The notes under the pieces were generated by a model. It made no database searches. It was given only the letters and a program-made list of their open reading frames with translations, and was not told the origin of the DNA. The position numbers and the translations under genes were made by a program. DNA of 64,000 nt, from positions 3,323,501 through 3,387,500 of the forward strand of contig LR590468.1 in assembly GCA_901472505.1 (NCBI GenBank). The letters run 5' to 3'. Within the stretch, counting starts at the first letter, position 1. Each line of letters starts with the position of its first letter. The DNA comes from Proteus vulgaris (GTDB taxonomy: Bacteria; Pseudomonadota; Gammaproteobacteria; Enterobacterales; Enterobacteriaceae). Shown here piece by piece: positions 1-64,000 of this stretch.

Positions 1-1
1 T

Positions 2-907
2 AGCTATTTGCCTAGATTGCCAGAAGCCGGGGAATCCTTATTATCGAATAAGTTTATCTTCTCACCAGGAGGTAAAGGTTGTAATCAAGCACTGGCCGCT
101 AGCTATGCCGATGCTCAAGTGCATTTTATTACTAAAATAGGTACTGACCAATTTAGTGATTATGCAGTTAATTTTATATCGTCATCAAGAATAAAAACAT
201 CAACGATATACCAAACTGAAAATTATCAAACAGGTACAGCCTCTATTTTTGTTTCAGAGGAAAGTGGAGAGAATATTATTTCTATTTACTCAGGCGCTAA
301 TATGGATATCTCAGCAGATGAAGTAAAAATACAGAAAGATAAAATTATTGATGCAGATATTATCTTATTACAGTTAGAAACGAATATTGAAGCATTAAAA
401 GAAATTATTGCTATTGGAAATGAAAATAATATTCCTATTATTCTTAATCCAGCGCCTTATAACAAAATAGTTAATGAATTACTTCCTATGATAGATGTAT
501 TAACACCTAATGAAACGGAAGCGAGTTTATTATCTGGAATAGAAGTTATTGACTTAGTATCTGCAAAAAATGCGGCTGTTTCTATTTATCAACAGGGCGT
601 AAATAAGGTGGTTATTACGCTAGGTAGTAAAGGTTCGTTAGCTTATGACGGATATAAGTATATTTACTCGCCGGCCTATCCGGCAGTGGTAAAAAATACT
701 GCAGGGGCAGGTGACGCTTTTAATGGTGCGCTCGCCGCCTCATTGGCAAAAGGAAAGCAGTTTTCTTATGCGTTACGCTATGCATCAGCTTTTTCATCAT
801 TAGCTGTTGAGACGAGTAATGCTTCAGAAATGCCTGAAGATATTAATGTCATGCATCGCATCAATCAAACAACATATTCACAGATTGTCACCCAATCCCC
901 TGAATAA
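2..907 (+). CDS. PfkB-family sugar kinase, ribokinase-like (5' end outside window)
   Basis: ATP-dependent sugar kinase of the ribokinase/PfkB family. The reading frame is open from the first bases of the window (it begins SYLPRLPEAGES), so the true N-terminus lies upstream. The substrate-binding signature PGGKGCNQA is near the start. The C-terminal catalytic and anion-hole signature NTAGAGDAFNGA is near residues 230-242. About 300 residues are visible, close to the usual length of around 305. It is followed after 27 bp by a GATase1-like gene, then by a transporter and a phosphotriesterase-family hydrolase, which suggests phosphorylation of an imported or released sugar. The substrate cannot be read from the sequence; ribose is only the family default. 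Confidence 0.85.
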   Translation, partial: SYLPRLPEAGESLLSNKFIFSPGGKGCNQALAASYADAQVHFITKIGTDQFSDYAVNFISSSRIKTSTIYQTENYQTGTASIFVSEESGENIISIYSGANMDISADEVKIQKDKIIDADIILLQLETNIEALKEIIAIGNENNIPIILNPAPYNKIVNELLPMIDVLTPNETEASLLSGIEVIDLVSAKNAAVSIYQQGVNKVVITLGSKGSLAYDGYKYIYSPAYPAVVKNTAGAGDAFNGALAASLAKGKQFSYALRYASAFSSLAVETSNASEMPEDINVMHRINQTTYSQIVTQSPE

Positions 908-934
908 ATAATCTTTTTTGAAAGAGGAATAAAA

Positions 935-1672
935 ATGAAAATCTTATTTATTGGTGAGTCATGGCATATTCATATGATCCACTCTAAAGGCTACGACAGT
1001 TTCACTTCTAGCAAATATGAAGAAGGTTCAACGTTCTTATTAAGTTGCTTAAGAGAGAAAGGTGTTGAAGTCGATTATATGCCAGCTCATACCGTTCAGG
1101 TTGCTTTTCCACAAACAGCAGAAGCTTTAGCTAAATACGACGTCATTGTGATTAGCGACATTGGAGCTAATACATTCCTGTTGCAAAACGATACATTCTA
1201 TAACATGAAAGTTATTCCTAATGCTCTGGGATTAATTAAAGAATTCGTGGTGAATGGTGGTGGCTTATTAATGATTGGTGGTTACTTATCATTTATGGGT
1301 ATTGAAGCTAAAGCAAACTATAAAAACACATTACTTGCAGAAGTTCTGCCTGTCGAAATGCTTGATGGTGATGATCGTGTTGAAGCACCTGAAGGTGTAT
1401 TCGCAAGTGCAGTGAATGCAGAACATGCATCGGTAAAAGGCTTTGGCGAATGGCCGATGTTCCTTGGTTATAACAAAGTATCTGCTAAAGAAAATACAGA
1501 AACAGTATTAAATATTGGTGAAGATCCATTGCTGGTATTTGGTCAATTTGAAAAAGGGAAAACAGGTTGCTTTATGAGTGACTGTTCACCGCACTGGGGG
1601 AGTAAAGAATTTTTAGCATGGCCACATTATGCTGATATGTGGGTCAACATTCTGAAACAAATCGCGCGTTAA
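935..1672 (+). CDS. GATase1-like domain protein (PF07090/COG5426 type)
   Basis: A 245-residue cytoplasmic protein resembling the putative glutamine amidotransferase family GATase1_like. It starts MKILFIGESW and carries a glycine-rich turn (NGGGLLMIGGY) near residues 107-117, as in class I amidotransferase-like Rossmann folds. I do not see a canonical nucleophile elbow with Cys, so true amidotransferase activity is doubtful. The start ATG follows AAAGAGGAAT, a good ribosome-binding site. It lies 27 bp after the sugar kinase and before a transporter and hydrolase in the same direction. The role is inferred only from the operon: an accessory enzyme in catabolism of a sugar derivative. Confidence 0.7.
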   Translation: MKILFIGESWHIHMIHSKGYDSFTSSKYEEGSTFLLSCLREKGVEVDYMPAHTVQVAFPQTAEALAKYDVIVISDIGANTFLLQNDTFYNMKVIPNALGLIKEFVVNGGGLLMIGGYLSFMGIEAKANYKNTLLAEVLPVEMLDGDDRVEAPEGVFASAVNAEHASVKGFGEWPMFLGYNKVSAKENTETVLNIGEDPLLVFGQFEKGKTGCFMSDCSPHWGSKEFLAWPHYADMWVNILKQIAR

Positions 1673-1707
1673 TTTGAATTAAGAATAACTGTCATAAAAA
1701 GTAAAAA

Positions 1708-1729
1708 GCGCAGAGTTGCAACTCTGCGC
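1708..1729. other. perfect 22-bp palindrome (intra-operon hairpin)
   Basis: An uninterrupted inverted repeat (arms of 11 bases, half-site GCGCAGAGTTG) in the 128-bp space between the GATase1-like gene and the transporter. No T-run follows it on the plus strand, so it is not a simple terminator for this operon. On the minus strand it is followed by CTTTTTAC. It could stabilise or process the mRNA between the two gene pairs, or be a symmetric operator. Confidence 0.6.
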
Positions 1730-1800
1730 AAATAAAAACCGATTACTTGAAAAATAAAAAAAGAAATCACTCATAGCCAATAATCCAAAAGGAACATCTT

Positions 1801-2757
1801 ATGAGTACAAAAAATTTATCAACACCCTTGCTGATGTTAGCAACTGTGTTAGCAGGTATGCTATCACCAATGCAATCTGCGGTGAATGGGCAGTTAGGAC
1901 ACGTTTTAAAAGATGGTAACGCCAGTGCGGTTATCTCTTTTGCCAGTGGTTTAGTGGTGATGTTTTTTATCATTATGTCGAAAAAACAGTACCGTCAGCA
2001 ATTTGCTTCTATTCCAAGTTTAATTAAAACGCGCAAAATTCCATTATGGAACTGGTTTGCGGGTCTTTGTGGTGCGATGGTTGTTTTCTCTGAAGGGGCT
2101 TCGGCAAGTGCATTAGGGATTGCGACATTCCAAACAGCATTAATTTCAGCACTGTTATTATCCGGTTTATTGTGTGACCGCTTTGGTATCGGTGTCGATG
2201 AGAAAAAATATTTCACATCATATCGTATATTAGGTGCTGTGCTGGCCGTAGTTGCAACTCTATTTGTTGTTTCTCCACAATGGCATTCAACTTCATTTAT
2301 TTATTTAGCAATCTTACCTTTCCTTGCAGGGCTATTAGCTGGTTGGCAACCCGCAGGTAACTCTAAAGTCGCGGAAGCGACAGGTTCCATGATGGTATCT
2401 ATCACTTGGAACTTTATTGTTGGCTTTACAGTTTTAACGATTGCTTTAGTTGTTCGTATGGCATTAGGTCACATCACCCTAGAATTACCAGGAACGTGGT
2501 GGATGTATTTAGGGGGACCTTTAGGACTGATGTCTATCGCATTAATGGCTATTTTAGTTCGCGGTTTGGGTTTGCTGATGTTAGGCGTTGCCTCTACAGC
2601 AGGCCAGTTGTTAGGTTCTGTCTTAATTGATCTGTTATTACCTTCATTAGGCAATACCGTTTATTTGGTGACAATTATCGGTACATTATTTGCGTTAGTG
2701 GGGGCGATTGTTACCACAATCCCAGAGTTCAGAGCCACAAAACCTGCGAAAGCATAG
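1801..2757 (+). CDS. DMT-superfamily transporter, duplicated YdcZ/DUF606 type
   Basis: A 318-residue, very hydrophobic inner-membrane protein with about ten predicted membrane segments. The two halves (about 1-150 and 165-310) look alike: both contain a glycine- and serine-rich segment ending in a PxxG-like turn. This matches DUF606/YdcZ proteins of the drug/metabolite transporter superfamily in fused, two-repeat form. The ribosome-binding site is AAAGGAAC before ATG 1801. The gene ends 7 bp before the hydrolase gene, so the two are almost certainly cotranscribed. It probably moves the substrate or product of the neighbouring kinase/hydrolase pathway; substrate and direction are unknown. Confidence 0.75.
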   Translation: MSTKNLSTPLLMLATVLAGMLSPMQSAVNGQLGHVLKDGNASAVISFASGLVVMFFIIMSKKQYRQQFASIPSLIKTRKIPLWNWFAGLCGAMVVFSEGASASALGIATFQTALISALLLSGLLCDRFGIGVDEKKYFTSYRILGAVLAVVATLFVVSPQWHSTSFIYLAILPFLAGLLAGWQPAGNSKVAEATGSMMVSITWNFIVGFTVLTIALVVRMALGHITLELPGTWWMYLGGPLGLMSIALMAILVRGLGLLMLGVASTAGQLLGSVLIDLLLPSLGNTVYLVTIIGTLFALVGAIVTTIPEFRATKPAKA

Positions 2758-2764
2758 GAGTAAC

Positions 2765-3799
2765 ATGATGAAAGGTTATATTCAAACTGTAACAGGCCCT
2801 GTTAAAAAAGAAGATATGGGACTGACATTACCTCATGAGCACCTGTTTAATGATCTCTCTGGTGTTGTTGATGAACCTTTTTATGAATTCTCACATGTAT
2901 TAGTTGATAAAAAAGTCAGTGCAGATATCCAATGGGGACTTAAATACGATCCATATTGTTGTTGCGATAATATGGATAAGAAACCAATCGAAGATGTTAT
3001 TTTTGAATTAAATAACTTCAAAGAGTTAGGCGGAAGAACGATTGTTGATGCAACTGGCTCTTCATCCATTGGACGTGACATTAGAAAACTAAGACAAGTT
3101 GCAGAAATAACAGGTATTAACGTTGTGGCTTCTTCAGGGCTTTATATTGAGAAGTTTGAAGGCGAGCGACTGGCTGATGATATTGATGCAATGGCAAAGA
3201 TTATTGATGATGAATTGAATGTAGGTATCGATGGCACTGATATTCGTGCAGGTATGATTGGTGAAATTGGGGTTTCTCCTTTCTTTACTGACGGCGAAAA
3301 AAATAGTTTACGTGCCGCCGCAATCGCCCAAAATAATAATCCTCATGCTTCTATGAATATTCATATGCCAGGCTGGCAACGTCGTGGTGATGAAGTTTTA
3401 GATATTTTATTATCTGAAATGGGCTGTAATCCTGCTAAAATTTCATTAGCACATTCTGATCCATCGGGTAAAGATATTGATTATCAATGCAAAATGCTTG
3501 ATCGCGGTGTTTGGCTTGAGTTTGATATGATTGGCCTTGATATCTCTTTCCCTAAAGAGGGCGCTGCACCAAGTGTTATGGATACTGTTGAAGCTGTCGC
3601 AACCTTAATTGAAAGAGGTTATGGTAGCCAAATTGTATTAAGCCATGATGTGTTTTTAAAACAAATGTGGGCAAAAAATGGGGGAAATGGCTGGGGATTT
3701 GTTCCGAATGTCTTCCTTTCATTATTAGCTCAACGTGGTGTTGATAATTCTATTATCAAAAAGTTATGTGTTGATAATCCAGCAAATTTATTGGCTTAA
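2765..3799 (+). CDS. phosphotriesterase-family metal-dependent hydrolase (amidohydrolase superfamily, COG1735)
   Basis: A 344-residue TIM-barrel hydrolase. The HxH metal motif is LPHEHLF (His24, His26). Other probable metal ligands are Glu in MIGEIGVS, His in NIHMPGW, His in LAHSDPS and Asp in LSHDVF. The Glu sits where phosphotriesterase has the carboxylated bridging Lys. I chose ATG 2765 because AGGAG lies 4 bp upstream; the frame is open 57 bp further up but overlaps the transporter gene. From memory, a P. mirabilis member of this family (Pmi1525) was described as a methylphosphonate and carboxylate ester hydrolase; whether this is its orthologue is unverified. Last gene of the operon. Confidence 0.8.
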   Translation: MMKGYIQTVTGPVKKEDMGLTLPHEHLFNDLSGVVDEPFYEFSHVLVDKKVSADIQWGLKYDPYCCCDNMDKKPIEDVIFELNNFKELGGRTIVDATGSSSIGRDIRKLRQVAEITGINVVASSGLYIEKFEGERLADDIDAMAKIIDDELNVGIDGTDIRAGMIGEIGVSPFFTDGEKNSLRAAAIAQNNNPHASMNIHMPGWQRRGDEVLDILLSEMGCNPAKISLAHSDPSGKDIDYQCKMLDRGVWLEFDMIGLDISFPKEGAAPSVMDTVEAVATLIERGYGSQIVLSHDVFLKQMWAKNGGNGWGFVPNVFLSLLAQRGVDNSIIKKLCVDNPANLLA

Positions 3800-3845
3800 A
3801 TCTGAGTTCAAATAAATAACAATAAACATACCCCTTGAAATCTTT

Positions 3846-3876
3846 AGCGGCATCTTAATCGAATGCCGCTTTTTTA
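3846..3876 (+). terminator. rho-independent terminator of the kinase-hydrolase operon
   Basis: Stem AGCGGCAT / ATGCCGCT with a 9-base loop, followed by six T. It lies 47 bp after the hydrolase stop and ends the plus-strand operon. There is no T-run on the minus strand, so it should not stop glpX transcripts. Confidence 0.85.
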
Positions 3877-3907
3877 TGTCTCAAAGAGTAGGAGACAAAC
3901 TGAAAAA

Positions 3908-4888
3908 TTAACGTAAATGGTAATTTTTAATATAACGTAGTGAATGTGTTGAACCATTAATCACTAAAGAGTGTGTTTGTAGATATTGGGATTGTTGGTT
4001 AACACCAGATAAAAGATCACCGGTCGTAATGGCGGTTGCTGCAAACATTACATCTTGATTACGAACTAATGTATCTAGTGATAATTTGATATTTACATCG
4101 GTTCCCATTTTATGACAGCGAGCTATTTCACTGACAGCAAAATCTCTATTTTCTGCAGTATTTCCTTTTGCTATATCGCGAGTGATCAGACGAGCTTGCA
4201 TATCTCCTCCAAGCGCCTTAGCAATCGCGGCACTAATAACACCTTCTGGAGCTCCGCCAATACCGTACATAACATCAATACAGTTATTTGGCATTGTGGC
4301 ATATAAAGAAGCAAGAACATCACCATCCGGTAACGTAATGACATTGATCCCTTTGGTGCGAAGATCGTTAATAACATCGTGGTGGCGAGGTTTGTCTAAA
4401 ATAGCCAGCGTAAGTTGCTCAAGTGGTTTATTTAATGTTTGTGCAATTGCATCAAGGTTATATTCTAGGCAGTGATTAAGATCAATAACACCAGACGCTT
4501 GTTTACCGACAATTAATTTTTCCATATACATATCGGGTGCGTGTAAAAAACTGCCTTCAAAGCCTGCTGCTAAAATTGCAAGAGCATTGTTTTCTCCCGT
4601 AGCTACCATGCGAGTGCCATCAATAGGATCAACAGCAATCTCTATTTTTTCACCTTTGCCACGACCAACTTGTTCGCCAATATAAAGCATTGGCGCTTCA
4701 TCTATTTCGCCTTCACCGATAACGATTTCACCATTGATATCTAAGCTATTTAAACGAGCTCTCATGGCACTTACAGCGGCGTCATCCGCTGCATTTTTAT
4801 TTTGTTTTCCGATCCAAGGCATTGCTGCAATAGCCGCAGCTTCTGTGACGGAAGCAATCGCGTTAGTTAATTCGTCATTTAATTTCAT
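3908..4888 (-). CDS. glpX: class II fructose-1,6-bisphosphatase GlpX
   Basis: Dephosphorylates fructose 1,6-bisphosphate to fructose 6-phosphate in gluconeogenesis. It has 326 residues, against about 336 for E. coli GlpX as I recall. Family motifs: IGEGEIDEAPMLYIGE near residue 56, the Mg-binding DPIDGTRM near 87, LHAPDMYMEKLIVG, LPDGDV and IGGAPEGVISAA. It resembles GlpX more than the paralogue YggF, for instance in IGEGEIDEAPMLYIGE. It is not next to glpF or glpK, unlike the E. coli glpFKX operon. It converges on the upstream plus-strand operon and diverges from the DUF2339 gene. Confidence 0.92.
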   Translation of the reverse strand: MKLNDELTNAIASVTEAAAIAAMPWIGKQNKNAADDAAVSAMRARLNSLDINGEIVIGEGEIDEAPMLYIGEQVGRGKGEKIEIAVDPIDGTRMVATGENNALAILAAGFEGSFLHAPDMYMEKLIVGKQASGVIDLNHCLEYNLDAIAQTLNKPLEQLTLAILDKPRHHDVINDLRTKGINVITLPDGDVLASLYATMPNNCIDVMYGIGGAPEGVISAAIAKALGGDMQARLITRDIAKGNTAENRDFAVSEIARCHKMGTDVNIKLSLDTLVRNQDVMFAATAITTGDLLSGVNQQSQYLQTHSLVINGSTHSLRYIKNYHLR

Positions 4889-5094
4889 ATTATGAGTGTG
4901 CTTTTTAATATAAATGGAAGATTAAGGGAATTAATAGATCATACCTTTTTTTTGAAATTGTGTGGTAGGTTTAAATCAAGAGTTCTTAAAATTGATTATT
5001 TAGGAATAAACTAAGATAAATCTGTGAAAATTAAAGTATAACTAAGGTTAAGAGATTAAAACCATGTGATGCTGAATACAAAAGGATTAGGTTT

Positions 5095-8000
5095 ATGGAC
5101 GATTTTTTGACGCTTATTATTATAATATTTGTCGTGGTATCTTTGTATTGGCAATATCATTCTTATACAAATACCAACTCATTGTTGTATCGAATTAAGC
5201 AACTTGAAGAAAAACTGACCGAACAACAAGCGAAATTATTTAAGTTATTAAATAAAAAGGGTGCTGTAGATGAGCGTACAGCACTTGATGCGAGTAAAGA
5301 TGAAGTAGGTGATTTATCCTGTGAAATAAAAAGGGAGCTAAAATCAACTTCATCAAGTAATCAGTCTCAGACAAGTACACTTACAGAAGGAATACAAGAT
5401 AAGGTTGAGAATAAAGAATCTCCTGCTCCTCAACAAGCACAAGCATCAAGAGAAACGTCATTTGATAAAGTTTCTCCGAAAGAACAGCTATCGGTTGCTG
5501 ATGCCTCTACCTCCATAAACAAAACACTTAACACAGAAGATCAACATACTAATAATTCAGCATCGGCTAAGTCGGGCTCGCAACCTTATCAACCTAAAAT
5601 TTCGACGAGCCGTTTTGCTCATCGTTATCAGAACGAGCCAGAAAATACGCCACCTGATATTACGCCAACATCACATCTAGAAAATACCGTGAATGTAGCA
5701 AGAACTAATCTTTCTGCATCTCAATCTGCTAATTTAGGAGCAACAACATCTCAAGTCAGACCTGCATCACAATACAGGCCTGCTTTAAATTCGAATACAC
5801 GTTCTCAGCAAAAATCAATTTTGGGGCTTATTTGGAATTGGGTCATTACTGGAAATCCGCTGGCAAAAATAGGGATGTTATTACTCTTTTTTGGCCTTTC
5901 TTATTTACTTAAATACAGTATTGAAAATGAGCTTATCTCCGCATCAACACGCTTAATGATGGCAGGAAGTGGTTGTTTGGCATTATTAGGGATCGGCTGG
6001 TGGCTTAGAAAGAAAAATCTGATATATGCACTTATTTTGCAAGGTGGCGGAATAGGTGGGCTTTATATCACGATATTTGCGGCGACTAAAATTTATGATT
6101 TTATTCCTATTGGTATTGCCTTAGCCATTATGGTGTTTATTTGCATCGCCAGTGTTATTTTAGCTGTTCTTCATCGAGCTATTAGCTTAGCAGTATTAGC
6201 CTCATTAGGTGGTTATTTAGCGCCGGTGTTATTGTCTACAGGAAGTGGCAATTATATTGCGTTGTTTAGTTATTATCTTATTCTTTCTATTGGCATTTTG
6301 GTTATCAGTCATTGGCAAGTTTGGCGTTTATTAAATCTTATTGGTTTTGCTTTTACCTTTAGTATTGCTTTTGTATGGGCGATACCAAACTATACGCATA
6401 CTGATTACTTACCTTGCCAACTTTTCTTAATGGCCAATTGGTTAATCTTTGGTGTTGCAACTGAACTTTCAACGTTAAAAAATAAACTGAAACTCAATAT
6501 TCCTTTCGATGCCACATTATTATTCGGCACACCATTGATTGGTTTTATCTTCCAACATCGATTAGCATCAGAATGGGAATATGGTGTTGCTATTGCTTCA
6601 TCTCTTTATGGATTAGCCTATTTTGCACTAAGTTGGCTTGTGCTTAAATACTATCGCGAAGAAGGAAAATTACTGGCTATTGCCTTTTTTATGCTGTCAG
6701 CCACATTTGCTACTTTAGCCGTACCATTTGCTTTTTCTGCTGAATGGACATCGATGGTATGGGCAATTGAAGGCGTAATGATACTTGCATTCTCTGTTTT
6801 ACAGCAACAAAAAAAACCAGCTATCGCAGGGACTCTTTTAGTTGCAGTATCCTTTGCTTTAATGTTTAACACACGTGTTATTTTGTTAGGTGATTGGCTA
6901 ATGCTTATCACACTAGTCATTGTCGTATTCGCTGTAGCGGTACTGTGGTATCGAGCTAAATTTATTAATATTGATAGCCGTGCTATTGGATATGTGACAC
7001 TATTTATTGCTGTGGTGAGTTGGGGATATTGTATATTCACTTTGCAAGAGTATGGTGAATATTGGTTCTCTCCAAGTGTAAAATCCATTACTTTTGCTTT
7101 TATTCTTATTAGCTGCTGGGGAATGTATTTAGCCGGTAAGAAAGCACTATTTTTTGAATTAGCAAGTTGCTCTGTTTTATTATGGCCGATGTCAGCACTT
7201 ATTATGTTAGTGTATATTTATTTAGCCGGATCATTAATAGATAATTGGTTAAGTGCCATTATATGGGTGGCAATATTTGCGAGTGGTTTTTGTTTACTTA
7301 AGGTTAATACATTATTACCAGCAAAAAGATTAAATAAAGCATTAATTCATATTATGCATCTTGTCTTTATTGGATTATTCTTGTTGACTGAAGTTGTTTG
7401 GCTAATGGGTACCACTTATCTTTATGTCAGCCTACACTTTGCTAGTATCCTTTTTTCCACAAGCTTATATATAGCGATAAGTACTCTATTTGTTATGAGA
7501 GTTAATTGGATTAAAGCGTATCAAAATACTTATTTAGTAATAACTGCGCCTGTTTTAGCTCTGCTTGCACTTTCTTTAATTTTTGCAAATATGAATAACG
7601 GTACCGAAAGCGGTATTAAATTTATACCTCTCTTTAACCTGATGGATCTCATGGGAATTATGGGAATATGGGTAGGCTATAAATATATTTCAGTAATAAA
7701 ACAATCTCCTAAATATCAACAGTTGTTACAAAATAACTTACCATTATACAATTATATCATTCCCGCAATGATCTTTTGGTGGGCTAATGGGATTTTATTA
7801 AGGGGATTAGTCTTTGTCACGGATATTGACTGGACAATGTATGAAATTATTAATTCTAAAGTGATCCAAACCGTATTAGCGATTATTTGGGCCATTACTG
7901 CATTAGTAACAATGATGATGGCAACTCGCAAAAAATCACGTTCAAGTTGGTTTATTGGTGGGGGGCTATTAGCCGTTGTTATCGCTAAACTCTTCTTGAT

Positions 8001-8127
8001 TGATACATCATTAAGTAGCGGGTTACTTAGAGCATTGGCCTTTATTGGTGTTGCCATACTGATTTTGTTAATTGGTTATTTCTCACCATTACCACCCAAA
8101 AAGCAAAGTAAGAATACAACAGTGTAA
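5095..8127 (+). CDS. large DUF2339 polytopic membrane protein
   Basis: A 1010-residue inner-membrane protein of the DUF2339 family. Residues 1-20 form a hydrophobic anchor and 30-55 a charged coiled coil (RIKQLEEKLTEQQAKL). About 60-235 is a polar linker rich in Ser, Thr and Gln. From about 240 to the end there are some 20 or more membrane segments. The linker varies in such proteins while the membrane part is conserved. No catalytic motif is visible and function is unknown; it could be a transporter or an envelope-stress protein. It stands alone, with about 200 bp separating it from the divergent glpX. Confidence 0.85.
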   Translation: MDDFLTLIIIIFVVVSLYWQYHSYTNTNSLLYRIKQLEEKLTEQQAKLFKLLNKKGAVDERTALDASKDEVGDLSCEIKRELKSTSSSNQSQTSTLTEGIQDKVENKESPAPQQAQASRETSFDKVSPKEQLSVADASTSINKTLNTEDQHTNNSASAKSGSQPYQPKISTSRFAHRYQNEPENTPPDITPTSHLENTVNVARTNLSASQSANLGATTSQVRPASQYRPALNSNTRSQQKSILGLIWNWVITGNPLAKIGMLLLFFGLSYLLKYSIENELISASTRLMMAGSGCLALLGIGWWLRKKNLIYALILQGGGIGGLYITIFAATKIYDFIPIGIALAIMVFICIASVILAVLHRAISLAVLASLGGYLAPVLLSTGSGNYIALFSYYLILSIGILVISHWQVWRLLNLIGFAFTFSIAFVWAIPNYTHTDYLPCQLFLMANWLIFGVATELSTLKNKLKLNIPFDATLLFGTPLIGFIFQHRLASEWEYGVAIASSLYGLAYFALSWLVLKYYREEGKLLAIAFFMLSATFATLAVPFAFSAEWTSMVWAIEGVMILAFSVLQQQKKPAIAGTLLVAVSFALMFNTRVILLGDWLMLITLVIVVFAVAVLWYRAKFINIDSRAIGYVTLFIAVVSWGYCIFTLQEYGEYWFSPSVKSITFAFILISCWGMYLAGKKALFFELASCSVLLWPMSALIMLVYIYLAGSLIDNWLSAIIWVAIFASGFCLLKVNTLLPAKRLNKALIHIMHLVFIGLFLLTEVVWLMGTTYLYVSLHFASILFSTSLYIAISTLFVMRVNWIKAYQNTYLVITAPVLALLALSLIFANMNNGTESGIKFIPLFNLMDLMGIMGIWVGYKYISVIKQSPKYQQLLQNNLPLYNYIIPAMIFWWANGILLRGLVFVTDIDWTMYEIINSKVIQTVLAIIWAITALVTMMMATRKKSRSSWFIGGGLLAVVIAKLFLIDTSLSSGLLRALAFIGVAILILLIGYFSPLPPKKQSKNTTV

Positions 8128-8223
8128 GAAATATCTACATTTAAAAAATTCTTATTTGGGAAATAAAATCATGCATATAATCTTAAAAGATTTATGCATG
8201 ATTTAAAGAAGAGGAGAGTATCG

Positions 8224-8622
8224 ATGCATCAAGGTCAATGTTTGTGTGGTGCTGTTAAATTGTCAACCGCGAAAAATATCACTGAACTTAGTGTTTGTCA
8301 TTGTAGTATGTGTTTACGTTGGAATGGTGGTCCAGGTTTCTCGATTGATTGTCAGTCAGATTTAAATATTGAAGGTGAAGAAAATATTACACGCTATGAT
8401 TCGTCATTATGGGGTGAAAGGGCATTTTGTAAGCACTGCGGTTCTCATCTTTTTTATCATTTGAAGGAAAGCAATACTTATTATGTATCAGCAGGATTGT
8501 TTTCTGAAACAAAAGAAAGCAAACTTACTATGCAAATTTATATAGATAACAAACCTCCATTATTACAATTTTGTAGAAAAAACACGCATGCTTACAGAAA
8601 AAGATATTATGAATATGTTTAA
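8224..8622 (+). CDS. GFA/CENP-V family zinc-binding protein
   Basis: A 132-residue protein of the glutathione-dependent formaldehyde-activating (GFA) family, related to S-(hydroxymethyl)glutathione synthase. The Cys clusters that hold two zinc ions are visible: GQCLCGAV near the start, VCHCSMC near residue 30 and FCKHCGSH near residue 70. I place the start at ATG 8224, preceded by GAGGAG, rather than at the frame opening 30 bp earlier. Most members are not proven to act on formaldehyde, so only the fold and zinc sites are secure. Monocistronic, with its own terminator. Confidence 0.85.
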   Translation: MHQGQCLCGAVKLSTAKNITELSVCHCSMCLRWNGGPGFSIDCQSDLNIEGEENITRYDSSLWGERAFCKHCGSHLFYHLKESNTYYVSAGLFSETKESKLTMQIYIDNKPPLLQFCRKNTHAYRKRYYEYV

Positions 8623-8655
8623 TAAATAATATTATTTTCATCTATTGATTATATT

Positions 8656-8683
8656 AAAGGCTCTTTTATATGAGCCTTTGTTT
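8656..8683 (+). terminator. terminator after GFA gene
   Basis: Stem AAAGGCTC / GAGCCTTT with an 8-base loop, followed by the weakly T-rich GTTTAT. It lies 34 bp after the stop codon. Confidence 0.7.
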
Positions 8684-8827
8684 ATATTTGAACGATTAAA
8701 ATCATTTACTTAATGAGAATAAATTCAGACTGTAAAAAAGTGGAATGTTAATGAGTAATACAATATGATAATTGTGTTTTAAATAGAAGTGGGACTTTTA
8801 AATATATTAACATAAAAGGAAAAATTA

Positions 8828-9487
8828 TTGATCAATACAATAATAATAAGTCAGGTTGAATTATTTAGCTTGGGAATTAAAACACTTCTTTGTCAGATTA
8901 AAAAAATCAACATTCGAAAAATTATGGCTGATGAAACAGAAGCATTTCGTTATTGTCGTCAAGTTTCTGTTAATCTTATTATTATTTACTCATCTCCTTC
9001 TGTTTCATTAATTGATTCAATAAAAAGGATTAAACGTTCATTTTTATCAATTAAAATTATTGTTATTTCACCCAACACGGATTCCATTTTATCTATACCG
9101 CTTCTTCAATTAGGAATTGAAGGTTTTGTTGTCCTTGATACTTCGTGTGAAAATATTCTTCAAGCCATTCGTCAAGTATGTATTGGTCAACGTTATTTAA
9201 GCCAAGAACTGGCTATGGAAATTGCATTGTCTAAATTACAAAAAGATGTGAATCCATTGCACTATTTATCAGAAAGAGAACTGCAAGTGATGTCTATGAT
9301 AATTAGAGGAAAAAAAATCACACAAATTGCAGAGGCGTTAAATCTCAATACAAAAACAGTAAATAGCTATCGTTATCGAATGTTTAGTAAACTTAAAATC
9401 TCAGGTGATGTAGAATTAACACATATAGCAATACGTTATGGGTTAATTGAGATAGAGAGTCATTTACAAAGTGGAAGACAAATTTGA
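8828..9487 (+). CDS. uvrY: UvrY/GacA-family response regulator with degenerate receiver
   Basis: A 219-residue NarL/FixJ-type regulator at the uvrY locus, overlapping uvrC as in E. coli. The C-terminal LuxR-type HTH is intact ([17 protein letters not shown], then [14 protein letters not shown]). The N-terminal receiver is altered: the acidic pair at positions 8-9 is Ser-Gln, the phosphoacceptor Asp54 position is Tyr (IIIYSSPS), and the conserved Lys position in YLSKG is lost (FVVLD). It should therefore not be phosphorylated by BarA. The frame is uninterrupted. The start is TTG, with AAGGA 7 bp upstream; no ATG is better. In relatives the target is the Csr small RNAs and motility or virulence genes. 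Confidence 0.85.
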
Positions 9488-11303
9488 TGCTAAAGCATTC
9501 TTAAGCCGAGTCACCGATAAACCGGGTGTTTATCGAATGTACGATGCTACAGATACTGTAATTTATGTCGGTAAAGCCAAAGATCTGAAAAAAAGGCTTT
9601 CGAGTTATTTTCGTGTGCAAGTGAATAGCCGTAAAACCGAAGCATTAGTTAAATGTATTGCAAATATTGATGTGACTATTACACATACAGAAACGGAAGC
9701 ATTGTTACTAGAGCATAGTTACATTCAGCGTTATCAGCCTCGTTATAATGTGTTATTGCGGGATGATAAATCTTATCCTTATATCTATTTAAGTGGGGAT
9801 AAACACCCAAGACTTGCTAGCTATCGCGGTGCAAAGCATGCAAAAGGGGAGTATTTTGGGCCTTTTCCTAACTCTTTTGCAGTAAGAGAAACTTTGGCTT
9901 TGATGCAAAAATTATTTCCTATTCGTCAATGTGAAGATAGTGTGTATCGCAATCGCTCAAGGCCTTGTTTGCAGTATCAAATAGGGCGTTGTCTTGCACC
10001 TTGTGTGAAAGGTTATGTTTCAGATGAAGAGTATGCTCAACAAGTTAATTATGTACGGCTTTTCCTCTCTGGTGATGATTCACAAGTGATTGAAGGTCTT
10101 GTGAAGCGTATGGAAGAAGCAAGCTTAGATTTACGTTTTGAAGAAGCTGCACGTATTCGTGATCAAATCCAAGCCGTAAGGCAAGTGACTGAAAAACAAT
10201 TTGTTGCCAATATTGGCGATGATCTTGATGTGATTAGTGTTGCTTTTAATGGCGCGATTGCTTGTGTGTATGTTCTCTTTTTCCGACAAGGTAAGGTGTT
10301 GGGAAGCCGGAGTTATTTTCCTAAAGTTCCAGCAAATACTTCACTTGATGAAGTTGTTCAAACTTTTATTGGTCAATTTTATTTACAAGGAAGTGCAATT
10401 AGAACATTACCGACTGAAATTTTGCTAGATTTTAATTTGGATGACAAAGCGATCCTTTCCGAGTCTATTTCTTCTATTGCGGGGCGAAAAATTCAAATTC
10501 AAACCAAACCTCGTGGTGATAGAGCGCGTTATCTTAAGTTAGCCAGAACAAATGCAGCTACTGCATTGGCTTCAAAACAAGTCGAACAATCGACAATTTC
10601 ACAACGTTATGCCTCATTGATGTCTCTTCTTGATATGAAAGAGATAAAACGAATGGAATGTTTTGATATTAGTCACACTATGGGGGAACAAACTGTGGCT
10701 TCATGTGTAGTATTTGACATGAATGGTCCATTAAAATCGGAATATAGGCGTTATAATATTAGTGGTATTACTCCTGGTGATGATTACGCTGCGATGAATC
10801 AAGTACTCACTCGACGCTATGGTAAATCATTAGAAGAAAATAAAGTCCCTGATATTATCTTTATTGATGGTGGTAAAGGGCAATTAGCACAAGCAATAGA
10901 GGTATTTAATTCTCTGGATGTGGATTGGGATAAGTCACACCCGAAATTAATTGGTGTTGCTAAAGGGAGTGATCGTAAGGCAGGACTTGAAACCTTGTTT
11001 TTTGTGCCTGAAGGTGAAGGAATGGCATTACCTTCTGATTCGCCGGCGTTGCATTTGATTCAACATATTCGTGATGAATCGCATCGTCATGCAATAACAG
11101 GGCACCGTCAACGTAGAGCAAAAGTGAAAAATACCAGTTCATTAGAATCTATTGAAGGTGTGGGGCCTAAACGTCGTCAAATGTTATTAAAATATATGGG
11201 AGGGCTACAAGCTTTACGAGATGCAAGTGTGGAAGAAATTGCGAAAGTCCCCACAATTTCGACAGCATTAGCAGAAAAAATATTTAATGCGTTGAAACAC
11301 TAA
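9471..11303 (+). CDS. uvrC: UvrABC excinuclease subunit C
   Basis: Makes the dual incisions around bulky DNA lesions in nucleotide excision repair with UvrA and UvrB. The 610 residues match the E. coli length. In order: GIY-YIG domain ([25 protein letters not shown], residues about 15-40), UvrB-binding UVR motif ([13 protein letters not shown] near 210), RNase H-like endonuclease domain ([35 protein letters not shown]) and C-terminal helix-hairpin-helix repeats ([17 protein letters not shown]). The start is GTG 9471, inside the end of uvrY by 17 bp; the alignment EDKFDAKAF fixes it. Translation is probably coupled to uvrY. Confidence 0.97.
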
Positions 11304-11358
11304 GTGTATTGATGCACCATATTAATAACTCTCACTTTTCTAGGTCGTGTAGAACGCT

Positions 11359-11907
11359 ATGCAACTAAATATTCCAACTTGGCTAACTCTATTTCGTGTC
11401 GCTTTAATCCCATTCTTTGTTTTGGTGTTTTATTTACCCTTCAAAGATGCCCCATTGATATGTGCTATTATTTTTATGGTAGCGGCTGCAACCGATTGGT
11501 TTGACGGATTTTTAGCGCGTAGATTGAAACAAACTACTCGCTTTGGGGCTTTTCTTGACCCCGTGGCAGATAAAGTAATGGTTGCTACAGCACTTGTTTT
11601 AATTACAGAGTATTATCACGAGTGGTGGATAACTTTACCGGCAGCAACCATGATCGCTCGTGAAATCATTATCTCTTCATTAAGAGAGTGGATGGCAGAA
11701 TTAGGAAAACGCAACAGTGTTGCTGTTTCTTGGATAGGAAAAGTGAAGACAACCGCACAAATGGGATCGTTAGTTGTGTTATTATGGCGTCCAACGATTG
11801 AAGCAGAGTGGTTTGGATTTGCTTTATTGTATGTCGCAACCGTGTTGACTTTCTGGTCAATGTTTCAATATTTGAGCGCAGCATGGTCAGATTTGCGTGA
11901 AGCTTGA
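11359..11907 (+). CDS. pgsA: CDP-diacylglycerol--glycerol-3-phosphate phosphatidyltransferase
   Basis: Makes phosphatidylglycerophosphate from CDP-diacylglycerol and glycerol 3-phosphate, the committed step to phosphatidylglycerol and cardiolipin, in the inner membrane. 182 residues, as in E. coli. The CDP-alcohol phosphotransferase signature is complete: [10 protein letters not shown] followed by [10 protein letters not shown] (residues about 43-76), with the expected acidic residues. About four to five membrane segments. It follows uvrC by 55 bp and precedes the tRNA Gly-Cys-Leu cluster, the same order as E. coli. Confidence 0.97.
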
Positions 11908-11957
11908 TCGAAATGACTGAAAATTCACCGAACAGTCAAAAAGATGCAAATATAGTG

Positions 11958-11985
11958 TTGACTAGATTCAGGAAATCAGTAGAAT
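11958..11985 (+). promoter_or_regulatory. promoter of the tRNA Gly-Cys-Leu cluster
   Basis: A -35 TTGACT (11958-11963) and -10 TAGAAT (11980-11985) with a 16-bp spacer, followed by GCAACGCATC, a GC-containing discriminator as in stable-RNA promoters. It lies about 55 bp upstream of tRNA-Gly. Confidence 0.65.
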
Positions 11986-12048
11986 GCAACGCATCGAAAG
12001 ACACAACGGTTTACGGAAATAAATAAGTAAATCAGCAAGTTCGGTAAT

Positions 12049-12124
<76 letters not shown>

Positions 12125-12149
12125 ATCTCTTACGAGATTGAGCAGTTGA

Positions 12150-12223
12150 GGCGCGTTGGCAGAGTGGTCATGCAGCGGATTGCAAATCCGTGTACCTCGG
12201 TTCGATTCCGGGACGCGCCTCCA
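12150..12223 (+). tRNA. cysT: tRNA-Cys (anticodon GCA)
   Basis: A 74-nt cloverleaf with CCA: acceptor GGCGCGT / ACGCGCC, anticodon loop TTGCAAA, T-loop GTTCGATTC. 25 bp after tRNA-Gly. Confidence 0.97.
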
Positions 12224-12228
12224 TTAAT

Positions 12229-12315
12229 GCCCAGGTGGTGAAATCGGTAGACACAAGGGATTTAAAATCCCTCGGCTGTAAGGCTGTGCGGGTTCAAGTC
12301 CCGCCCTGGGCACCA
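12229..12315 (+). tRNA. leuZ: tRNA-Leu (anticodon TAA), copy 1
   Basis: An 87-nt class II tRNA with long variable arm and CCA: acceptor GCCCAGG / CCTGGGC, anticodon loop TTTAAAA (TAA). The gene bodies of copies 1, 2 and 3 are identical. E. coli has one leuZ here. Confidence 0.97.
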
Positions 12316-12441
12316 TCTCTTTTAGATAAAGAGTATGGTGCAAAAAAGCCCATTGTGAATAATGGCATCATGTAGTAATTAAGTCGTCCATACCAGTATT
12401 TATCTTAAGTAAAAGAATTTACGGACGCACCACAGAATTTA

Positions 12442-12528
12442 GCCCAGGTGGTGAAATCGGTAGACACAAGGGATTTAAAATCCCTCGGCTGTAAGGCTGT
12501 GCGGGTTCAAGTCCCGCCCTGGGCACCA
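12442..12528 (+). tRNA. tRNA-Leu (anticodon TAA), copy 2
   Basis: An 87-nt gene identical to copy 1. Its immediate flanks (ATTTA before, ATATAAAA after) are shared with copy 3, so copies 2 and 3 arose by duplication including flanking DNA. Confidence 0.97.
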
Positions 12529-12536
12529 TATAAAAT

Positions 12537-12563
12537 ACGGACCTTAACTTAGGTCCGTTTTTT
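12537..12563 (+). terminator. terminator after tRNA-Leu copy 2
   Basis: Stem ACGGACCT / AGGTCCGT with a 6-base loop, then a T-run, 9 bp after the tRNA. Confidence 0.85.
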
Positions 12564-12692
12564 CTTCCACGACTTACTTTAGTGAAAGAAGAACAAAGAA
12601 TTAAGTTAGCTATTTTAGAAGTGAATGTTTTAAATTTATTTGTTGCCTTGTTTGATTAATAAGTATTGCCTGTAACAAGTAAATATAATTTA

Positions 12693-12779
12693 GCCCAGGT
12701 GGTGAAATCGGTAGACACAAGGGATTTAAAATCCCTCGGCTGTAAGGCTGTGCGGGTTCAAGTCCCGCCCTGGGCACCA
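12693..12779 (+). tRNA. tRNA-Leu (anticodon TAA), copy 3
   Basis: A third identical 87-nt tRNA-Leu, last of the cluster. The accessory fimbrial island starts a few hundred bases downstream, so its 3' end is a plausible integration site. Confidence 0.97.
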
Positions 12780-12788
12780 TATAAAAAA

Positions 12789-12817
12789 GCGGACCTCGAT
12801 GAGGTCCGTTTTTTTTT
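12789..12817 (+). terminator. terminator after tRNA-Leu copy 3
   Basis: Stem CGGACCTC / GAGGTCCG with a 3-base loop and nine T. Its stem core CGGACCT matches the terminator after copy 2. Confidence 0.9.
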
Positions 12818-13432
12818 GATTATAAAAAAGTAAAAATTAAATTGAATACATTATATTATAGTCACTTAAGCTAATATGGTTTTATAAATTTGATAGTGAT
12901 CAGACGCTAGATATTTAAAACAGAGACGTGAGATAAATAACGATTTGGAGTGGGTTTAAGCGGGTTATAACGAATAAGTTACTGTAATTAATTTTCAGTA
13001 TGTGTAAGAAAACTTCCTCACGAATTGATGGGTTAATCCTGTACAACATATTGACAGATAGAGCTCGTCCGTAGCCGGATGTGGCTTCTTAGCTAAATAG
13101 CCGATTGCCTTCAGAATAGAAGGTATCTTTCGAAATGTTTGATGGTAAAGACGTCTATCCGTATTTTTTGCGTTAATGCAGTCCAGAAGGCGCTGATGCT
13201 GAGCCAATCACTGAAAACGGACATAAAAATTGCAGACAGTGGTTTTTTGAAATACCCAACTATTATTGCACTTCAGTCCGTGTTTTTTAATGTTTTTTTA
13301 CCGATAAAATTGAATGTGCTAAATACGAGATATTAGCATTATTTTAACCTTAATTAATAAGCGGTTATCGGATACGTTTTCTTGACTCATTTTTTGAGCT
13401 TTCATCGCTTTTTCTGAAACTGTACGCCCTTG
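12818..13432. other. gene-poor stretch at the tRNA/island junction
   Basis: About 615 bp with no gene I can support. Short open frames on both strands (12995-13207 minus, 13139-13336 plus) overlap each other and resemble nothing I recognise. No integrase, and no second copy of the tRNA-Leu 3' end, is visible here. Confidence 0.5.
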
Positions 13433-13870
13433 TTATCGTCTTTTTCGCTTATCCATCACCATGCTCTCGTCTTGTGGTGGGCAAATAAAAGAACGCGCTG
13501 AGTCCGCCACAAGATCTAAATTAATCGGAGATGACAGCGGGAGCGTCTCAATCGACTCGTTTTTGTTTTCCGTTAACATCATCAGCGGTGCTAAAAACTC
13601 CTTGAGTGAGAGATTAAAACAAAGACATATTGTGACAATAGCATCGATAGATAGTGTGGTGACGCCATTTTCATAACGTGAAACCTGTTGCTGGCTGATA
13701 CCTAACATCTTACCCAATTGCGTGCCATTTAGCGTTTTTTTTAAGCGCAATGCTTTCAACTGACGTCCGACAATAAAATCGATATCTTTTTTGAGCCTAT
13801 TCTTCCTGTAAGGCGAACTACCATAGGATAGTCCATTTTTCATTTGTTGCTGTTTTGGAAATGATGTCAT
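13433..13870 (-). CDS. MrpJ-like XRE-family fimbrial transcriptional regulator
   Basis: A 145-residue regulator with one Cro/C1-type HTH at about residues 33-90. It carries the SQQQVSRYENG recognition-helix motif typical of the MrpJ family of Proteus fimbrial operons. Known MrpJ paralogues repress flagellar genes so that motility falls when fimbriae are made. The C-terminal 50 residues are polar with no known domain. The ATG overlaps the stop of the AraC-like gene by 4 bp (ATGA), so the two are translationally coupled on the minus strand. Here it sits with the divergent regulators rather than at the end of the structural operon. Confidence 0.82.
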   Translation of the reverse strand: MTSFPKQQQMKNGLSYGSSPYRKNRLKKDIDFIVGRQLKALRLKKTLNGTQLGKMLGISQQQVSRYENGVTTLSIDAIVTICLCFNLSLKEFLAPLMMLTENKNESIETLPLSSPINLDLVADSARSFICPPQDESMVMDKRKRR

Positions 13871-14853
13871 TCTGCTCTCTCCAATGGGTTTAATTGCGTA
13901 TTATGAAAATGACCTTGCTCTTGAGCTTGAAATTGCATTACCGTTTGATTCCGCAGCTTTTTAAATTGTCGATTTGCCATACGTAGGTTGGCGAAACCAC
14001 AACTCTTGACTAAAACATCCAAATCAGTATCTGGCATATTCCGGATGGTCATCGCCAATAATTCACAACGAGCAGAAGCCAGTAATTCGGAGAAAGACAG
14101 CTGATAGCGAGCCAGTTTGTACTGCAATATGCGTATTGACATACCGTAGTAGTCGGCTAATTCGTTGATACTGTAATGGGGATTAGTCATATTCTGGCGT
14201 ATCAAGTGGGCAATAGCACAAATATCAAAATTGGGAATAATATTTGTTTTGTTAAAATTACACGGACAGGTGACTTGCTCACTTTGTAAGGTAAGCAGTG
14301 TTTTTATGCCATTAAGTAATTGCTTGTAACATCCATCGCTCAGGGGGGCATAATAATCACAGAGTAAATTATTGACCATATTGCCATAACGTAAATGGTT
14401 GCCGACTTTCCAAAACAGTTCTGACAAGGACTGGCGTTTCAATCCTGTCTCATGAATATCAAGATTAAAAATCAGCCCATAATGATGAGATAGACTCTTT
14501 AACGTGAAAGGCTCCCAAGCGGGAATGAGCATATAACTACCTGCAGGAAGATGGATATCTTTCTTTTTCGCATTGACAATCAAGCTGGACAACGAATGAA
14601 TGAGCACGCAATGTTGTTGGCAATGTGAGGCACAATCCGCATGAATGAAATGCGTGGTATGGGTAAACATATCCAGTTTAACGGCTTGAATAAAAGGTAA
14701 AGAGGTAAAGGTATCAACACAAATCGAGCCTTTAAAAAGTGGGTTAAGTGCGGTGACATTGACCTGATGAAAAGCAAGATAGTCAGTCAGCATTTGCTGG
14801 CAAAGTGGAATATCGGTGATATTTTTGACGTTAATCCGATGTTGGTTATGCAT
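13867..14853 (-). CDS. AraC-family transcriptional regulator of the fimbrial island
   Basis: About 328 residues. The C-terminal part (about 220-315) is an AraC/XylS DNA-binding domain: SINELADYYGMSIRILQYKL is the first HTH and CGFANLRMANRQFKKL the second. The N-terminal region has no domain I can name. I chose ATG 14853, preceded by CAGGGA 9 bp upstream; the frame is open to 14901 but has no ribosome-binding site there. It lies between a PapI-like gene and an MrpJ-like gene, all facing away from the fimbrial operon, so it probably regulates fimbrial expression. The effector is unknown. Confidence 0.78.
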   Translation of the reverse strand: MHNQHRINVKNITDIPLCQQMLTDYLAFHQVNVTALNPLFKGSICVDTFTSLPFIQAVKLDMFTHTTHFIHADCASHCQQHCVLIHSLSSLIVNAKKKDIHLPAGSYMLIPAWEPFTLKSLSHHYGLIFNLDIHETGLKRQSLSELFWKVGNHLRYGNMVNNLLCDYYAPLSDGCYKQLLNGIKTLLTLQSEQVTCPCNFNKTNIIPNFDICAIAHLIRQNMTNPHYSINELADYYGMSIRILQYKLARYQLSFSELLASARCELLAMTIRNMPDTDLDVLVKSCGFANLRMANRQFKKLRNQTVMQFQAQEQGHFHNTQLNPLERAE

Positions 14854-15016
14854 AATGGTGTATCCCTGAAGCAATACTAAAAATAATGAATTTAATAACA
14901 TATTGTTTTTTTGATTTTTTAATAAAGATGAAATGTTTATGTTAGTGTTGTTTATATTTACATTTACCTTTGACTCACTTTTTCTGTTTAATTTGTTATG
15001 CCGGATTGAAGGTTTT

Positions 15017-15247
15017 TTAGGGTAATATCCAACTAATCTTCCGACCTTGATGGGGTTTACTGCGTTTAATCAATCCCTGTAGATGAAGAACACCCAAACA
15101 ATAGCGAGCTTTGTAGACGGAAATACAAAAATGTAAAGCAACTGACTTGGTAGTGAACGGTTGGTTTAACACACCTCGTTGCTCGAGGAATTCTAAAAGC
15201 TGTTCATAAGAAATCAGTTGATTGGGTTTGAGTGTTTCTGCGGTCAT
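15017..15247 (-). CDS. PapI/FaeA-family fimbrial phase-variation regulator
   Basis: A 76-residue winged-helix protein of the PapI/FaeA family. After an N-terminal extension, the core SYEQLLEFLEQRG-TTKSVALHFCIS-YKARYCLGVLHLQGLIKRS matches the PapI pattern (helix, KTAEIAEALAVT, YQARYYLLLLEKAGMVQRS). PapI binds with Lrp at GATC-containing sites and moves Lrp between promoter-proximal and distal sites. The ATG is preceded by AAGGAATTGCC. As in pap, it is transcribed away from the pilin operon across a long regulatory region, which here contains two inverted GATC boxes. The assignment rests on fold-level similarity plus this context. Confidence 0.82.
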   Translation of the reverse strand: MTAETLKPNQLISYEQLLEFLEQRGVLNQPFTTKSVALHFCISVYKARYCLGVLHLQGLIKRSKPHQGRKISWILP

Positions 15248-15890
15248 GGCAATTCCTTAATCTCTAAAATGCAAAAGGCACAACAAGGTATCAATCCTAC
15301 GTTATGAAAGAGGAATGCTGATGATTAAATCTACTCATAGAGCACGGATTTTCATCGGTCTTCACAGTACGTGTTTGTACTTATATTTTAGCCATCATAG
15401 AAAGGCTTTCCCCTATTTTTTCATTTCATTATTCGAGTTAAAATGAATAAACATACTTATTTCTAAGCATTATTTTAATTTATTAACATTATATGAATAT
15501 TGAACTGGATATAAATAAATTGATTTCCATATTGGTTATTACGCAAAATAAATTAAAAAGAGTCAATAAAATAAGAAATAAATAAAATTTCGTATTTCTT
15601 CTTATTTTATTCGCAATATGGTTTTTTGTTTAAATGGTTTGATGTATATCATTTTTATGTTGACTAAAAAAAACATTAAATAACTTTCCTTATACAATTA
15701 ATTTCTTATTTCCATAATTTATTATCAATATAATGTATTGATTATATTGCATTATTTTATTTACTTTTTAGTTTATAAGTTATTCTATCGAGATTGTGAG
15801 CTATTTATTGTAAACATTATTTAATTTTAATTATTTTTAAGTTATGACGTCTTTTGTTTCAGATTTTATCAAATAATAATTTTTATCATT

Positions 15891-15910
15891 TTTACGATCT
15901 TTTATTTTAA
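15891..15910 (+). promoter_or_regulatory. distal GATC box (pap-type Lrp/PapI/Dam site)
   Basis: TTTACGATCTTTTATTTTAA on the plus strand, GATC at 15896-15899. ACGATCTTTT is, from memory, the core of pap-family GATC boxes. It is inverted relative to the proximal box and exactly 102 bp from it. Confidence 0.75.
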
Positions 15911-15989
15911 TCAATATGTTTTTTCAACGTGTTTAATTCTTAAATTAAAAACAAAATAGAGATTAAATACTTTTTCTTGTTTTTGATTA

Positions 15990-16010
15990 GACATAAAGAT
16001 CGCAAATAAT
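15990..16010 (-). promoter_or_regulatory. proximal GATC box (pap-type Lrp/PapI/Dam site)
   Basis: On the minus strand ATTATTTGCGATCTTTATGT, GATC at 15998-16001. It shares CGATCTTT with the distal box in opposite orientation. The site centre is about 50 bp upstream of the predicted pilin transcription start, like the proximal site of pap. Confidence 0.75.
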
Positions 16011-16014
16011 CAAT

Positions 16015-16043
16015 TTGATAGTAAATGTGACCAAGATTAAGAT
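16015..16043 (+). promoter_or_regulatory. predicted fimbrial operon promoter
   Basis: A -35 TTGATA (16015-16020) and -10 TAAGAT (16038-16043) separated by 17 bp. A third GATC (16041-16044) overlaps the -10 end. The inferred transcript start near 16050 leaves a leader of about 145 nt before the pilin ATG. Confidence 0.55.
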
Positions 16044-16194
16044 CCGTATGATTAGGGTAAGGAAATTCCTACCACTAGCCTTAATTGAATAAGCGGGTTC
16101 GATAGAGCAATTATATTCGTGATAGGTGTGGTAGGCGTAATTTTTAAATTCATTTTTAGTACGTTAATCATTCAATAAATAAGGATAATAAAAT

Positions 16195-16758
16195 ATGAGT
16201 TTTACAGTAAAAAAAGTAGCTTTGGCGGTCGCAGCCTGTTCAGTGATGGCGTTATCTGCATCATCAATGGCAAGCACGCTCGTCTTTACCGGTGCGGTAA
16301 CATCGTCTACCTGTGATGTGCAGGCGGTTTCGTCAGCAGGTGTTGTCACCCCTGAAATCCAGTTAGGGAATGTTGCTCCCGACACCACAACTGCACTTCC
16401 CGTTGCAGTGGCTTTTAAATTATCCCCCATTAATACAGCATCTTGTACTCAAACTAACGCAGATATTACCTGGAGTTCTCCTAACTTAATCCAGGCAGGT
16501 CTTGCGAATACTGGCACCGCGACCGGAGTTCATATTGAGTTGAAACCTCAAGCAACAGGTAACGCTCTTGATGGCGCATCAGCTGTTCATGCGAATGATG
16601 TTATCAGAGGGGGATTAAATACGGTCAAATATTCAGTTTCTACTGGTACACTTTCCGGTTCATTCGATTATACCGCTCAGTTAGTGCGCGACGCAGGTGC
16701 GACACCTACTGCAGGTACTGTTGGTTCAATGGCCACTTACACCGTTGCCTACTATTAA
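16195..16758 (+). CDS. major fimbrial subunit (chaperone-usher pilin)
   Basis: A 187-residue secreted pilin. A Sec signal peptide occupies residues 1-26 (VKKVALAVAACSVMALSASSMAS, cut after ASSMA). The mature part has the pilin disulphide pair (STCDVQ near 40 and ASCTQ near 83) and ends with the alternating C-terminal donor-strand motif YTVAYY. First gene of the operon, with AAGGATAATAAA before the ATG, and separated from the usher by a hairpin; both features suit the most abundant subunit. It resembles minor and major FimA-type pilins, but I cannot assign it to a named Proteus fimbria. Confidence 0.88.
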   Translation: MSFTVKKVALAVAACSVMALSASSMASTLVFTGAVTSSTCDVQAVSSAGVVTPEIQLGNVAPDTTTALPVAVAFKLSPINTASCTQTNADITWSSPNLIQAGLANTGTATGVHIELKPQATGNALDGASAVHANDVIRGGLNTVKYSVSTGTLSGSFDYTAQLVRDAGATPTAGTVGSMATYTVAYY

Positions 16759-17231
16759 TTACTGTTTTTAATTTATTAAATAAAATAAAACCGTGAGTTA
16801 AAATAATTGAAGTAGAAAAAAAGAGATAAATAGAAAGCCTTCTTGGTTTTCCACGAAGGCTTTATATATAAATAAGTTTATATCGATATAGGTATCATTA
16901 TTTTTGATAGTAGCGCTGTATTTTTTAGTACATATTTACAACAGGGTAACTGATTGAATCTATTTACTTTTATTTATTAACTCAATAGGTTAAATACTTT
17001 TAATTCCTATTTATTTTTTCTTGGTCAGTTTATGAAATTTTCAATGTGAAAATAAAAGTAAATAGCGAAAGATTAAAGTCGAGCGTGGCGCCAGAAATAA
17101 CCAACGTGGTTAAAAATTAAAATAAGCAACAAGACGCAATTAATAACTTTAATCAGTATTCGGTGACCATTAAATAACTTAGATAATGGCGTATTCCGGA
17201 GCTGTTGAGTGGTAAATTCAGGGGAATTATT
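16759..17231. other. pilin-usher intergenic region
   Basis: 473 bp without a gene. It contains a hairpin about 75 bp after the pilin and AT-rich sequence. In pap-like operons such a spacer lowers usher expression relative to the pilin. Confidence 0.5.
16834..16863 (+). terminator. hairpin after the major pilin gene (attenuator or mRNA-stabilising)
   Basis: Perfect 9-bp stem AAAGCCTTC / GAAGGCTTT with a 12-base loop. The following sequence is ATATATAAAT, not a T-run, so read-through into the usher is expected. The position matches the stem-loop after papA. Confidence 0.6.
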
Positions 17232-19874
17232 ATGCGAAAAGGCAGGAATAAAAACAGTTCCTACTTATCAATGACGAGGATTAACAGCATCAATATCAGC
17301 AACGGGACTTCCCATGCATTGGTGTTTTCCACTAAATCAGCCTGCTCTGGTAATAGCCGGCGATTTCTCTTTATAGGGTTTAAGCTCAATACGTTCACTC
17401 GTTTACTTTGCTTGTCTTTCATCCCCGGGTGTCTTGCTCTATCCTTGACGGCAGACGCCACTGAACTGAACCTTAATTTTATCCACGGTACAAACAAACA
17501 ACACGCTCCCGCTATTTTGCAAGAAGGCACTCGGTTTCCATCAGGACAGTATGTCGTTGATGTCGTCTTCAATCATCAGCCATTATCGCGCCAGATGTTG
17601 ACGATTAGCGCTGAAGATGCAAAAACGCTGTGTTTAACACCAGACTGGTTGAGCCAAGCACACCTATTGCTAAACTTAGACATGTTTAAAGCTCAATATA
17701 ACCGTGATAGAGACTGTTACCGCATTGGTGAATATCCTGCGGCATCGGTTCGTTTTGATTACGGGACTCAAACATTATACATCAGTGAACCGCAAGTGAC
17801 GCTACTGACGTTAGAGGCCGGTGATGATTGGGATTATGGCATCGCAGGTTTAAAGCTTCGTTACAACACCAACGTCAGTAAAGGTCAACAAAGAGAAGCG
17901 GTGTATTACGGCAACATTGACCTCAGTGCGAATGTCGGTCGTTGGGTGCTCAGTGGTAGCACCAGTGGGTTTTCAGGACGTGGCTTTGAATCACCACAAG
18001 CGATGGTATCCACAGTGGTTGCGCCTTTACGGGGTAATTTAGAGCTCGGGAAAACGCGCACTCGCAGTACATTGATGTCAGATTTTGGTTTCTATGGTGT
18101 CTCGCTACGTTCGGATAACAGTATGATACCGTGGTCTACACGCGGGTACGCGCCCATTATTTCTGGCGTGGCAAATAGTAAATGCACGTATTACGGTAGC
18201 GCAAGGTGGATATACTCTATCCTCTCAGGTAGTTCCTCCCGGTGAGTATGCACTGAAAGACATTTCACCCATTGGTAATGGCGATATTACCGTGACGGTA
18301 GAGGAAGAAGATGGGAGTCAAACAACACGAGTCTACCCGGTAACTACACTCCCTACTTTATTAAGAGCCCATGATTTTAATTACAACTTGTCAGTCGGTA
18401 CGCGTAGTGATGACAGCCAAACCAAAGGGGTATTTGTTGCAGGTAGTTTAGACTATGGTTTTGAACCGGCAACATTAAATTTGTCGGGTATATTACATCG
18501 ACAATATCAAGGGGTAGGCGTTGGGCTCAGTCGCAATATGGGGCAAATGGGGGGCATTAGAGGGCAGTGTTAACTTCTCTCGCAGTGTGTTTGATAACCA
18601 TGAGCCGTATTCACTTCGATTGTCTGCGCATACAGATGATCCACAAGAGCAAATACAAAATGCACGTAATGATTGGTTGTGGAATAGTTACAGCGGAGGG
18701 AGATTGGCATCCGGTCCGCAAACGGGGCTCAGTGCTACGATAAAATACGCCAAAAGTCTGGGAGAAAAAACGAATCTCCACCTTCTAACGTGGCGCTACA
18801 CGGGGGAAAAATATGTGGACTTTGCCAGTTTTCAATCCGCGTCAGGTTTGGCTAAATGAAAATCGCAAGGAACGCTATGAAGCAACGATTAGTCATGGTA
18901 TCGGGAGCTCATACCTCAATTTCTCTGGATGGACACAAAGTTACCGGAACCGCAGTAGTAATGACAGTGGGGTGAATACCTCCTTCAACACGAGCGTAGG
19001 GGCGGCAGCGGTTGGGTTGTATGCCAGTTACAGTCACACCCCTTGGTCACCCAATGACTACAGTCTTTCGATGAATGTCAGTATTCCGTTTGATATCGCA
19101 GGTAAGCAGCAGTTCAGCTCAACAGGCATTAATTATTACCGTAACAGAGGCACGCAAATGAACACATCCGTGTCAGGCAATCCGACTGAGAACATGAACT
19201 ATAACGTCAATGCCAGTGTAGGGCGCGATAACCGCAATATTTCTGTATCTGCAGGATATGCGATGGATACATTGCAACTGAGGGGGTCTCTGACTCAAGC
19301 CCATTACCGTTATGGCGGGAGCCAGACCTCGAGTTCACTGAGTGCTTCTGGGGCGGTGTTGGGAACGACCGAAACGGGCTTGATGTTTACTCGTGAACAA
19401 AATGCGACGGTGGCGGTGGTGAAAATTAAAGATATCCCCGGCGTGACATTTAATGGCTCTCGACCCACAAGTTACCGAGGGGTAACAGCACTTCCTTTAT
19501 CGGAGTACAGCCGAAATTATATCCGTATTAACCCGGATAACGTCCCAGATAATATTGACCTTTTAGATACGGTGTTCAGTGTTGTTCCGACGCGTCAGGC
19601 GATTGTGTACCGAGAGTTTGGTTATACACAGGTGAAGCGGTATGTATTAAGAATGACGGGGGTTGATAGAAAACCGCTTCCTCAAGGCAGTACGGTGTTG
19701 ACCTCAAACGGATTAGATGTGGGGTTTATCACCCAAGGCGGTGTTTTCTTAGCTAACTTGTTGACTGAGCCAGATTTTTTGACCGTAACGACTCCACAGG
19801 GTACACAGTGCCGAGTGAATATGACGGGCGTAAAACCGGATGCAAGAAATTTGACGGAGGTACATTGTGAATAA
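17232..19874 (+). pseudogene. fimbrial outer-membrane usher (three frameshifts)
   Basis: FimD/PapC-type usher that exports pilins through the outer membrane. The start ATG 17232 follows CAGGGG. In order: N-terminal domain from about residue 75 (ELNLNFIHG, FPSGQYVVDVVFN), beta-barrel with plug, and C-terminal domains ending TEVHCE. The frame breaks three times, each fitting one extra base: AAA at 18180-18182, a G6 run at 18549-18554 and TTTT at 18829-18832. Removing them gives about 879 codons, near the usual usher length. All three are homopolymer insertions, so sequencing error is likely, but real inactivation would abolish the fimbria. Confidence 0.85.
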
Positions 19875-20595
19875 TGAGTCTTTACAAAATAGTCGACATT
19901 GTCCACATGACCTACAAAATGAGCGTTTGGAAAAAAAACGCATACAAAGTGATTTTTGTCTCTTGCGGGTAACGATATTAACCATGGGGTTGGTGGCATT
20001 GATGTTAGGTGGCGCCATCACGTTGTTAATCCAGCAGGCAATTGCAGCAGGAACAGCGAGTACAATATTGACATTGAAATCTCGAGTGACGCGCGCCACG
20101 TGTAACATTCTCACCACCGATGGAGGTGTAGTACAACTGCCCACGATAAGCCCCACGACGATAGGCTCTGGTGAATGGCTAAGTGCGGTGACACCACTCA
20201 ATATTGGTGTGAATTGTTCATCTGAACCCGAATCCTGGCTGACCCTGTCGATGTCGGTGACGCCAACCTATACACGCAGTGGTGATTACGGCAGTGACAA
20301 TGATAAAGCCATTGGCTCTCGGCGGCCAGAAAACACAGCGGGACCGGATTTATTTTTGGTTGACAGTGATAACGGTCATCAATGGGTATCATTTACCCCT
20401 ATTTTAGCGAAAAGCCAAACAGATTGTGACCGGTATCCCGGGCAGTCTTGCGTGAATATGACGCCCCTGTTTCCAGGGAATTATCGTTTGCCCTTGGGGG
20501 TGCAGATGGTAATTCCGGTTGGTGATATACGCAATGAGATGATAGCCCCGGGTCTTTGGCAAGCAACCCTAAATATCGATATCACTTACCAATAA
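19867..20595 (+). CDS. minor fimbrial subunit
   Basis: A 242-residue pilin-like protein. The GTG start overlaps the usher stop by 8 bp and has GGAGG 6 bp upstream, so it is translationally coupled. An unusually long cytoplasmic N-tail (about 35 residues) precedes a hydrophobic signal/anchor segment (LGGAITLLIQQAIAAG). The remainder is a pilin fold: RVTRATCNILT and NIGVNCSSEP carry the conserved Cys pair, and it ends ATLNIDITYQ. An internal ATG at 19984 would give a conventional signal peptide. Probably an adaptor or tip-proximal subunit. Confidence 0.78.
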   Translation: MNNESLQNSRHCPHDLQNERLEKKRIQSDFCLLRVTILTMGLVALMLGGAITLLIQQAIAAGTASTILTLKSRVTRATCNILTTDGGVVQLPTISPTTIGSGEWLSAVTPLNIGVNCSSEPESWLTLSMSVTPTYTRSGDYGSDNDKAIGSRRPENTAGPDLFLVDSDNGHQWVSFTPILAKSQTDCDRYPGQSCVNMTPLFPGNYRLPLGVQMVIPVGDIRNEMIAPGLWQATLNIDITYQ

Positions 20596-20685
20596 TGAGC
20601 ATGCGCAAATTCATTTGAAACGACGGTAGATAACACATAAAACATCACCGATAACACACCATCGAGAACACAATAAGGACAAATA

Positions 20686-21386
20686 ATGATGATATATCGA
20701 AAACTGGGCTTCCTGTTAGTGGGGCTTCTGATTAGCAGTCAATCTATGGCGGCATTTACCCTCAACGGAACCCGGTTTATTTACGAAGGTGGAAGTAAAA
20801 ACAGCTCATTTGAAGTTACGAATCATGCAACTGATATGTGGGGTGGTCAGGTCTGGATTGACAATGTCTCTTTGCCGACAGATACCGTAACACTGATACC
20901 CGCTCCCACCTTTTTTAAGGTAGACGGTGAACAAAAGCAAGTTGTTCGCGTGCTGAATGTGAATGATAGCGTCTTACCTAAAGATAAAGAAAGTTTATTT
21001 CGCCTGAATGTGCAGGAAATTCCACCTGCCCCGAAAACGGGAAATAATGTCTTATCGCTGGCGATGAACACGCAAGTTAAACTGCTGTATCGTCCTGAAG
21101 CACTAAAAGCAGGTCGATCCGATGCAGAAAAACAGTTGCGTCTTGAGCAACGGGGGGGGAACAGTGTGTTGGTTAACCCGACCCCTTATTATTTTGCTGT
21201 GATGAAATTGTATGCGGGGCTTCAGATAAAGCACCGGTGATACCGACGTCTGCTCAGTCAACAGAAGCATTGAATACATTGGCACCGCATACTGAAGTAT
21301 CGTTGGGTAAAACGGTGACACTACCCATCACCATGACGGCAGTCGATGATTACGGCGCTAATCGCAACTATACCCTCGAGAAATAA
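20686..21386 (+). pseudogene. periplasmic fimbrial chaperone (one frameshift)
   Basis: PapD/FimC-type chaperone that folds pilins by donor-strand complementation. Signal peptide residues 1-22 (LVGLLISSQSMAA), first Ig domain with TRFIYEGG, the exposed VVRVLNVN strand and FRLNVQEIPPAP, then VKLLYRPEAL, all typical. The frame stops at 21240, but the rest of domain 2 (AQSTEALNTLAPHTEVSLG... ending RNYTLEK) continues in another frame to 21386. One missing G in the run at 21216-21219 explains it. About 233 residues when repaired, the normal length. Sequencing error likely. Confidence 0.85.
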
Positions 21387-21410
21387 CAGAAAATAGAGAG
21401 TCATTGTGCG

Positions 21411-22064
21411 ATGAAAATAAATGAAGATAACCGAACTAAAACGGATGTGAGTGAACATCAAACTTGTTGGTCACTGCTCACGGGGGCAGGTCTGGCACTT
21501 TTATTGATGGTTGGATTGAGTCGTGACGCCAGCGCGTTAACCATTACTATTCCGTATGATTATACCATTACGGCAAATACCTGTTGGTTAAGTCCTGAAA
21601 CCAGCGGAGGCTCAGGTTCATTTGTGGGGCAATTTGGCGATTTTACATTGGCATGGGATGGTGCGCTCGGTACAAGCGATGTTACGGGCTACACAAAAAG
21701 CATGAAGACATTTGGTTTCAATATGAACTGTGATGGTGATATCTATCAGCCGAGGCTAACCATTACCGCCACAAATCCTCAATATGATGAGCCTTCTCAT
21801 GTGATGTACACAACGGATACAACGAATTCAGCGATGGGATTTGCGATTCAATTTAATAACGATAATACCGACAGAACGCAATTAAATCCAAGCATAACCC
21901 CCACCAATGGAATGATGATTAATGTGTCTGAAGTTAACCCGGGTAACGTAAAAGTTATTCGACTGAATGCATGGCCCACATTAATGCCTGATAAATCAAT
22001 TAGGGATATTACGGGTGGGATGGATGTCAGAGGAACCGTGACGATTGAAGTGCGGTATAACTGA
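21411..22064 (+). CDS. minor fimbrial subunit
   Basis: A 217-residue secreted protein between the chaperone and the last pilin gene. A polar N-tail of about 18 residues precedes a hydrophobic signal (LLTGAGLALLLMVGLSRDASA). Two Cys residues (ANTCWLSPE, NMNCDGD) are spaced as in pilins, and the C-terminus alternates (GTVTIEVRYN). Little else is recognisable. Probably an adaptor or tip component; no lectin-like N-terminal domain is apparent. Confidence 0.7.
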   Translation: MKINEDNRTKTDVSEHQTCWSLLTGAGLALLLMVGLSRDASALTITIPYDYTITANTCWLSPETSGGSGSFVGQFGDFTLAWDGALGTSDVTGYTKSMKTFGFNMNCDGDIYQPRLTITATNPQYDEPSHVMYTTDTTNSAMGFAIQFNNDNTDRTQLNPSITPTNGMMINVSEVNPGNVKVIRLNAWPTLMPDKSIRDITGGMDVRGTVTIEVRYN

Positions 22065-22076
22065 GAGAGGGGCACA

Positions 22077-22691
22077 ATGAAGCTATCCATATTCCCTGTT
22101 ATTCGGCTGACGTTGGGGTTGTTCTGTATCATCCCGGGAGTGAGCTCTGCTGAAACGGTCGCGACGGCAGTCTATCATTTAAGCGCAAAGGTGACAGCAT
22201 CAACTTGTGAAACACAATTGGCGACATTTAATCACGTTAGTCCCGATATTGACTTCGGTCTTTTAACTGCAGAAAGTCCGGAAAAAACAAAGGAAATAAC
22301 TTTAGTGCTTGACTGTAGAATTTCTCCTTTTATGCCCCAGACCATAAAGCTCTCATTTGAGCCCTCTGCCACGGGTTATGTTGACCCCAATAACGAAGGA
22401 AGACTCTATTCAAGGGTATCAGGAAGTTCGCCACAATCGGTAGGAACAGGACTGTACTACGACTGGCAATGGGGTAATAACCTTAGCATAGATAATACAA
22501 TTTCGGTAAATAAAATATTTCCCTATACGGCCATAAACCTCAGAGAAAACTCAACGAACACGTATACTCTAGTAGAAGGAGGCGATGTTTACGATTTTTC
22601 TATTCTTATCACTCGGAGAGTGAATGATTTTTCTGAGGTAACAGCAGGAGAGTATGAGACATCGGTGACAGTGAATATCAGTTATCAATGA
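22077..22691 (+). CDS. minor fimbrial subunit
   Basis: A 204-residue secreted pilin. Signal peptide residues 1-25 (LTLGLFCIIPGVSSA), Cys pair in VTASTCETQL and LVLDCRIS, C-terminal donor-strand motif VTVNISYQ. The ATG follows GAGAGGGG. The stop overlaps the start of the next open frame (ATGA), a reverse-transcriptase remnant. Confidence 0.75.
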   Translation: MKLSIFPVIRLTLGLFCIIPGVSSAETVATAVYHLSAKVTASTCETQLATFNHVSPDIDFGLLTAESPEKTKEITLVLDCRISPFMPQTIKLSFEPSATGYVDPNNEGRLYSRVSGSSPQSVGTGLYYDWQWGNNLSIDNTISVNKIFPYTAINLRENSTNTYTLVEGGDVYDFSILITRRVNDFSEVTAGEYETSVTVNISYQ

Positions 22692-23377
22692 CATATGAAG
22701 ATATAAATAGCCTAAGCGTAGAAAAACGGAGGAATGATGAACATCTCTGGGCGTTATGGCAACAAGTAGCCTGTTGGTTGTGGAAACAACTCAAACCGCA
22801 GGTGGATACCCTGTTTTGCCGAAATGTTGGCGAACCGATACTGCGGGATCTGTTCAGGCAATACTTATACTACAGCATAGAAGATGGTGGTGAAATAGAG
22901 ACGCCTAAAGTTGGGATAGCGAGGAGCTGTTCGCTCAGCCCCTTGGTAGGAGCGAGTTTATTATACCATTATGACAGCGATTTTGGATAACGAGAGGGGA
23001 TTTATTATGCTCGCTATATGGATGATTTTATGGTGCTTGCGAAAACCCGTTGGCATCTGCGTCGGAGTATTCAGTAGCTTAATGAATACATGGATATCGG
23101 TAGTTTTGAAGTACATCCGGATAAAACCTATATAGGCCGGATACAACACGGATTTGACGGGTTAGGTGTGTATTTTGATAGAACGGGTATCACCGGACTC
23201 AGTGAAAGAGCAATAAAACGGCATCGAGAACGGTGTCTGCGACTTTACGAGCAAGCATGTTGTGATGGACTGCCTGAGGCAGAGATTAATGAACGTGTGC
23301 AGGCATATCGGGCCCGATGGAAAAATATGTATGGGGATTGTTGGATTCTCAATAACAACGTATCAGTACGTAGCTAG
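22688..23377 (+). pseudogene. decayed reverse transcriptase (YMDD) remnant
   Basis: One reading frame (22688-23377) encodes the C-terminal part of an RNA-directed DNA polymerase. It contains an altered GISxGCPLSPL motif (GIARSCSLSPLVGA), then YYARYMDDFMVLAKTRWHLRR with the catalytic YMDD, and PDKTYIGRIQHGFDGLG. The frame carries two in-frame stops: TAA at 22988-22990 just before REGIYYARYMDD, and TAG shortly before LNEYMDIG (near 23077). The N-terminal half with catalytic motif A is absent. This is genuine decay, not a homopolymer shift. The family resembles unclassified group II intron-like or retron-type RTs. The ATG overlaps the upstream pilin stop. Confidence 0.75.
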
Positions 23378-23749
23378 CAAAGCGGTATGAGAAAAGGGGT
23401 ACGTCATAACCAGTCGTTTCCTTTTCAATTTTGTTACTCCTATACGATAATTCGCCAATTACTGAAGCGAACTTAATTGCACTTTATTACCCATGAAATT
23501 AATAACTAAACATGGTAAGGGCATGATGACCCTCCTAAGGCCCGACCCGATAATGTAAGTCCTGGGACGACACGTCCTGTCTTTTATTGCCGATCTAGAT
23601 GATATTGCCGATCTAGATGACTCACTAACATAGCTCTCGACGATCTCCATGTGATTTCTCTTTCGTTAAATCATATGGTCATTCTTTCTATCTAGATCTA
23701 ATGTTTGGTGAGATGTTACTATCTCTACTACTTATGGAATGTTAAAAAT
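23378..23749. other. non-coding junction after the RT remnant
   Basis: 372 bp with no supported gene. It contains an 18-bp tandem duplication (23586-23621) and scattered stop codons in all frames. Confidence 0.4.
23586..23621 (+). repeat. 18-bp tandem duplication
   Basis: ATTGCCGATCTAGATGAT is repeated directly at 23586-23603 and 23604-23621, with the last base changed to C. Each unit contains GATC and CTAG. Origin unknown; it may be a replication slip or an element scar. Confidence 0.8.
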
Positions 23750-24370
23750 ATGCAATCGATCCTTAATTTTCTTTTTATGACACTCTCGTTAACCACCGTC
23801 CCTGTCTATGGTGCCTCCGTGGTTTTCCAACCCGTTAAACCTAATTTTGTTATGTGTGGCTGCACAGGAGTATTTGCCGATACTCGTACCACATGGGGAA
23901 CAGCATATATGTTACCTACCCGCGCCCTCAGTACACATACTGCATCAATTACCACACTATCTTTAACACAAACTTCTGTCTCGATCTCCCCTCAATATCG
24001 TAATTACGGTGTATTTATCAATACGGGGACATCAAAAGGCTGGATTGACCAATCCACATACTTCTACAACCGCTCAACAATCGAACTCCTATATGTCCTA
24101 TCGCACGATTACAAGGTACCGATGTAGTGGGTAGGGTGTTATCAGCTTGGTCTTCCGACGCTGTTTCATCCGGGTGTTCACCTTCAAACACCCCCCTCCC
24201 CATTACTCAGTGCGGCTAATTTGACAGATCTTGTTTTCGAAAACATTAACTTTTCCGAACCCATTGAAACTCGATTACTTCCTGGTAGACATACCGGAAT
24301 GTATCAAATTGAAATTCCTGAATCGCTAACTGATCAGACTTGTTCATCTATGAGTCACCATTACTTTTAA
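23750..24370 (+). pseudogene. secreted protein fragment, possibly fimbrial, disrupted
   Basis: Starts MQSILNFLFMTLSLTTVPVYGA, a clear signal peptide, followed by SVVFQPVKPNFVMCGCTGVF. The first frame stops at 24127. Coding-like sequence continues in other frames: ARLQGTDVVGRVLSAW with SSGCSPSNTPLPITQCG up to about 24220, then LTDLVFENINFSEPIETRL to SHHYF at 24370. So the gene is broken at least twice. The Cys content and position after a fimbrial operon would suit an adhesin or extra subunit, but I recognise no family and the call is tentative. Confidence 0.45.
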
Positions 24371-25089
24371 TAGATCCCGTGATTCTACGCTAAATCAGAA
24401 TTTGATGAGGAGAGCGTGAAGGATGAAATTATTGCTTGCAAAGAAAAGGGTATAACAGCGCTATCTGGTGCGAACTTTCCTACCTGATTTGTTGGAGTCT
24501 TGTATGATCATTAACTCTTTGAAAAGGACTATACCCTTTCTGGTGAGATTCATGTCTGGTAGCGCTTGCTAAGTTAGGTTAAACCCTGTCTGGATTTCGA
24601 AAATTTATATGTGTTAAACCTGTTTTTTTATCAGTTATCTTATGAACAACATCCCGAACGCTGAAGTAAACAACTTCGCAATTGGGACTACTTACAGGAG
24701 GTTTATATGAACCGGAAAGAGAGGTGGCATAGCGTAATTTTATTACAATAGGCGGCAATTTCCTTGAAAAACAGAGTGATGTACTATCAATCATGTTCAA
24801 TAATTATCCGTTGCTTATCTACGCCCAGAGGGAAGAGAGAACAGCAAGTGAATACTGCGCGATCACTACATCTCCTTAATGTTGCACCTCACATTCCCAT
24901 CAACACTAAAGGGTCGCTATACTGTTTATCACCAATTATTCCACGGAATCTAAATATTTGTGCCAAAATAAAAAGAAGAACTATAAAAATTAATAACCGA
25001 TAATCAGGTTGTTTGGGAAAAAATAATATTTAATAAAAAGCTTTTATAAATATATTACTAGCCAATAGCAACAATAATAAATGAATGTA
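24371..25089. other. degraded sequence without an intact gene
   Basis: About 720 bp. Short coding-like stretches appear in several frames (for instance EESVKDEIIACKEKGITALS near 24410, and NFLEKQSDVLSIMFNNYPLL near 24755), but each is closed by stops. None is identifiable. It looks like old coding DNA decaying between the fimbrial island and the iron transporter. Confidence 0.4.
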
Positions 25090-26161
<1,072 letters not shown>

Positions 26162-26354
26162 TTTTTCCCATCCCTGTTATTGTTTTATCAGAAAGATAGT
26201 AATGACTTATCTATTTTGATTTTTAAATATTCTAGAATAGTTAATCACCGCTCCTCAGTCATATTTCATTCTCTGTTTAGCGATAAAGTCTATGGGCTTA
26301 TTTATTAAATCAGAAAAAAGATGAGAGGTACGCCCACTCATAAAGTAAATAATT

Positions 26355-26388
26355 TTATATTCTCATTCCCATTCTCATTATGATAAAG
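26355..26388 (+). promoter_or_regulatory. possible Fur box upstream of the iron transporter genes
   Basis: The stretch ends ATTCTCATTATGATAAAG and holds several partial repeats of the Fur hexamer (GATAAT / ATTATC type) directly upstream of the binding-protein gene and in the divergent spacer. Iron repression is expected for FbpABC systems. The match is by eye and partial. Confidence 0.4.
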
Positions 26389-26424
26389 TATTTTGGTTTA
26401 CAAATCGATACATGAGGCTAATAA

Positions 26425-27444
26425 ATGAAAAAAAAGGTATCAGCTGCTTATTTCATCACTTACACTCAGTGGTGTTTTATTTTCAGAAATCGCTCAGGCT
26501 GACTTGTTAATTTATAATGGGCAACATAAGGATGGCGGAATAGAACAGGTTGCTGCGGAATTTACACAAAAAACAGGGATCCCGGTTAAGTTAAAATACG
26601 GGTAAGTCTTCCGAACTTGCCGGTTTACTGAAGGAAGAAACAGGATAAATCCCCGGCAGATATTTTTGTTGCGGAAAGTACAGGACCTTTCCTGTCATTA
26701 AGTGCTGAAAAATTATTAGTACCCATTAATGCCGATGCGTTAACCAATGTGAATTCTGAGACTATCCCTTCCGCATCGAAACAGGATTTTGTTCCCATTG
26801 GCGTTCGCAGCCGTGTTTTGGCCTATAATCCGGATAAAGTTAAAGAAAGTGACATTCCTAAAACATGGACAAAAATGGTAAATGATCCTGCGTGGAAAAA
26901 TCGTTTTTCTTATCACCCGGGATCAGGTGCGCTTGTTGATCAAATAGCCGTTTATAAAAAATTACATGGATTAGAGGCGACAAAAGCGTTTTTAGCTGCG
27001 ATGAAAGAAAATGGTCAATCAATCAAAGGGCATATGGCTGCGTTAAAGAAAATCGATCAGGGTGATTTGGATGTTGCAATGATCAACCAATACTATTTAT
27101 ACCGTCTTTATAAAGAAAAAGGCGGTGCAGACAATGTTAAGGCAAAAATTTACTACATGCGTAATGGCGATGCAGATTCAGCATTAAGTTTTTCTGCTGC
27201 CGGAATATTACGTTCATCACAACATCAATCGGAAGCACAACAGTTTATCACTTTCTTAACGAGCAAGGCAGGACAGGAACTGTATGTCCAAAATTCGGCA
27301 GAGTGGCCGGCCAATACTCAGGCCGTATCGCCAGTGAGCTACTTAGTGAAACTTGATAGCCTGGATCCGCCTAAAACGTCATTTACAACTAAGGAAGAAA
27401 GTGATGAGGCAAAAGCGTTAATAAAAGAGGCTGGGATCCAGTAA
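26425..27444 (+). pseudogene. ferric-iron periplasmic binding protein, FbpA/HitA-like (three frameshifts near 5' end)
   Basis: Binds Fe(III) in the periplasm for import. Signal peptide (LLISSLTLSGVLFSEIAQA) then LLIYNGQHKDGG, AAEFTQKTGIPVKLKYGKSSELAG and PADIFVAESTG, closely like HitA/FbpA. From 26749 the frame is clean to the stop and includes the Tyr-rich iron-ligand region (MINQYYLYRLYKEKGG). Three one-base insertions break the 5' third: an A8 run at 26428-26435, GGG at 26600-26602, and a G at 26643-26644. Repaired length is about 338 residues. Likely sequencing errors, but the neighbouring ATPase is also heavily broken. Confidence 0.82.
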
Positions 27445-27493
27445 TACAATTAATCAGAAAAATTATTTTTTCAATGAGATAAAAGGAGCTGGT

Positions 27494-29036
27494 GTGTTTT
27501 TTCATACCAGAAAAACAAAACAACCGCCGTTACTTCTGGCGGTTGTTATTGTGATTATTACATTACCAATGTTATTACCCATTCTCTATATTTTACAGTA
27601 TGGAATAACGTTAGATATTCATCAGACTTATCACCTTATTTTTCGTGCAGAAACATTTTTACTTTTACGAAATACGTTACTTTTGTGTTTTACAGTGACA
27701 TTGATAAGTGTGTTATTAGGGGGACTATGTGCATTTTTACTTGAACGTTGTCAGGTAAGAGGAAAGAACTTACTCAGTGTATTAATTAGTTTACCTCTTT
27801 GTATCCCGGGTATTGTCAGTGGCTTCACCTGGTTTAGCCTTAATACACGCATTTTTTCAGGCTTTTTAGGGGCAAGCCTTGTAATGACGCTCGTGTCTTT
27901 TCCATTAGCATTTTTACCTATATCAGCTGCATTAAAACGCATTGACTCAACGTGGGAGGAAGTGAGTTATTCATTAGGGCGTTCCCGGTTTTATACTTTT
28001 CTTCATGTCCTGTTACCGCAATTAAAACCCGCAATAGGCAGTGCTGTTCTTCTGATTGCTTTGCATTTACTGATTGAATTCGGTGTTATTGCGATTATGG
28101 GTTATGATACTTTCAGTACCGCTATTTTTGCAGAATTTGAGGCTTATTATAATACTCAGACGGCTGCGGTACTCTGTTTTGTCTTGGTGCTTTTATGTTT
28201 ATGCATTATTGGTTTTGAATTAAAAATCCGAGGACAGGCAAATCGGGTTCGTTCAGGTAAGGGGGGTTGTTCACCCACCAAAACTTATTTATTTAGGTTA
28301 TGGAGAGTGGTTTGTCATTGGATTTGTTTCTTTAATTTTTATTTTAGGTGTTGTTGTACCTGTCATTGTGTTATGTCAGTGGATTTATGAAGGAACGGCC
28401 ATTCATAGTGAGTATTTTTCCTGGAAAACCTATTTTAACGTCATTGCCGATACGATATTTATTTCGTTAATTTCTGCGGCAATAACAGTATTGGTTGCGT
28501 CCCCTTTAGTCTGGTTTTCTGTTCGTTATTCGAGTTTTCTCTCCCGGTGGCTGGAGCGCTTACCTTTTATTTTACACGCAATTCCATCGATTGTTGTTGG
28601 TTTGGCTATTGCACGATACACGGTCTTATATGCAGGTATTTTCTATCAGACCTATTATGTGTTAATTCCGGCCTATTTGATGCTTTATCTGCCATTAGCC
28701 CAGACAACACTGCGCTCTGCTGTGGAGCAACTTCCTTACCATATTGAAGAAGTTTCTGATTCTTTAGGGCAAAAAAGAGCCACTTTATTAATGCGGGTTA
28801 TTTTACCCTCAGTCCGTCCTGGAGTCATTGCCGGGCTGGCACTGTGCTTTTTGCAAATGATGAAAGAATTAACTGCAACTCTTATTTTATCACCTGCGGG
28901 TATGTCAACAATCGCCATTGAGATTTGGCATGCTCAGGAAGGTTTATCTTATTCTATAGTTGCTGTTTATGGTCTGTCTTTAATTTTATTTTCAGGTATT
29001 CCGGTTTATTTATTGAAAAGACATTACTCAGGGTGA
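27494..29036 (+). pseudogene. ferric-iron ABC transporter permease, FbpB/HitB-like (one frameshift)
   Basis: Fused two-domain permease with about 12 membrane segments. Two EAA-type cytoplasmic loops are visible: EEVSYSLGRSRFYTFLHVLLPQLKPAI in the first half and EEVSDSLGQKRATLLMRVILPSVRPGV in the second. The GTG start at 27494 has AAGGAG 6 bp upstream. A G6 run at 28261-28266 shifts the frame; removing one G joins the halves (GVVHPPKLIYLGYGEW) into about 513 residues, normal for FbpB. It lies 49 bp after the binding protein in one operon. Confidence 0.82.
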
Positions 29037-30054
29037 ATAGGTTCGTGATACTATTTTTGTCACTTAAGATATCAACTGGTTGCCTATTTGGGTATTGCTA
29101 CCTACTATTTTTACCACCTCAGAGTGCTGATAACCAAGCATGCTTGATAAGCACTCTGGATTTGATGAGCGCATTCACTGCCACTGACGACACTGAAACA
29201 CCTGAAACGCTTTTCAGAAATGAAACTCGGCGTTAAACATCTGCTGTCCATCATCTTAATGGGGGCAGCAGGCGTTGCGGGATAAACCCAGTGAACATAA
29301 CCCGTCGGTACGTGAAGTAGTGCTAGTGCAACGCTGTGAGATGGTGCAACTTTGCCCGCTGGATAATGACCTGGAGGACTTTATTACCTTTAAGTTTGAC
29401 CGGGCAGGTAAAAAAGCCGGTGAGGCCATTAATGGCTTCTGGTATTCAGATGATACGCGAAAAGATGACCATCAAAACCGGGCATCAGCCGTACACCAAG
29501 CAGGATGTGTATACCAGTAATCTGTATCCCCTGACCATTGGTAACCTGATGGTTGCGGCAATGAATACCGTGGCTGAAATGGGCGTCCTCGTCATTAATG
29601 GTGATATCATCAAAATTGTCACATCACAAACGCGCTGACCGCCTGATACCTGGGCATATTCCCATGCGAAATCGTTTCATTACACTAGGTGAAAACTGAA
29701 AGAGGCGGTCGTACAATACACCAATCGATATGACTATCACCGGGGTTAAGTACGAAAGCATGGCAAGCTCTGAGATTTACGTGTTTCTGCGGTTCAGATT
29801 GTCAGAACAGGGTTAAGACGTCCCCATAATGAACCCAGGGTGTCCGACAATAAAATTGGTGAGTAAATGTTTCTTACACATACTGAAAATTAGTGACAGT
29901 AACCTGTCTTTCTATATCCCCGAATTTATCGCGCGTTTCTATTTCAAATATCTTACGTCTAATCATGATAGTGTGTAAAATAAAAAATCACCTTATCAGT
30001 TGTGGCAATAAAGGTGATTTATATTTGATATTGTTTTGTCTAAGTGATCGCCGA
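29037..30054. other. unidentified, foreign-looking remnant region
   Basis: About 1 kb. From roughly 29140 to 29760 base composition rises above the surroundings. A protein-like frame can be stitched together: LCPLDNDLEDFITFKFDRAGKKAGEA in one frame, then MTIKTGHQPYTKQDVYTSNL to IIKIVTSQTR (stop near 29638) in another, joined around 29455-29465. An upstream piece reads HLLSIILMGAAGVAG. I do not recognise any family. It may be a fragment of a mobile element or prophage. A minus-strand terminator closes the region. Confidence 0.4.
29982..30020 (-). terminator. terminator of the glycosyltransferase gene
   Basis: Stem AAATCACCTT / AAGGTGATTT with a 16-base loop. On the minus strand it is followed by a T-run, 35 bp after the glycosyltransferase stop. 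Confidence 0.75.
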
Positions 30055-31085
30055 TTAACTTTTTGTGTCTAAGGCAATAATTCTATTTCTTAGTGTAATA
30101 AAACGAGTAAATACGTCGTCTACCGTAAGAAGCTCTACATTATTTTCAGGTGCTTTTAGTACTTCATTCGCAATATGCCACGGTCCCCAAAAATCAGCAT
30201 CACTATTACCAAACATAGCTACTGTTGGTACACCAACACCTACTGAAATATGTAATGCTCCCCCATCACTAGTTAGCATTTGATCACATAAAGACATACC
30301 GGCCATTAATTCTCTAAGGTTTTGTGTAGGCACTGGTGTGATAGGAATATTTTTGCACTGTTCGAGAATAAATTGTGCTTTTTCGTCATCACCAGGGTGC
30401 AGTTTATTATCGCTCCTGCCTGGCGACCAAAAGAGAAGAATATGACATTTTTCGCGTTGTGTTAATTGGTGCGCTAACGCGATAAATTTTTCTGCTTGCC
30501 AACGTTGTTGTGGCTTGCGTGAACTAATTTGTAAGCCATAAATAGGAATATTTTCAGTTATTTAATACGTTGGCGAATTGTAGCGATCTCTTCATCTTTG
30601 ACGTACAACTTTAAAGGACCTGCTTTTTTCTCTATTCCAAGAGGATGGCTTAGTTGACAGAACAACTCAGCGATATGACCTCTATTAGACGGTGTTGGAA
30701 TTGGATCTGTCACTGCTGAAGGTGTGTCATTGCCAATAGCGACAATACGCTTAGCACCTGATAATTTTGCCCATTGCAATGCTCTTTTGGCCCAATGATC
30801 ACGAGCAATAATGGCAACGTCATAATGTTGACGACGCATATCAAGAATAATTTTCAAGCGACTAAGAATAAGTTTTAAAGATGATTGGCCTGATTTTTTA
30901 TGATGTAACTTGCTGTAAACATGGATATTTCCGACAGAAGGGTTACCTTCTAGAATCGCTTGATTGTAAGAGTTTACGAGTAGATCTATTTTCGTATTAT
31001 ATTCATGGGCAAGAGAATCAATTAATGGTGTTGTAAGTATTAAATCACCAATGTTATCTCTTTGTATTATTAATATTTTAGGCAT
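30055..31085 (-). pseudogene. glycosyltransferase family 9 (heptosyltransferase-like), one frameshift
   Basis: ADP-heptose:LPS heptosyltransferase-type enzyme. The N-terminal domain MPKILIIQRDNIGDLILTTPLI is the GT9 signature. The C-terminal domain has LTSDGGALHISVGVGVPTVAMFG, the sugar-nucleotide site. The first frame stops at 30558; the second half (TENIPIYGLQISSRKPQQRW) follows in another frame. One missing base in the TTT at 30561-30563 explains it. About 343 residues when repaired, the usual length. It stands alone, not in a waa cluster, so acceptor specificity is unknown; it probably modifies core LPS. Confidence 0.8.
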
Positions 31086-31373
31086 AGTTAGATTTATGTA
31101 TATTCGAATGAGAGAAATTCATTGCTGAAAAGTATAACTTCAGCAGTAGTCATATCATATATTTATGATTATAGGCTATTCGATATGTAGAGGCATCTTT
31201 ATCAGAGAATTAATCTGCTTTTTGAAGAGAAAATAAGAGGTGGATAAGTTCAAATGTTGAGCTATTGATAATACGATGACTATTTCTTAGATAATCATCG
31301 TATTTATTACATGCCTAAATATGAAATTTATTTTAGTGGCTAAGCTGATGCTGACAAGGGTATTGATAGATAA

Positions 31374-32543
31374 TTAGAAACACGCTTCTAAAATATCGAG
31401 AACATCTTCAGTTGTTAGCTTTTTATAACCCTTGCCAATAATTGTTGTGGATTGAGCAATACTTGGGAGCATCTCTTTTGTTGCACCTAGTGCTTCTAAC
31501 GAAGTTACCATTCCGCACTCTTTTGTGAAACTTTCAAGTGCATCAATACCTTCAAGTGCAATTTGGTCTTGCGTTTTACCTTCTGTAGATACTCCCCATA
31601 CCTGGGTGGCAAAGCGTACGAATTTTTCAATACCGAATTTATAGATAAAACGATAATAAGGCAGAGAAATTGCAGCAAGTCCCATTCCATGAGCACAATC
31701 GGTATAAGCCCCCAATTGATGTTCAATCATATGGACTTGCCAATCTTGCGTTTTTGATAGCCCCGTCAGTGTGTTTAGTGCCAGAGTTGCATTCCACATC
31801 AGATTGCTTCTTGCTTCATAATCAGACGGCTTTTTAAGCGCAATACGTAAATTATCAATAGAAGATTTTAATAAACTTTCAATTAAATAATCGGTTGTAT
31901 TTGCACCTTGATCAGAAAAGTATTGTTCCATCAGATGAGACATTGTGTCATATACACCACTCACCATCTGATATTGAGAAACCGTAAAGGTATATTCTGG
32001 ATTTAAGATTGAAAACTTAGGAAATACATTGGCAGGAAATACACGGCCAATTTTATATTTTGTTTTTTCATGCGTAATAACAGAACCGCCATTCATTTCG
32101 GAGCCAGTGCCTACCATAGTAAGAATTGAAGCAACAGGAATAATTTTATTTGCAATTTCTTGATATTCAACCCAGTACTTTTGGAAAGGATCTTCATTTT
32201 CACAATAAGCAGAAACAGAGATCCCTTTGGCACAATCAATAACAGAACCGCCACCAACAGCTAAAATTAAGCTGACGTTATGCTCACGAACTAATTGAGC
32301 ACCTTCCATCATTTTTGCATAAGTTGGATTAGGCATCACACCTGATAACTCAACCACTTTTTTTCCTGCATGTTTGAGTATTGCCATCACTTCATCATAA
32401 AGGCCATTAGATTTGATTGCATTACGACCGTACATCAGCATGATGGTTTCGCCATAATGTGATAATTCATCATTTAATTTAGCAAGAGAGTTCTTACCAA
32501 AATGAATAGTTGTCGGGTTGTAGTAAGTAAAATCGAGTTGCAT
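31374..32543 (-). CDS. iron-containing alcohol dehydrogenase (YqhD/butanol dehydrogenase-like)
   Basis: A 389-residue group III alcohol/aldehyde oxidoreductase. Nucleotide-binding motif AVGGGSVIDCAKGIS (about 93-107), VGTGSEMNGGSVIT, and metal ligands in GVYDTMSHLMEQY (Asp, His) and MIEHQLGAYTDCAHGMGLA (His, His). It resembles NAD(P)H-dependent butanol dehydrogenase/YqhD proteins, which reduce short aldehydes. The gene upstream on the same strand is an AraC-type regulator like YqhC, the known activator of yqhD, which supports an aldehyde-detoxifying role. The exact substrate is not determined. Confidence 0.87.
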   Translation of the reverse strand: MQLDFTYYNPTTIHFGKNSLAKLNDELSHYGETIMLMYGRNAIKSNGLYDEVMAILKHAGKKVVELSGVMPNPTYAKMMEGAQLVREHNVSLILAVGGGSVIDCAKGISVSAYCENEDPFQKYWVEYQEIANKIIPVASILTMVGTGSEMNGGSVITHEKTKYKIGRVFPANVFPKFSILNPEYTFTVSQYQMVSGVYDTMSHLMEQYFSDQGANTTDYLIESLLKSSIDNLRIALKKPSDYEARSNLMWNATLALNTLTGLSKTQDWQVHMIEHQLGAYTDCAHGMGLAAISLPYYRFIYKFGIEKFVRFATQVWGVSTEGKTQDQIALEGIDALESFTKECGMVTSLEALGATKEMLPSIAQSTTIIGKGYKKLTTEDVLDILEACF

Positions 32544-32784
32544 TTTGATATCCTATTGCAATATTAATTTGATAACTATCTCATTGAAGTATAGTTTGTT
32601 CTTTTAACTTCAAGAAATATTGGTCTATTTTTGTTTAATAGAGATGCTATCGCTTCTGCATTGAGATATGAATGTCCGATCTTCTTAGTCTCTTGCCTAA
32701 TTTTCCAAAAGATAACAAAGTGATAATAAATAATATAAATAGGTAAAAAGATAAAACGATTGGATTTATAAAAAGCGGTTGTAT

Positions 32785-33696
32785 TCAAATATTGTTAGAT
32801 TCTTTGAGCATCTTAATATCGGTTGCTGGAGGCGATCCAAATAATCGACTATATTCACGACTGAATTGAGAAGGGCTTTCATAGCCAACACGAAAAGTGG
32901 TTGTTATTGCACCTAAGTTTTCAGTTAACATTAATCGACGAGCTTCATTGAGGCGAAGTTTTTTCTGAAATTGAAGTGGTGTCATTGATGTCATTGTCCG
33001 AAAATGAGTATAGAAAGCAGATTTACTCATTCCAGTGCATGAGGCTAATTCATTGATATTAATTGGCTTTATAAAGTTGTTTTTTAACCAATCAACCGCT
33101 TTTGATATTTGATGGCTATGACTACCCGCTGTAACGATTTGATTTAAACGCTCACCTTGCTCAGTGATCAGCAAGCGATAAAAAATCTCACGTTTTATGC
33201 CTGGAGCAAGAATTTTAATACTATCAGGCTCATCAAGAAGTGTAAGCAATCGAATAAATGCATTTAATAAAGGTTCTGATAATTCACCGACGGCAATTCC
33301 TTTTTGAGCATTTGAGTTTAAATTAAATATTAGCCCACTATCGACGATCAGTTGAGATATTTCTTGTAGATCTAATTCCATAACTAGCCCTAAAAAAGGC
33401 TTATCCTTGCTGGCTTTCATAATATTCGCCATAACAGGAAGTTCAATGGAAGAAATTAAAAAATGGTTGGCGTCATAAATAAAGCTTTCTTCTCCTAAAA
33501 TTACTCTTTTTTCACCTTGAGCAATTAAGCATATGCCTGATTTATGTGTATGACTGGTAATAGGTGTGGGAGAACGCCAGTGTGTTAATGCCAATCCTGG
33601 GATTTGAGTATCAAAATAATGCGTATTGTGAGTCCATTTTGCAATTAGCATGGCAAGTTTTTGGTTTAATAACGCCATGTTTTCTCTATTATTCAT
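32785..33696 (-). CDS. AraC-family regulator, YqhC-like
   Basis: 303 residues. The N-terminal AraC_N-type domain (SHTHKSGICLIAQGEKRVILGEE, about 47-70) resembles YqhC. The C-terminal AraC HTH pair is ININELASCTGMSKSAFYTHF and TTTFRVGYESPSQFSREYSRLFG, close to the C-terminus. It lies 241 bp upstream of the alcohol dehydrogenase gene on the same strand and probably activates it in response to reactive aldehydes, by analogy with E. coli yqhC-yqhD. Confidence 0.85.
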   Translation of the reverse strand: MNNRENMALLNQKLAMLIAKWTHNTHYFDTQIPGLALTHWRSPTPITSHTHKSGICLIAQGEKRVILGEESFIYDANHFLISSIELPVMANIMKASKDKPFLGLVMELDLQEISQLIVDSGLIFNLNSNAQKGIAVGELSEPLLNAFIRLLTLLDEPDSIKILAPGIKREIFYRLLITEQGERLNQIVTAGSHSHQISKAVDWLKNNFIKPININELASCTGMSKSAFYTHFRTMTSMTPLQFQKKLRLNEARRLMLTENLGAITTTFRVGYESPSQFSREYSRLFGSPPATDIKMLKESNNI

Positions 33697-33860
33697 GCAG
33701 ACTCCATACTGGGGAAAAGGAAAATATTACTTTAGTAATAAAATTATAATGTATGAGACGAATATTAGACAATTAATTGATTTATCTTGGATAAGAAATT
33801 TTGCAGGAAATATTAAAAATGAGATAGGCTGTGCTACAAAAAATCACAGCCGATATCAAT

Positions 33861-34235
33861 CTATTGTTGATGAGCTTTATTTTTTTCTAACCATTTTTGC
33901 ATTTGTTCAATTTCTGGCCCTTGAGCATCAATAATGGCTTGAGCTAGCTTGCGCATTTCAGGATCTGTACCGTATTTCAATTCAATTTTAGCCATATCAA
34001 TAGCGCCTAAATGGTGGGCAATCATTCCATCAGCAAAAGCAACATCTGCATTATCAGTGTTCATTCCTTTTGCCATATCAGCATGCATTTTATTCATGGA
34101 ATCATTGAGTTCTTTCTGCATTGGTGAACTATTATGCGATGTATCCATATTCATGTTCATATGTGTATTGTTTGCCATTGCACCAAAAGAGATAGTACTC
34201 ATTAAAATAACCGCAGCAGGTAAAATTTTTTTCAT
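33861..34235 (-). CDS. periplasmic DUF305 protein
   Basis: 124 residues with a signal peptide (1-21, ending SFGAMA). The mature N-terminus is Met/His-rich (NTHMNMNMDTSHN), a likely metal-binding stretch. The DUF305 core DVAFADGMIAHHLGAIDMAK follows. DUF305 proteins (for example CopM) are linked to copper handling; a role in periplasmic copper or silver binding is an inference. The start has AAGGAAAC upstream. Monocistronic. Confidence 0.85.
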   Translation of the reverse strand: MKKILPAAVILMSTISFGAMANNTHMNMNMDTSHNSSPMQKELNDSMNKMHADMAKGMNTDNADVAFADGMIAHHLGAIDMAKIELKYGTDPEMRKLAQAIIDAQGPEIEQMQKWLEKNKAHQQ

Positions 34236-34524
34236 AACAGTTTCCTTGGATTTATTGTGAAATTGTTATTACTTTAAAGATTCCCCTTAGGGGAAGGTCA
34301 ATGTTGTTATATAAAGTTTAATATTCTTTACTTTTAATGACATAATTGCAGAGTGTTTTGATTAAGTCATTCTATCTTAATTAGTTTTATAGCAAAATTT
34401 AAAATTTATTTGTTGTGTACTTTAAGATTTTCTTTATAAAAATAGAAAAAGTAATGATAACTATTCCCATCAAATGTTTTTTACTATAAAGTTGCATTAT
34501 TGATGCAACTTTATAGGTGGCGAT

Positions 34525-35310
34525 ATGGAAACTCAAACAACAACACAAACTTTATCTCAAGAACAGCCAAAAGCAGGACATACTTTTTTAGCCAGTTTAG
34601 GGAAAACGCGCTTAAGGCCAGGTGGTGTTGAGGCATCTGATTGGTTAATTAATAATGGGCATTTTACCTCTTCAAGCCAAGTTTTAGAGATTGCTTGCAA
34701 TATGGCGACAACGTCAATCGAAATTGCACAAAAATATGGTTGTCATATTATTGCTGTTGATATGGATGAAAAAGCGTTAGCTAATGCACAACATAATGTT
34801 GAGAGTGCACAGTTATCACATTTAATTCAGTTAACAAAAGCCAATGCATTATCTCTCCCTTTTCCTGACAATAGTTTTGATGTGGTTTTAAATGAGGCCA
34901 TGTTGACAATGTATGCGGATAAAGCCAAAGCTAAATTAGTAAAAGAGTATTATCGTGTTTTAAAACCGGGTGGCCTGTTATTAACACATGATATTATGAA
35001 AATAAATAATGATGTAGATAAAGACGATTTAATTGGGGTAGTAAAATCGAACGTAGCTCCTATGTTTAAGCAAGAATGGCATGACTTGTTTATTACTACT
35101 GGATTTTTAGAAGTAAAAATAAAATCAGGCAATATGAGCTTAATGTCACCTATAGGTTTAATTCATGATGAAGGGTTATTTAGAACAGCAAAAATAATTA
35201 AAAATGGGTTGAAGAACAAACAAAATAGGCAACGATTTTTATCTATGTTTCGTTTTTTTAGAGAAAATCGCCATAATTTAAATTATATTGCGTGTTGCTC
35301 TAAAAAATGA
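34525..35310 (+). CDS. class I SAM-dependent methyltransferase
   Basis: 261 residues. SAM-binding motif I VLEIACNMATTS (about 53-64; the usual glycines are Ala/Asn here), acidic motif IIAVDMDEKAL, and motif with SFDVVLNEAMLTMY, then LKPGGLLLTHDIM. The fold is Methyltransf_11. The substitution in motif I (EIACN rather than ExGxG) is seen in some members and may not abolish SAM binding. Substrate unknown; no neighbours suggest a pathway. Ribosome-binding site AGGTGG before the ATG. Confidence 0.8.
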   Translation: METQTTTQTLSQEQPKAGHTFLASLGKTRLRPGGVEASDWLINNGHFTSSSQVLEIACNMATTSIEIAQKYGCHIIAVDMDEKALANAQHNVESAQLSHLIQLTKANALSLPFPDNSFDVVLNEAMLTMYADKAKAKLVKEYYRVLKPGGLLLTHDIMKINNDVDKDDLIGVVKSNVAPMFKQEWHDLFITTGFLEVKIKSGNMSLMSPIGLIHDEGLFRTAKIIKNGLKNKQNRQRFLSMFRFFRENRHNLNYIACCSKK

Positions 35311-35512
35311 TTTTTATCAAGATAATTTTATATATTGATTAATAGCACCTACGACTAGGTGCTTATTTTTATAAAAATAAAATAAGAATAATTAGAACTG
35401 TATACCTCCGTAATAAAATGTAAAAAATAAAAAGAATCGTAATCCAGATTGAACCTGATTTATTTAAACTATATATATTAAAAACAGAGATAACTAATAT
35501 GCGGGGTTAAAG

Positions 35513-35932
35513 ATGAAACAGGTATTTATTATTGCAGGAGGGCTTTTATCACTGACAATCATGCTGGCTATTTTTATTGCAATTTTAATGGTGTCTGTCT
35601 TTAAAGAAACGACGGCTGAAATTTGGAATAAAGGGCGTGAAGTAATTGAAAGTTCATCATCAAAAATGAGTGAAACTATTTCTACTGTAGAGGCAAAGCG
35701 CGATACATTTATGGCTGTCTATAGGTCAAAAGAGAATAATGGTAGTTGTCAGCAATTAGCTCAGAAGTTAAATGAGGTTGAAAGTGGGCTTTCTAATGGA
35801 AGTTTAATTTTACCTCGCTCAGCTGTTGAGCAAATTTCTACCATTAAAAATGCTTTTGATAAATCAACATCATCTACAAGAAACATTGCTTGTAAGCAAG
35901 CAATTCAAGTTATTGATAATTTAAGCCAGTAA
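35513..35932 (+). CDS. small membrane-anchored protein of unknown function
   Basis: 139 residues. One N-terminal membrane segment (about 4-30, IIAGGLLSLTIMLAIFIAILMVSVF) is followed by a polar, helical, Ser/Glu-rich domain with two Cys (GSCQQLAQ, IACKQAIQ). I do not recognise a family. The long clean frame and typical codon use support a real gene. The signal-anchor suggests a domain facing the periplasm. Confidence 0.6.
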   Translation: MKQVFIIAGGLLSLTIMLAIFIAILMVSVFKETTAEIWNKGREVIESSSSKMSETISTVEAKRDTFMAVYRSKENNGSCQQLAQKLNEVESGLSNGSLILPRSAVEQISTIKNAFDKSTSSTRNIACKQAIQVIDNLSQ

Positions 35933-36392
35933 TTGATATATCCTTCCTGTTTTTATTCGTTTGTTATCCCAATATAAGAATGTTTTTAATAAATAAATTA
36001 ATATTTCTTATCATAATCCAATGAATATACTGTGGATTTTCACTCATAATCGTTTATTTTTATTATTCTAAGTAGACTGAGAATATGCTATTTATATCTG
36101 TAATCTTACTATGCTTAGATTATGTTAACGTTAAAAAGAAGTTGCGTTAGGGATTTAAAGTTATGAGATGAATATGCTAAAATTGATAGCTGATTCGCTT
36201 TAGCTATGAAGTTTAGTCATAATTTGGTTTATTTTTTGTTTTTAACAAAATGCATTTTTGTATTATGCCATTTTTTATTATCAATAAAGTAAAACCTTTT
36301 TAAGGTAAGTGTACAAAGCGAGTCATATGGAAGCTTATATTATAAAGTAATGATATATACATCAATATTATTTAAGAAAACATTGACTAATT
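35933..36392. other. AT-rich intergenic region upstream of sotB
   Basis: 460 bp with no supported gene; presumably holds the sotB promoter and leader. No hairpin terminator or riboswitch fold that I can recognise. Confidence 0.4.
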
Positions 36393-37622
36393 ATGAATAT
36401 CGTAGCACCAAACATAAACGAAGTAAGTCGCCAAACAGCGTGGATCAGGGTTATAATATTGTCGTTTGCAGCTTTCGTTTTTAATACAACAGAATTTGTT
36501 CCTGTTGCTCTGTTAAGTGATATTTCTGAAAGCTTTGGAATGCTCCCGGCTCAAACAGGTTTAATGATCACAATATATGCTTGGGTGGTCGCCTTAATGT
36601 CATTGCCCTTAATGATAATGACAAGTAAAGTTGAACGCCGTAAGTTACTTATTATCTTATTTATTCTTTTTATTTTAAGTCATATTTTGTCAGGTATTGC
36701 ATGGAATTTTAAATCGCTGATAGCAGGGCGCATAGGTGTTGCTTTTTCTCATGCGGTTTTTTGGTCTATTACTGCCTCATTGGCAATTAGAGTGGCGCCT
36801 CCTGGTAAACGAGCACAAGCACTCGGTTTATTAGCAACAGGAACTGCATTAGCGACCGTTCTTGGTCTACCTATTGGGCGAGTTGTTGGGCAATGGTTAG
36901 GATGGCGTGCAACATTTATGGGTATTGGTGCTTTAGCTTTAATTACTATGTTTGCGCTAATGCGCTATTTGCCGTTATTACCGAGCGAGCATTCAGGATC
37001 ATTAAAAAGTGTGCCTGTCTTATTAAGACGTGGACCATTAATGGGGATTTTCTTATTAACGGTCATTGCCGTTACGGCGCATTTTACGGCTTATAGTTAT
37101 ATCGAGCCTTTTGTCATTGATATCGCAAAATTAGATCAAAACTTTGCGACGTTAGTTTTACTTATTTTTGGTGGCGCTGGCATTATCGGTAGTGTGCTGT
37201 TTAGTCGTTACAGTGCCAAGATGCCAACTTCATTTTTATTTTTTGCTCTAATTTTACTAACTGCTTGCTTAAGTTTATTGATGGTAAGTAGCCAAAATTT
37301 AACGACATTTATTGTGTTGATTATATTTTGGGGGATTGGTTTTATGTGCATTGGTCTTGGTATGCAAGTTAAAGTGATCGATTTAGCGCCAGATGCAACA
37401 GATATTGCGATGTCTATTTATTCCGGTATTTTTAATATTGGTATTGGTGCAGGCGCTTTGATTGGTAATCAAGTTATTTTACATGCGGGCATGCCAAATG
37501 TGGGGTATGCAGGCACGATATTAAGTATTCTCGCCGTTATTTGGTGTGGTTTCATTTTTAGTCGTTATCGCGTTTCTATGGGAGGAGCGCCTCGTAAAAA
37601 GAATCAGCTTCACCAACACTAA
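36393..37622 (+). CDS. sotB: sugar efflux MFS transporter SotB
   Basis: A 409-residue inner-membrane transporter of the major facilitator superfamily with 12 predicted segments. Highly similar to E. coli SotB (YdeA): [19 protein letters not shown], [18 protein letters not shown], [56 protein letters not shown]. SotB exports arabinose, IPTG and related sugars. The conserved acidic Glu in the TEF motif of segment 1 is present. Single gene with its own terminator. Confidence 0.93.
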
Positions 37623-37640
37623 ATAAATATTTTCACTTTG

Positions 37641-37676
37641 AAAGGCATCTATTTTACATGAAAGGTGCCTTTTTTA
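37641..37676 (+). terminator. terminator after sotB
   Basis: Stem AGGCA / TGCCT flanked by A and T runs, with a long loop and seven T afterwards; 19 bp after the stop. Confidence 0.6.
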
Positions 37677-37755
37677 TTTGTTGTAAATGAATATCCCCAA
37701 TATGGCTTGTGATAAAATTCACAAAATTGACTTTGTATAAGATTAAGGCGAAAAA

Positions 37756-38088
37756 ATGAATGGATTAACTTACCTAATATTGGCGATCATATCGGAAGTG
37801 ATTGCGACAACAATGCTAAAAGCTTCTGAGGGCTTTAGCCGATTATATCCATCAATTATTGTCGTTATCGGTTATTGTTTTTCTTTTTGGGCGCTTTCTC
37901 AAGTGGTAAAAGTGATGCCATTGGGTATTGCTTATGCAATATGGAGTGGTTTAGGGATAGTGTCAGTTTCTGTTGCGGCTGTTTTTATCTATCAACAGAA
38001 GCTTGATTTACCGGCAATTATTGGCATGGGATTGATTATTGCTGGTGTTTTAGTCATAAACTTACTCTCAAAAAGTGCTTCACATTAA
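37756..38088 (+). CDS. emrE: small multidrug resistance efflux protein EmrE
   Basis: A 110-residue, four-helix proton-coupled exporter of cationic drugs. The essential Glu14 is present (AIISEVIATTMLKASEGF). PLGIAYAIWSGLGIV holds the conserved Trp of helix 3, and PAIIGMGLIIAGVLVINLLS is helix 4. Same length as E. coli EmrE and very similar throughout. Confidence 0.93.
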   Translation: MNGLTYLILAIISEVIATTMLKASEGFSRLYPSIIVVIGYCFSFWALSQVVKVMPLGIAYAIWSGLGIVSVSVAAVFIYQQKLDLPAIIGMGLIIAGVLVINLLSKSASH

Positions 38089-38121
38089 TAGGTATAGTAG
38101 GAAGAGATTAGGGTGCCTTTG

Positions 38122-38430
38122 ATGCAAAAAAAATTTAAAACAACGTGTTATCTCTTTATGGTGGCTGGCTTTACTTTTATTGCAGGATGCAACAGTTCAA
38201 CCCAGACACAATACTCATCAACACAAACAGTGAATAAAAGCAGAGCAATGCCAACGACAAGCCTTAGTGTCCCTTTAGATGAATCGGCTAAAGCAACGTG
38301 TGTCTTTTCTGGTGGAGTACCGTCTTTAAACTATGAGTTACATGGTGGGCAGACACCCGTGTGTCAGTTTGCTAATGGTAAGCGTTGCAGTGAACAGGCT
38401 TTAATTGACGGTGTTTGTATCCCAGGATAA
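38122..38430 (+). CDS. DUF333 family lipoprotein
   Basis: 102 residues from ATG 38122 (preceded by GGGTG); the frame opens with a GTG 9 bp earlier. Lipoprotein signal with lipobox FIAGC, then a Ser/Thr/Gln linker. The C-terminal DUF333-like domain has four Cys (ATCVFSGG, PVCQFANGKRCSEQAL, GVCIPG), as in YoaF/HslJ-linked proteins. Probably anchored in the outer membrane. Function unknown. Confidence 0.75.
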   Translation: MQKKFKTTCYLFMVAGFTFIAGCNSSTQTQYSSTQTVNKSRAMPTTSLSVPLDESAKATCVFSGGVPSLNYELHGGQTPVCQFANGKRCSEQALIDGVCIPG

Positions 38431-38460
38431 GACTATAGCTTAAGTCTTATTTTCAACAAT

Positions 38461-38492
38461 AAATGGCCCTTAGCAAAACGTTAAGGGCCATT
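38461..38492. terminator. bidirectional terminator between lipoprotein gene and dsbB
   Basis: Stem AAATGGCCCTTA / TAAGGGCCATTT, nearly perfect, between convergent genes. Confidence 0.8.
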
Positions 38493-38495
38493 TAT

Positions 38496-39020
38496 TTATT
38501 CTTTTGATTTAAAAGAACTTGTGATTTGGCTCATTAAGACCAATAAACCCACAACAAAGTAAGCAGAGAAAATAATCAGCATCCACTGAGGCATTTCTAA
38601 TGTTAAGAATTGCCATTGGCTGACAGAGCAGTCACCTGTTGCTTGGAATATGGAAGGAAACCAATTTTGTAATGCAAACCAAGAAGGTAATGTGACAAAA
38701 AAATCACATGTTGCAAAAGGTGATGGATTAAGAATAAGTTGCGTATGCTCCCAAGCCAGTTCAATACCCCGGTAAGCTGAGTAAAGCCATAAAAAACTAC
38801 CTGCCATACGCATGAGTGTCATTTTAGGTGCGCTTGCACCAATGAGTGCGGCAACTAATATTCCTAATACTGCGATGCGTTGATAGACGCACATCACACA
38901 AGGCATTAATTCCATTCCGTACTGAAAATACAATGCGGCACCTTCAAGGCCTATTGCAGTTAATGCAAGCAATAGCCATGAAAAACGGCGTTGTGACCAG
39001 TGACGAAGAGCAGTCAGCAT
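38496..39020 (-). CDS. dsbB: disulfide bond formation protein B
   Basis: Four-helix inner-membrane oxidoreductase that reoxidises DsbA and passes electrons to quinones. The first Cys pair is MPCVMC (about residues 40-43), the second is ATCDFF and TGDCSV, as in E. coli DsbB. YSAYRGIELAWEH holds the quinone-binding Arg region. I prefer the start MLTALRHWSQ, which aligns with E. coli; the frame also has an ATG at 39032. Immediately downstream of nhaB on the same strand, as in E. coli. Confidence 0.93.
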   Translation of the reverse strand: MLTALRHWSQRRFSWLLLALTAIGLEGAALYFQYGMELMPCVMCVYQRIAVLGILVAALIGASAPKMTLMRMAGSFLWLYSAYRGIELAWEHTQLILNPSPFATCDFFVTLPSWFALQNWFPSIFQATGDCSVSQWQFLTLEMPQWMLIIFSAYFVVGLLVLMSQITSSFKSKE

Positions 39021-39137
39021 AATAATGTCCATTTAAATAGTAAAATAAGTGCCTATTTTGCCCAAAAATCAAGCGCAAAAAAAGTTAAAACCTTTTATTT
39101 CACAAATATTTACATTCAACCTTTTTTTAATGAAAAA

Positions 39138-39169
39138 AATAGGACTTTTACTTGATAAAAGTCCTATTT
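39138..39169 (-). terminator. terminator of nhaB
   Basis: Stem AAATAGGACTTTTA / TAAAAGTCCTATTT with a short loop, followed on the minus strand by a T-run, 26 bp after the nhaB stop. Confidence 0.8.
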
Positions 39170-39194
39170 ATGTGGTGTAACTGTAGAATTATTG

Positions 39195-40740
39195 TTATGG
39201 AATAGCAACTAAGCCTATTTCATAAAACCAATGTGTTGCAGGAACAAGCCAGAACTCAACCGCCAGCAAACCAAATAATGTCATTACGATAGTATATGGC
39301 AGTGCCATTACCACCATTCGTCCATAGGATAAACGGATAAGTGGAGATAATGCGGAGGTTAATAAAAATAAGAATGCAGCTTGGCCATTTGGTGTGGCGA
39401 CAGAAGGTAAGTTTGTCCCTGTATTAATAGCAACACCAATATGTTCATATTGTGATTGACTAATTAGTCCATCTTGTAATGCCGTTAAGGCTTCACTGAT
39501 ATAAACCGTACCGACAAACACGTTATCTGAAATGGCAGACAATAGACCATTAAATAGATAGAAGAGTGAGAGTTGTGAGGACTCTGAAGCTTGGAGAACA
39601 AACTGAATAATTGGACCGAATAATTGTTGGTCAATAATGACGGCGACAATGGAAAAGAATACTGTCAATAATGCAGTGAACGGTAATGCTTCTTCAAATG
39701 CTTTACCGAGCGCATGTTCTTCTGTAATACCACAAAATGCTGTTGCAAGAATGATAACAGATAAACCGATAATACCGACTTCTGCTAAATGAAATGCTAA
39801 AGCAACAATTAACCAGATCCCAATTAGTGCTTGAACCATCAGTTGTGCTTTTTCTTGAGAAGTGCGTTTTTTACTGTTTTTCTTATCATACTCGGTTAGA
39901 ACTTTACGAACTAAATCAGGTAGTTCAGCACCATAACCAAAAAGCTTAAAGCGCTCTACTAAATAGCACACAGCAAGACCTGCAAAGAAAACAGGAATAG
40001 TGACAGGTGACATTCGAATAAAGAAGGTCACAAAATCCCACTCTAAATGTTTTGCAATAATCAGGTTTTGGGGTTCACCTACCATGGTCATTACGCCACC
40101 TAATGCAGTACCTACACCAGCATGCATCATTAAGCTACGTAAAAAGGCACGGAATTGTTCTAATGTTTGTTTTTTCTCTGCGGTATCAATAAATCCATCA
40201 TTATTTAGCTCTGTTCCTGCTTGGTTAGAAGCAAAATTATGATAAATAGAGTAAAAACCGAGAGAAACACTGATCACAACAGCGATAACGGTTAAAGCAT
40301 CTAAAAAGGCAGATAAAAATGCACTTGCAAAGCAAAAGGCGATAGACAATATTCGTTTAGAACGAATGGATAAAAGCAATTTGGTAAAAGCAAAAAGCAA
40401 TAATTGTTTCATAAAATAAATACCCGCAACCATAAAGACCAGAAGTAAAATAACTTCAAGGTTGTTGGCAATTTCATGACCAATTTGTTTTTGGGCTAGT
40501 CATTCCAATAATGACGGCCTCAATGGCAAGTAATCCTCCGGGTTGTAATGGGTAACACTTTAACGCCATAGCTAGTGTAAAAATAAATTCTACAACTAAT
40601 AGCCAACCGGCGACAAAAGGGTCAACAAAGAAAAAAATCAGTGGGTTGATAATTAAAAAAGTAAGAATAGCAAGCTTATACCAATCGGGAGAATTTCCCA
40701 TAAAGTTCTTTAGTAATGCTTGTCTTATACTCATATCCAT
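39195..40740 (-). pseudogene. nhaB: Na+/H+ antiporter NhaB (one frameshift)
   Basis: Sodium-proton antiporter of the inner membrane, about 12 segments. The N-terminal part ([57 protein letters not shown]) and the rest from [21 protein letters not shown] are in different frames. One extra base in the T5 run at 40488-40492 causes this; removing it restores [18 protein letters not shown] and about 514 residues, the expected length. Sequencing error is likely. Divergent from fadR, as in E. coli. Start 40740 chosen by alignment. Confidence 0.9.
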
Positions 40741-40973
40741 TAGGTTTCTCATCCTCCAAACAGAGATTTTAAGCGCTATCATGCGCGATCTAACCATAGT
40801 ACGCGTTAATTGCTGTGAAATTAAGCGTGTTAGTAATAATAAATTGATAAAACTGCATCAGGTTTTATGATGCCACTCACTATTTAATGATGGTTGAGCT
40901 ATATCAAAATTACGCATTCTGATATTATCTTTTTCATTATTAGCAGAAAAATCGCTACGGAAGAAATAAAAAT

Positions 40974-41693
40974 ATGGTTATTAAGGCTCAAAGCCCCGCA
41001 GGTTTTGCGGAAGAGTATATTGTTGAAAGCATCTGGAATAATCGTTTTCCTCCTGGTTCTATTTTACCAGCAGAACGTGAACTATCTGAATTAATAGGTG
41101 TAACAAGAACTACATTAAGAGAAGTATTACAACGCCTTGCTCGTGATGGATGGTTAACGATTCAACATGGAAAGCCAACGAAAGTAAACAATTTCTGGGA
41201 AACATCAGGCCTTAATATTCTTGAAACCGTGGCACGTCTCGATCACGATCGAGTACCGCAACTCATTGATAATTTATTAGCAGTACGAACTAATATTTCA
41301 GCTATTTTTATCCGTACTGCATTCAGAAGTAACCCTGAAAAATGTATCGAGGTTTTAAATCATCAGCTAACAACAGAAAATAGTGCTGATGAGTTTAGTG
41401 AGTTGGATTACAACATTTTTCGTGGTTTAGCTTTCGCTTCAGGAAATCCGATTTATGGTCTTATCTTAAATGGTTTGAAAGGTTTGTATACGCGTGTTGG
41501 CCGTTACTATTTTTCAAATATCCAAGCTAAAGAGCTTGCATTAGCATTCTATAAAAGACTTGCCACGTTGTGTGAACAAAAAGATGTTGAACATGTAATG
41601 GAATGTGTTCGTCAATATGGTAAAGACAGTGGGATTATTTGGCAAAGTTTACAATCACCACTCCCAAGTGATTTGGAAGAAGTTAAACGCTAA
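40974..41693 (+). CDS. fadR: fatty acid metabolism regulator FadR
   Basis: A 239-residue GntR-family regulator: represses beta-oxidation genes and activates fabA/fabB until released by long-chain acyl-CoA. The N-terminal winged HTH ([45 protein letters not shown]) is nearly identical to E. coli. The acyl-CoA domain follows ([25 protein letters not shown], residues about 140-165). Divergent from nhaB. Confidence 0.97.
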
Positions 41694-41721
41694 TTTTTAC
41701 TGTTTTTTCAGAATAGAAAAG

Positions 41722-41759
41722 ACCAGTATCCTCATTGAGTTGTGATACTGGTTTTTTTA
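41722..41759 (+). terminator. terminator of fadR
   Basis: Stem ACCAGTATC / GATACTGGT with a 12-base loop and seven T. Confidence 0.88.
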
Positions 41760-42166
41760 TGTGGTTAAAAAGAACAATGTTTCATTTTTTAGGCAATGCT
41801 TTAAATAGGTTAATTTTAGTAAAAAGAGTTACCAAAGTGAGTTAATTAAAAAATTATAATCTACAATTCGATTTGTATTTAGGTTTTTATAAATTTTATA
41901 TTCCCATCCTTTACAGATTAAATTCTCTTCAAAGTAAATTAATTTATTTATCAATATTTTTATAATTTATCGATAAAAACGTATCGTATTGATTTTAATT
42001 GTTAATTTAATAATACTTATTAAAAATTACTTACTTAATAATAGCTAAATGTGACTTAACTCTAAAATTTGCTTTTTTATTAGTCTAGATGATTATTCTA
42101 TATTGGCTTTTTGTGTATGGAATATTATTCTTATGTTATATCAATGTAAATTATTGGAGTCTTGCC
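41760..42166. other. AT-rich region upstream of dadA
   Basis: About 400 bp without a gene; A/T-tract rich. It presumably holds the dadAX promoter, which in E. coli is controlled by Lrp and CRP. No sharp site is visible. Confidence 0.4.
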
Positions 42167-43474
42167 ATGAAAGTAATTATCTTAGGTGGCGGCGTTATTG
42201 GTGTAACCAGTGCGTGGTATCTTGTGCAACAAGGTCATGAAGTCATTGTTGTTGATAGACAAAGTAGTGCGGCAGAAGAAACAAGTGCTGGCAATGCTGG
42301 TCAAATATCTCCAGGGTATGCAACTCCTTGGGGAGCACCAGGCATTCCGATAAAAGCGATAAAATGGATGTTTCAAAAGCATGCTCCCTTAGCCATTAAA
42401 CCGGACGGTTCACTTTTCCAATTGCGTTGGATGTGGCAAATGTTACGTAATTGTGATGCATCACATTACACTATGAATAAAAGTCGCATGGTGCGTATTG
42501 CTGAATATAGCCGTGATTGCATCCGTCAGTTGCGTCAAGATACAGGAATTGAGTATGAAGGGCGCCAAGGCGGGACTCTTCAACTTTTCCGTGATCAAAA
42601 ACAATTTGATAATGCAGCCAATGATATTGCTGTCTTAAAACAAGAAGGTGTTTGCTTACGAATTATTGACGGCGGATCAACTTAAATTAGCAGAGCCTGC
42701 ACTAGAGCATGTGAGCCATAAACTTACGGGTGGTTTGCGTTTGCCGAACGATGAAACAGGTGATTGCCAAATTTTTACGAAAAAGCTCGCTAAAATGGCA
42801 GAAGATGCCGGTGTGACATTCTTATTTAATAAAGAAATCAAACATTTGTTATTCGATGGTGATAAAGTAGCGGGCGTTCAATGTCACGATGGATTACTCA
42901 CTGCAGATCACTATGTTGTTGCAATGGGCTCTTACTCAACAGAATTTTTGAGAAATAAAGTTGCCATTCCTGTTTATCCGCTTAAAGGTTATTCACTCAC
43001 GATGCCGATTATTGATGCTTCAAGAGCACCCACATCAACTATTCTAGATGAAACCTATAAAATTGCAGTGACGCGTTTTGATGAACGAATTCGTGTCGGC
43101 GGAATGGCTGAAGTCGTCGGTTTTAATTTGAATGTTTTAAAATCACGCTGTGAAACATTAAAAATGGTTGTACAAGATCTCTATCAAGGTGGGGGGGGAT
43201 ATAGAGAAAGCCACATTCTGGACAGGACTAAGACCTATGACACCAGATGGTACGCCTATTGTCGGGCCAACGGCTTATCGTAATTTATCTTTAAATACGG
43301 GGCATGGCACATTAGGTTGGACAATGGCATGTGGCTCCGGACAATTATTGGCTGATTTAATTTTCAGGAAATAAACCTGCCATTGCCGCTGATGATCTTT
43401 CGGTATTTCGGTATATCGATGGCTTTAATACTAAATTGCTCTTACCTGGGCAAAAACTTGATGCAGCTTACTAA
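42167..43474 (+). pseudogene. dadA: D-amino acid dehydrogenase small subunit DadA (three frameshifts)
   Basis: FAD-dependent D-alanine dehydrogenase of alanine catabolism, membrane-associated. The FAD-binding [13 protein letters not shown] is at residues 7-19 after ATG 42167 (GGAG upstream). Other family motifs: [39 protein letters not shown] and [16 protein letters not shown]. Three single-base insertions break the frame: TTT at 42651-42653, a G8 run at 43191-43198 and TTTT at 43361-43364. Repaired length is 434 codons, as for functional DadA. Sequencing error likely. Followed 13 bp later by dadX. Confidence 0.92.
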
Positions 43475-43487
43475 TTGAGGAAAAAAC

Positions 43488-44600
43488 ATGTCCAGACCAG
43501 CAAAAGTAACCATTAACCTCGATGCATTAAGCCATAATCTGTCTGTTATTAAAGAGAGAGTAAAAGGCAGTAAGGTGTGGTCTGTTGTAAAAGCAGATGC
43601 TTATGGACATGGATTATCCTGTGTTTGGCCAGCATTAAGTCATACCGATGGCTTTGCATTAATTGAATTAGACAAAGCCATAATGCTAAGAGAGCAAGGG
43701 TGGGTCGGCCCTATTCTTTTACTTGAAGGTTTTTTTAAGCCAGAAGACGTTTATTTATTAGATCGTTATTCTCTAACGGCAACGATTCACTCAGATTGGC
43801 AATTTGATGCCATAGAAAAGGCACAATTAGAACGCCCCGTTAATATCTATCTTAAACTGAATAGTGGAATGAATCGGCTAGGTTATCGACCAGATGCTTA
43901 TAAAGAAGCTATTGTTCGTGCAAAGAGTATTAAAAATATTGGCTCTATTATCCAAATGTCGCATTTTGCTAATGCAGATACAGGGCTGAATATGGACGCG
44001 CAAAAAGCGGTAATTAATCAAGCTATGATAGATGAATTACCCCGATGCTTAGCAAATTCGGCAGCAACGCTATTTAACCCTGAAACATATCAAGATTGGG
44101 TGCGTCCAGGCATTATTTTATATGGTGTTTCGCCGTCAGGTGTTTGGTTAGATATTGCTGATTTTAATTTACAGCCAGTAATGACATTTAATAGTGAAAT
44201 CTTGGCAATTCAACAAGTGAAAAAAGGTGAGCAGATAGGCTATGGCAGCCGATATACCGCTGAACGTGATATGCGAATAGGGGTTGTTGCCTGTGGTTAT
44301 GCCGATGGTTATCCAAGACATGCGCCAGATGGCACACCGGTTATTGTTAATGGACATAAAACACAATTGGTGGGACGTATTTCGATGGATATGTTAACTG
44401 TTGATATTACGGATTTACATGATGTTAATTATGGTAGCCCAGTTGAGTTATGGGGAGAGCAACTGCCTGTTGACGATGTTGCAACGGCATGTGGCACTAT
44501 TGGTTATGAGTTACTGTGTGCTGTCGCTCCTCGAGTCGCTGTTGAAGTGATGATAAATCTACCTAATTCCACTTTTTCTGATCTAAATGAAAGTTGTTGA
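43488..44600 (+). CDS. dadX: catabolic alanine racemase DadX
   Basis: PLP-dependent racemase that converts L-alanine to D-alanine for DadA. 370 residues. The PLP lysine lies in VWSVVKADAYGHG (Lys near 35). The catalytic Tyr region includes IGYGSRYTAERDMRIGVVACGYADGYPR, and VGRISMDMLTVD follows. The dadX assignment over biosynthetic alr comes from similarity (FALIELDKAIMLREQGW, WVRPGIILYGVSPSG) and from the dadA neighbour. Ribosome-binding site GAGGAAAA before the ATG. Confidence 0.94.
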   Translation: MSRPAKVTINLDALSHNLSVIKERVKGSKVWSVVKADAYGHGLSCVWPALSHTDGFALIELDKAIMLREQGWVGPILLLEGFFKPEDVYLLDRYSLTATIHSDWQFDAIEKAQLERPVNIYLKLNSGMNRLGYRPDAYKEAIVRAKSIKNIGSIIQMSHFANADTGLNMDAQKAVINQAMIDELPRCLANSAATLFNPETYQDWVRPGIILYGVSPSGVWLDIADFNLQPVMTFNSEILAIQQVKKGEQIGYGSRYTAERDMRIGVVACGYADGYPRHAPDGTPVIVNGHKTQLVGRISMDMLTVDITDLHDVNYGSPVELWGEQLPVDDVATACGTIGYELLCAVAPRVAVEVMINLPNSTFSDLNESC

Positions 44601-44649
44601 TAATCACTAAACTAGAATAAGCTTAAATTTATTTTGATTTGGTGATCCT

Positions 44650-46953
44650 ATGAGTAACGGCATTGCATTGCGTGTGAAAGGTAAGGTTCAAGGCGTTGGC
44701 TTTCGTCCATTTGTTTGGCAATTAGCACACCGCTTTGGTTTATTAGGGCAAGTGAGTAATGATAGTTTAGGTGTATTGGTACATTTAACCTCTTCACCTA
44801 AAAACGCACTGTTTATCGAAGCACTACAAGCAGAATGTCCCCCATTGGCACGCATTGAACGTATAGAAGAATCACCCTATCAATGGGAACAAATACCGAC
44901 AGATTTTATTATTGTAAAAAGCGGTGGCGGTGAAATGGATACACAAGTGGTACCTGATGCCACGACTTGCCAAGCGTGTATTGATGAATTGTTTGATCCT
45001 CAAAACCGTCGTTATCACTATCCTTTTATTAACTGCACACACTGTGGTCCCCGTTTCACTATTATAAAAAAAATGCCTTATGATAGGCCATTTACCTCAA
45101 TGTCTGAATTTCCATTCTGTCCAGAATGTCAACATGAGTATGAAGATCCCGCGGATAGACGGTTTCATGCTCAGCCTAACGCATGTCCTGTTTGTGGCCC
45201 TCATATCTGGCTTGCGAATAATCTTGGTGATGAACTAGCAATAAAAGAGCATGCATTAGCTCAAGTTTGTGAAGCGCTACTCGCTGGAAAAATTGTTGCA
45301 GTTAAAGGCATTGGTGGTTTTCATTTAGTGTGTGATGCACGTAATAATGAGAGCGTTGCATTATTACGAAAACGTAAATATCGACCTGCTAAGCCATTAG
45401 CAGTGATGATAACGGATATTGAGCAAATTAAAGAAGATAAGCATGATCTGCATTTTCGTTTAGCTGCAATTAAAGCACTACAAAGCACTGCTGCACCGAT
45501 TGTGTTAGTTCCGAAAACAGTTGCACCTCAATTGAGTGAGCTTATTGCTCCAGGCTTGTCTGAAATAGGTGTAATGTTACCAGCAAACCCATTGCAACAC
45601 CTATTAGCGCGTGGTACGCATATTCCGCTTGTGATGACATCAGGAAATGCATCGGGTCACACCCCCGCATTAAGTAACGAAGAGGCCTTAATGCAATTGC
45701 GTGATATCGCAGATTTGTTCTTGATGCATAATAGAGAGATTATACAGCGAGCTGATGATTCATTAGTGCGTATTGAAGATAAACAGAGTGTTATGATCCG
45801 CCGTTCCCGAGGCTATGTTCCTGATGCGATTTCGTTACCTGATGGTTTTGAGTCACAACCCTCGGTACTTGCAATGGGAGGCGATCTTAAAAATGTATTT
45901 TGTTTATTACGTCAGCACCAAGCCATTATGGGACCCCATTTAGGGGATCTTGATGATTTAAGTGTGCGACAACAACTGATAAAATCATTAGATCTTTTCC
46001 AGCAAATTTATCGCTTTACACCCAAAGCCATTGCGATAGATGCACATCCTAACTACGTTAGTCATCAGTTAGGTAAACAATTCGCTCAAGCGCAAAATAT
46101 CCCTGTTATTAACGTTTCTCACCATCATGCGCATATTGTTTCTTGCCTTGCCGAACATGGACATACTCATCAGCAAGGTGCTGTAGTAGGTATTGCACTT
46201 GATGGTTTAGGTTATGGGCAAGATGGCTCTTTATGGGGCGGAGAATGTTTGTTGGTGGATTACCAAAAATCACAACGGATTGGAGGGCTTCCTGCGGTTG
46301 CAATGCCAGGGGGAGATCTGGCTTCTATTCAACCTTGGCGAAACTGGTTCGCACATTTAGCTACTTTTTCTAAAAATTGGCAAGGTAGTGTTATCACCCA
46401 ATTGATACCTAGTCATGATTTGCAAATATTAAGTAAAGCAGTTGAGCGCGGTTTGAATTCACCAAAAGCGTCTTCTTGTGGCCGCTTTTTTGATGCGGTT
46501 TCAGCATCTTTAGGATTAGCACCTAAAGAAATAAGTTGGGAAGGTGAAGCCGCATGTTACTTACAAACAGCAGCATTAGCGTGTCAAAAAGAAAAACAAA
46601 CGGAAATTATTAAGCAATATGGGCATTTAATGCCTATAAAAAATAATGTGCTCGATCTATCTGTTTTTTGGTCACAATGGGAAAATGTAAAGCTTAATGT
46701 CAGTGAAAAGGCATGGCTATTTCATTATTTATTAGCTGAAAGTTTGGGCAATATTGCATTGCAATATGCTGATGAACATCAGATTGATACCATTGTACTT
46801 ACGGGAGGTGTGTTAAATAACACATTACTCAAACATCTGTTTAAGAAAAAATTAAATAATAAAAAAGTACTTATCCCTATGATATTACCCGTTGGAGATG
46901 GTGGTATTGCATTAGGGCAAGCGTTGATTGCTACACATTTAATGCAAAACTAA
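44650..46953 (+). CDS. hypF: carbamoyltransferase HypF (hydrogenase maturation)
   Basis: Makes the carbamoyl group that becomes the cyanide ligands of NiFe hydrogenase. 767 residues. In order: acylphosphatase domain (GKVQGVGFRPFVWQLA, 10-25), two zinc fingers (TTCQACIDE with CTHCGPRF; FCPECQHEY with ACPVCGPH, about 105-180), YrdC-like domain (VKGIGGFHLVCDA, KRKYRPAKPLAVM) and Kae1-like C-terminal domain (VSHHHAHIVSCLAEHG, ALDGLGYGQDGSLWGGE, LTGGVLNN). It is far from the hyp/hya genes, which are not in this window; solitary hypF is common. Confidence 0.96.
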   Translation: MSNGIALRVKGKVQGVGFRPFVWQLAHRFGLLGQVSNDSLGVLVHLTSSPKNALFIEALQAECPPLARIERIEESPYQWEQIPTDFIIVKSGGGEMDTQVVPDATTCQACIDELFDPQNRRYHYPFINCTHCGPRFTIIKKMPYDRPFTSMSEFPFCPECQHEYEDPADRRFHAQPNACPVCGPHIWLANNLGDELAIKEHALAQVCEALLAGKIVAVKGIGGFHLVCDARNNESVALLRKRKYRPAKPLAVMITDIEQIKEDKHDLHFRLAAIKALQSTAAPIVLVPKTVAPQLSELIAPGLSEIGVMLPANPLQHLLARGTHIPLVMTSGNASGHTPALSNEEALMQLRDIADLFLMHNREIIQRADDSLVRIEDKQSVMIRRSRGYVPDAISLPDGFESQPSVLAMGGDLKNVFCLLRQHQAIMGPHLGDLDDLSVRQQLIKSLDLFQQIYRFTPKAIAIDAHPNYVSHQLGKQFAQAQNIPVINVSHHHAHIVSCLAEHGHTHQQGAVVGIALDGLGYGQDGSLWGGECLLVDYQKSQRIGGLPAVAMPGGDLASIQPWRNWFAHLATFSKNWQGSVITQLIPSHDLQILSKAVERGLNSPKASSCGRFFDAVSASLGLAPKEISWEGEAACYLQTAALACQKEKQTEIIKQYGHLMPIKNNVLDLSVFWSQWENVKLNVSEKAWLFHYLLAESLGNIALQYADEHQIDTIVLTGGVLNNTLLKHLFKKKLNNKKVLIPMILPVGDGGIALGQALIATHLMQN

Positions 46954-47046
46954 AATGATTATAGGTAAAATAATACAAGTTTAGTTAATTGTGACTGAAA
47001 TAGGTTTTTGGTTGCTACTTTATTAATGACAATATGGAAAATTATC

Positions 47047-47799
47047 GTGAGTAATAAGAAGATTATCATTTCTTTAGCCGTTATTGCAGGACTTAGTACA
47101 CCAGTAGCATTCGCTGGAGAATGGTCACTTGGTGGTTCAGTCTTAGCGCAAATTACGCCTTATAAAGGGGCAAAATCAAAAGATTATTTATTACCAGTGC
47201 CACAAGTTAACTACCAATCAGAAAATTTTTATTTTGCGACATTAGCCGCAGGATATTACTTGTGGAATACCCCTAAAGACCAACTTTCTGTTGATTTACA
47301 CTATTATCCTCAAGCCTATAAGCCAAGTGATAGTGATGACGAACAAATGAAAAAATTGAATCGTCGTCGTGATACTATGATGGGAGGCTTTACTTATAAA
47401 CATCATGAATCATGGGGTAGCTTAAGAGCGATTGTGTCGGGTGATATGCTGGGTAAAAGTAACGGTATTATCGCTGATGCAGCCTATTTATATCCTTTCG
47501 AATTAGGTAATTGGTCTTTTCAACCTGGGGCGGGTGTTGTGTGGGAGAACAAAAAGCAAAACCGTTATGCTTATGGTATTACCCATGCAGAATCGCAACG
47601 TAGCGGTTTAGCTGAGTACCGTCCGAATGATAGTTGGAGACCTTATGTTGAGGTTTCTGCTAACTACAAATTTACCGAAAAATGGAACTTCTTTGCGATG
47701 GGGCGAGTTGACCACTTACCAAGCGAAGTGAAAGATAGCCCAATGGTGAATAAGTCTGTCACTGCGATTGTATGGACAGGTGTAACTTATACATTCTAA
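47047..47799 (+). CDS. MipA/OmpV family outer-membrane protein
   Basis: About 250 residues from GTG 47047; the frame also has ATG 47026. The signal peptide is SNKKIIISLAVIAGLSTPVAFA. The mature part alternates like a beta-barrel: WSLGGSVLAQITPYKG, FYFATLAAGYYLW, WSFQPGAGVVWENKKQNRYAYG and the C-terminal aromatic end VWTGVTYTF. MipA in E. coli scaffolds a murein hydrolase-synthase complex; other members are porin-like. Which applies here is open. Confidence 0.85.
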   Translation: MSNKKIIISLAVIAGLSTPVAFAGEWSLGGSVLAQITPYKGAKSKDYLLPVPQVNYQSENFYFATLAAGYYLWNTPKDQLSVDLHYYPQAYKPSDSDDEQMKKLNRRRDTMMGGFTYKHHESWGSLRAIVSGDMLGKSNGIIADAAYLYPFELGNWSFQPGAGVVWENKKQNRYAYGITHAESQRSGLAEYRPNDSWRPYVEVSANYKFTEKWNFFAMGRVDHLPSEVKDSPMVNKSVTAIVWTGVTYTF

Positions 47800-47843
47800 T
47801 TAAAGTATGTTTAACGCAGTTAATATTAAATAGACTATCAAAT

Positions 47844-47879
47844 AAAAAAAGCTTCGATTTAACCTCGAAGCTTTTTTTT
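47844..47879. terminator. bidirectional terminator between mipA-like gene and yeaD
   Basis: Stem AAAAAAAGCTTCGA / TCGAAGCTTTTTTT with a 7-base loop between convergent genes. Confidence 0.9.
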
Positions 47880-47903
47880 ATTTGTGTAATATGCGAGCAA
47901 TAT

Positions 47904-48788
47904 TTATTTTTCAGCAATATTCTTACGAACCCGTACCACCATCGATAAACGACCAGGATGAACATTATCTGGTTTTAATGGTTGGTGGATGCGAGCGGTT
48001 TCTACACAAGCCATTTTGCGATACCCACCAGCGCTCATATCTTTCATTGAGCTGGCGAGTTCTGCACCTGGATTCCAACATACCACATCACTATGGTGAT
48101 AATGATGAACCTCAATTGTGCGCTCCCAACCATCGTCACGAATAAGATTGAAATCGCCAGGCTCTGTGTAAAGCCTGTCAGTGCGTCCATTAAAGCGCAA
48201 TGCGGTTTCATCAGTATAAACTTCGTTGTCCGCTACCGTGTCAATGTAGTGGCCTCCTAAGCCAGTGACAGAGACATTATCAATATCACTTACATTAAAA
48301 TAAGAGTGAAGGGCGGCTGTCGCTTCATAATCACCATAAGATTCTAATTCTATCTCGCAAGTGGCGCCTAATTTAAAACGCGCAATAACGGTGAACGGGT
48401 GAGGCCAATATTTTTGTGTTTGTTGGCTCTCTTTGAGGGTCATTGTAATGAGCACACCATCATCTTGTTCTGTGTGTGCGCTAAATTCCCAAGGCAGAAT
48501 ACGTGCAAATCCATGACTCGGTGTACCTGCTGAAGCAAACCAAGGCCAGCAAATAGGAACGCCACCTCGAATTGCAATACCGGGAGTGAAAAGAGACGCG
48601 TCGCTTACCCAAAAGACAGGATGTTCTTGTGCGGGTTGCCAAGCAATTAAATGTGCGCCTTGAAGGCTGATAGCAGCGCGTACTTTAGGATGCGAAATAA
48701 CAAGGATAGGAAGCTCGCCTAATTGACGACGACTTAAGTAAGGTGATATTTGTTCAATAATCGGCAAAGAAAATATTTTCTCATTCAT
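47904..48788 (-). CDS. yeaD: D-hexose-6-phosphate mutarotase YeaD
   Basis: A 294-residue aldose-1-epimerase-fold protein that interconverts alpha and beta glucose 6-phosphate. Motifs: IRGGVPICWPWFA and SHGFARILPWEF (about 75-105), ALHSYFNVSDI with the catalytic His, and VVCWNPG. Downstream of gapA on the same strand, as in E. coli, with an intervening terminator. Confidence 0.93.
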   Translation of the reverse strand: MNEKIFSLPIIEQISPYLSRRQLGELPILVISHPKVRAAISLQGAHLIAWQPAQEHPVFWVSDASLFTPGIAIRGGVPICWPWFASAGTPSHGFARILPWEFSAHTEQDDGVLITMTLKESQQTQKYWPHPFTVIARFKLGATCEIELESYGDYEATAALHSYFNVSDIDNVSVTGLGGHYIDTVADNEVYTDETALRFNGRTDRLYTEPGDFNLIRDDGWERTIEVHHYHHSDVVCWNPGAELASSMKDMSAGGYRKMACVETARIHQPLKPDNVHPGRLSMVVRVRKNIAEK

Positions 48789-48850
48789 TATCTTATGACC
48801 TTATGTCACTGACTATTTCAATACAATAAACTGACTGGCTAAAAAATAAA

Positions 48851-48884
48851 AGAGCCACCCAAAGGTGGCTCTAAGCAATATCTT
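48851..48884 (-). terminator. terminator of gapA
   Basis: On the minus strand the stem AGAGCCACC / GGTGGCTCT is followed by a T-rich tract, about 30 bp after the gapA stop and before yeaD. Confidence 0.85.
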
Positions 48885-48901
48885 GATTTTCTAGGCTCTA
48901 A

Positions 48902-50241
<1,340 letters not shown>

Positions 50242-50679
50242 ATGACAGATAATGAAAAGAAAGTGAATATTTCAAGCAATAACAATCACCTTGATTTATC
50301 AACACTCAATGAAATGCAACGTTATGTGACGCAACAACACGGCACAGAACCTCCGTTTAGTGGTAAGTTATTACATAATCGTCAAACAGGGATTTATCAC
50401 TGTTTATGTTGTTCTGCTCCCTTATTTTATTCAGATACAAAATTTGATGCAGGATGTGGCTGGCCGAGTTTTTACCAACCCGTTAATAGTGATGCAATAC
50501 GCTATCTTGATGATTTTTCTCATAATATGAAAAGAACGGAAATACGTTGTCAGCAATGTGATGCACATTTAGGTCATGTTTTTAATGATGGCCCAGCCCC
50601 TACAGGAGAGCGCTATTGTGTTAATTCTGCTTCACTGTCATTTACGAACAGTGAGACGGGTGAAGAGCAGAAAGGTTAA
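50242..50679 (+). CDS. msrB: peptide-methionine (R)-S-oxide reductase
   Basis: Repairs oxidised methionine (R epimer). 145 residues. Zinc is held by CLCC near 54 and CQQC near 103. The catalytic Cys is in [13 protein letters not shown] (about 128). [12 protein letters not shown] is the family signature. GAGGTCCCT precedes the ATG. Divergent from gapA, as in E. coli. Confidence 0.96.
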
Positions 50680-50761
50680 TAATCATTAAGTTAACAAAAT
50701 AATAACAAGTGAAAAAACGATTCAGCTATTTTAAGTAATTATTTAGCTTATGGAGTAATCA

Positions 50762-51043
50762 ATGGAAGTTAATGAACTTATTTCGATGGTAACCCCTGAA
50801 ATTTATCAGCGTATTTCAACAGCAGTTGAATTAGGCAAATGGCCTGACGGCGTGGCATTGACAGATGAACAAAAAGAGCATTGCATGCAGATCGTTTTAT
50901 TATGGCAGGCAAAAAATAACCACACACCTGAACATATGACCGTGGGAACCAATGGGCAAATTACGATGAAAAGTAAGCAGGAATTAAAAGCCCAATTTCA
51001 AACTGAGCGCTTAGCCACATTAACCCCAATGGATGATGATTAA
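50762..51043 (+). CDS. yeaC: YeaC family protein (DUF1315)
   Basis: 93 residues, small and soluble: MEVNELISMVTPEIYQRIST, LTDEQKEHCMQIVLLWQAKNN, ending LTPMDDD. Matches the DUF1315/YeaC family by pattern and by position after msrB. Function unknown. Confidence 0.85.
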   Translation: MEVNELISMVTPEIYQRISTAVELGKWPDGVALTDEQKEHCMQIVLLWQAKNNHTPEHMTVGTNGQITMKSKQELKAQFQTERLATLTPMDDD

Positions 51044-51077
51044 TGCTGATAGTAATTGGAGAATTGGGTTGATAACC

Positions 51078-51125
51078 AAAGTGGTCATTTATTAATGATA
51101 ATAATTAATAATCGCCACTTTTTTG
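51078..51125 (+). terminator. terminator after yeaC
   Basis: Stem AAAGTGG / CCACTTT with a long AT-rich loop and T-run, between convergent yeaC and pncA. Confidence 0.6.
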
Positions 51126-51164
51126 CTTTGTCATTGTAAAAAAGTGGTCGTAAAAACCATAAAT

Positions 51165-51845
51165 TTATTGATTGTTACGATTAAACCAAAGTGCTGAATC
51201 TATTAATGTCGCTCCCTTCGCTTGCATCTCTTCTAGCGCTACTTGGCTGTCGTTATCTTGAATATTGACACCACGGCAACCGTCAGTAATAACAGATACT
51301 TGATAACCTAGCTGTAAAGCATCCAGCACTGTAAATTTAACGCAGTAATCAGTAGCAATACCAAGAATATAAAGATGTTTTATATTAAGCGTTTGCAAAA
51401 GGGTATGTAAGCCAGTTTGATATTCATGGTCGTTATCAAAAAAGGCACTATAGCTGTCAATAAGGCGGTTTTGGCCTTTGTAAATAATGTGATTAATTAA
51501 TGTGTGATTGAGCTCAGGGTGAAATGTAGCGCCGTGAGAGTTTTGCACGCAATGCACAGGCCACCAAACTTGGGGTAATCCGTTCAGTTTCCCAATTTCG
51601 CCTACAACGGTGCCTGAATTTTTAGCAAAGCTGAGATGATCGGCTGGATGCCAATCTAAACTTGCAATTATCGGGCTTTTAGTTTGCTTGAAACCATTAA
51701 TGAGCTGATTGGCTATTTGAATAACCATCTCACTCTCGTTAACAGCTAAAGCCCCCCCTGTACAAAAATCATTTTGTATATCAACCAGTAATAGCGCAGA
51801 GTTTTTCACTAAGTTTGCCCTTTTATTAAGCTTAGTCGTTATCAT
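51165..51845 (-). CDS. pncA: nicotinamidase
   Basis: Deamidates nicotinamide to nicotinic acid in NAD salvage, and activates pyrazinamide in other bacteria. Catalytic triad: Asp in LLVDIQNDF, Lys in HKG-like YKGQNRLIDSYSAFF, Cys in GIATDYCVKFTVLDAL. Metal-binding DWHPADH is present. 226 residues, longer at the N-terminus than E. coli by about 12; a GTG at 51809 would trim it. The longer frame overlaps the ansA stop by 14 bp, so it is coupled to ansA. Confidence 0.93.
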   Translation of the reverse strand: MITTKLNKRANLVKNSALLLVDIQNDFCTGGALAVNESEMVIQIANQLINGFKQTKSPIIASLDWHPADHLSFAKNSGTVVGEIGKLNGLPQVWWPVHCVQNSHGATFHPELNHTLINHIIYKGQNRLIDSYSAFFDNDHEYQTGLHTLLQTLNIKHLYILGIATDYCVKFTVLDALQLGYQVSVITDGCRGVNIQDNDSQVALEEMQAKGATLIDSALWFNRNNQ

Positions 51846-52854
51846 TTAATGTCATTTCACCGCGAAGGTTTTGTTGCATTAAGCGACAAATTTCAGTGTA
51901 ATCATATTGTTGGCTAAGGAGATAATGCAGTTTAGTTAATGTTGCCTCAAATGTCATATCATAACCACTAATAACGCCGACTTCAGCTAAGGCTTGACCT
52001 GTTGCATAACCTTCCATATTCACTCGACCAGAAATACATTGTGTAAGATTGATAACCACAATGCCACGCTCTGTTGCTTCGCGCAGTGTAGAAAGTAAAG
52101 CAGGGTGAGATGGTGCATTACCTACGCCATAAGAACGTAATATTAATGCTTTCACTGGTTGCATCAGAATATTTTTAACGATCTCATCTGAAAGGCCTGG
52201 ATAAATTGTGACAACACCGATAGGTTGAGGTGTAATATTATGCGCAACAAATTTACCTTTTCCTTTTGGAAATGAATTAATTTTAAATTGCTTAATATTA
52301 ATCCCAGCTTCTAAAAGAGGGGCGCTATTCGGCGATGCAAACGCATTAAAACCATCTGCATGTGCTTTTACTGTGCGGTTACCGCGATACAGCGTGTTAT
52401 TAAAGAAGAGTGCGACTTCATTAATTGGATGATGTGCTGCGAGATAAAGTGCATTTAGCAGGTTTGTTTGTCCATCTGAACGTAGGGCTTCTAAAGGAAT
52501 TTGAGATCCAGTGACAATAATGGGTTTGCTAAGATTCTCAAACATAAAAGAGAGTGCTGAGGCCGTAAATGCCATGGTATCAGTACCATGAAGAATAACG
52601 AATCCGTCATAGTTATGATAATTTTCATTAATATCGTCAGCAATAGATTGCCAGTCTTCAGGTGTGATATTTGAAGAATCAATTAAAGGAAGGTGCTCTT
52701 TGATTGTAAAATCGGGCATCTCTTCACGATGGAATTCTGGCATTTTAGCTAATTGGCGTTGTAAATGTCCTGATACAGGAATATAGCCATGTTCAGAATG
52801 TTGCATACCAATAGTACCGCCAGTATAAACAACGTAGATTGATTTCTTTTGCAT
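51832..52854 (-). CDS. ansA: L-asparaginase I (cytoplasmic)
   Basis: Hydrolyses L-asparagine to aspartate and ammonia. 340 residues from MQKKSIYVVYTGGTIGM, which matches the E. coli start; the frame is open 12 bp further. The nucleophile Thr is in YTGGTIG, and the second active-site Thr with Asp is in VILHGTDTMAFTASAL. SYGVGNAP and LRGEMTLND are close to AnsA. Same strand as pncA and sppA, as in E. coli. Confidence 0.95.
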   Translation of the reverse strand: MQKKSIYVVYTGGTIGMQHSEHGYIPVSGHLQRQLAKMPEFHREEMPDFTIKEHLPLIDSSNITPEDWQSIADDINENYHNYDGFVILHGTDTMAFTASALSFMFENLSKPIIVTGSQIPLEALRSDGQTNLLNALYLAAHHPINEVALFFNNTLYRGNRTVKAHADGFNAFASPNSAPLLEAGINIKQFKINSFPKGKGKFVAHNITPQPIGVVTIYPGLSDEIVKNILMQPVKALILRSYGVGNAPSHPALLSTLREATERGIVVINLTQCISGRVNMEGYATGQALAEVGVISGYDMTFEATLTKLHYLLSQQYDYTEICRLMQQNLRGEMTLNDND

Positions 52855-53098
52855 CAGACAAAGCACTCTTATTAAGCTGTGAGAAATACCTGATTATAGG
52901 GAGTTTGCAGAATAAAAAAAGGAAAGGATGCTAAAAAAAGAAAATAGAGATTAACTAATATCTGCTTTAAATCATTGTGTTAAAAATCACTTATATGCAA
53001 ATGAATAAAAAGTATTCATTAGAATATTGCGCTATAAACGAAGAGGGAAAGAGAGAAATACACCTACTCAGAGTGAGCAGGTGTATATACGAAACAGA

Positions 53099-54955
53099 TT
53101 ATTGAATATCACCACATGATAAACAATATGCATAGCGATTGAGTGGATCGTTCATATTGCGATAAAACTCTGTCTGTGTTTTAACTTCTTTTAAAACAGG
53201 TGCTGGCAAATAAGCTTGTAAAGGATCAGGAATAAGCGCTTTTGCGTTAGAGGATAAACTCATTATAATCTGTTCTGACAGACTTAATTCAGGTTTCATC
53301 CAATCAACAACCGGTTGGTCGATTTTTGCCATTTTAGCAACTGTATCAATTGCATCATCAAAATCACCGAACTCATCGACTAAACCGACATTTTTTGCAT
53401 CTATTCCTACCCATACACGGCCTTGAGCAATCCGATCAATTTGAGCAGGTGTTTTCTTGCGTGATTCCGCCACTAAATTAAGAAATGTTTTATAACCACT
53501 TTCGATATTGAGCTGTAAAAGCTCTGCAAATTCTTCAGGTAGTTTATTAGTGACAGATAATCCGGCTAATGGTGAAGTTGTTACACCATCGGTATAAACA
53601 CCAATCGACTCTAAGCTATTTTCAAATGTATTAATAACACCAAAGATACCGATAGAACCCGTTAATGTTGAAGGGCTAGCAATAATCTTATTTGCTGGTG
53701 TTGAGATCCAATATCCACCTGATGCAGCCATACCACCCATTGAGACAACTACATATTTTTTCTGTTGTTTAAAAGCGGCCACTTCACTGCGTATTTGCTC
53801 TGAGGCTGAAACGCTACCTCCAGGGCTATTTACGCGTAAAACAAGCGCTTTAATATTAGGATCCAGTCGTGCTTGACGAATTTGATTAGCAATAGTTAAT
53901 CCCCCTGCAGAACCAGGGATACTTTCACCATCAATAATGGCACCTTGAACAACCACTACGGCAATATTACCTTCATCACTTGCTGGCAATGAGGAGGTTA
54001 ACGTATCGGCATAATCATAAATGCTGATATTGTTAAATTGATTATTTTCTTTATCCCACTGGAAGGTTTCTGTCATATCGGTTTCAAACTGCGCGTAGGT
54101 GCTTACAGAATCCACTAATTTACGATTTAGGGCATAAGTTGCGTTATTGCCATCTGCATTGCGTAGCTGGACAATCATCTCTTTTGCACCAGGGAAAACA
54201 TCTTCCTTTGTAATGCTACGATTTTCGGCCACTTGGGTTAAATAAGTAGACCATAATGCATTAACTAAACGTAATGATGCTTCACGAGACTCTGCTGACA
54301 TATCATTGCGCATTAATGGCTCAACCGCAGATTTATATGTACCTACACGGAAAATATGGGTACTGATTTTTAAGTTTTCTAGCAGTGTTTTGTAATAGAG
54401 ATTTTGGAAGCCAAAACCATAAACACCCACGGCGCCTTGAGGTGTGAGATATACTTTATCCGCATAAGAGGCGAGATAATATTGAGGTTGGGTATAATAA
54501 CCACTTACTGCAAAAATAGGTTTGCCTGTTTTTTTAAATTCATTAAGCGCTTTGCCAATATAATTTAGTGACGGTTGATCAGCGCCGGCGAACTCATCAA
54601 GTTTGAGCACCATACCTTTAATTTTCGGATCTTGAGAGGCAAGGCGTAGCGTATCAACGACTTCAAATAATGAATTCTCTTGAAGTTGGCTACCAGAAAC
54701 GCCTAAAAGCTCACGTCCAACTTCACCTAAAGGATTTTGTGTTGCGGTTTGATCAACAATCACGCCTTTAAGATCAACAAGAAGGGCACCCTCATAATCA
54801 ACCGGTTTTTGTGCTTCTTTGGTAATTAAGAAAATACCAATGACCATAAAGAGAAGGAAAAAGAAAATAACGTTTAAGATTAATTTCCTGATAAAGTTAA
54901 TGGCTTGCCAACTAAATTTTAATATCGCGCCAATTAACTCCATAATTTTATTCAT
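53099..54955 (-). CDS. sppA: signal peptide peptidase SppA (protease IV)
   Basis: A 618-residue inner-membrane serine protease that degrades cleaved signal peptides. An N-terminal membrane segment (about 25-45) anchors it. The two peptidase_S49 halves are visible: the catalytic Lys is in FRVGTYKSAVEPLMR in the first half and the catalytic Ser in SMGGMAASGGYWIST in the second. Length matches E. coli. Divergent from ydjA. Confidence 0.96.
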   Translation of the reverse strand: MNKIMELIGAILKFSWQAINFIRKLILNVIFFFLLFMVIGIFLITKEAQKPVDYEGALLVDLKGVIVDQTATQNPLGEVGRELLGVSGSQLQENSLFEVVDTLRLASQDPKIKGMVLKLDEFAGADQPSLNYIGKALNEFKKTGKPIFAVSGYYTQPQYYLASYADKVYLTPQGAVGVYGFGFQNLYYKTLLENLKISTHIFRVGTYKSAVEPLMRNDMSAESREASLRLVNALWSTYLTQVAENRSITKEDVFPGAKEMIVQLRNADGNNATYALNRKLVDSVSTYAQFETDMTETFQWDKENNQFNNISIYDYADTLTSSLPASDEGNIAVVVVQGAIIDGESIPGSAGGLTIANQIRQARLDPNIKALVLRVNSPGGSVSASEQIRSEVAAFKQQKKYVVVSMGGMAASGGYWISTPANKIIASPSTLTGSIGIFGVINTFENSLESIGVYTDGVTTSPLAGLSVTNKLPEEFAELLQLNIESGYKTFLNLVAESRKKTPAQIDRIAQGRVWVGIDAKNVGLVDEFGDFDDAIDTVAKMAKIDQPVVDWMKPELSLSEQIIMSLSSNAKALIPDPLQAYLPAPVLKEVKTQTEFYRNMNDPLNRYAYCLSCGDIQ

Positions 54956-55498
54956 ATTATCTCCACATCATGTAAAGCTAAATTTTAATCCTAAACAGTC
55001 ATGCTAGAATTATTGGTAAGCAGGCTACATCCACATAATCTCATACCATTAAAACAAAAAATGTTATTAACAATAGAGAGAATAGCAATAACAATGAAGG
55101 AGTATTCTAATATAGCTCTTATTGAATGTCTGTCACTGATTTTTAAGAAATCACTATTGATAACGTTTAGTTTAAGCTCTTATTAAGTCTATATTTATAG
55201 GATGTAAAAATAGCTAAACAATGTTACTTAATAAAACATTAATATTTGGCAGATAATCGTCAAGTTAAAAAAGAGATGTACGGTTAAAAAAGCTAATTAA
55301 CCTCACCATACAAATATTAATCATTTTCTGAACAATAAATCACGATTAAATCGTGGCTCACCTTATTTTGAGAAAAATCCCCGCCTAAATCTATGGATGG
55401 TGGTAATATAACAGTTTGTTATACTGCGAATTGATAAGAACTGTCCATCCTCATAAGAATGGGATCTTGCTAAAATAAAATGCTGACAGGAGAATTAA
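54956..55498. other. intergenic region between sppA and ydjA
   Basis: 543 bp, AT-rich, holding the divergent promoters. Short frames at 54819-55186 are not credible genes. The last 150 bp before ydjA are less AT-rich and contain inverted-repeat-like pieces, probably promoter and leader. Confidence 0.4.
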
Positions 55499-56050
55499 AT
55501 GGATGCATTAACACTGCTTTTGAACCGCCGTTCAGCTTCTCGACTGACTACGCCAGCCCCTGATAGTGAAGCCCTCAATACTATTTTACAAGCAGGTATG
55601 CGTGCACCTGATCATGGTGCGCTTAAGCCTTGGCACTTTATTGTGATGCAAAATGAAGGTATTGCACGTTTTAGCCAATTACTGCATAAAGCGGCTGTTG
55701 TTGGGAATTTAGGGCCAGAAGTTGAAGAAAAAGCAAAGAATGCACCTTTTCGAGCCCCACTGATCATCACTGTTATTGCGAAAGTGAAAGATCATCCTAA
55801 AGTACCTGAATGGGAGCAAATAGTTGCAGCCGGTTGTAGTGTACAAGCAATGCAAATGGCGGCTGTTGCACAAGGATTTGGGGGGATTTGGCGTTCAGGC
55901 TCTTGGACTCATGATGCTGTCGTAAGAGAAGGTCTTGGCTGTGGTGAACATGACCATATTGTGGGTTTTCTGTATTTAGGTACGCCAGCCTTGAAAGCGC
56001 CAAACACGGTTTCTCCTGCTGATTTAACTGATTTTGTGACTTATTTTTAA
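55499..56050 (+). CDS. ydjA: NAD(P)H nitroreductase YdjA
   Basis: 183-residue FMN-dependent nitroreductase family protein. [13 protein letters not shown] and [16 protein letters not shown] (about 12-50) bind FMN, and [11 protein letters not shown] lies near 122. AGGAG precedes the ATG. First gene of ydjA-selD-topB, as in E. coli. Physiological substrate unknown. Confidence 0.94.
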
Positions 56051-56065
56051 AAAGGATGGCATGTT

Positions 56066-57109
56066 ATGTCTGAAGCAATTCGTTTAACACAATACAGTCA
56101 TGGTGCAGGTTGTGGCTGTAAAATCTCGCCGAAAGTGTTAGAAACTATTTTGCACAGTGAGCAAGCTAAATTTCATGATCCTCATTTACTCGTGGGTAAT
56201 GAAACCAAAGATGATGCTGCTGTTTATGATTTAGGAAATGGCACTGGGATTATTAGTACTACTGATTTCTTTATGCCTATCGTTGATAACCCTTATGATT
56301 TCGGGCGTATCGCAGCAACGAATGCGATTAGTGATATCTTTGCGATGGGCGGGAAACCCATTATGGCGATTGCTATTTTAGGTTGGCCTATCAATAAACT
56401 AGCACCTGAAATTGCGCGTGAAGTCATTGAAGGTGGACGAACTGCTTGCCAAGAAGCGGGCATTTCATTAGCAGGTGGACACTCAATTGATGCGCCAGAA
56501 CCTATTTTTGGTCTTGCTGTAACAGGGGTTGTCCCTGTTAGTAAAGTAAAGAAAAACAGCGAAGCTAAAGCAGGATGTCAGCTATTTTTAACAAAACCTT
56601 TAGGTATAGGCGTGTTAACAACTGCTGAGAAAAAAGGTTTGTTAAAACCAGAACACCAAGGTTTAGCGACAGAAATTATGTGCCGTATGAACAAAGCCGG
56701 TGCTGATTTTTCTGATATCGAAGGTGTTACCGCAATGACCGACGTTACAGGGTTCGGTTTATTAGGCCATTTGAGCGAAATTTGTGATGGCTCCGACGTA
56801 CAAGCGACGATTTATTTTTCACAAGTGCCAAGATTGCCAGAAGTCGAGTCATATATCGAACAAGGCTGTGTGCCAGGAGGGACCGGTCGTAATTTCGAAA
56901 GCTACGGACACTTGATTGGTGAATTGACTGAGATGCAACGCAAATTACTTTGCGATCCACAAACTTCAGGTGGTTTATTATTAGCGGTATTACCTGAGGC
57001 TGTGCAACAAGTGAAAGATGTCGCTGCTCGTTTTGATATTGAACTAACCTCTATCGGTCAGTTAACTGAGCCAGTGGCAGGAAAAGCGTTGATTGAAGTG
57101 ATTAACTAA
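56066..57109 (+). CDS. selD: selenide, water dikinase
   Basis: Makes selenophosphate for selenocysteine and selenouridine synthesis. 347 residues. The active-site Cys form is used here ([15 protein letters not shown], Cys near 16), not selenocysteine. ATP-binding: [39 protein letters not shown] and [13 protein letters not shown] complete the family. Ends 4 bp before topB. Confidence 0.96.
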
Positions 57110-57113
57110 CGTA

Positions 57114-59078
57114 ATGAGATTATTTATTGCAGAAAAACCCAGCCTTGCTCGGGCTATTGCCGATGTATTGCCAAAACCGCATAAACGGGGGGGATGGTTT
57201 TATTCTTTGTGGTGATAACCAGTATGTGACATGGTGTGTTGGTCACTTGCTTGAACAAGCTGAGCCGGATGCATACGACCCGCGGGTACGCCGCTGGTCG
57301 TTAGATGATTTGCCTATTATTCCTGAAAAAATGGCAACTCAAGCCCCGAGCGGATGTAAAAAAGCAGTTGGAAACAATCAAAACGCTGCTTAAGCAGGCT
57401 AAAGAAGTGAATCCACGCAGGTGACCCTGATCGTGAAGGGCAGTTATTAGTTGATGAAGTGCTTAACTATTTAAATATCAGCGAAGACCAAAGAAAACAG
57501 GCACGTCGTTGCTTAATTAATGACTTAAATCCAGCAGCAGTGACGCGTGCTATTGATAAGCTACGTTATAACCATGAATTTATTCCATTATGTGTATCTG
57601 CTTTAGCAAGAGCAAGAGCTGACTGGCTTTATGGTATAAATATGACTCGAGCGTATACACTCTTAGGTCAGCGTAATGGTTATCAAGGTGTGTTATCTGT
57701 TGGGCGAGTGCAAACACCTGTGCTTGGTTTAGTCGTTCGCCGTGATGAAGAAATTGAAAATTTTGTTCCCAAAGATTTTTTTGAAGTAAGAGCACATGTT
57801 ATAACACCAGCTGATGAACGTTTTACCGCAATTTGGCAACCTAGTGAACATTGTGAGCCTTGGCAAGACGAAGAAGGGCGATTATTAAACCGTAAACTTG
57901 CAGAGCATGTTGTTAATAGAATTAAAAACAAGCCAGCCAATGTGACGGATTATCAAGATAAACAAGAATCTGAAGTCGCGCCATTACCGTTTTCGCTATC
58001 GGCATTACAAATTGAAGCGGCAAAACGCTTTGGTTTAAGCGCACAACAAGTCTTAGATACTTGCCAGCGATTATATGAAACACATAAATTAATCACATAT
58101 CCTCGTTCAGATAGTCGTTATCTCCCGGATGAGCATTTTGCCGGTCGTCATGCTGTAATTAATGCTATTAGTGTGCATGATGGTAGCCTATTACCGCAAG
58201 AAACCTTAGATGTTGATAAAAAAAACCGTTGTTGGGATGACAAAAAAGTAGATGCACACCATGCTATTATTCCGACAGCAAAAACAGGTAATATTTCGTT
58301 AAATGAAAATGAAAAAAATATCTATTATCTCGTTGCTCGCCAATATTTAATGCAATTTATGCCTGATGCCGTTTATCGTAAATGCGTGATTGAACTTGAT
58401 ATTGAAAATGGCAAATTTATTGCTAAAGCACGATTTTTAGCTCAAGCAGGTTGGCGTGTATTATTAGGCGCCAAAGAACAAGATTCGGAAAATGATGGTT
58501 CTGCCTTGCCTATAGTAAAAAAAGGTGATGAGCTGTTGTGTGAAAAAGGTGAAATTGTTGAAAAGCAAACACAACCACCAAGACCTTTTACTGACGCAAC
58601 ATTGCTTTCAGCAATGACAGGCATTGCACGATTCGTCCAAGACAAAGAATTAAAAAAAATTCTAAGAGCGACAGATGGATTAGGTACTGAAGCGACAAGG
58701 GCAGGTATTATTGAATTACTGTTTAAACGCGGTTTCTTGCAAAAGAAAGGGCGTACTATTAATTCAACGCCAGCAGGTAGAGCATTGATCCATGTATTAC
58801 CCGATATGGCAACTTTGCCAGATATGACAGCACATTGGGAATCGATACTCACACAAATTAGTGAGAAGCAGTTTAAATATCAAGATTTCATGATGCCATT
58901 AAATAATACATTGGTAGAGCTAATTACTCAGGCAAAACGTCGTCCGAATATTCAAGCTTTCAGAAATCTTCCTGCGCCAGCGCATAATAAAAAGCGCAAG
59001 ACAGCAACTAAAGGAAGCAACAAAGCAAGCGTCACAAAAAATAAAGTGCAGAGTAAAGAAGTAACGACTGACAATTAA
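57114..59078 (+). pseudogene. topB: DNA topoisomerase III (three frameshifts)
   Basis: Type IA topoisomerase that decatenates replicating DNA. The start [25 protein letters not shown] matches TopB. The [18 protein letters not shown] is at about 100, the catalytic Tyr region is [16 protein letters not shown] near 330, and the C-terminus is basic. Three one-base insertions break the first 300 bp: a G7 run at 57187-57193, an A6 run at 57326-57331 and AA at 57410-57411. Removing them gives exactly 653 codons, the length I recall for E. coli TopB. This is the clearest evidence that frameshifts in this window are sequencing errors. Confidence 0.93.
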
Positions 59079-59087
59079 GTCATTAAT

Positions 59088-59126
59088 AAAAAGCACTTCC
59101 TTTATTATTTAAGGAAGTGCTTTTTT
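59088..59126 (+). terminator. terminator of topB
   Basis: Stem AAAAGCACTTCCTT / AAGGAAGTGCTTTT with an 8-base loop; also suitable for xthA on the other strand. Confidence 0.9.
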
Positions 59127-59145
59127 GAATAATGATTAAATACGA

Positions 59146-59952
59146 TTAGAGTTTAAATTCAGCCCATACTGGTGCGTGATCGGACGGTTTTTCCATTCCA
59201 CGAATATCATAATCAATTCCTGTTGAAATACAATTATCTGCTAAACAACGGCTTGCTAAGAGTAAATCGATACGTAATCCACGATTGTCATCAAATCCTT
59301 TAGAACGATAATCAAACCACGAGAATTTATCCTCTGCTTCAGGATGTTGTTGGCGGAAAGTATCTGTTAATCCCCAGCCCATCAATGTTGCCAGCCATTC
59401 ACGCTCTTCAGGTAGAAAAGAACATTTTCCTGTTTTTAACCAGCGTTTCATATTATTTTCGCCGATACCAATATCTTTGTCTGTTGGGCTAATATTCAAA
59501 TCACCCATAATAAGGACTGGAGATGCAGGATTTAAGCGGGTGGTCAGATAATTTTGCAGGTCTGCATAAAACTTTTCTTTTGCCGGAAATTTTATTTCAT
59601 GAGCACGGCTTTCACCTTGAGGAAAGTATCCATTCATTACGGTGAGTAATCCTGCTGGTGTTTCAATATCAGCCATGATCATTCGGCGTTGTGCATCATC
59701 GTCGTCGTCAGGGAAGCCTTTACGTACAGCAATGGGTTTTGCTTTTGTTAATAAGGCAACGCCATAGTGCCCTTTTTGACCATGATAAAAAACATGGTAA
59801 CCCAAAGCTCCCACCGTTTCTAATGGGAACATATCATCATGAACTTTTGTTTCTTGAAGTCCGATAACATCAGGTTGGTGTTTTTCTATGATAGCTTCAA
59901 GTTGGTGAGGGCGAGCACGTAATCCATTAATATTGAAAGAGACAAATTTCAT
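59146..59952 (-). CDS. xthA: exodeoxyribonuclease III
   Basis: Main AP endonuclease and 3' repair exonuclease. 268 residues from [20 protein letters not shown]; the frame stays open 78 bp upstream, but alignment with E. coli fixes ATG 59952. Active-site residues: Glu in LQETKVHDD, Asp/Asn in [10 protein letters not shown], Asp-His in [12 protein letters not shown]. Convergent with topB. Confidence 0.97.
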
Positions 59953-60400
59953 GTGACTGTAACCATTTATATATTGAATAATAGGATGCTTTATACTATC
60001 AGGATCATAAAATAAATGTAAGTAATTCACTTAAGTCATCCCATCGCTTATCAATAGAAAAATAAAAACCAAATAAAATAAAGATGGGTTAAAGAAAATA
60101 CGATAAATTAATAAAAACAGTTAATGGTATAACAAAAAATATTAATTAAATAAAGTGGAAACATAAACTAATCTTTGATAGAAGAATGTAATTATTATTA
60201 TTCTTTATATGTGAAGGATAATGACATAATAAAAATAACATTATAGTTATAAATTGTATTCATTAAAAGGAGGTAAGAGAATATTTATATAAAGCTATTT
60301 TTATAAAAAATTAATTTTTAAATTAATTAATTTATATTTTATTTACATTAAATGAATTAATGAAATTATTTTGTTCAACACAGCAAAGGAATGGTGAATT
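59953..60400. other. AT-rich region between xthA and lysR-type gene
   Basis: 448 bp without a gene. It contains an isolated strong Shine-Dalgarno-like AAGGAGGT at 60267-60274 with no start codon and ORF behind it. Confidence 0.45.
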
Positions 60401-61264
60401 ATGTTTTTTTCTCGTAAATTAGAAGCCTTTATGGCCGTGGTTGAAAATGGTTCATTAAGTAAAGCGGCTCGCGTAATGAATCGAACGACACCTCCAGTTG
60501 CTAAGTCTATAAAAGACTTTGAGGCAGTATTGGGAAAGCGTTTGTTCAAACGCGAGAAGTTCGGTATGAGCTTAACGCAAGAAGGGCTCGAGCTTTATAA
60601 TGATTTAAAATCACTGTATCTTCAGGAAAAAGAGATAACTAAAAAACATATCTCAGGTATTATTAATAATAGTATTCATGTTTATTATGATTGGGGAAAA
60701 AGCCAGTATTTAACACAGTTTTATCAGGCCGCTAATAAAAATTATTCCCATATAAATATAGTGCGATTCTCAAAAGAAAATTTTGATGAAATACCTGATT
60801 ATGATGGAAATACATTAATATTAAGCTCCGAAAAAATTATTAGTGAAAAATTTAGTCTTATTCATAAAATAGACAATAAATATTTAGGTATTTGTTGTCA
60901 GAAAGCGCTTGCTGATAGCGTTAATAATAATCTTGATAGACTCTTAAGTAAAAATATTTGGTTATGTGATCCTGCATTATACAAAACAGCAAAAATAAAA
61001 AAATTAGAGAATGAAATAAGAGAGGAGGGAAAATCCGTTTGTGTTAGAATAATGGATGATCTTAATTGTTGTTTACGTTTTATTCAGACGCACCATTCTC
61101 TTTTATTCACAGATGAAAATCCATTGAAAGATGAGTATGACGGAGAACTCTGTTTTATTCCCTTAACTCAGCCTGCAATACTGTACAGCTGTTATATTTA
61201 TAAATCTAAGTATCATTCAAGTGTATTGAATCGTTTTATTGATCTGATTGAGAAAATGGTATAG
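60401..61264 (+). CDS. LysR-family transcriptional regulator
   Basis: 287 residues. The N-terminal winged HTH is typical: FFSRKLEAFMAVVENGSLSKAARVMNRTTPPVAKSIKDFEAVLGKRLFKR (residues 2-51). The effector domain is divergent, Lys/Asn-rich and short, and I cannot assign it to a subfamily. It is next to tRNA-Tyr; no neighbouring target gene is obvious. Its AT-rich composition and lack of a clear orthologue suggest an accessory gene. Confidence 0.82.
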   Translation: MFFSRKLEAFMAVVENGSLSKAARVMNRTTPPVAKSIKDFEAVLGKRLFKREKFGMSLTQEGLELYNDLKSLYLQEKEITKKHISGIINNSIHVYYDWGKSQYLTQFYQAANKNYSHINIVRFSKENFDEIPDYDGNTLILSSEKIISEKFSLIHKIDNKYLGICCQKALADSVNNNLDRLLSKNIWLCDPALYKTAKIKKLENEIREEGKSVCVRIMDDLNCCLRFIQTHHSLLFTDENPLKDEYDGELCFIPLTQPAILYSCYIYKSKYHSSVLNRFIDLIEKMV

Positions 61265-61296
61265 AGAAGATTTTAGAAGATGAAGCAAAGAAGAGA

Positions 61297-61381
<85 letters not shown>

Positions 61382-61561
61382 AACATTAAATTGTTCTGCT
61401 GTCCGTGACAGCGGGCGCAATAATACCAAATACCGAAGATCTGTAAAGCGCTATTTTACTAAAAACAGACTGACTGCTGTAAAAATGTGCGCATTGTTCA
61501 GGTTTTATGCTCTATCATGTTGATTTTAAGTAAAAACGTGAAAATTAAGAGAAGATAAAAT

Positions 61562-61597
61562 AAACCGCGATATGTTTTGTATCGCGGTTTATTTTTA
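61562..61597 (-). terminator. terminator of purU
   Basis: Stem AAACCGCGATA / TATCGCGGTTT with a short loop; T-rich on both strands. It lies about 45 bp after the purU stop. Confidence 0.8.
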
Positions 61598-61635
61598 GAT
61601 AACCATGATATCTTCAATATTAATGGTTTGAAGAC

Positions 61636-62484
61636 TTATAGAATAATTGTTCTGTTACCATACACGAAGACACGTTGTGAAAGCACCCAATATAAAGCAT
61701 GGCTAAGGACATTTTTCTCAACATCACGACCTGCTCTCATCATATCTTCTGCTGAGAAGGTGTGGTCAACGTTAATCACGTTCTGTGTGATGATTGGGCC
61801 TTCATCTAAATTATCATTTACATAGTGAGCGGTAGCACCAATAATCTTCACACCACGCTCATAGGCTTGATGATAAGGGCGAGCACCAATAAAGGCAGGT
61901 AAGAATGAATGGTGGATATTAATAATTTGATTTGGAAAATTTTGTACAAATGCAGGTGTTAATACACGCATATATTTTGCAAGCACGACATAATCTGGTT
62001 TGTATTGATTGATTTGTGCAATTAATTTCTCATCGTGCTGGTCGCGGGTTAAACCTTCATGACTGACTAGATGGAAAGGAATATCAAATTGTTCGACTAG
62101 ATGTTTTAAAGTGTCATGATTACCAATAACCGCGGCAATTTCTACATCCAGATCACCAAATGCGCTCTTCATTAATAAATCGCCAAGGCAATGTGCTTCT
62201 TTGGTCACCATAACCACAATGCGACGACGACCTGCGGTATTTAATTCACGCTGGGAACCTTGTGGTAATGCATCATCTAAATCAGCAAGAAAAGTCTCAT
62301 CATTAAAGATGCCTTCAAGCTCAGTTCGCATAAAAAAGCGACCCGTGCGATGATCAACAAACTCACTATTTTGAACAATATTTAATTGATGTTTATAACA
62401 AATATTGGTGATTTTTGCGATTAGGCCTTTTGCATCAGGGCAAATAGTACGGAGTATTTTTTTTTGAGTATTTTGGTGTTGCAT
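61636..62484 (-). CDS. purU: formyltetrahydrofolate deformylase
   Basis: Hydrolyses 10-formyl-THF to THF and formate, supplying formate for PurT and balancing one-carbon pools. 282 residues. An N-terminal ACT domain (about 10-85, DAKGLIAKITNICYKHQLNIVQ) is followed by the formyltransferase-type domain with IINIHHSFLPAFIGARPYHQAYERG and GATAHYVNDNLDEGPII, including the catalytic Asn, His and Asp. Confidence 0.96.
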   Translation of the reverse strand: MQHQNTQKKILRTICPDAKGLIAKITNICYKHQLNIVQNSEFVDHRTGRFFMRTELEGIFNDETFLADLDDALPQGSQRELNTAGRRRIVVMVTKEAHCLGDLLMKSAFGDLDVEIAAVIGNHDTLKHLVEQFDIPFHLVSHEGLTRDQHDEKLIAQINQYKPDYVVLAKYMRVLTPAFVQNFPNQIINIHHSFLPAFIGARPYHQAYERGVKIIGATAHYVNDNLDEGPIITQNVINVDHTFSAEDMMRAGRDVEKNVLSHALYWVLSQRVFVYGNRTIIL

Positions 62485-62522
62485 GTATGGATAAATCCTT
62501 TCATTTACTTCAATGTTTGCAG

Positions 62523-62996
62523 TTATCTGATGTTATTTTCACAACATTTTTTGTATTTACGTCCTGAGCCACAAAGGCAAGGATCGTTTCGTCCTACTTT
62601 GGGTTTTATGCCGTCAATATAAAACCAACAGTCGTCTATTTTTAAAAAACGTGAGCGTTCGTGTAGGTATTGTTTATCATCGGCATTTCTTTCAATAAAG
62701 CAAGCCGAGAATTCAACATAAGCTTCATTTTTTGTAAGATCTTCTTGAGTAGAAATAACATTCAGGCCAAGCCACTGCGTATTTGGAAAGCCGGCAACTA
62801 ATTCATCGTGTAAAGAAGCTACTCGACAAGAGGGATGCCATGTCTTTATTAAGTACTCAGCCTTATGTTTAACAAAAGCACTGTAACGTGAACGCATTAA
62901 GGCCTCAGCTGTAGGGGCATTTTTTTGATCTTGGTGATAAGGTTCGCAGCAATCACGATAGAATAATTGACTATTACAGGGGCATAAACTTGACAA
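62523..62996 (-). CDS. ychJ: YchJ family protein (SEC-C motif)
   Basis: 157 residues with zinc-binding SEC-C motifs at both ends: [14 protein letters not shown] at the N-terminus and [17 protein letters not shown] at the C-terminus, with an NTF2-like middle ([22 protein letters not shown]). Function unknown. Upstream of purU on the same strand, next to rssB, as in E. coli. Confidence 0.94.
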
Positions 62997-63144
62997 AATA
63001 ATGTCCTAACTCTGGTTATCTGTATGACGGTTTCCCATTGATAGAAAAAAGTAACGATTGGGAGTAATTAACGTCAATGTTGAACTAAACTAGTAATGTA
63101 TCGCTAATTAATCGGCATGTGAAACGATAGTTGCTGGAGTAACC

Positions 63145-64000
63145 AATGAATAAAGCTTTAGTGGGTAAAAAAATCTTGATAATTGATGATGAGGTTGTTT
63201 TTCGCACTATGCTGACGGAATATTTCTCACATGAGAAAGCTTGTGTCTATACAACAGATAATGGTAGCCAAGCACTATCTTTATTAGATAAGGGATTATT
63301 ACCTGATCTTATTTTATGTGATATTCGCATGCCAGTTATGAATGGCCCTACTTTTTTATGTCACCTTGAACAGCGTAAACTTGCTATTCCTGTTATTGCT
63401 ATTTCATGTACAGATAATATGGCTGAAGTCGATGATATGTTGCGCTTAGGGGCACAAGAAATTTTTCTTAAGCCAATAACACATCTTGATAAATTAAAAC
63501 AAAAAGTTATTGAAGTATTATGTCCTGGCTTTTTTGAATCGGTATTAATAGAAGGCATACATTTAGAACCTCTTTGGAATAGCTTACGAAAAGAGACACA
63601 TTATATTCAGTCATTCATAAAACAGATGCAACCTCAGGTTAAGCAAATTGTGGCAGGATATTGTGTTAATTATCGTCAGTTAAATGATATTGCTAAAATG
63701 GGATTGTTATTTGATATTGCAGCCTTATCAGAAGATCAACTTATTTTTTATTGTGTTGATATATCACGAGACGATGAAAATGGGCTTTTAGTCGCTTTAC
63801 TTTTAAGAGTGGTATTTAATGATGTATTAAAATCATCAGAAAAAAATCGCGCACTTCCAAGTATGTATAACATGCTGAATAAACTTAATAAAATGCTGAA
63901 TGAAATAGGTGTGAAAGGGCAATTTCCTATCGCTTTAGGGTATTATCATACGCAGAAAAAAAATATATTATTGGCATCAGCAGGATTACGAGCTGAAATA
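63145..64000 (+). CDS. rssB: two-component response regulator RssB (3' end outside window)
   Basis: Adaptor that delivers the stationary-phase sigma factor RpoS to ClpXP. The frame is open from ATG 63145 (GGAGT 5 bp upstream) to the window end. The receiver domain carries IDDE (14-16), phosphoacceptor Asp59 in LILCDIRMPVMNG and Lys in FLKPI. The C-terminal PP2C-like effector domain follows (VNYRQLNDIAKMGLLFDIAALSEDQLIFYCVDISR). 285 residues are visible; the last 50 or so are missing. Good match to E. coli RssB. Confidence 0.93.

Follow-up and report, generated by a model that had tools for sequence, protein, structure and literature searches.

Does the fimbrial operon on a genomic island of Proteus vulgaris stand under a Pap-type epigenetic switch, and could such a switch still work? 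Pap-related phase-variable operons are defined, in a published account, by two GATC boxes at a distance of 102 bp together with a PapI-like protein (PMC2909390), and both are present in the sequence of the P. vulgaris locus. An earlier note on this DNA had proposed that the operon uses the methylation-based switch of pap. We analysed the whole stretch of 64,000 nucleotides around the locus (the window; coordinates count from its first base), and consider it probable that the region is a Pap/Pef-family epigenetic switch that arrived on an island together with a Pef-like fimbrial operon. Very likely, the switch region is related by descent to the Pap-family switches. We lean towards the view that it is still able to switch transcription, and we doubt that a functional fimbria results from it in this strain.

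A fimbrial operon and its control region on an island

The control region lies between a papI/faeA-like gene and the pilin operon and includes the following features.

15017..15247, minus strand: papI/faeA-like gene of 76 aa, divergent from the pilin operon (PF04703 FaeA)
15248..16194, no strand: regulatory spacer of 947 bp with 23.9% GC (composition count)
15895..15902, plus strand: distal GATC box, GATC at 15896, sequence CGATCTTT (box score and layout)
15995..16002, minus strand: proximal GATC box, GATC at 15998, inverted CGATCTTT, 102 bp from the distal box
16015..16043, plus strand: predicted pilin promoter TTGATA-17-TAAGAT (promoter scan, -10 position)
16041..16044, plus strand: third GATC, overlapping the last three bases of TAAGAT (16038-16043); not a Pap-type box
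16050..16194, plus strand: leader, some 145 nt long, predicted to form a strong hairpin (folding prediction)

The window holds GATC sites at 15896, 15998 and 16041, and a letter scan of positions 13517-18637 found no others in that region. A direct count upheld the earlier reading of the first two as inverted copies of one box, 102 bp apart; the proximal GATC is 197 bp from the start of the pilin gene. The divergent gene had also been read correctly as PapI/FaeA-like: its product matches PF04703 with 38 bits (E 2.1e-9, cut-off 20.7), and it is the only FaeA-family gene found in the P. vulgaris genome.

These features lie on an island of 17.07 kb (12899..29965, no strand), between a tRNA-Leu array and conserved genes. 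The island DNA is absent, with both flanks present, at all 18 informative sister loci (a 19th, in G006, was too short and was left out), some of which have other unmatched DNA there; in sister G004 the flanks meet directly. The sequence TGATAGTG stands at both island ends (12891-12898 and 29966-29973), these brackets being our reading of the alignment. The GC content is 0.403 in the island and 0.370 in the flanks, and no near match to the island was found in plasmid or E. coli collections. The site empty of island DNA in the sisters bears out the fimbrial island that had been proposed, and the proposed Proteus-like host agrees with the flanking DNA, which matches two Proteus mirabilis records at 81% identity along 83% of a 24-kb segment; the host is probably a Proteus other than P. 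mirabilis. Three tandem tRNA-Leu(taa) genes (window 12229-12779) adjoin the island, and their copy number seems variable among sisters. Inside the island, positions 25509-29036 encode, as fragments, a solute-binding protein, two permease pieces and an ABC ATPase piece, transporter genes that we would guess to be of iron type. A perfect 18-nt tandem duplication with a GATC in each unit was seen at 23585-23620.

The fimbrial genes downstream of the control region are as follows.

16195..16758, plus strand: pilin-like gene of 187 aa, open frame (PF00419)
17205..19874, plus strand: PefC/AfrB-type usher in frames 3, 1, 2 and 3, three frame breaks (NF011760 pieces)
19867..20595, plus strand: fimbrial-subunit-like gene, weak (PF00419 E 0.0062, below cut-off)
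20686..21380, plus strand: PapD-type fimbrial chaperone in frames 1 and 3, one frame break (NF011758)
21411..22064, plus strand: fimbrial-subunit-like gene, weak (PF00419 E 0.0013, below cut-off)
22077..22691, plus strand: fimbrial-subunit-like gene, weak (PF00419 E 0.0056, below cut-off)

All three of the usher pieces searched match NF011760 best and, being pieces, fall short of its cut-off. The chaperone piece passes NF011758 (252.8 against 248 bits), which we take to be the PefD family, and the best NCBIfam match of the pilin is PefA, with 42 bits far below the cut-off of 227. Since the usher pieces are of the PefC/AfrB type, we regard the operon as probably Pef-like; it appears to share with pef of Salmonella this type of usher, the NF011758 chaperone and, weakly, a PefA-like pilin. 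The C-terminal piece of the usher has a match elsewhere in one of 19 sister genomes, G017. That genome encodes a Pef-like operon (L168:3435-10199) that starts with an HTH_3-like gene and has an open usher frame of 791 aa. A GATC pair of the CGATCTTT type is missing there, as is a close PapI-like relative; on sequence grounds it is a differently regulated relative within the same genus. The P. vulgaris genome itself gave 17 usher matches besides the window usher, several of them adjacent pieces of apparently split ushers. Inverted repeats were observed between the pilin and usher genes, at 16827-16870 (20-nt arms, 85%) and at 16960-17065 (16-nt perfect arms, 74 nt apart), and perhaps set the pilin to usher ratio.

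The broken frames raise the possibility that the locus is a relic, in which the switch DNA can still be recognised but the operon is in decay and the switch no longer serves any use. We place this slightly short of an even chance, and it is compatible with the main reading of where the region came from. The three breaks in the usher and the one in the chaperone speak for it, as do the ABC-transporter genes at 25.5-29 kb, which are in short pieces, and the coverage by ORFs of at least 250 aa, which is 24% for positions 13000-30000 and averages 61% over ten 20-kb samples from this genome. So do relatives of the 76-aa protein, sought among 5.8 billion proteins by a search that requires shared exact words (E ≤ 0.001). 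Three close relatives were found, one of them full-length at 83% identity and the others shortened to 60 and 45 aa; the 60-aa relative departs from the common sequence after residue 31 in a frameshift-like manner. No match to the protein was found in 19 sister genomes at E 0.001. On the other side, the frames of the papI-like, AraC-like, HTH_3 and pilin genes are open, and two of the 14 flanking core genes, nhaB and dadA, are also broken while open in the three sister genomes compared, so that assembly error may contribute.

The breaks in nhaB and dadA (window 39195-40797 and 42089-43471) are caused by insertions of one base within or next to short homopolymers; they are possible assembly indels and call for caution with other breaks in this genome. 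A reading of the frame breaks as clear pseudogenes, favoured from the ORF coverage, was therefore dropped. With these core genes broken too, decay and assembly error are indistinguishable, and the breaks in the usher and chaperone may reflect either or both. Given that usher and chaperone lie in several frames, the fimbria may not be made.

The PapI-like protein and its partners

The 76-aa protein is a weak phmmer match of the PapI structure 2htj (E 0.034), and is 25-38% identical to six PapI/FaeA-type proteins, with nine columns invariant in all eight sequences aligned. An AlphaFold model based on three sequences (mean pLDDT 78) has three helices and one strand of at least three residues. By its score over the PF04703 cut-off it is a PapI-like protein, encoded near the boxes. 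In sister G017 a weak FaeA-family match, at 22.2 bits just above the cut-off, falls in a 229-aa frame and was not counted as PapI.

Two further putative regulators follow the papI-like gene on the same strand.

13867..14901, minus strand: AraC-like regulator of 344 aa, downstream of the papI-like gene (HTH_18)
13433..13870, minus strand: HTH_3 regulator of 145 aa, after the AraC-like gene (HTH_3 E 3.4e-12)

The match of the AraC-like product to HTH_18 (E 1e-6, 29.3 bits) is below the curated cut-off of 33.6. On a plasmid of Edwardsiella tarda, the gene for a relative of this protein (29.5% identity) precedes a PapB-type gene and fae operon by about 2.2 kb, so that an AraC-like neighbour is not unique to the Proteus locus; no CGATCTTT-type pair was found at that fae locus. 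The HTH_3 protein is 38% identical over 60 aa to the product of the first gene, also HTH_3-like, in the Pef-like operon of G017, and we presume it to be MrpJ-like. The papI-like, AraC-like and HTH_3 genes may be co-transcribed.

Genes for the general partners of a Pap-family switch are present in the genome: Dam (TIGR00571, 315.7 bits) and Lrp (NF008370, 341.2 bits) are both over their cut-offs. PapB is a different matter. PF03333 had no match in the genome itself or in any of 20 genomes of the genus, a set that may or may not include P. mirabilis, and did match the E. coli control genome. A PapB-type first gene, as in the papI-papBA arrangement of pap, is thus missing here; in ten reference operons the promoter is followed by a PapB-type gene, and in P. 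vulgaris by the leader and then the pilin. An MrpB of P. mirabilis is named PapB-like in a review (PMC12388093). In pap, as described, PapB up-regulates papI (PMC11316696), and with no PapB this up-regulation must be missing or replaced at the present locus.

A second alternative is that the PapI-like protein is a repressor like PefI, or acts mainly on other genes such as those for motility, and that Dam and Lrp are plain regulators of an operon without a heritable switch. The usher pieces are of the PefC/AfrB type. PefI, the PapI homologue of Salmonella pef, is described as a repressor (PMC12388093), and the pefI-srgD genes were partly responsible for the loss of motility in hha ydgT mutants (PMC3224193). 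The further regulators downstream of the papI-like gene, on its strand, would also suit this view. Yet inverted boxes at 102 bp are the described signature of pap-related phase-variable operons (PMC2909390), and the papI-like gene is divergent as in pap and not at the end of the operon, where the FaeA-like gene of the Salmonella plasmid locus L137 is found. We hold this alternative to be unlikely.

Returning to the heritable switch that we prefer, its polarity need not be that of pap, because the operon is Pef-like and PefI is reported as a repressor; the PapI-like protein could be either an activator as in pap or a repressor as in PefI. In pef, the GATC sites that precede pefB are targets of Dam and Lrp (PMC6844306). 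The Proteus locus differs in that it lacks pefB and has its PapI-like gene upstream and divergent.

The GATC boxes in other genomes and the promoter

By itself the 8-mer CGATCTTT is not over-represented in the window (three copies, 2.08 expected), so the significance is in the arrangement of the boxes and not in the 8-mer. We scanned 392 genomes of the bacterial family for CGATCTTT-N77..107-AAAGATCG, equivalent to GATC spacings of 87-117. The pattern occurs at 28 places in 26 genomes, and a peak was found at 102-103. Six places have a spacing of 102 and two of 103, while the other 29 spacings share 20 places, an off-peak background of about 0.7 places per spacing. Some of the 28 places are not independent of each other: at spacing 87, four of the 20 off-peak ones come from a single coding sequence shared by four genomes, and a Yersinia-like locus present in two species accounts for two of the eight at 102-103. 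The only place in the P. vulgaris genome is the one reported here. A reversed pattern matched in three of the 392 genomes; because it contains CTAG, which is seldom found in such genomes, it is not a neutral control.

Gene context was inspected for seven of the eight places at 102-103, leaving out one at 103 (G265, C78) and the 20 off-peak places. Five of the eight are at fimbrial genes: the window, L144 with PapI-like, PapB-like and pilin genes, L159 with PapB-like and pilin genes, and two places whose DNA is the same as that of L016 and of L073. The other two inspected places are the Yersinia-like locus, whose inverted CGATCTTT pair at 102 bp is conserved between genomes (L022:6402-6509, from Y. 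frederiksenii, and L164 and L166:1501-1608). There the pair lies in a spacer that precedes a small lipoprotein-like gene, with a LuxR-type gene nearby; no fimbrial gene appears among the ORFs listed for L022 and L164. That pair is either due to chance or a Pap-type box outside fimbriae. When the exact pattern was searched in one genome per species across bacteria and archaea, at least 116 stretches were found, two of which, among the matches listed, match the fimbrial proteins of the window (Edwardsiella hoshinae and Salmonella enterica subsp. diarizonae).

We further compared the boxes to those of 13 PapB-type operons. Ten include the box pair, six at 102, three at 103 and one at 104 bp. In L239, L241 and L139 no pair was found; these were counted as misses, so the layout is not universal even among PapB-type operons. 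Four of the ten references were obtained via the pattern itself and are not independent of it; one came via a PapI-like match, one via an usher match, and four via DNA similarity to the PapI-found one (among them L235, at 96% identity). A matrix from the six pattern-independent references ranked the distal box 6 and the proximal box 4 of the 1510 GATC sites, counted by strand, that 264 kb of this genome contain, and a matrix from all ten gave the two boxes ranks 1 and 2. They score 12.0-17.3 on their own matrices, and the third GATC -4.9 to 2.1. The region 15860-16060 has no DNA similarity to E. coli genomes, even at E 10, and homology to the Pap switches thus rests on the boxes and their layout. 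The afa, daa and fae (K88) operons of E. coli (L140, L235, L236, L237 and L240) share the box sequence and the spacing, at 102-104 bp; all five have a PapB-type first gene, unlike the Proteus locus.

The promoter TTGATA-17-TAAGAT proposed earlier was recovered by our scan near the position expected in the family, although by itself it is weak. It is one of seven promoter-like sites where shuffled sequences give 11.7, i.e. the scan is at chance level in this AT-rich DNA, and its -10 is weak. Some support comes from its distance. Counted from the proximal GATC, its -10 starts at 37 nt, and in the ten references the best one starts at 34-38 nt (scan range nt 26-45 only, ties broken towards 36); an exact TATAAT is present in three references, at 35 or 36 nt. 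In pap the promoter is located about 50 bp downstream of the proximal GATC, and the predicted promoter shares the downstream position. The suggestion that the GATC at 16041 adds a methylation input is speculation: its box scores are those of the third site given above, and none of the ten references has a GATC overlapping the -10. The predicted fold of 16050-16197 has -33.1 kcal/mol (z -2.69; 2 of 200 shuffles as good). No good CRP site like that of pap was found, the best having 7 of 10 consensus bases, nor any terminator-like site in 14850-17210. Inverted repeats around the promoter are AT-rich and imperfect, for example 15713-15731 with 16179-16197 (19 nt, 84%; 25 of 43 repeats listed). Invertible-promoter fimbriae such as mrp and fim have inverted repeats on both sides of the promoter and a recombinase gene. 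Among the 25 of 43 repeats listed no clean pair brackets the promoter; on these repeats an invertible promoter is not supported, though still conceivable.

That the GATC sites stand as they do by chance in DNA rich in AT, and that the true regulator is the AraC-like or HTH_3 gene or an invertible promoter, could draw on the ordinary frequency of CGATCTTT, on the Yersinia-like pair with no fimbrial gene seen and on the imperfect repeats that bracket the promoter, but is highly improbable and was set aside on the spacing counts and box scores, the off-peak background being low and the pair lying between a FaeA gene and a pilin gene, with both boxes high-scoring and a -10 near the family distance.

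The proposed switch and its meaning

Of the pap likeness that the earlier note had put forward, the box architecture, the PapI-family gene, Dam and Lrp hold; the missing PapB and the Pef-like usher do not fit it, and the polarity of pap is not assured. Against our main reading weigh, besides the missing PapB, the lack of DNA similarity to E. coli, the weak -10 and the poor CRP site, the broken usher and chaperone frames, the shortened relatives of the PapI-like protein, the G017 operon and the three PapB-type operons that have no pair. In published accounts, pap of uropathogenic E. coli likewise has two GATC boxes 102 bp apart with a PapI-family gene (PMC2909390), which is read divergently (PMC12388093). 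The spacer of pap is shorter, 416 bp (PMC9820224) against the 947 bp of the Proteus locus. The latter also differs in the pilin coming first, with no PapB, in the extra GATC in the -10, and in the AraC-like and HTH_3 genes after the papI-like gene.

On the model of pap, as described in PMC9820224 and PMC11316696, Lrp would occupy either the proximal or the distal box and shield the GATC there from Dam, and methylation of the free box would stabilise this choice. The PapI-like protein would shift Lrp between the two boxes. Lrp at the proximal box would silence the pilin promoter, and Lrp with the PapI-like protein at the distal box, the proximal GATC being methylated, would lead to transcription. 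For the P. vulgaris locus we infer Lrp binding, methylation states and switching. Because PapB is missing, feedback onto the papI-like gene would be absent or come from elsewhere, e.g. from the AraC-like and HTH_3 genes. A bolder version, in which the papI-like, AraC-like and HTH_3 cassette replaces PapB feedback and ties fimbriation to motility, and in which the Dam site in the -10 acts on RNA polymerase as an extra memory, seems to us improbable.

A further comparison is the MR/P fimbria of P. mirabilis, probably of the same genus, which is switched by inversion of a promoter segment and has an mrpJ-type gene linked to its operon (PMC9820224). The HTH_3 gene may resemble that mrpJ-type gene; the manner of switching would differ, and of the repeats listed only imperfect AT-rich ones bracket the promoter of the P. 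vulgaris locus. In searches of an openly licensed PMC library, which does not extend to subscription papers, no report of a Pap-type Dam-Lrp switch in Proteus was found.

The peak in spacing suggests that a single pattern could find this type of switch in unannotated genomes, with the other spacings as its control. If the switch works, it would extend Lrp-Dam-PapI switching to a genus in which fimbrial phase variation has been described as DNA inversion, and nature would provide a test of whether heritable ON and OFF states require PapB.
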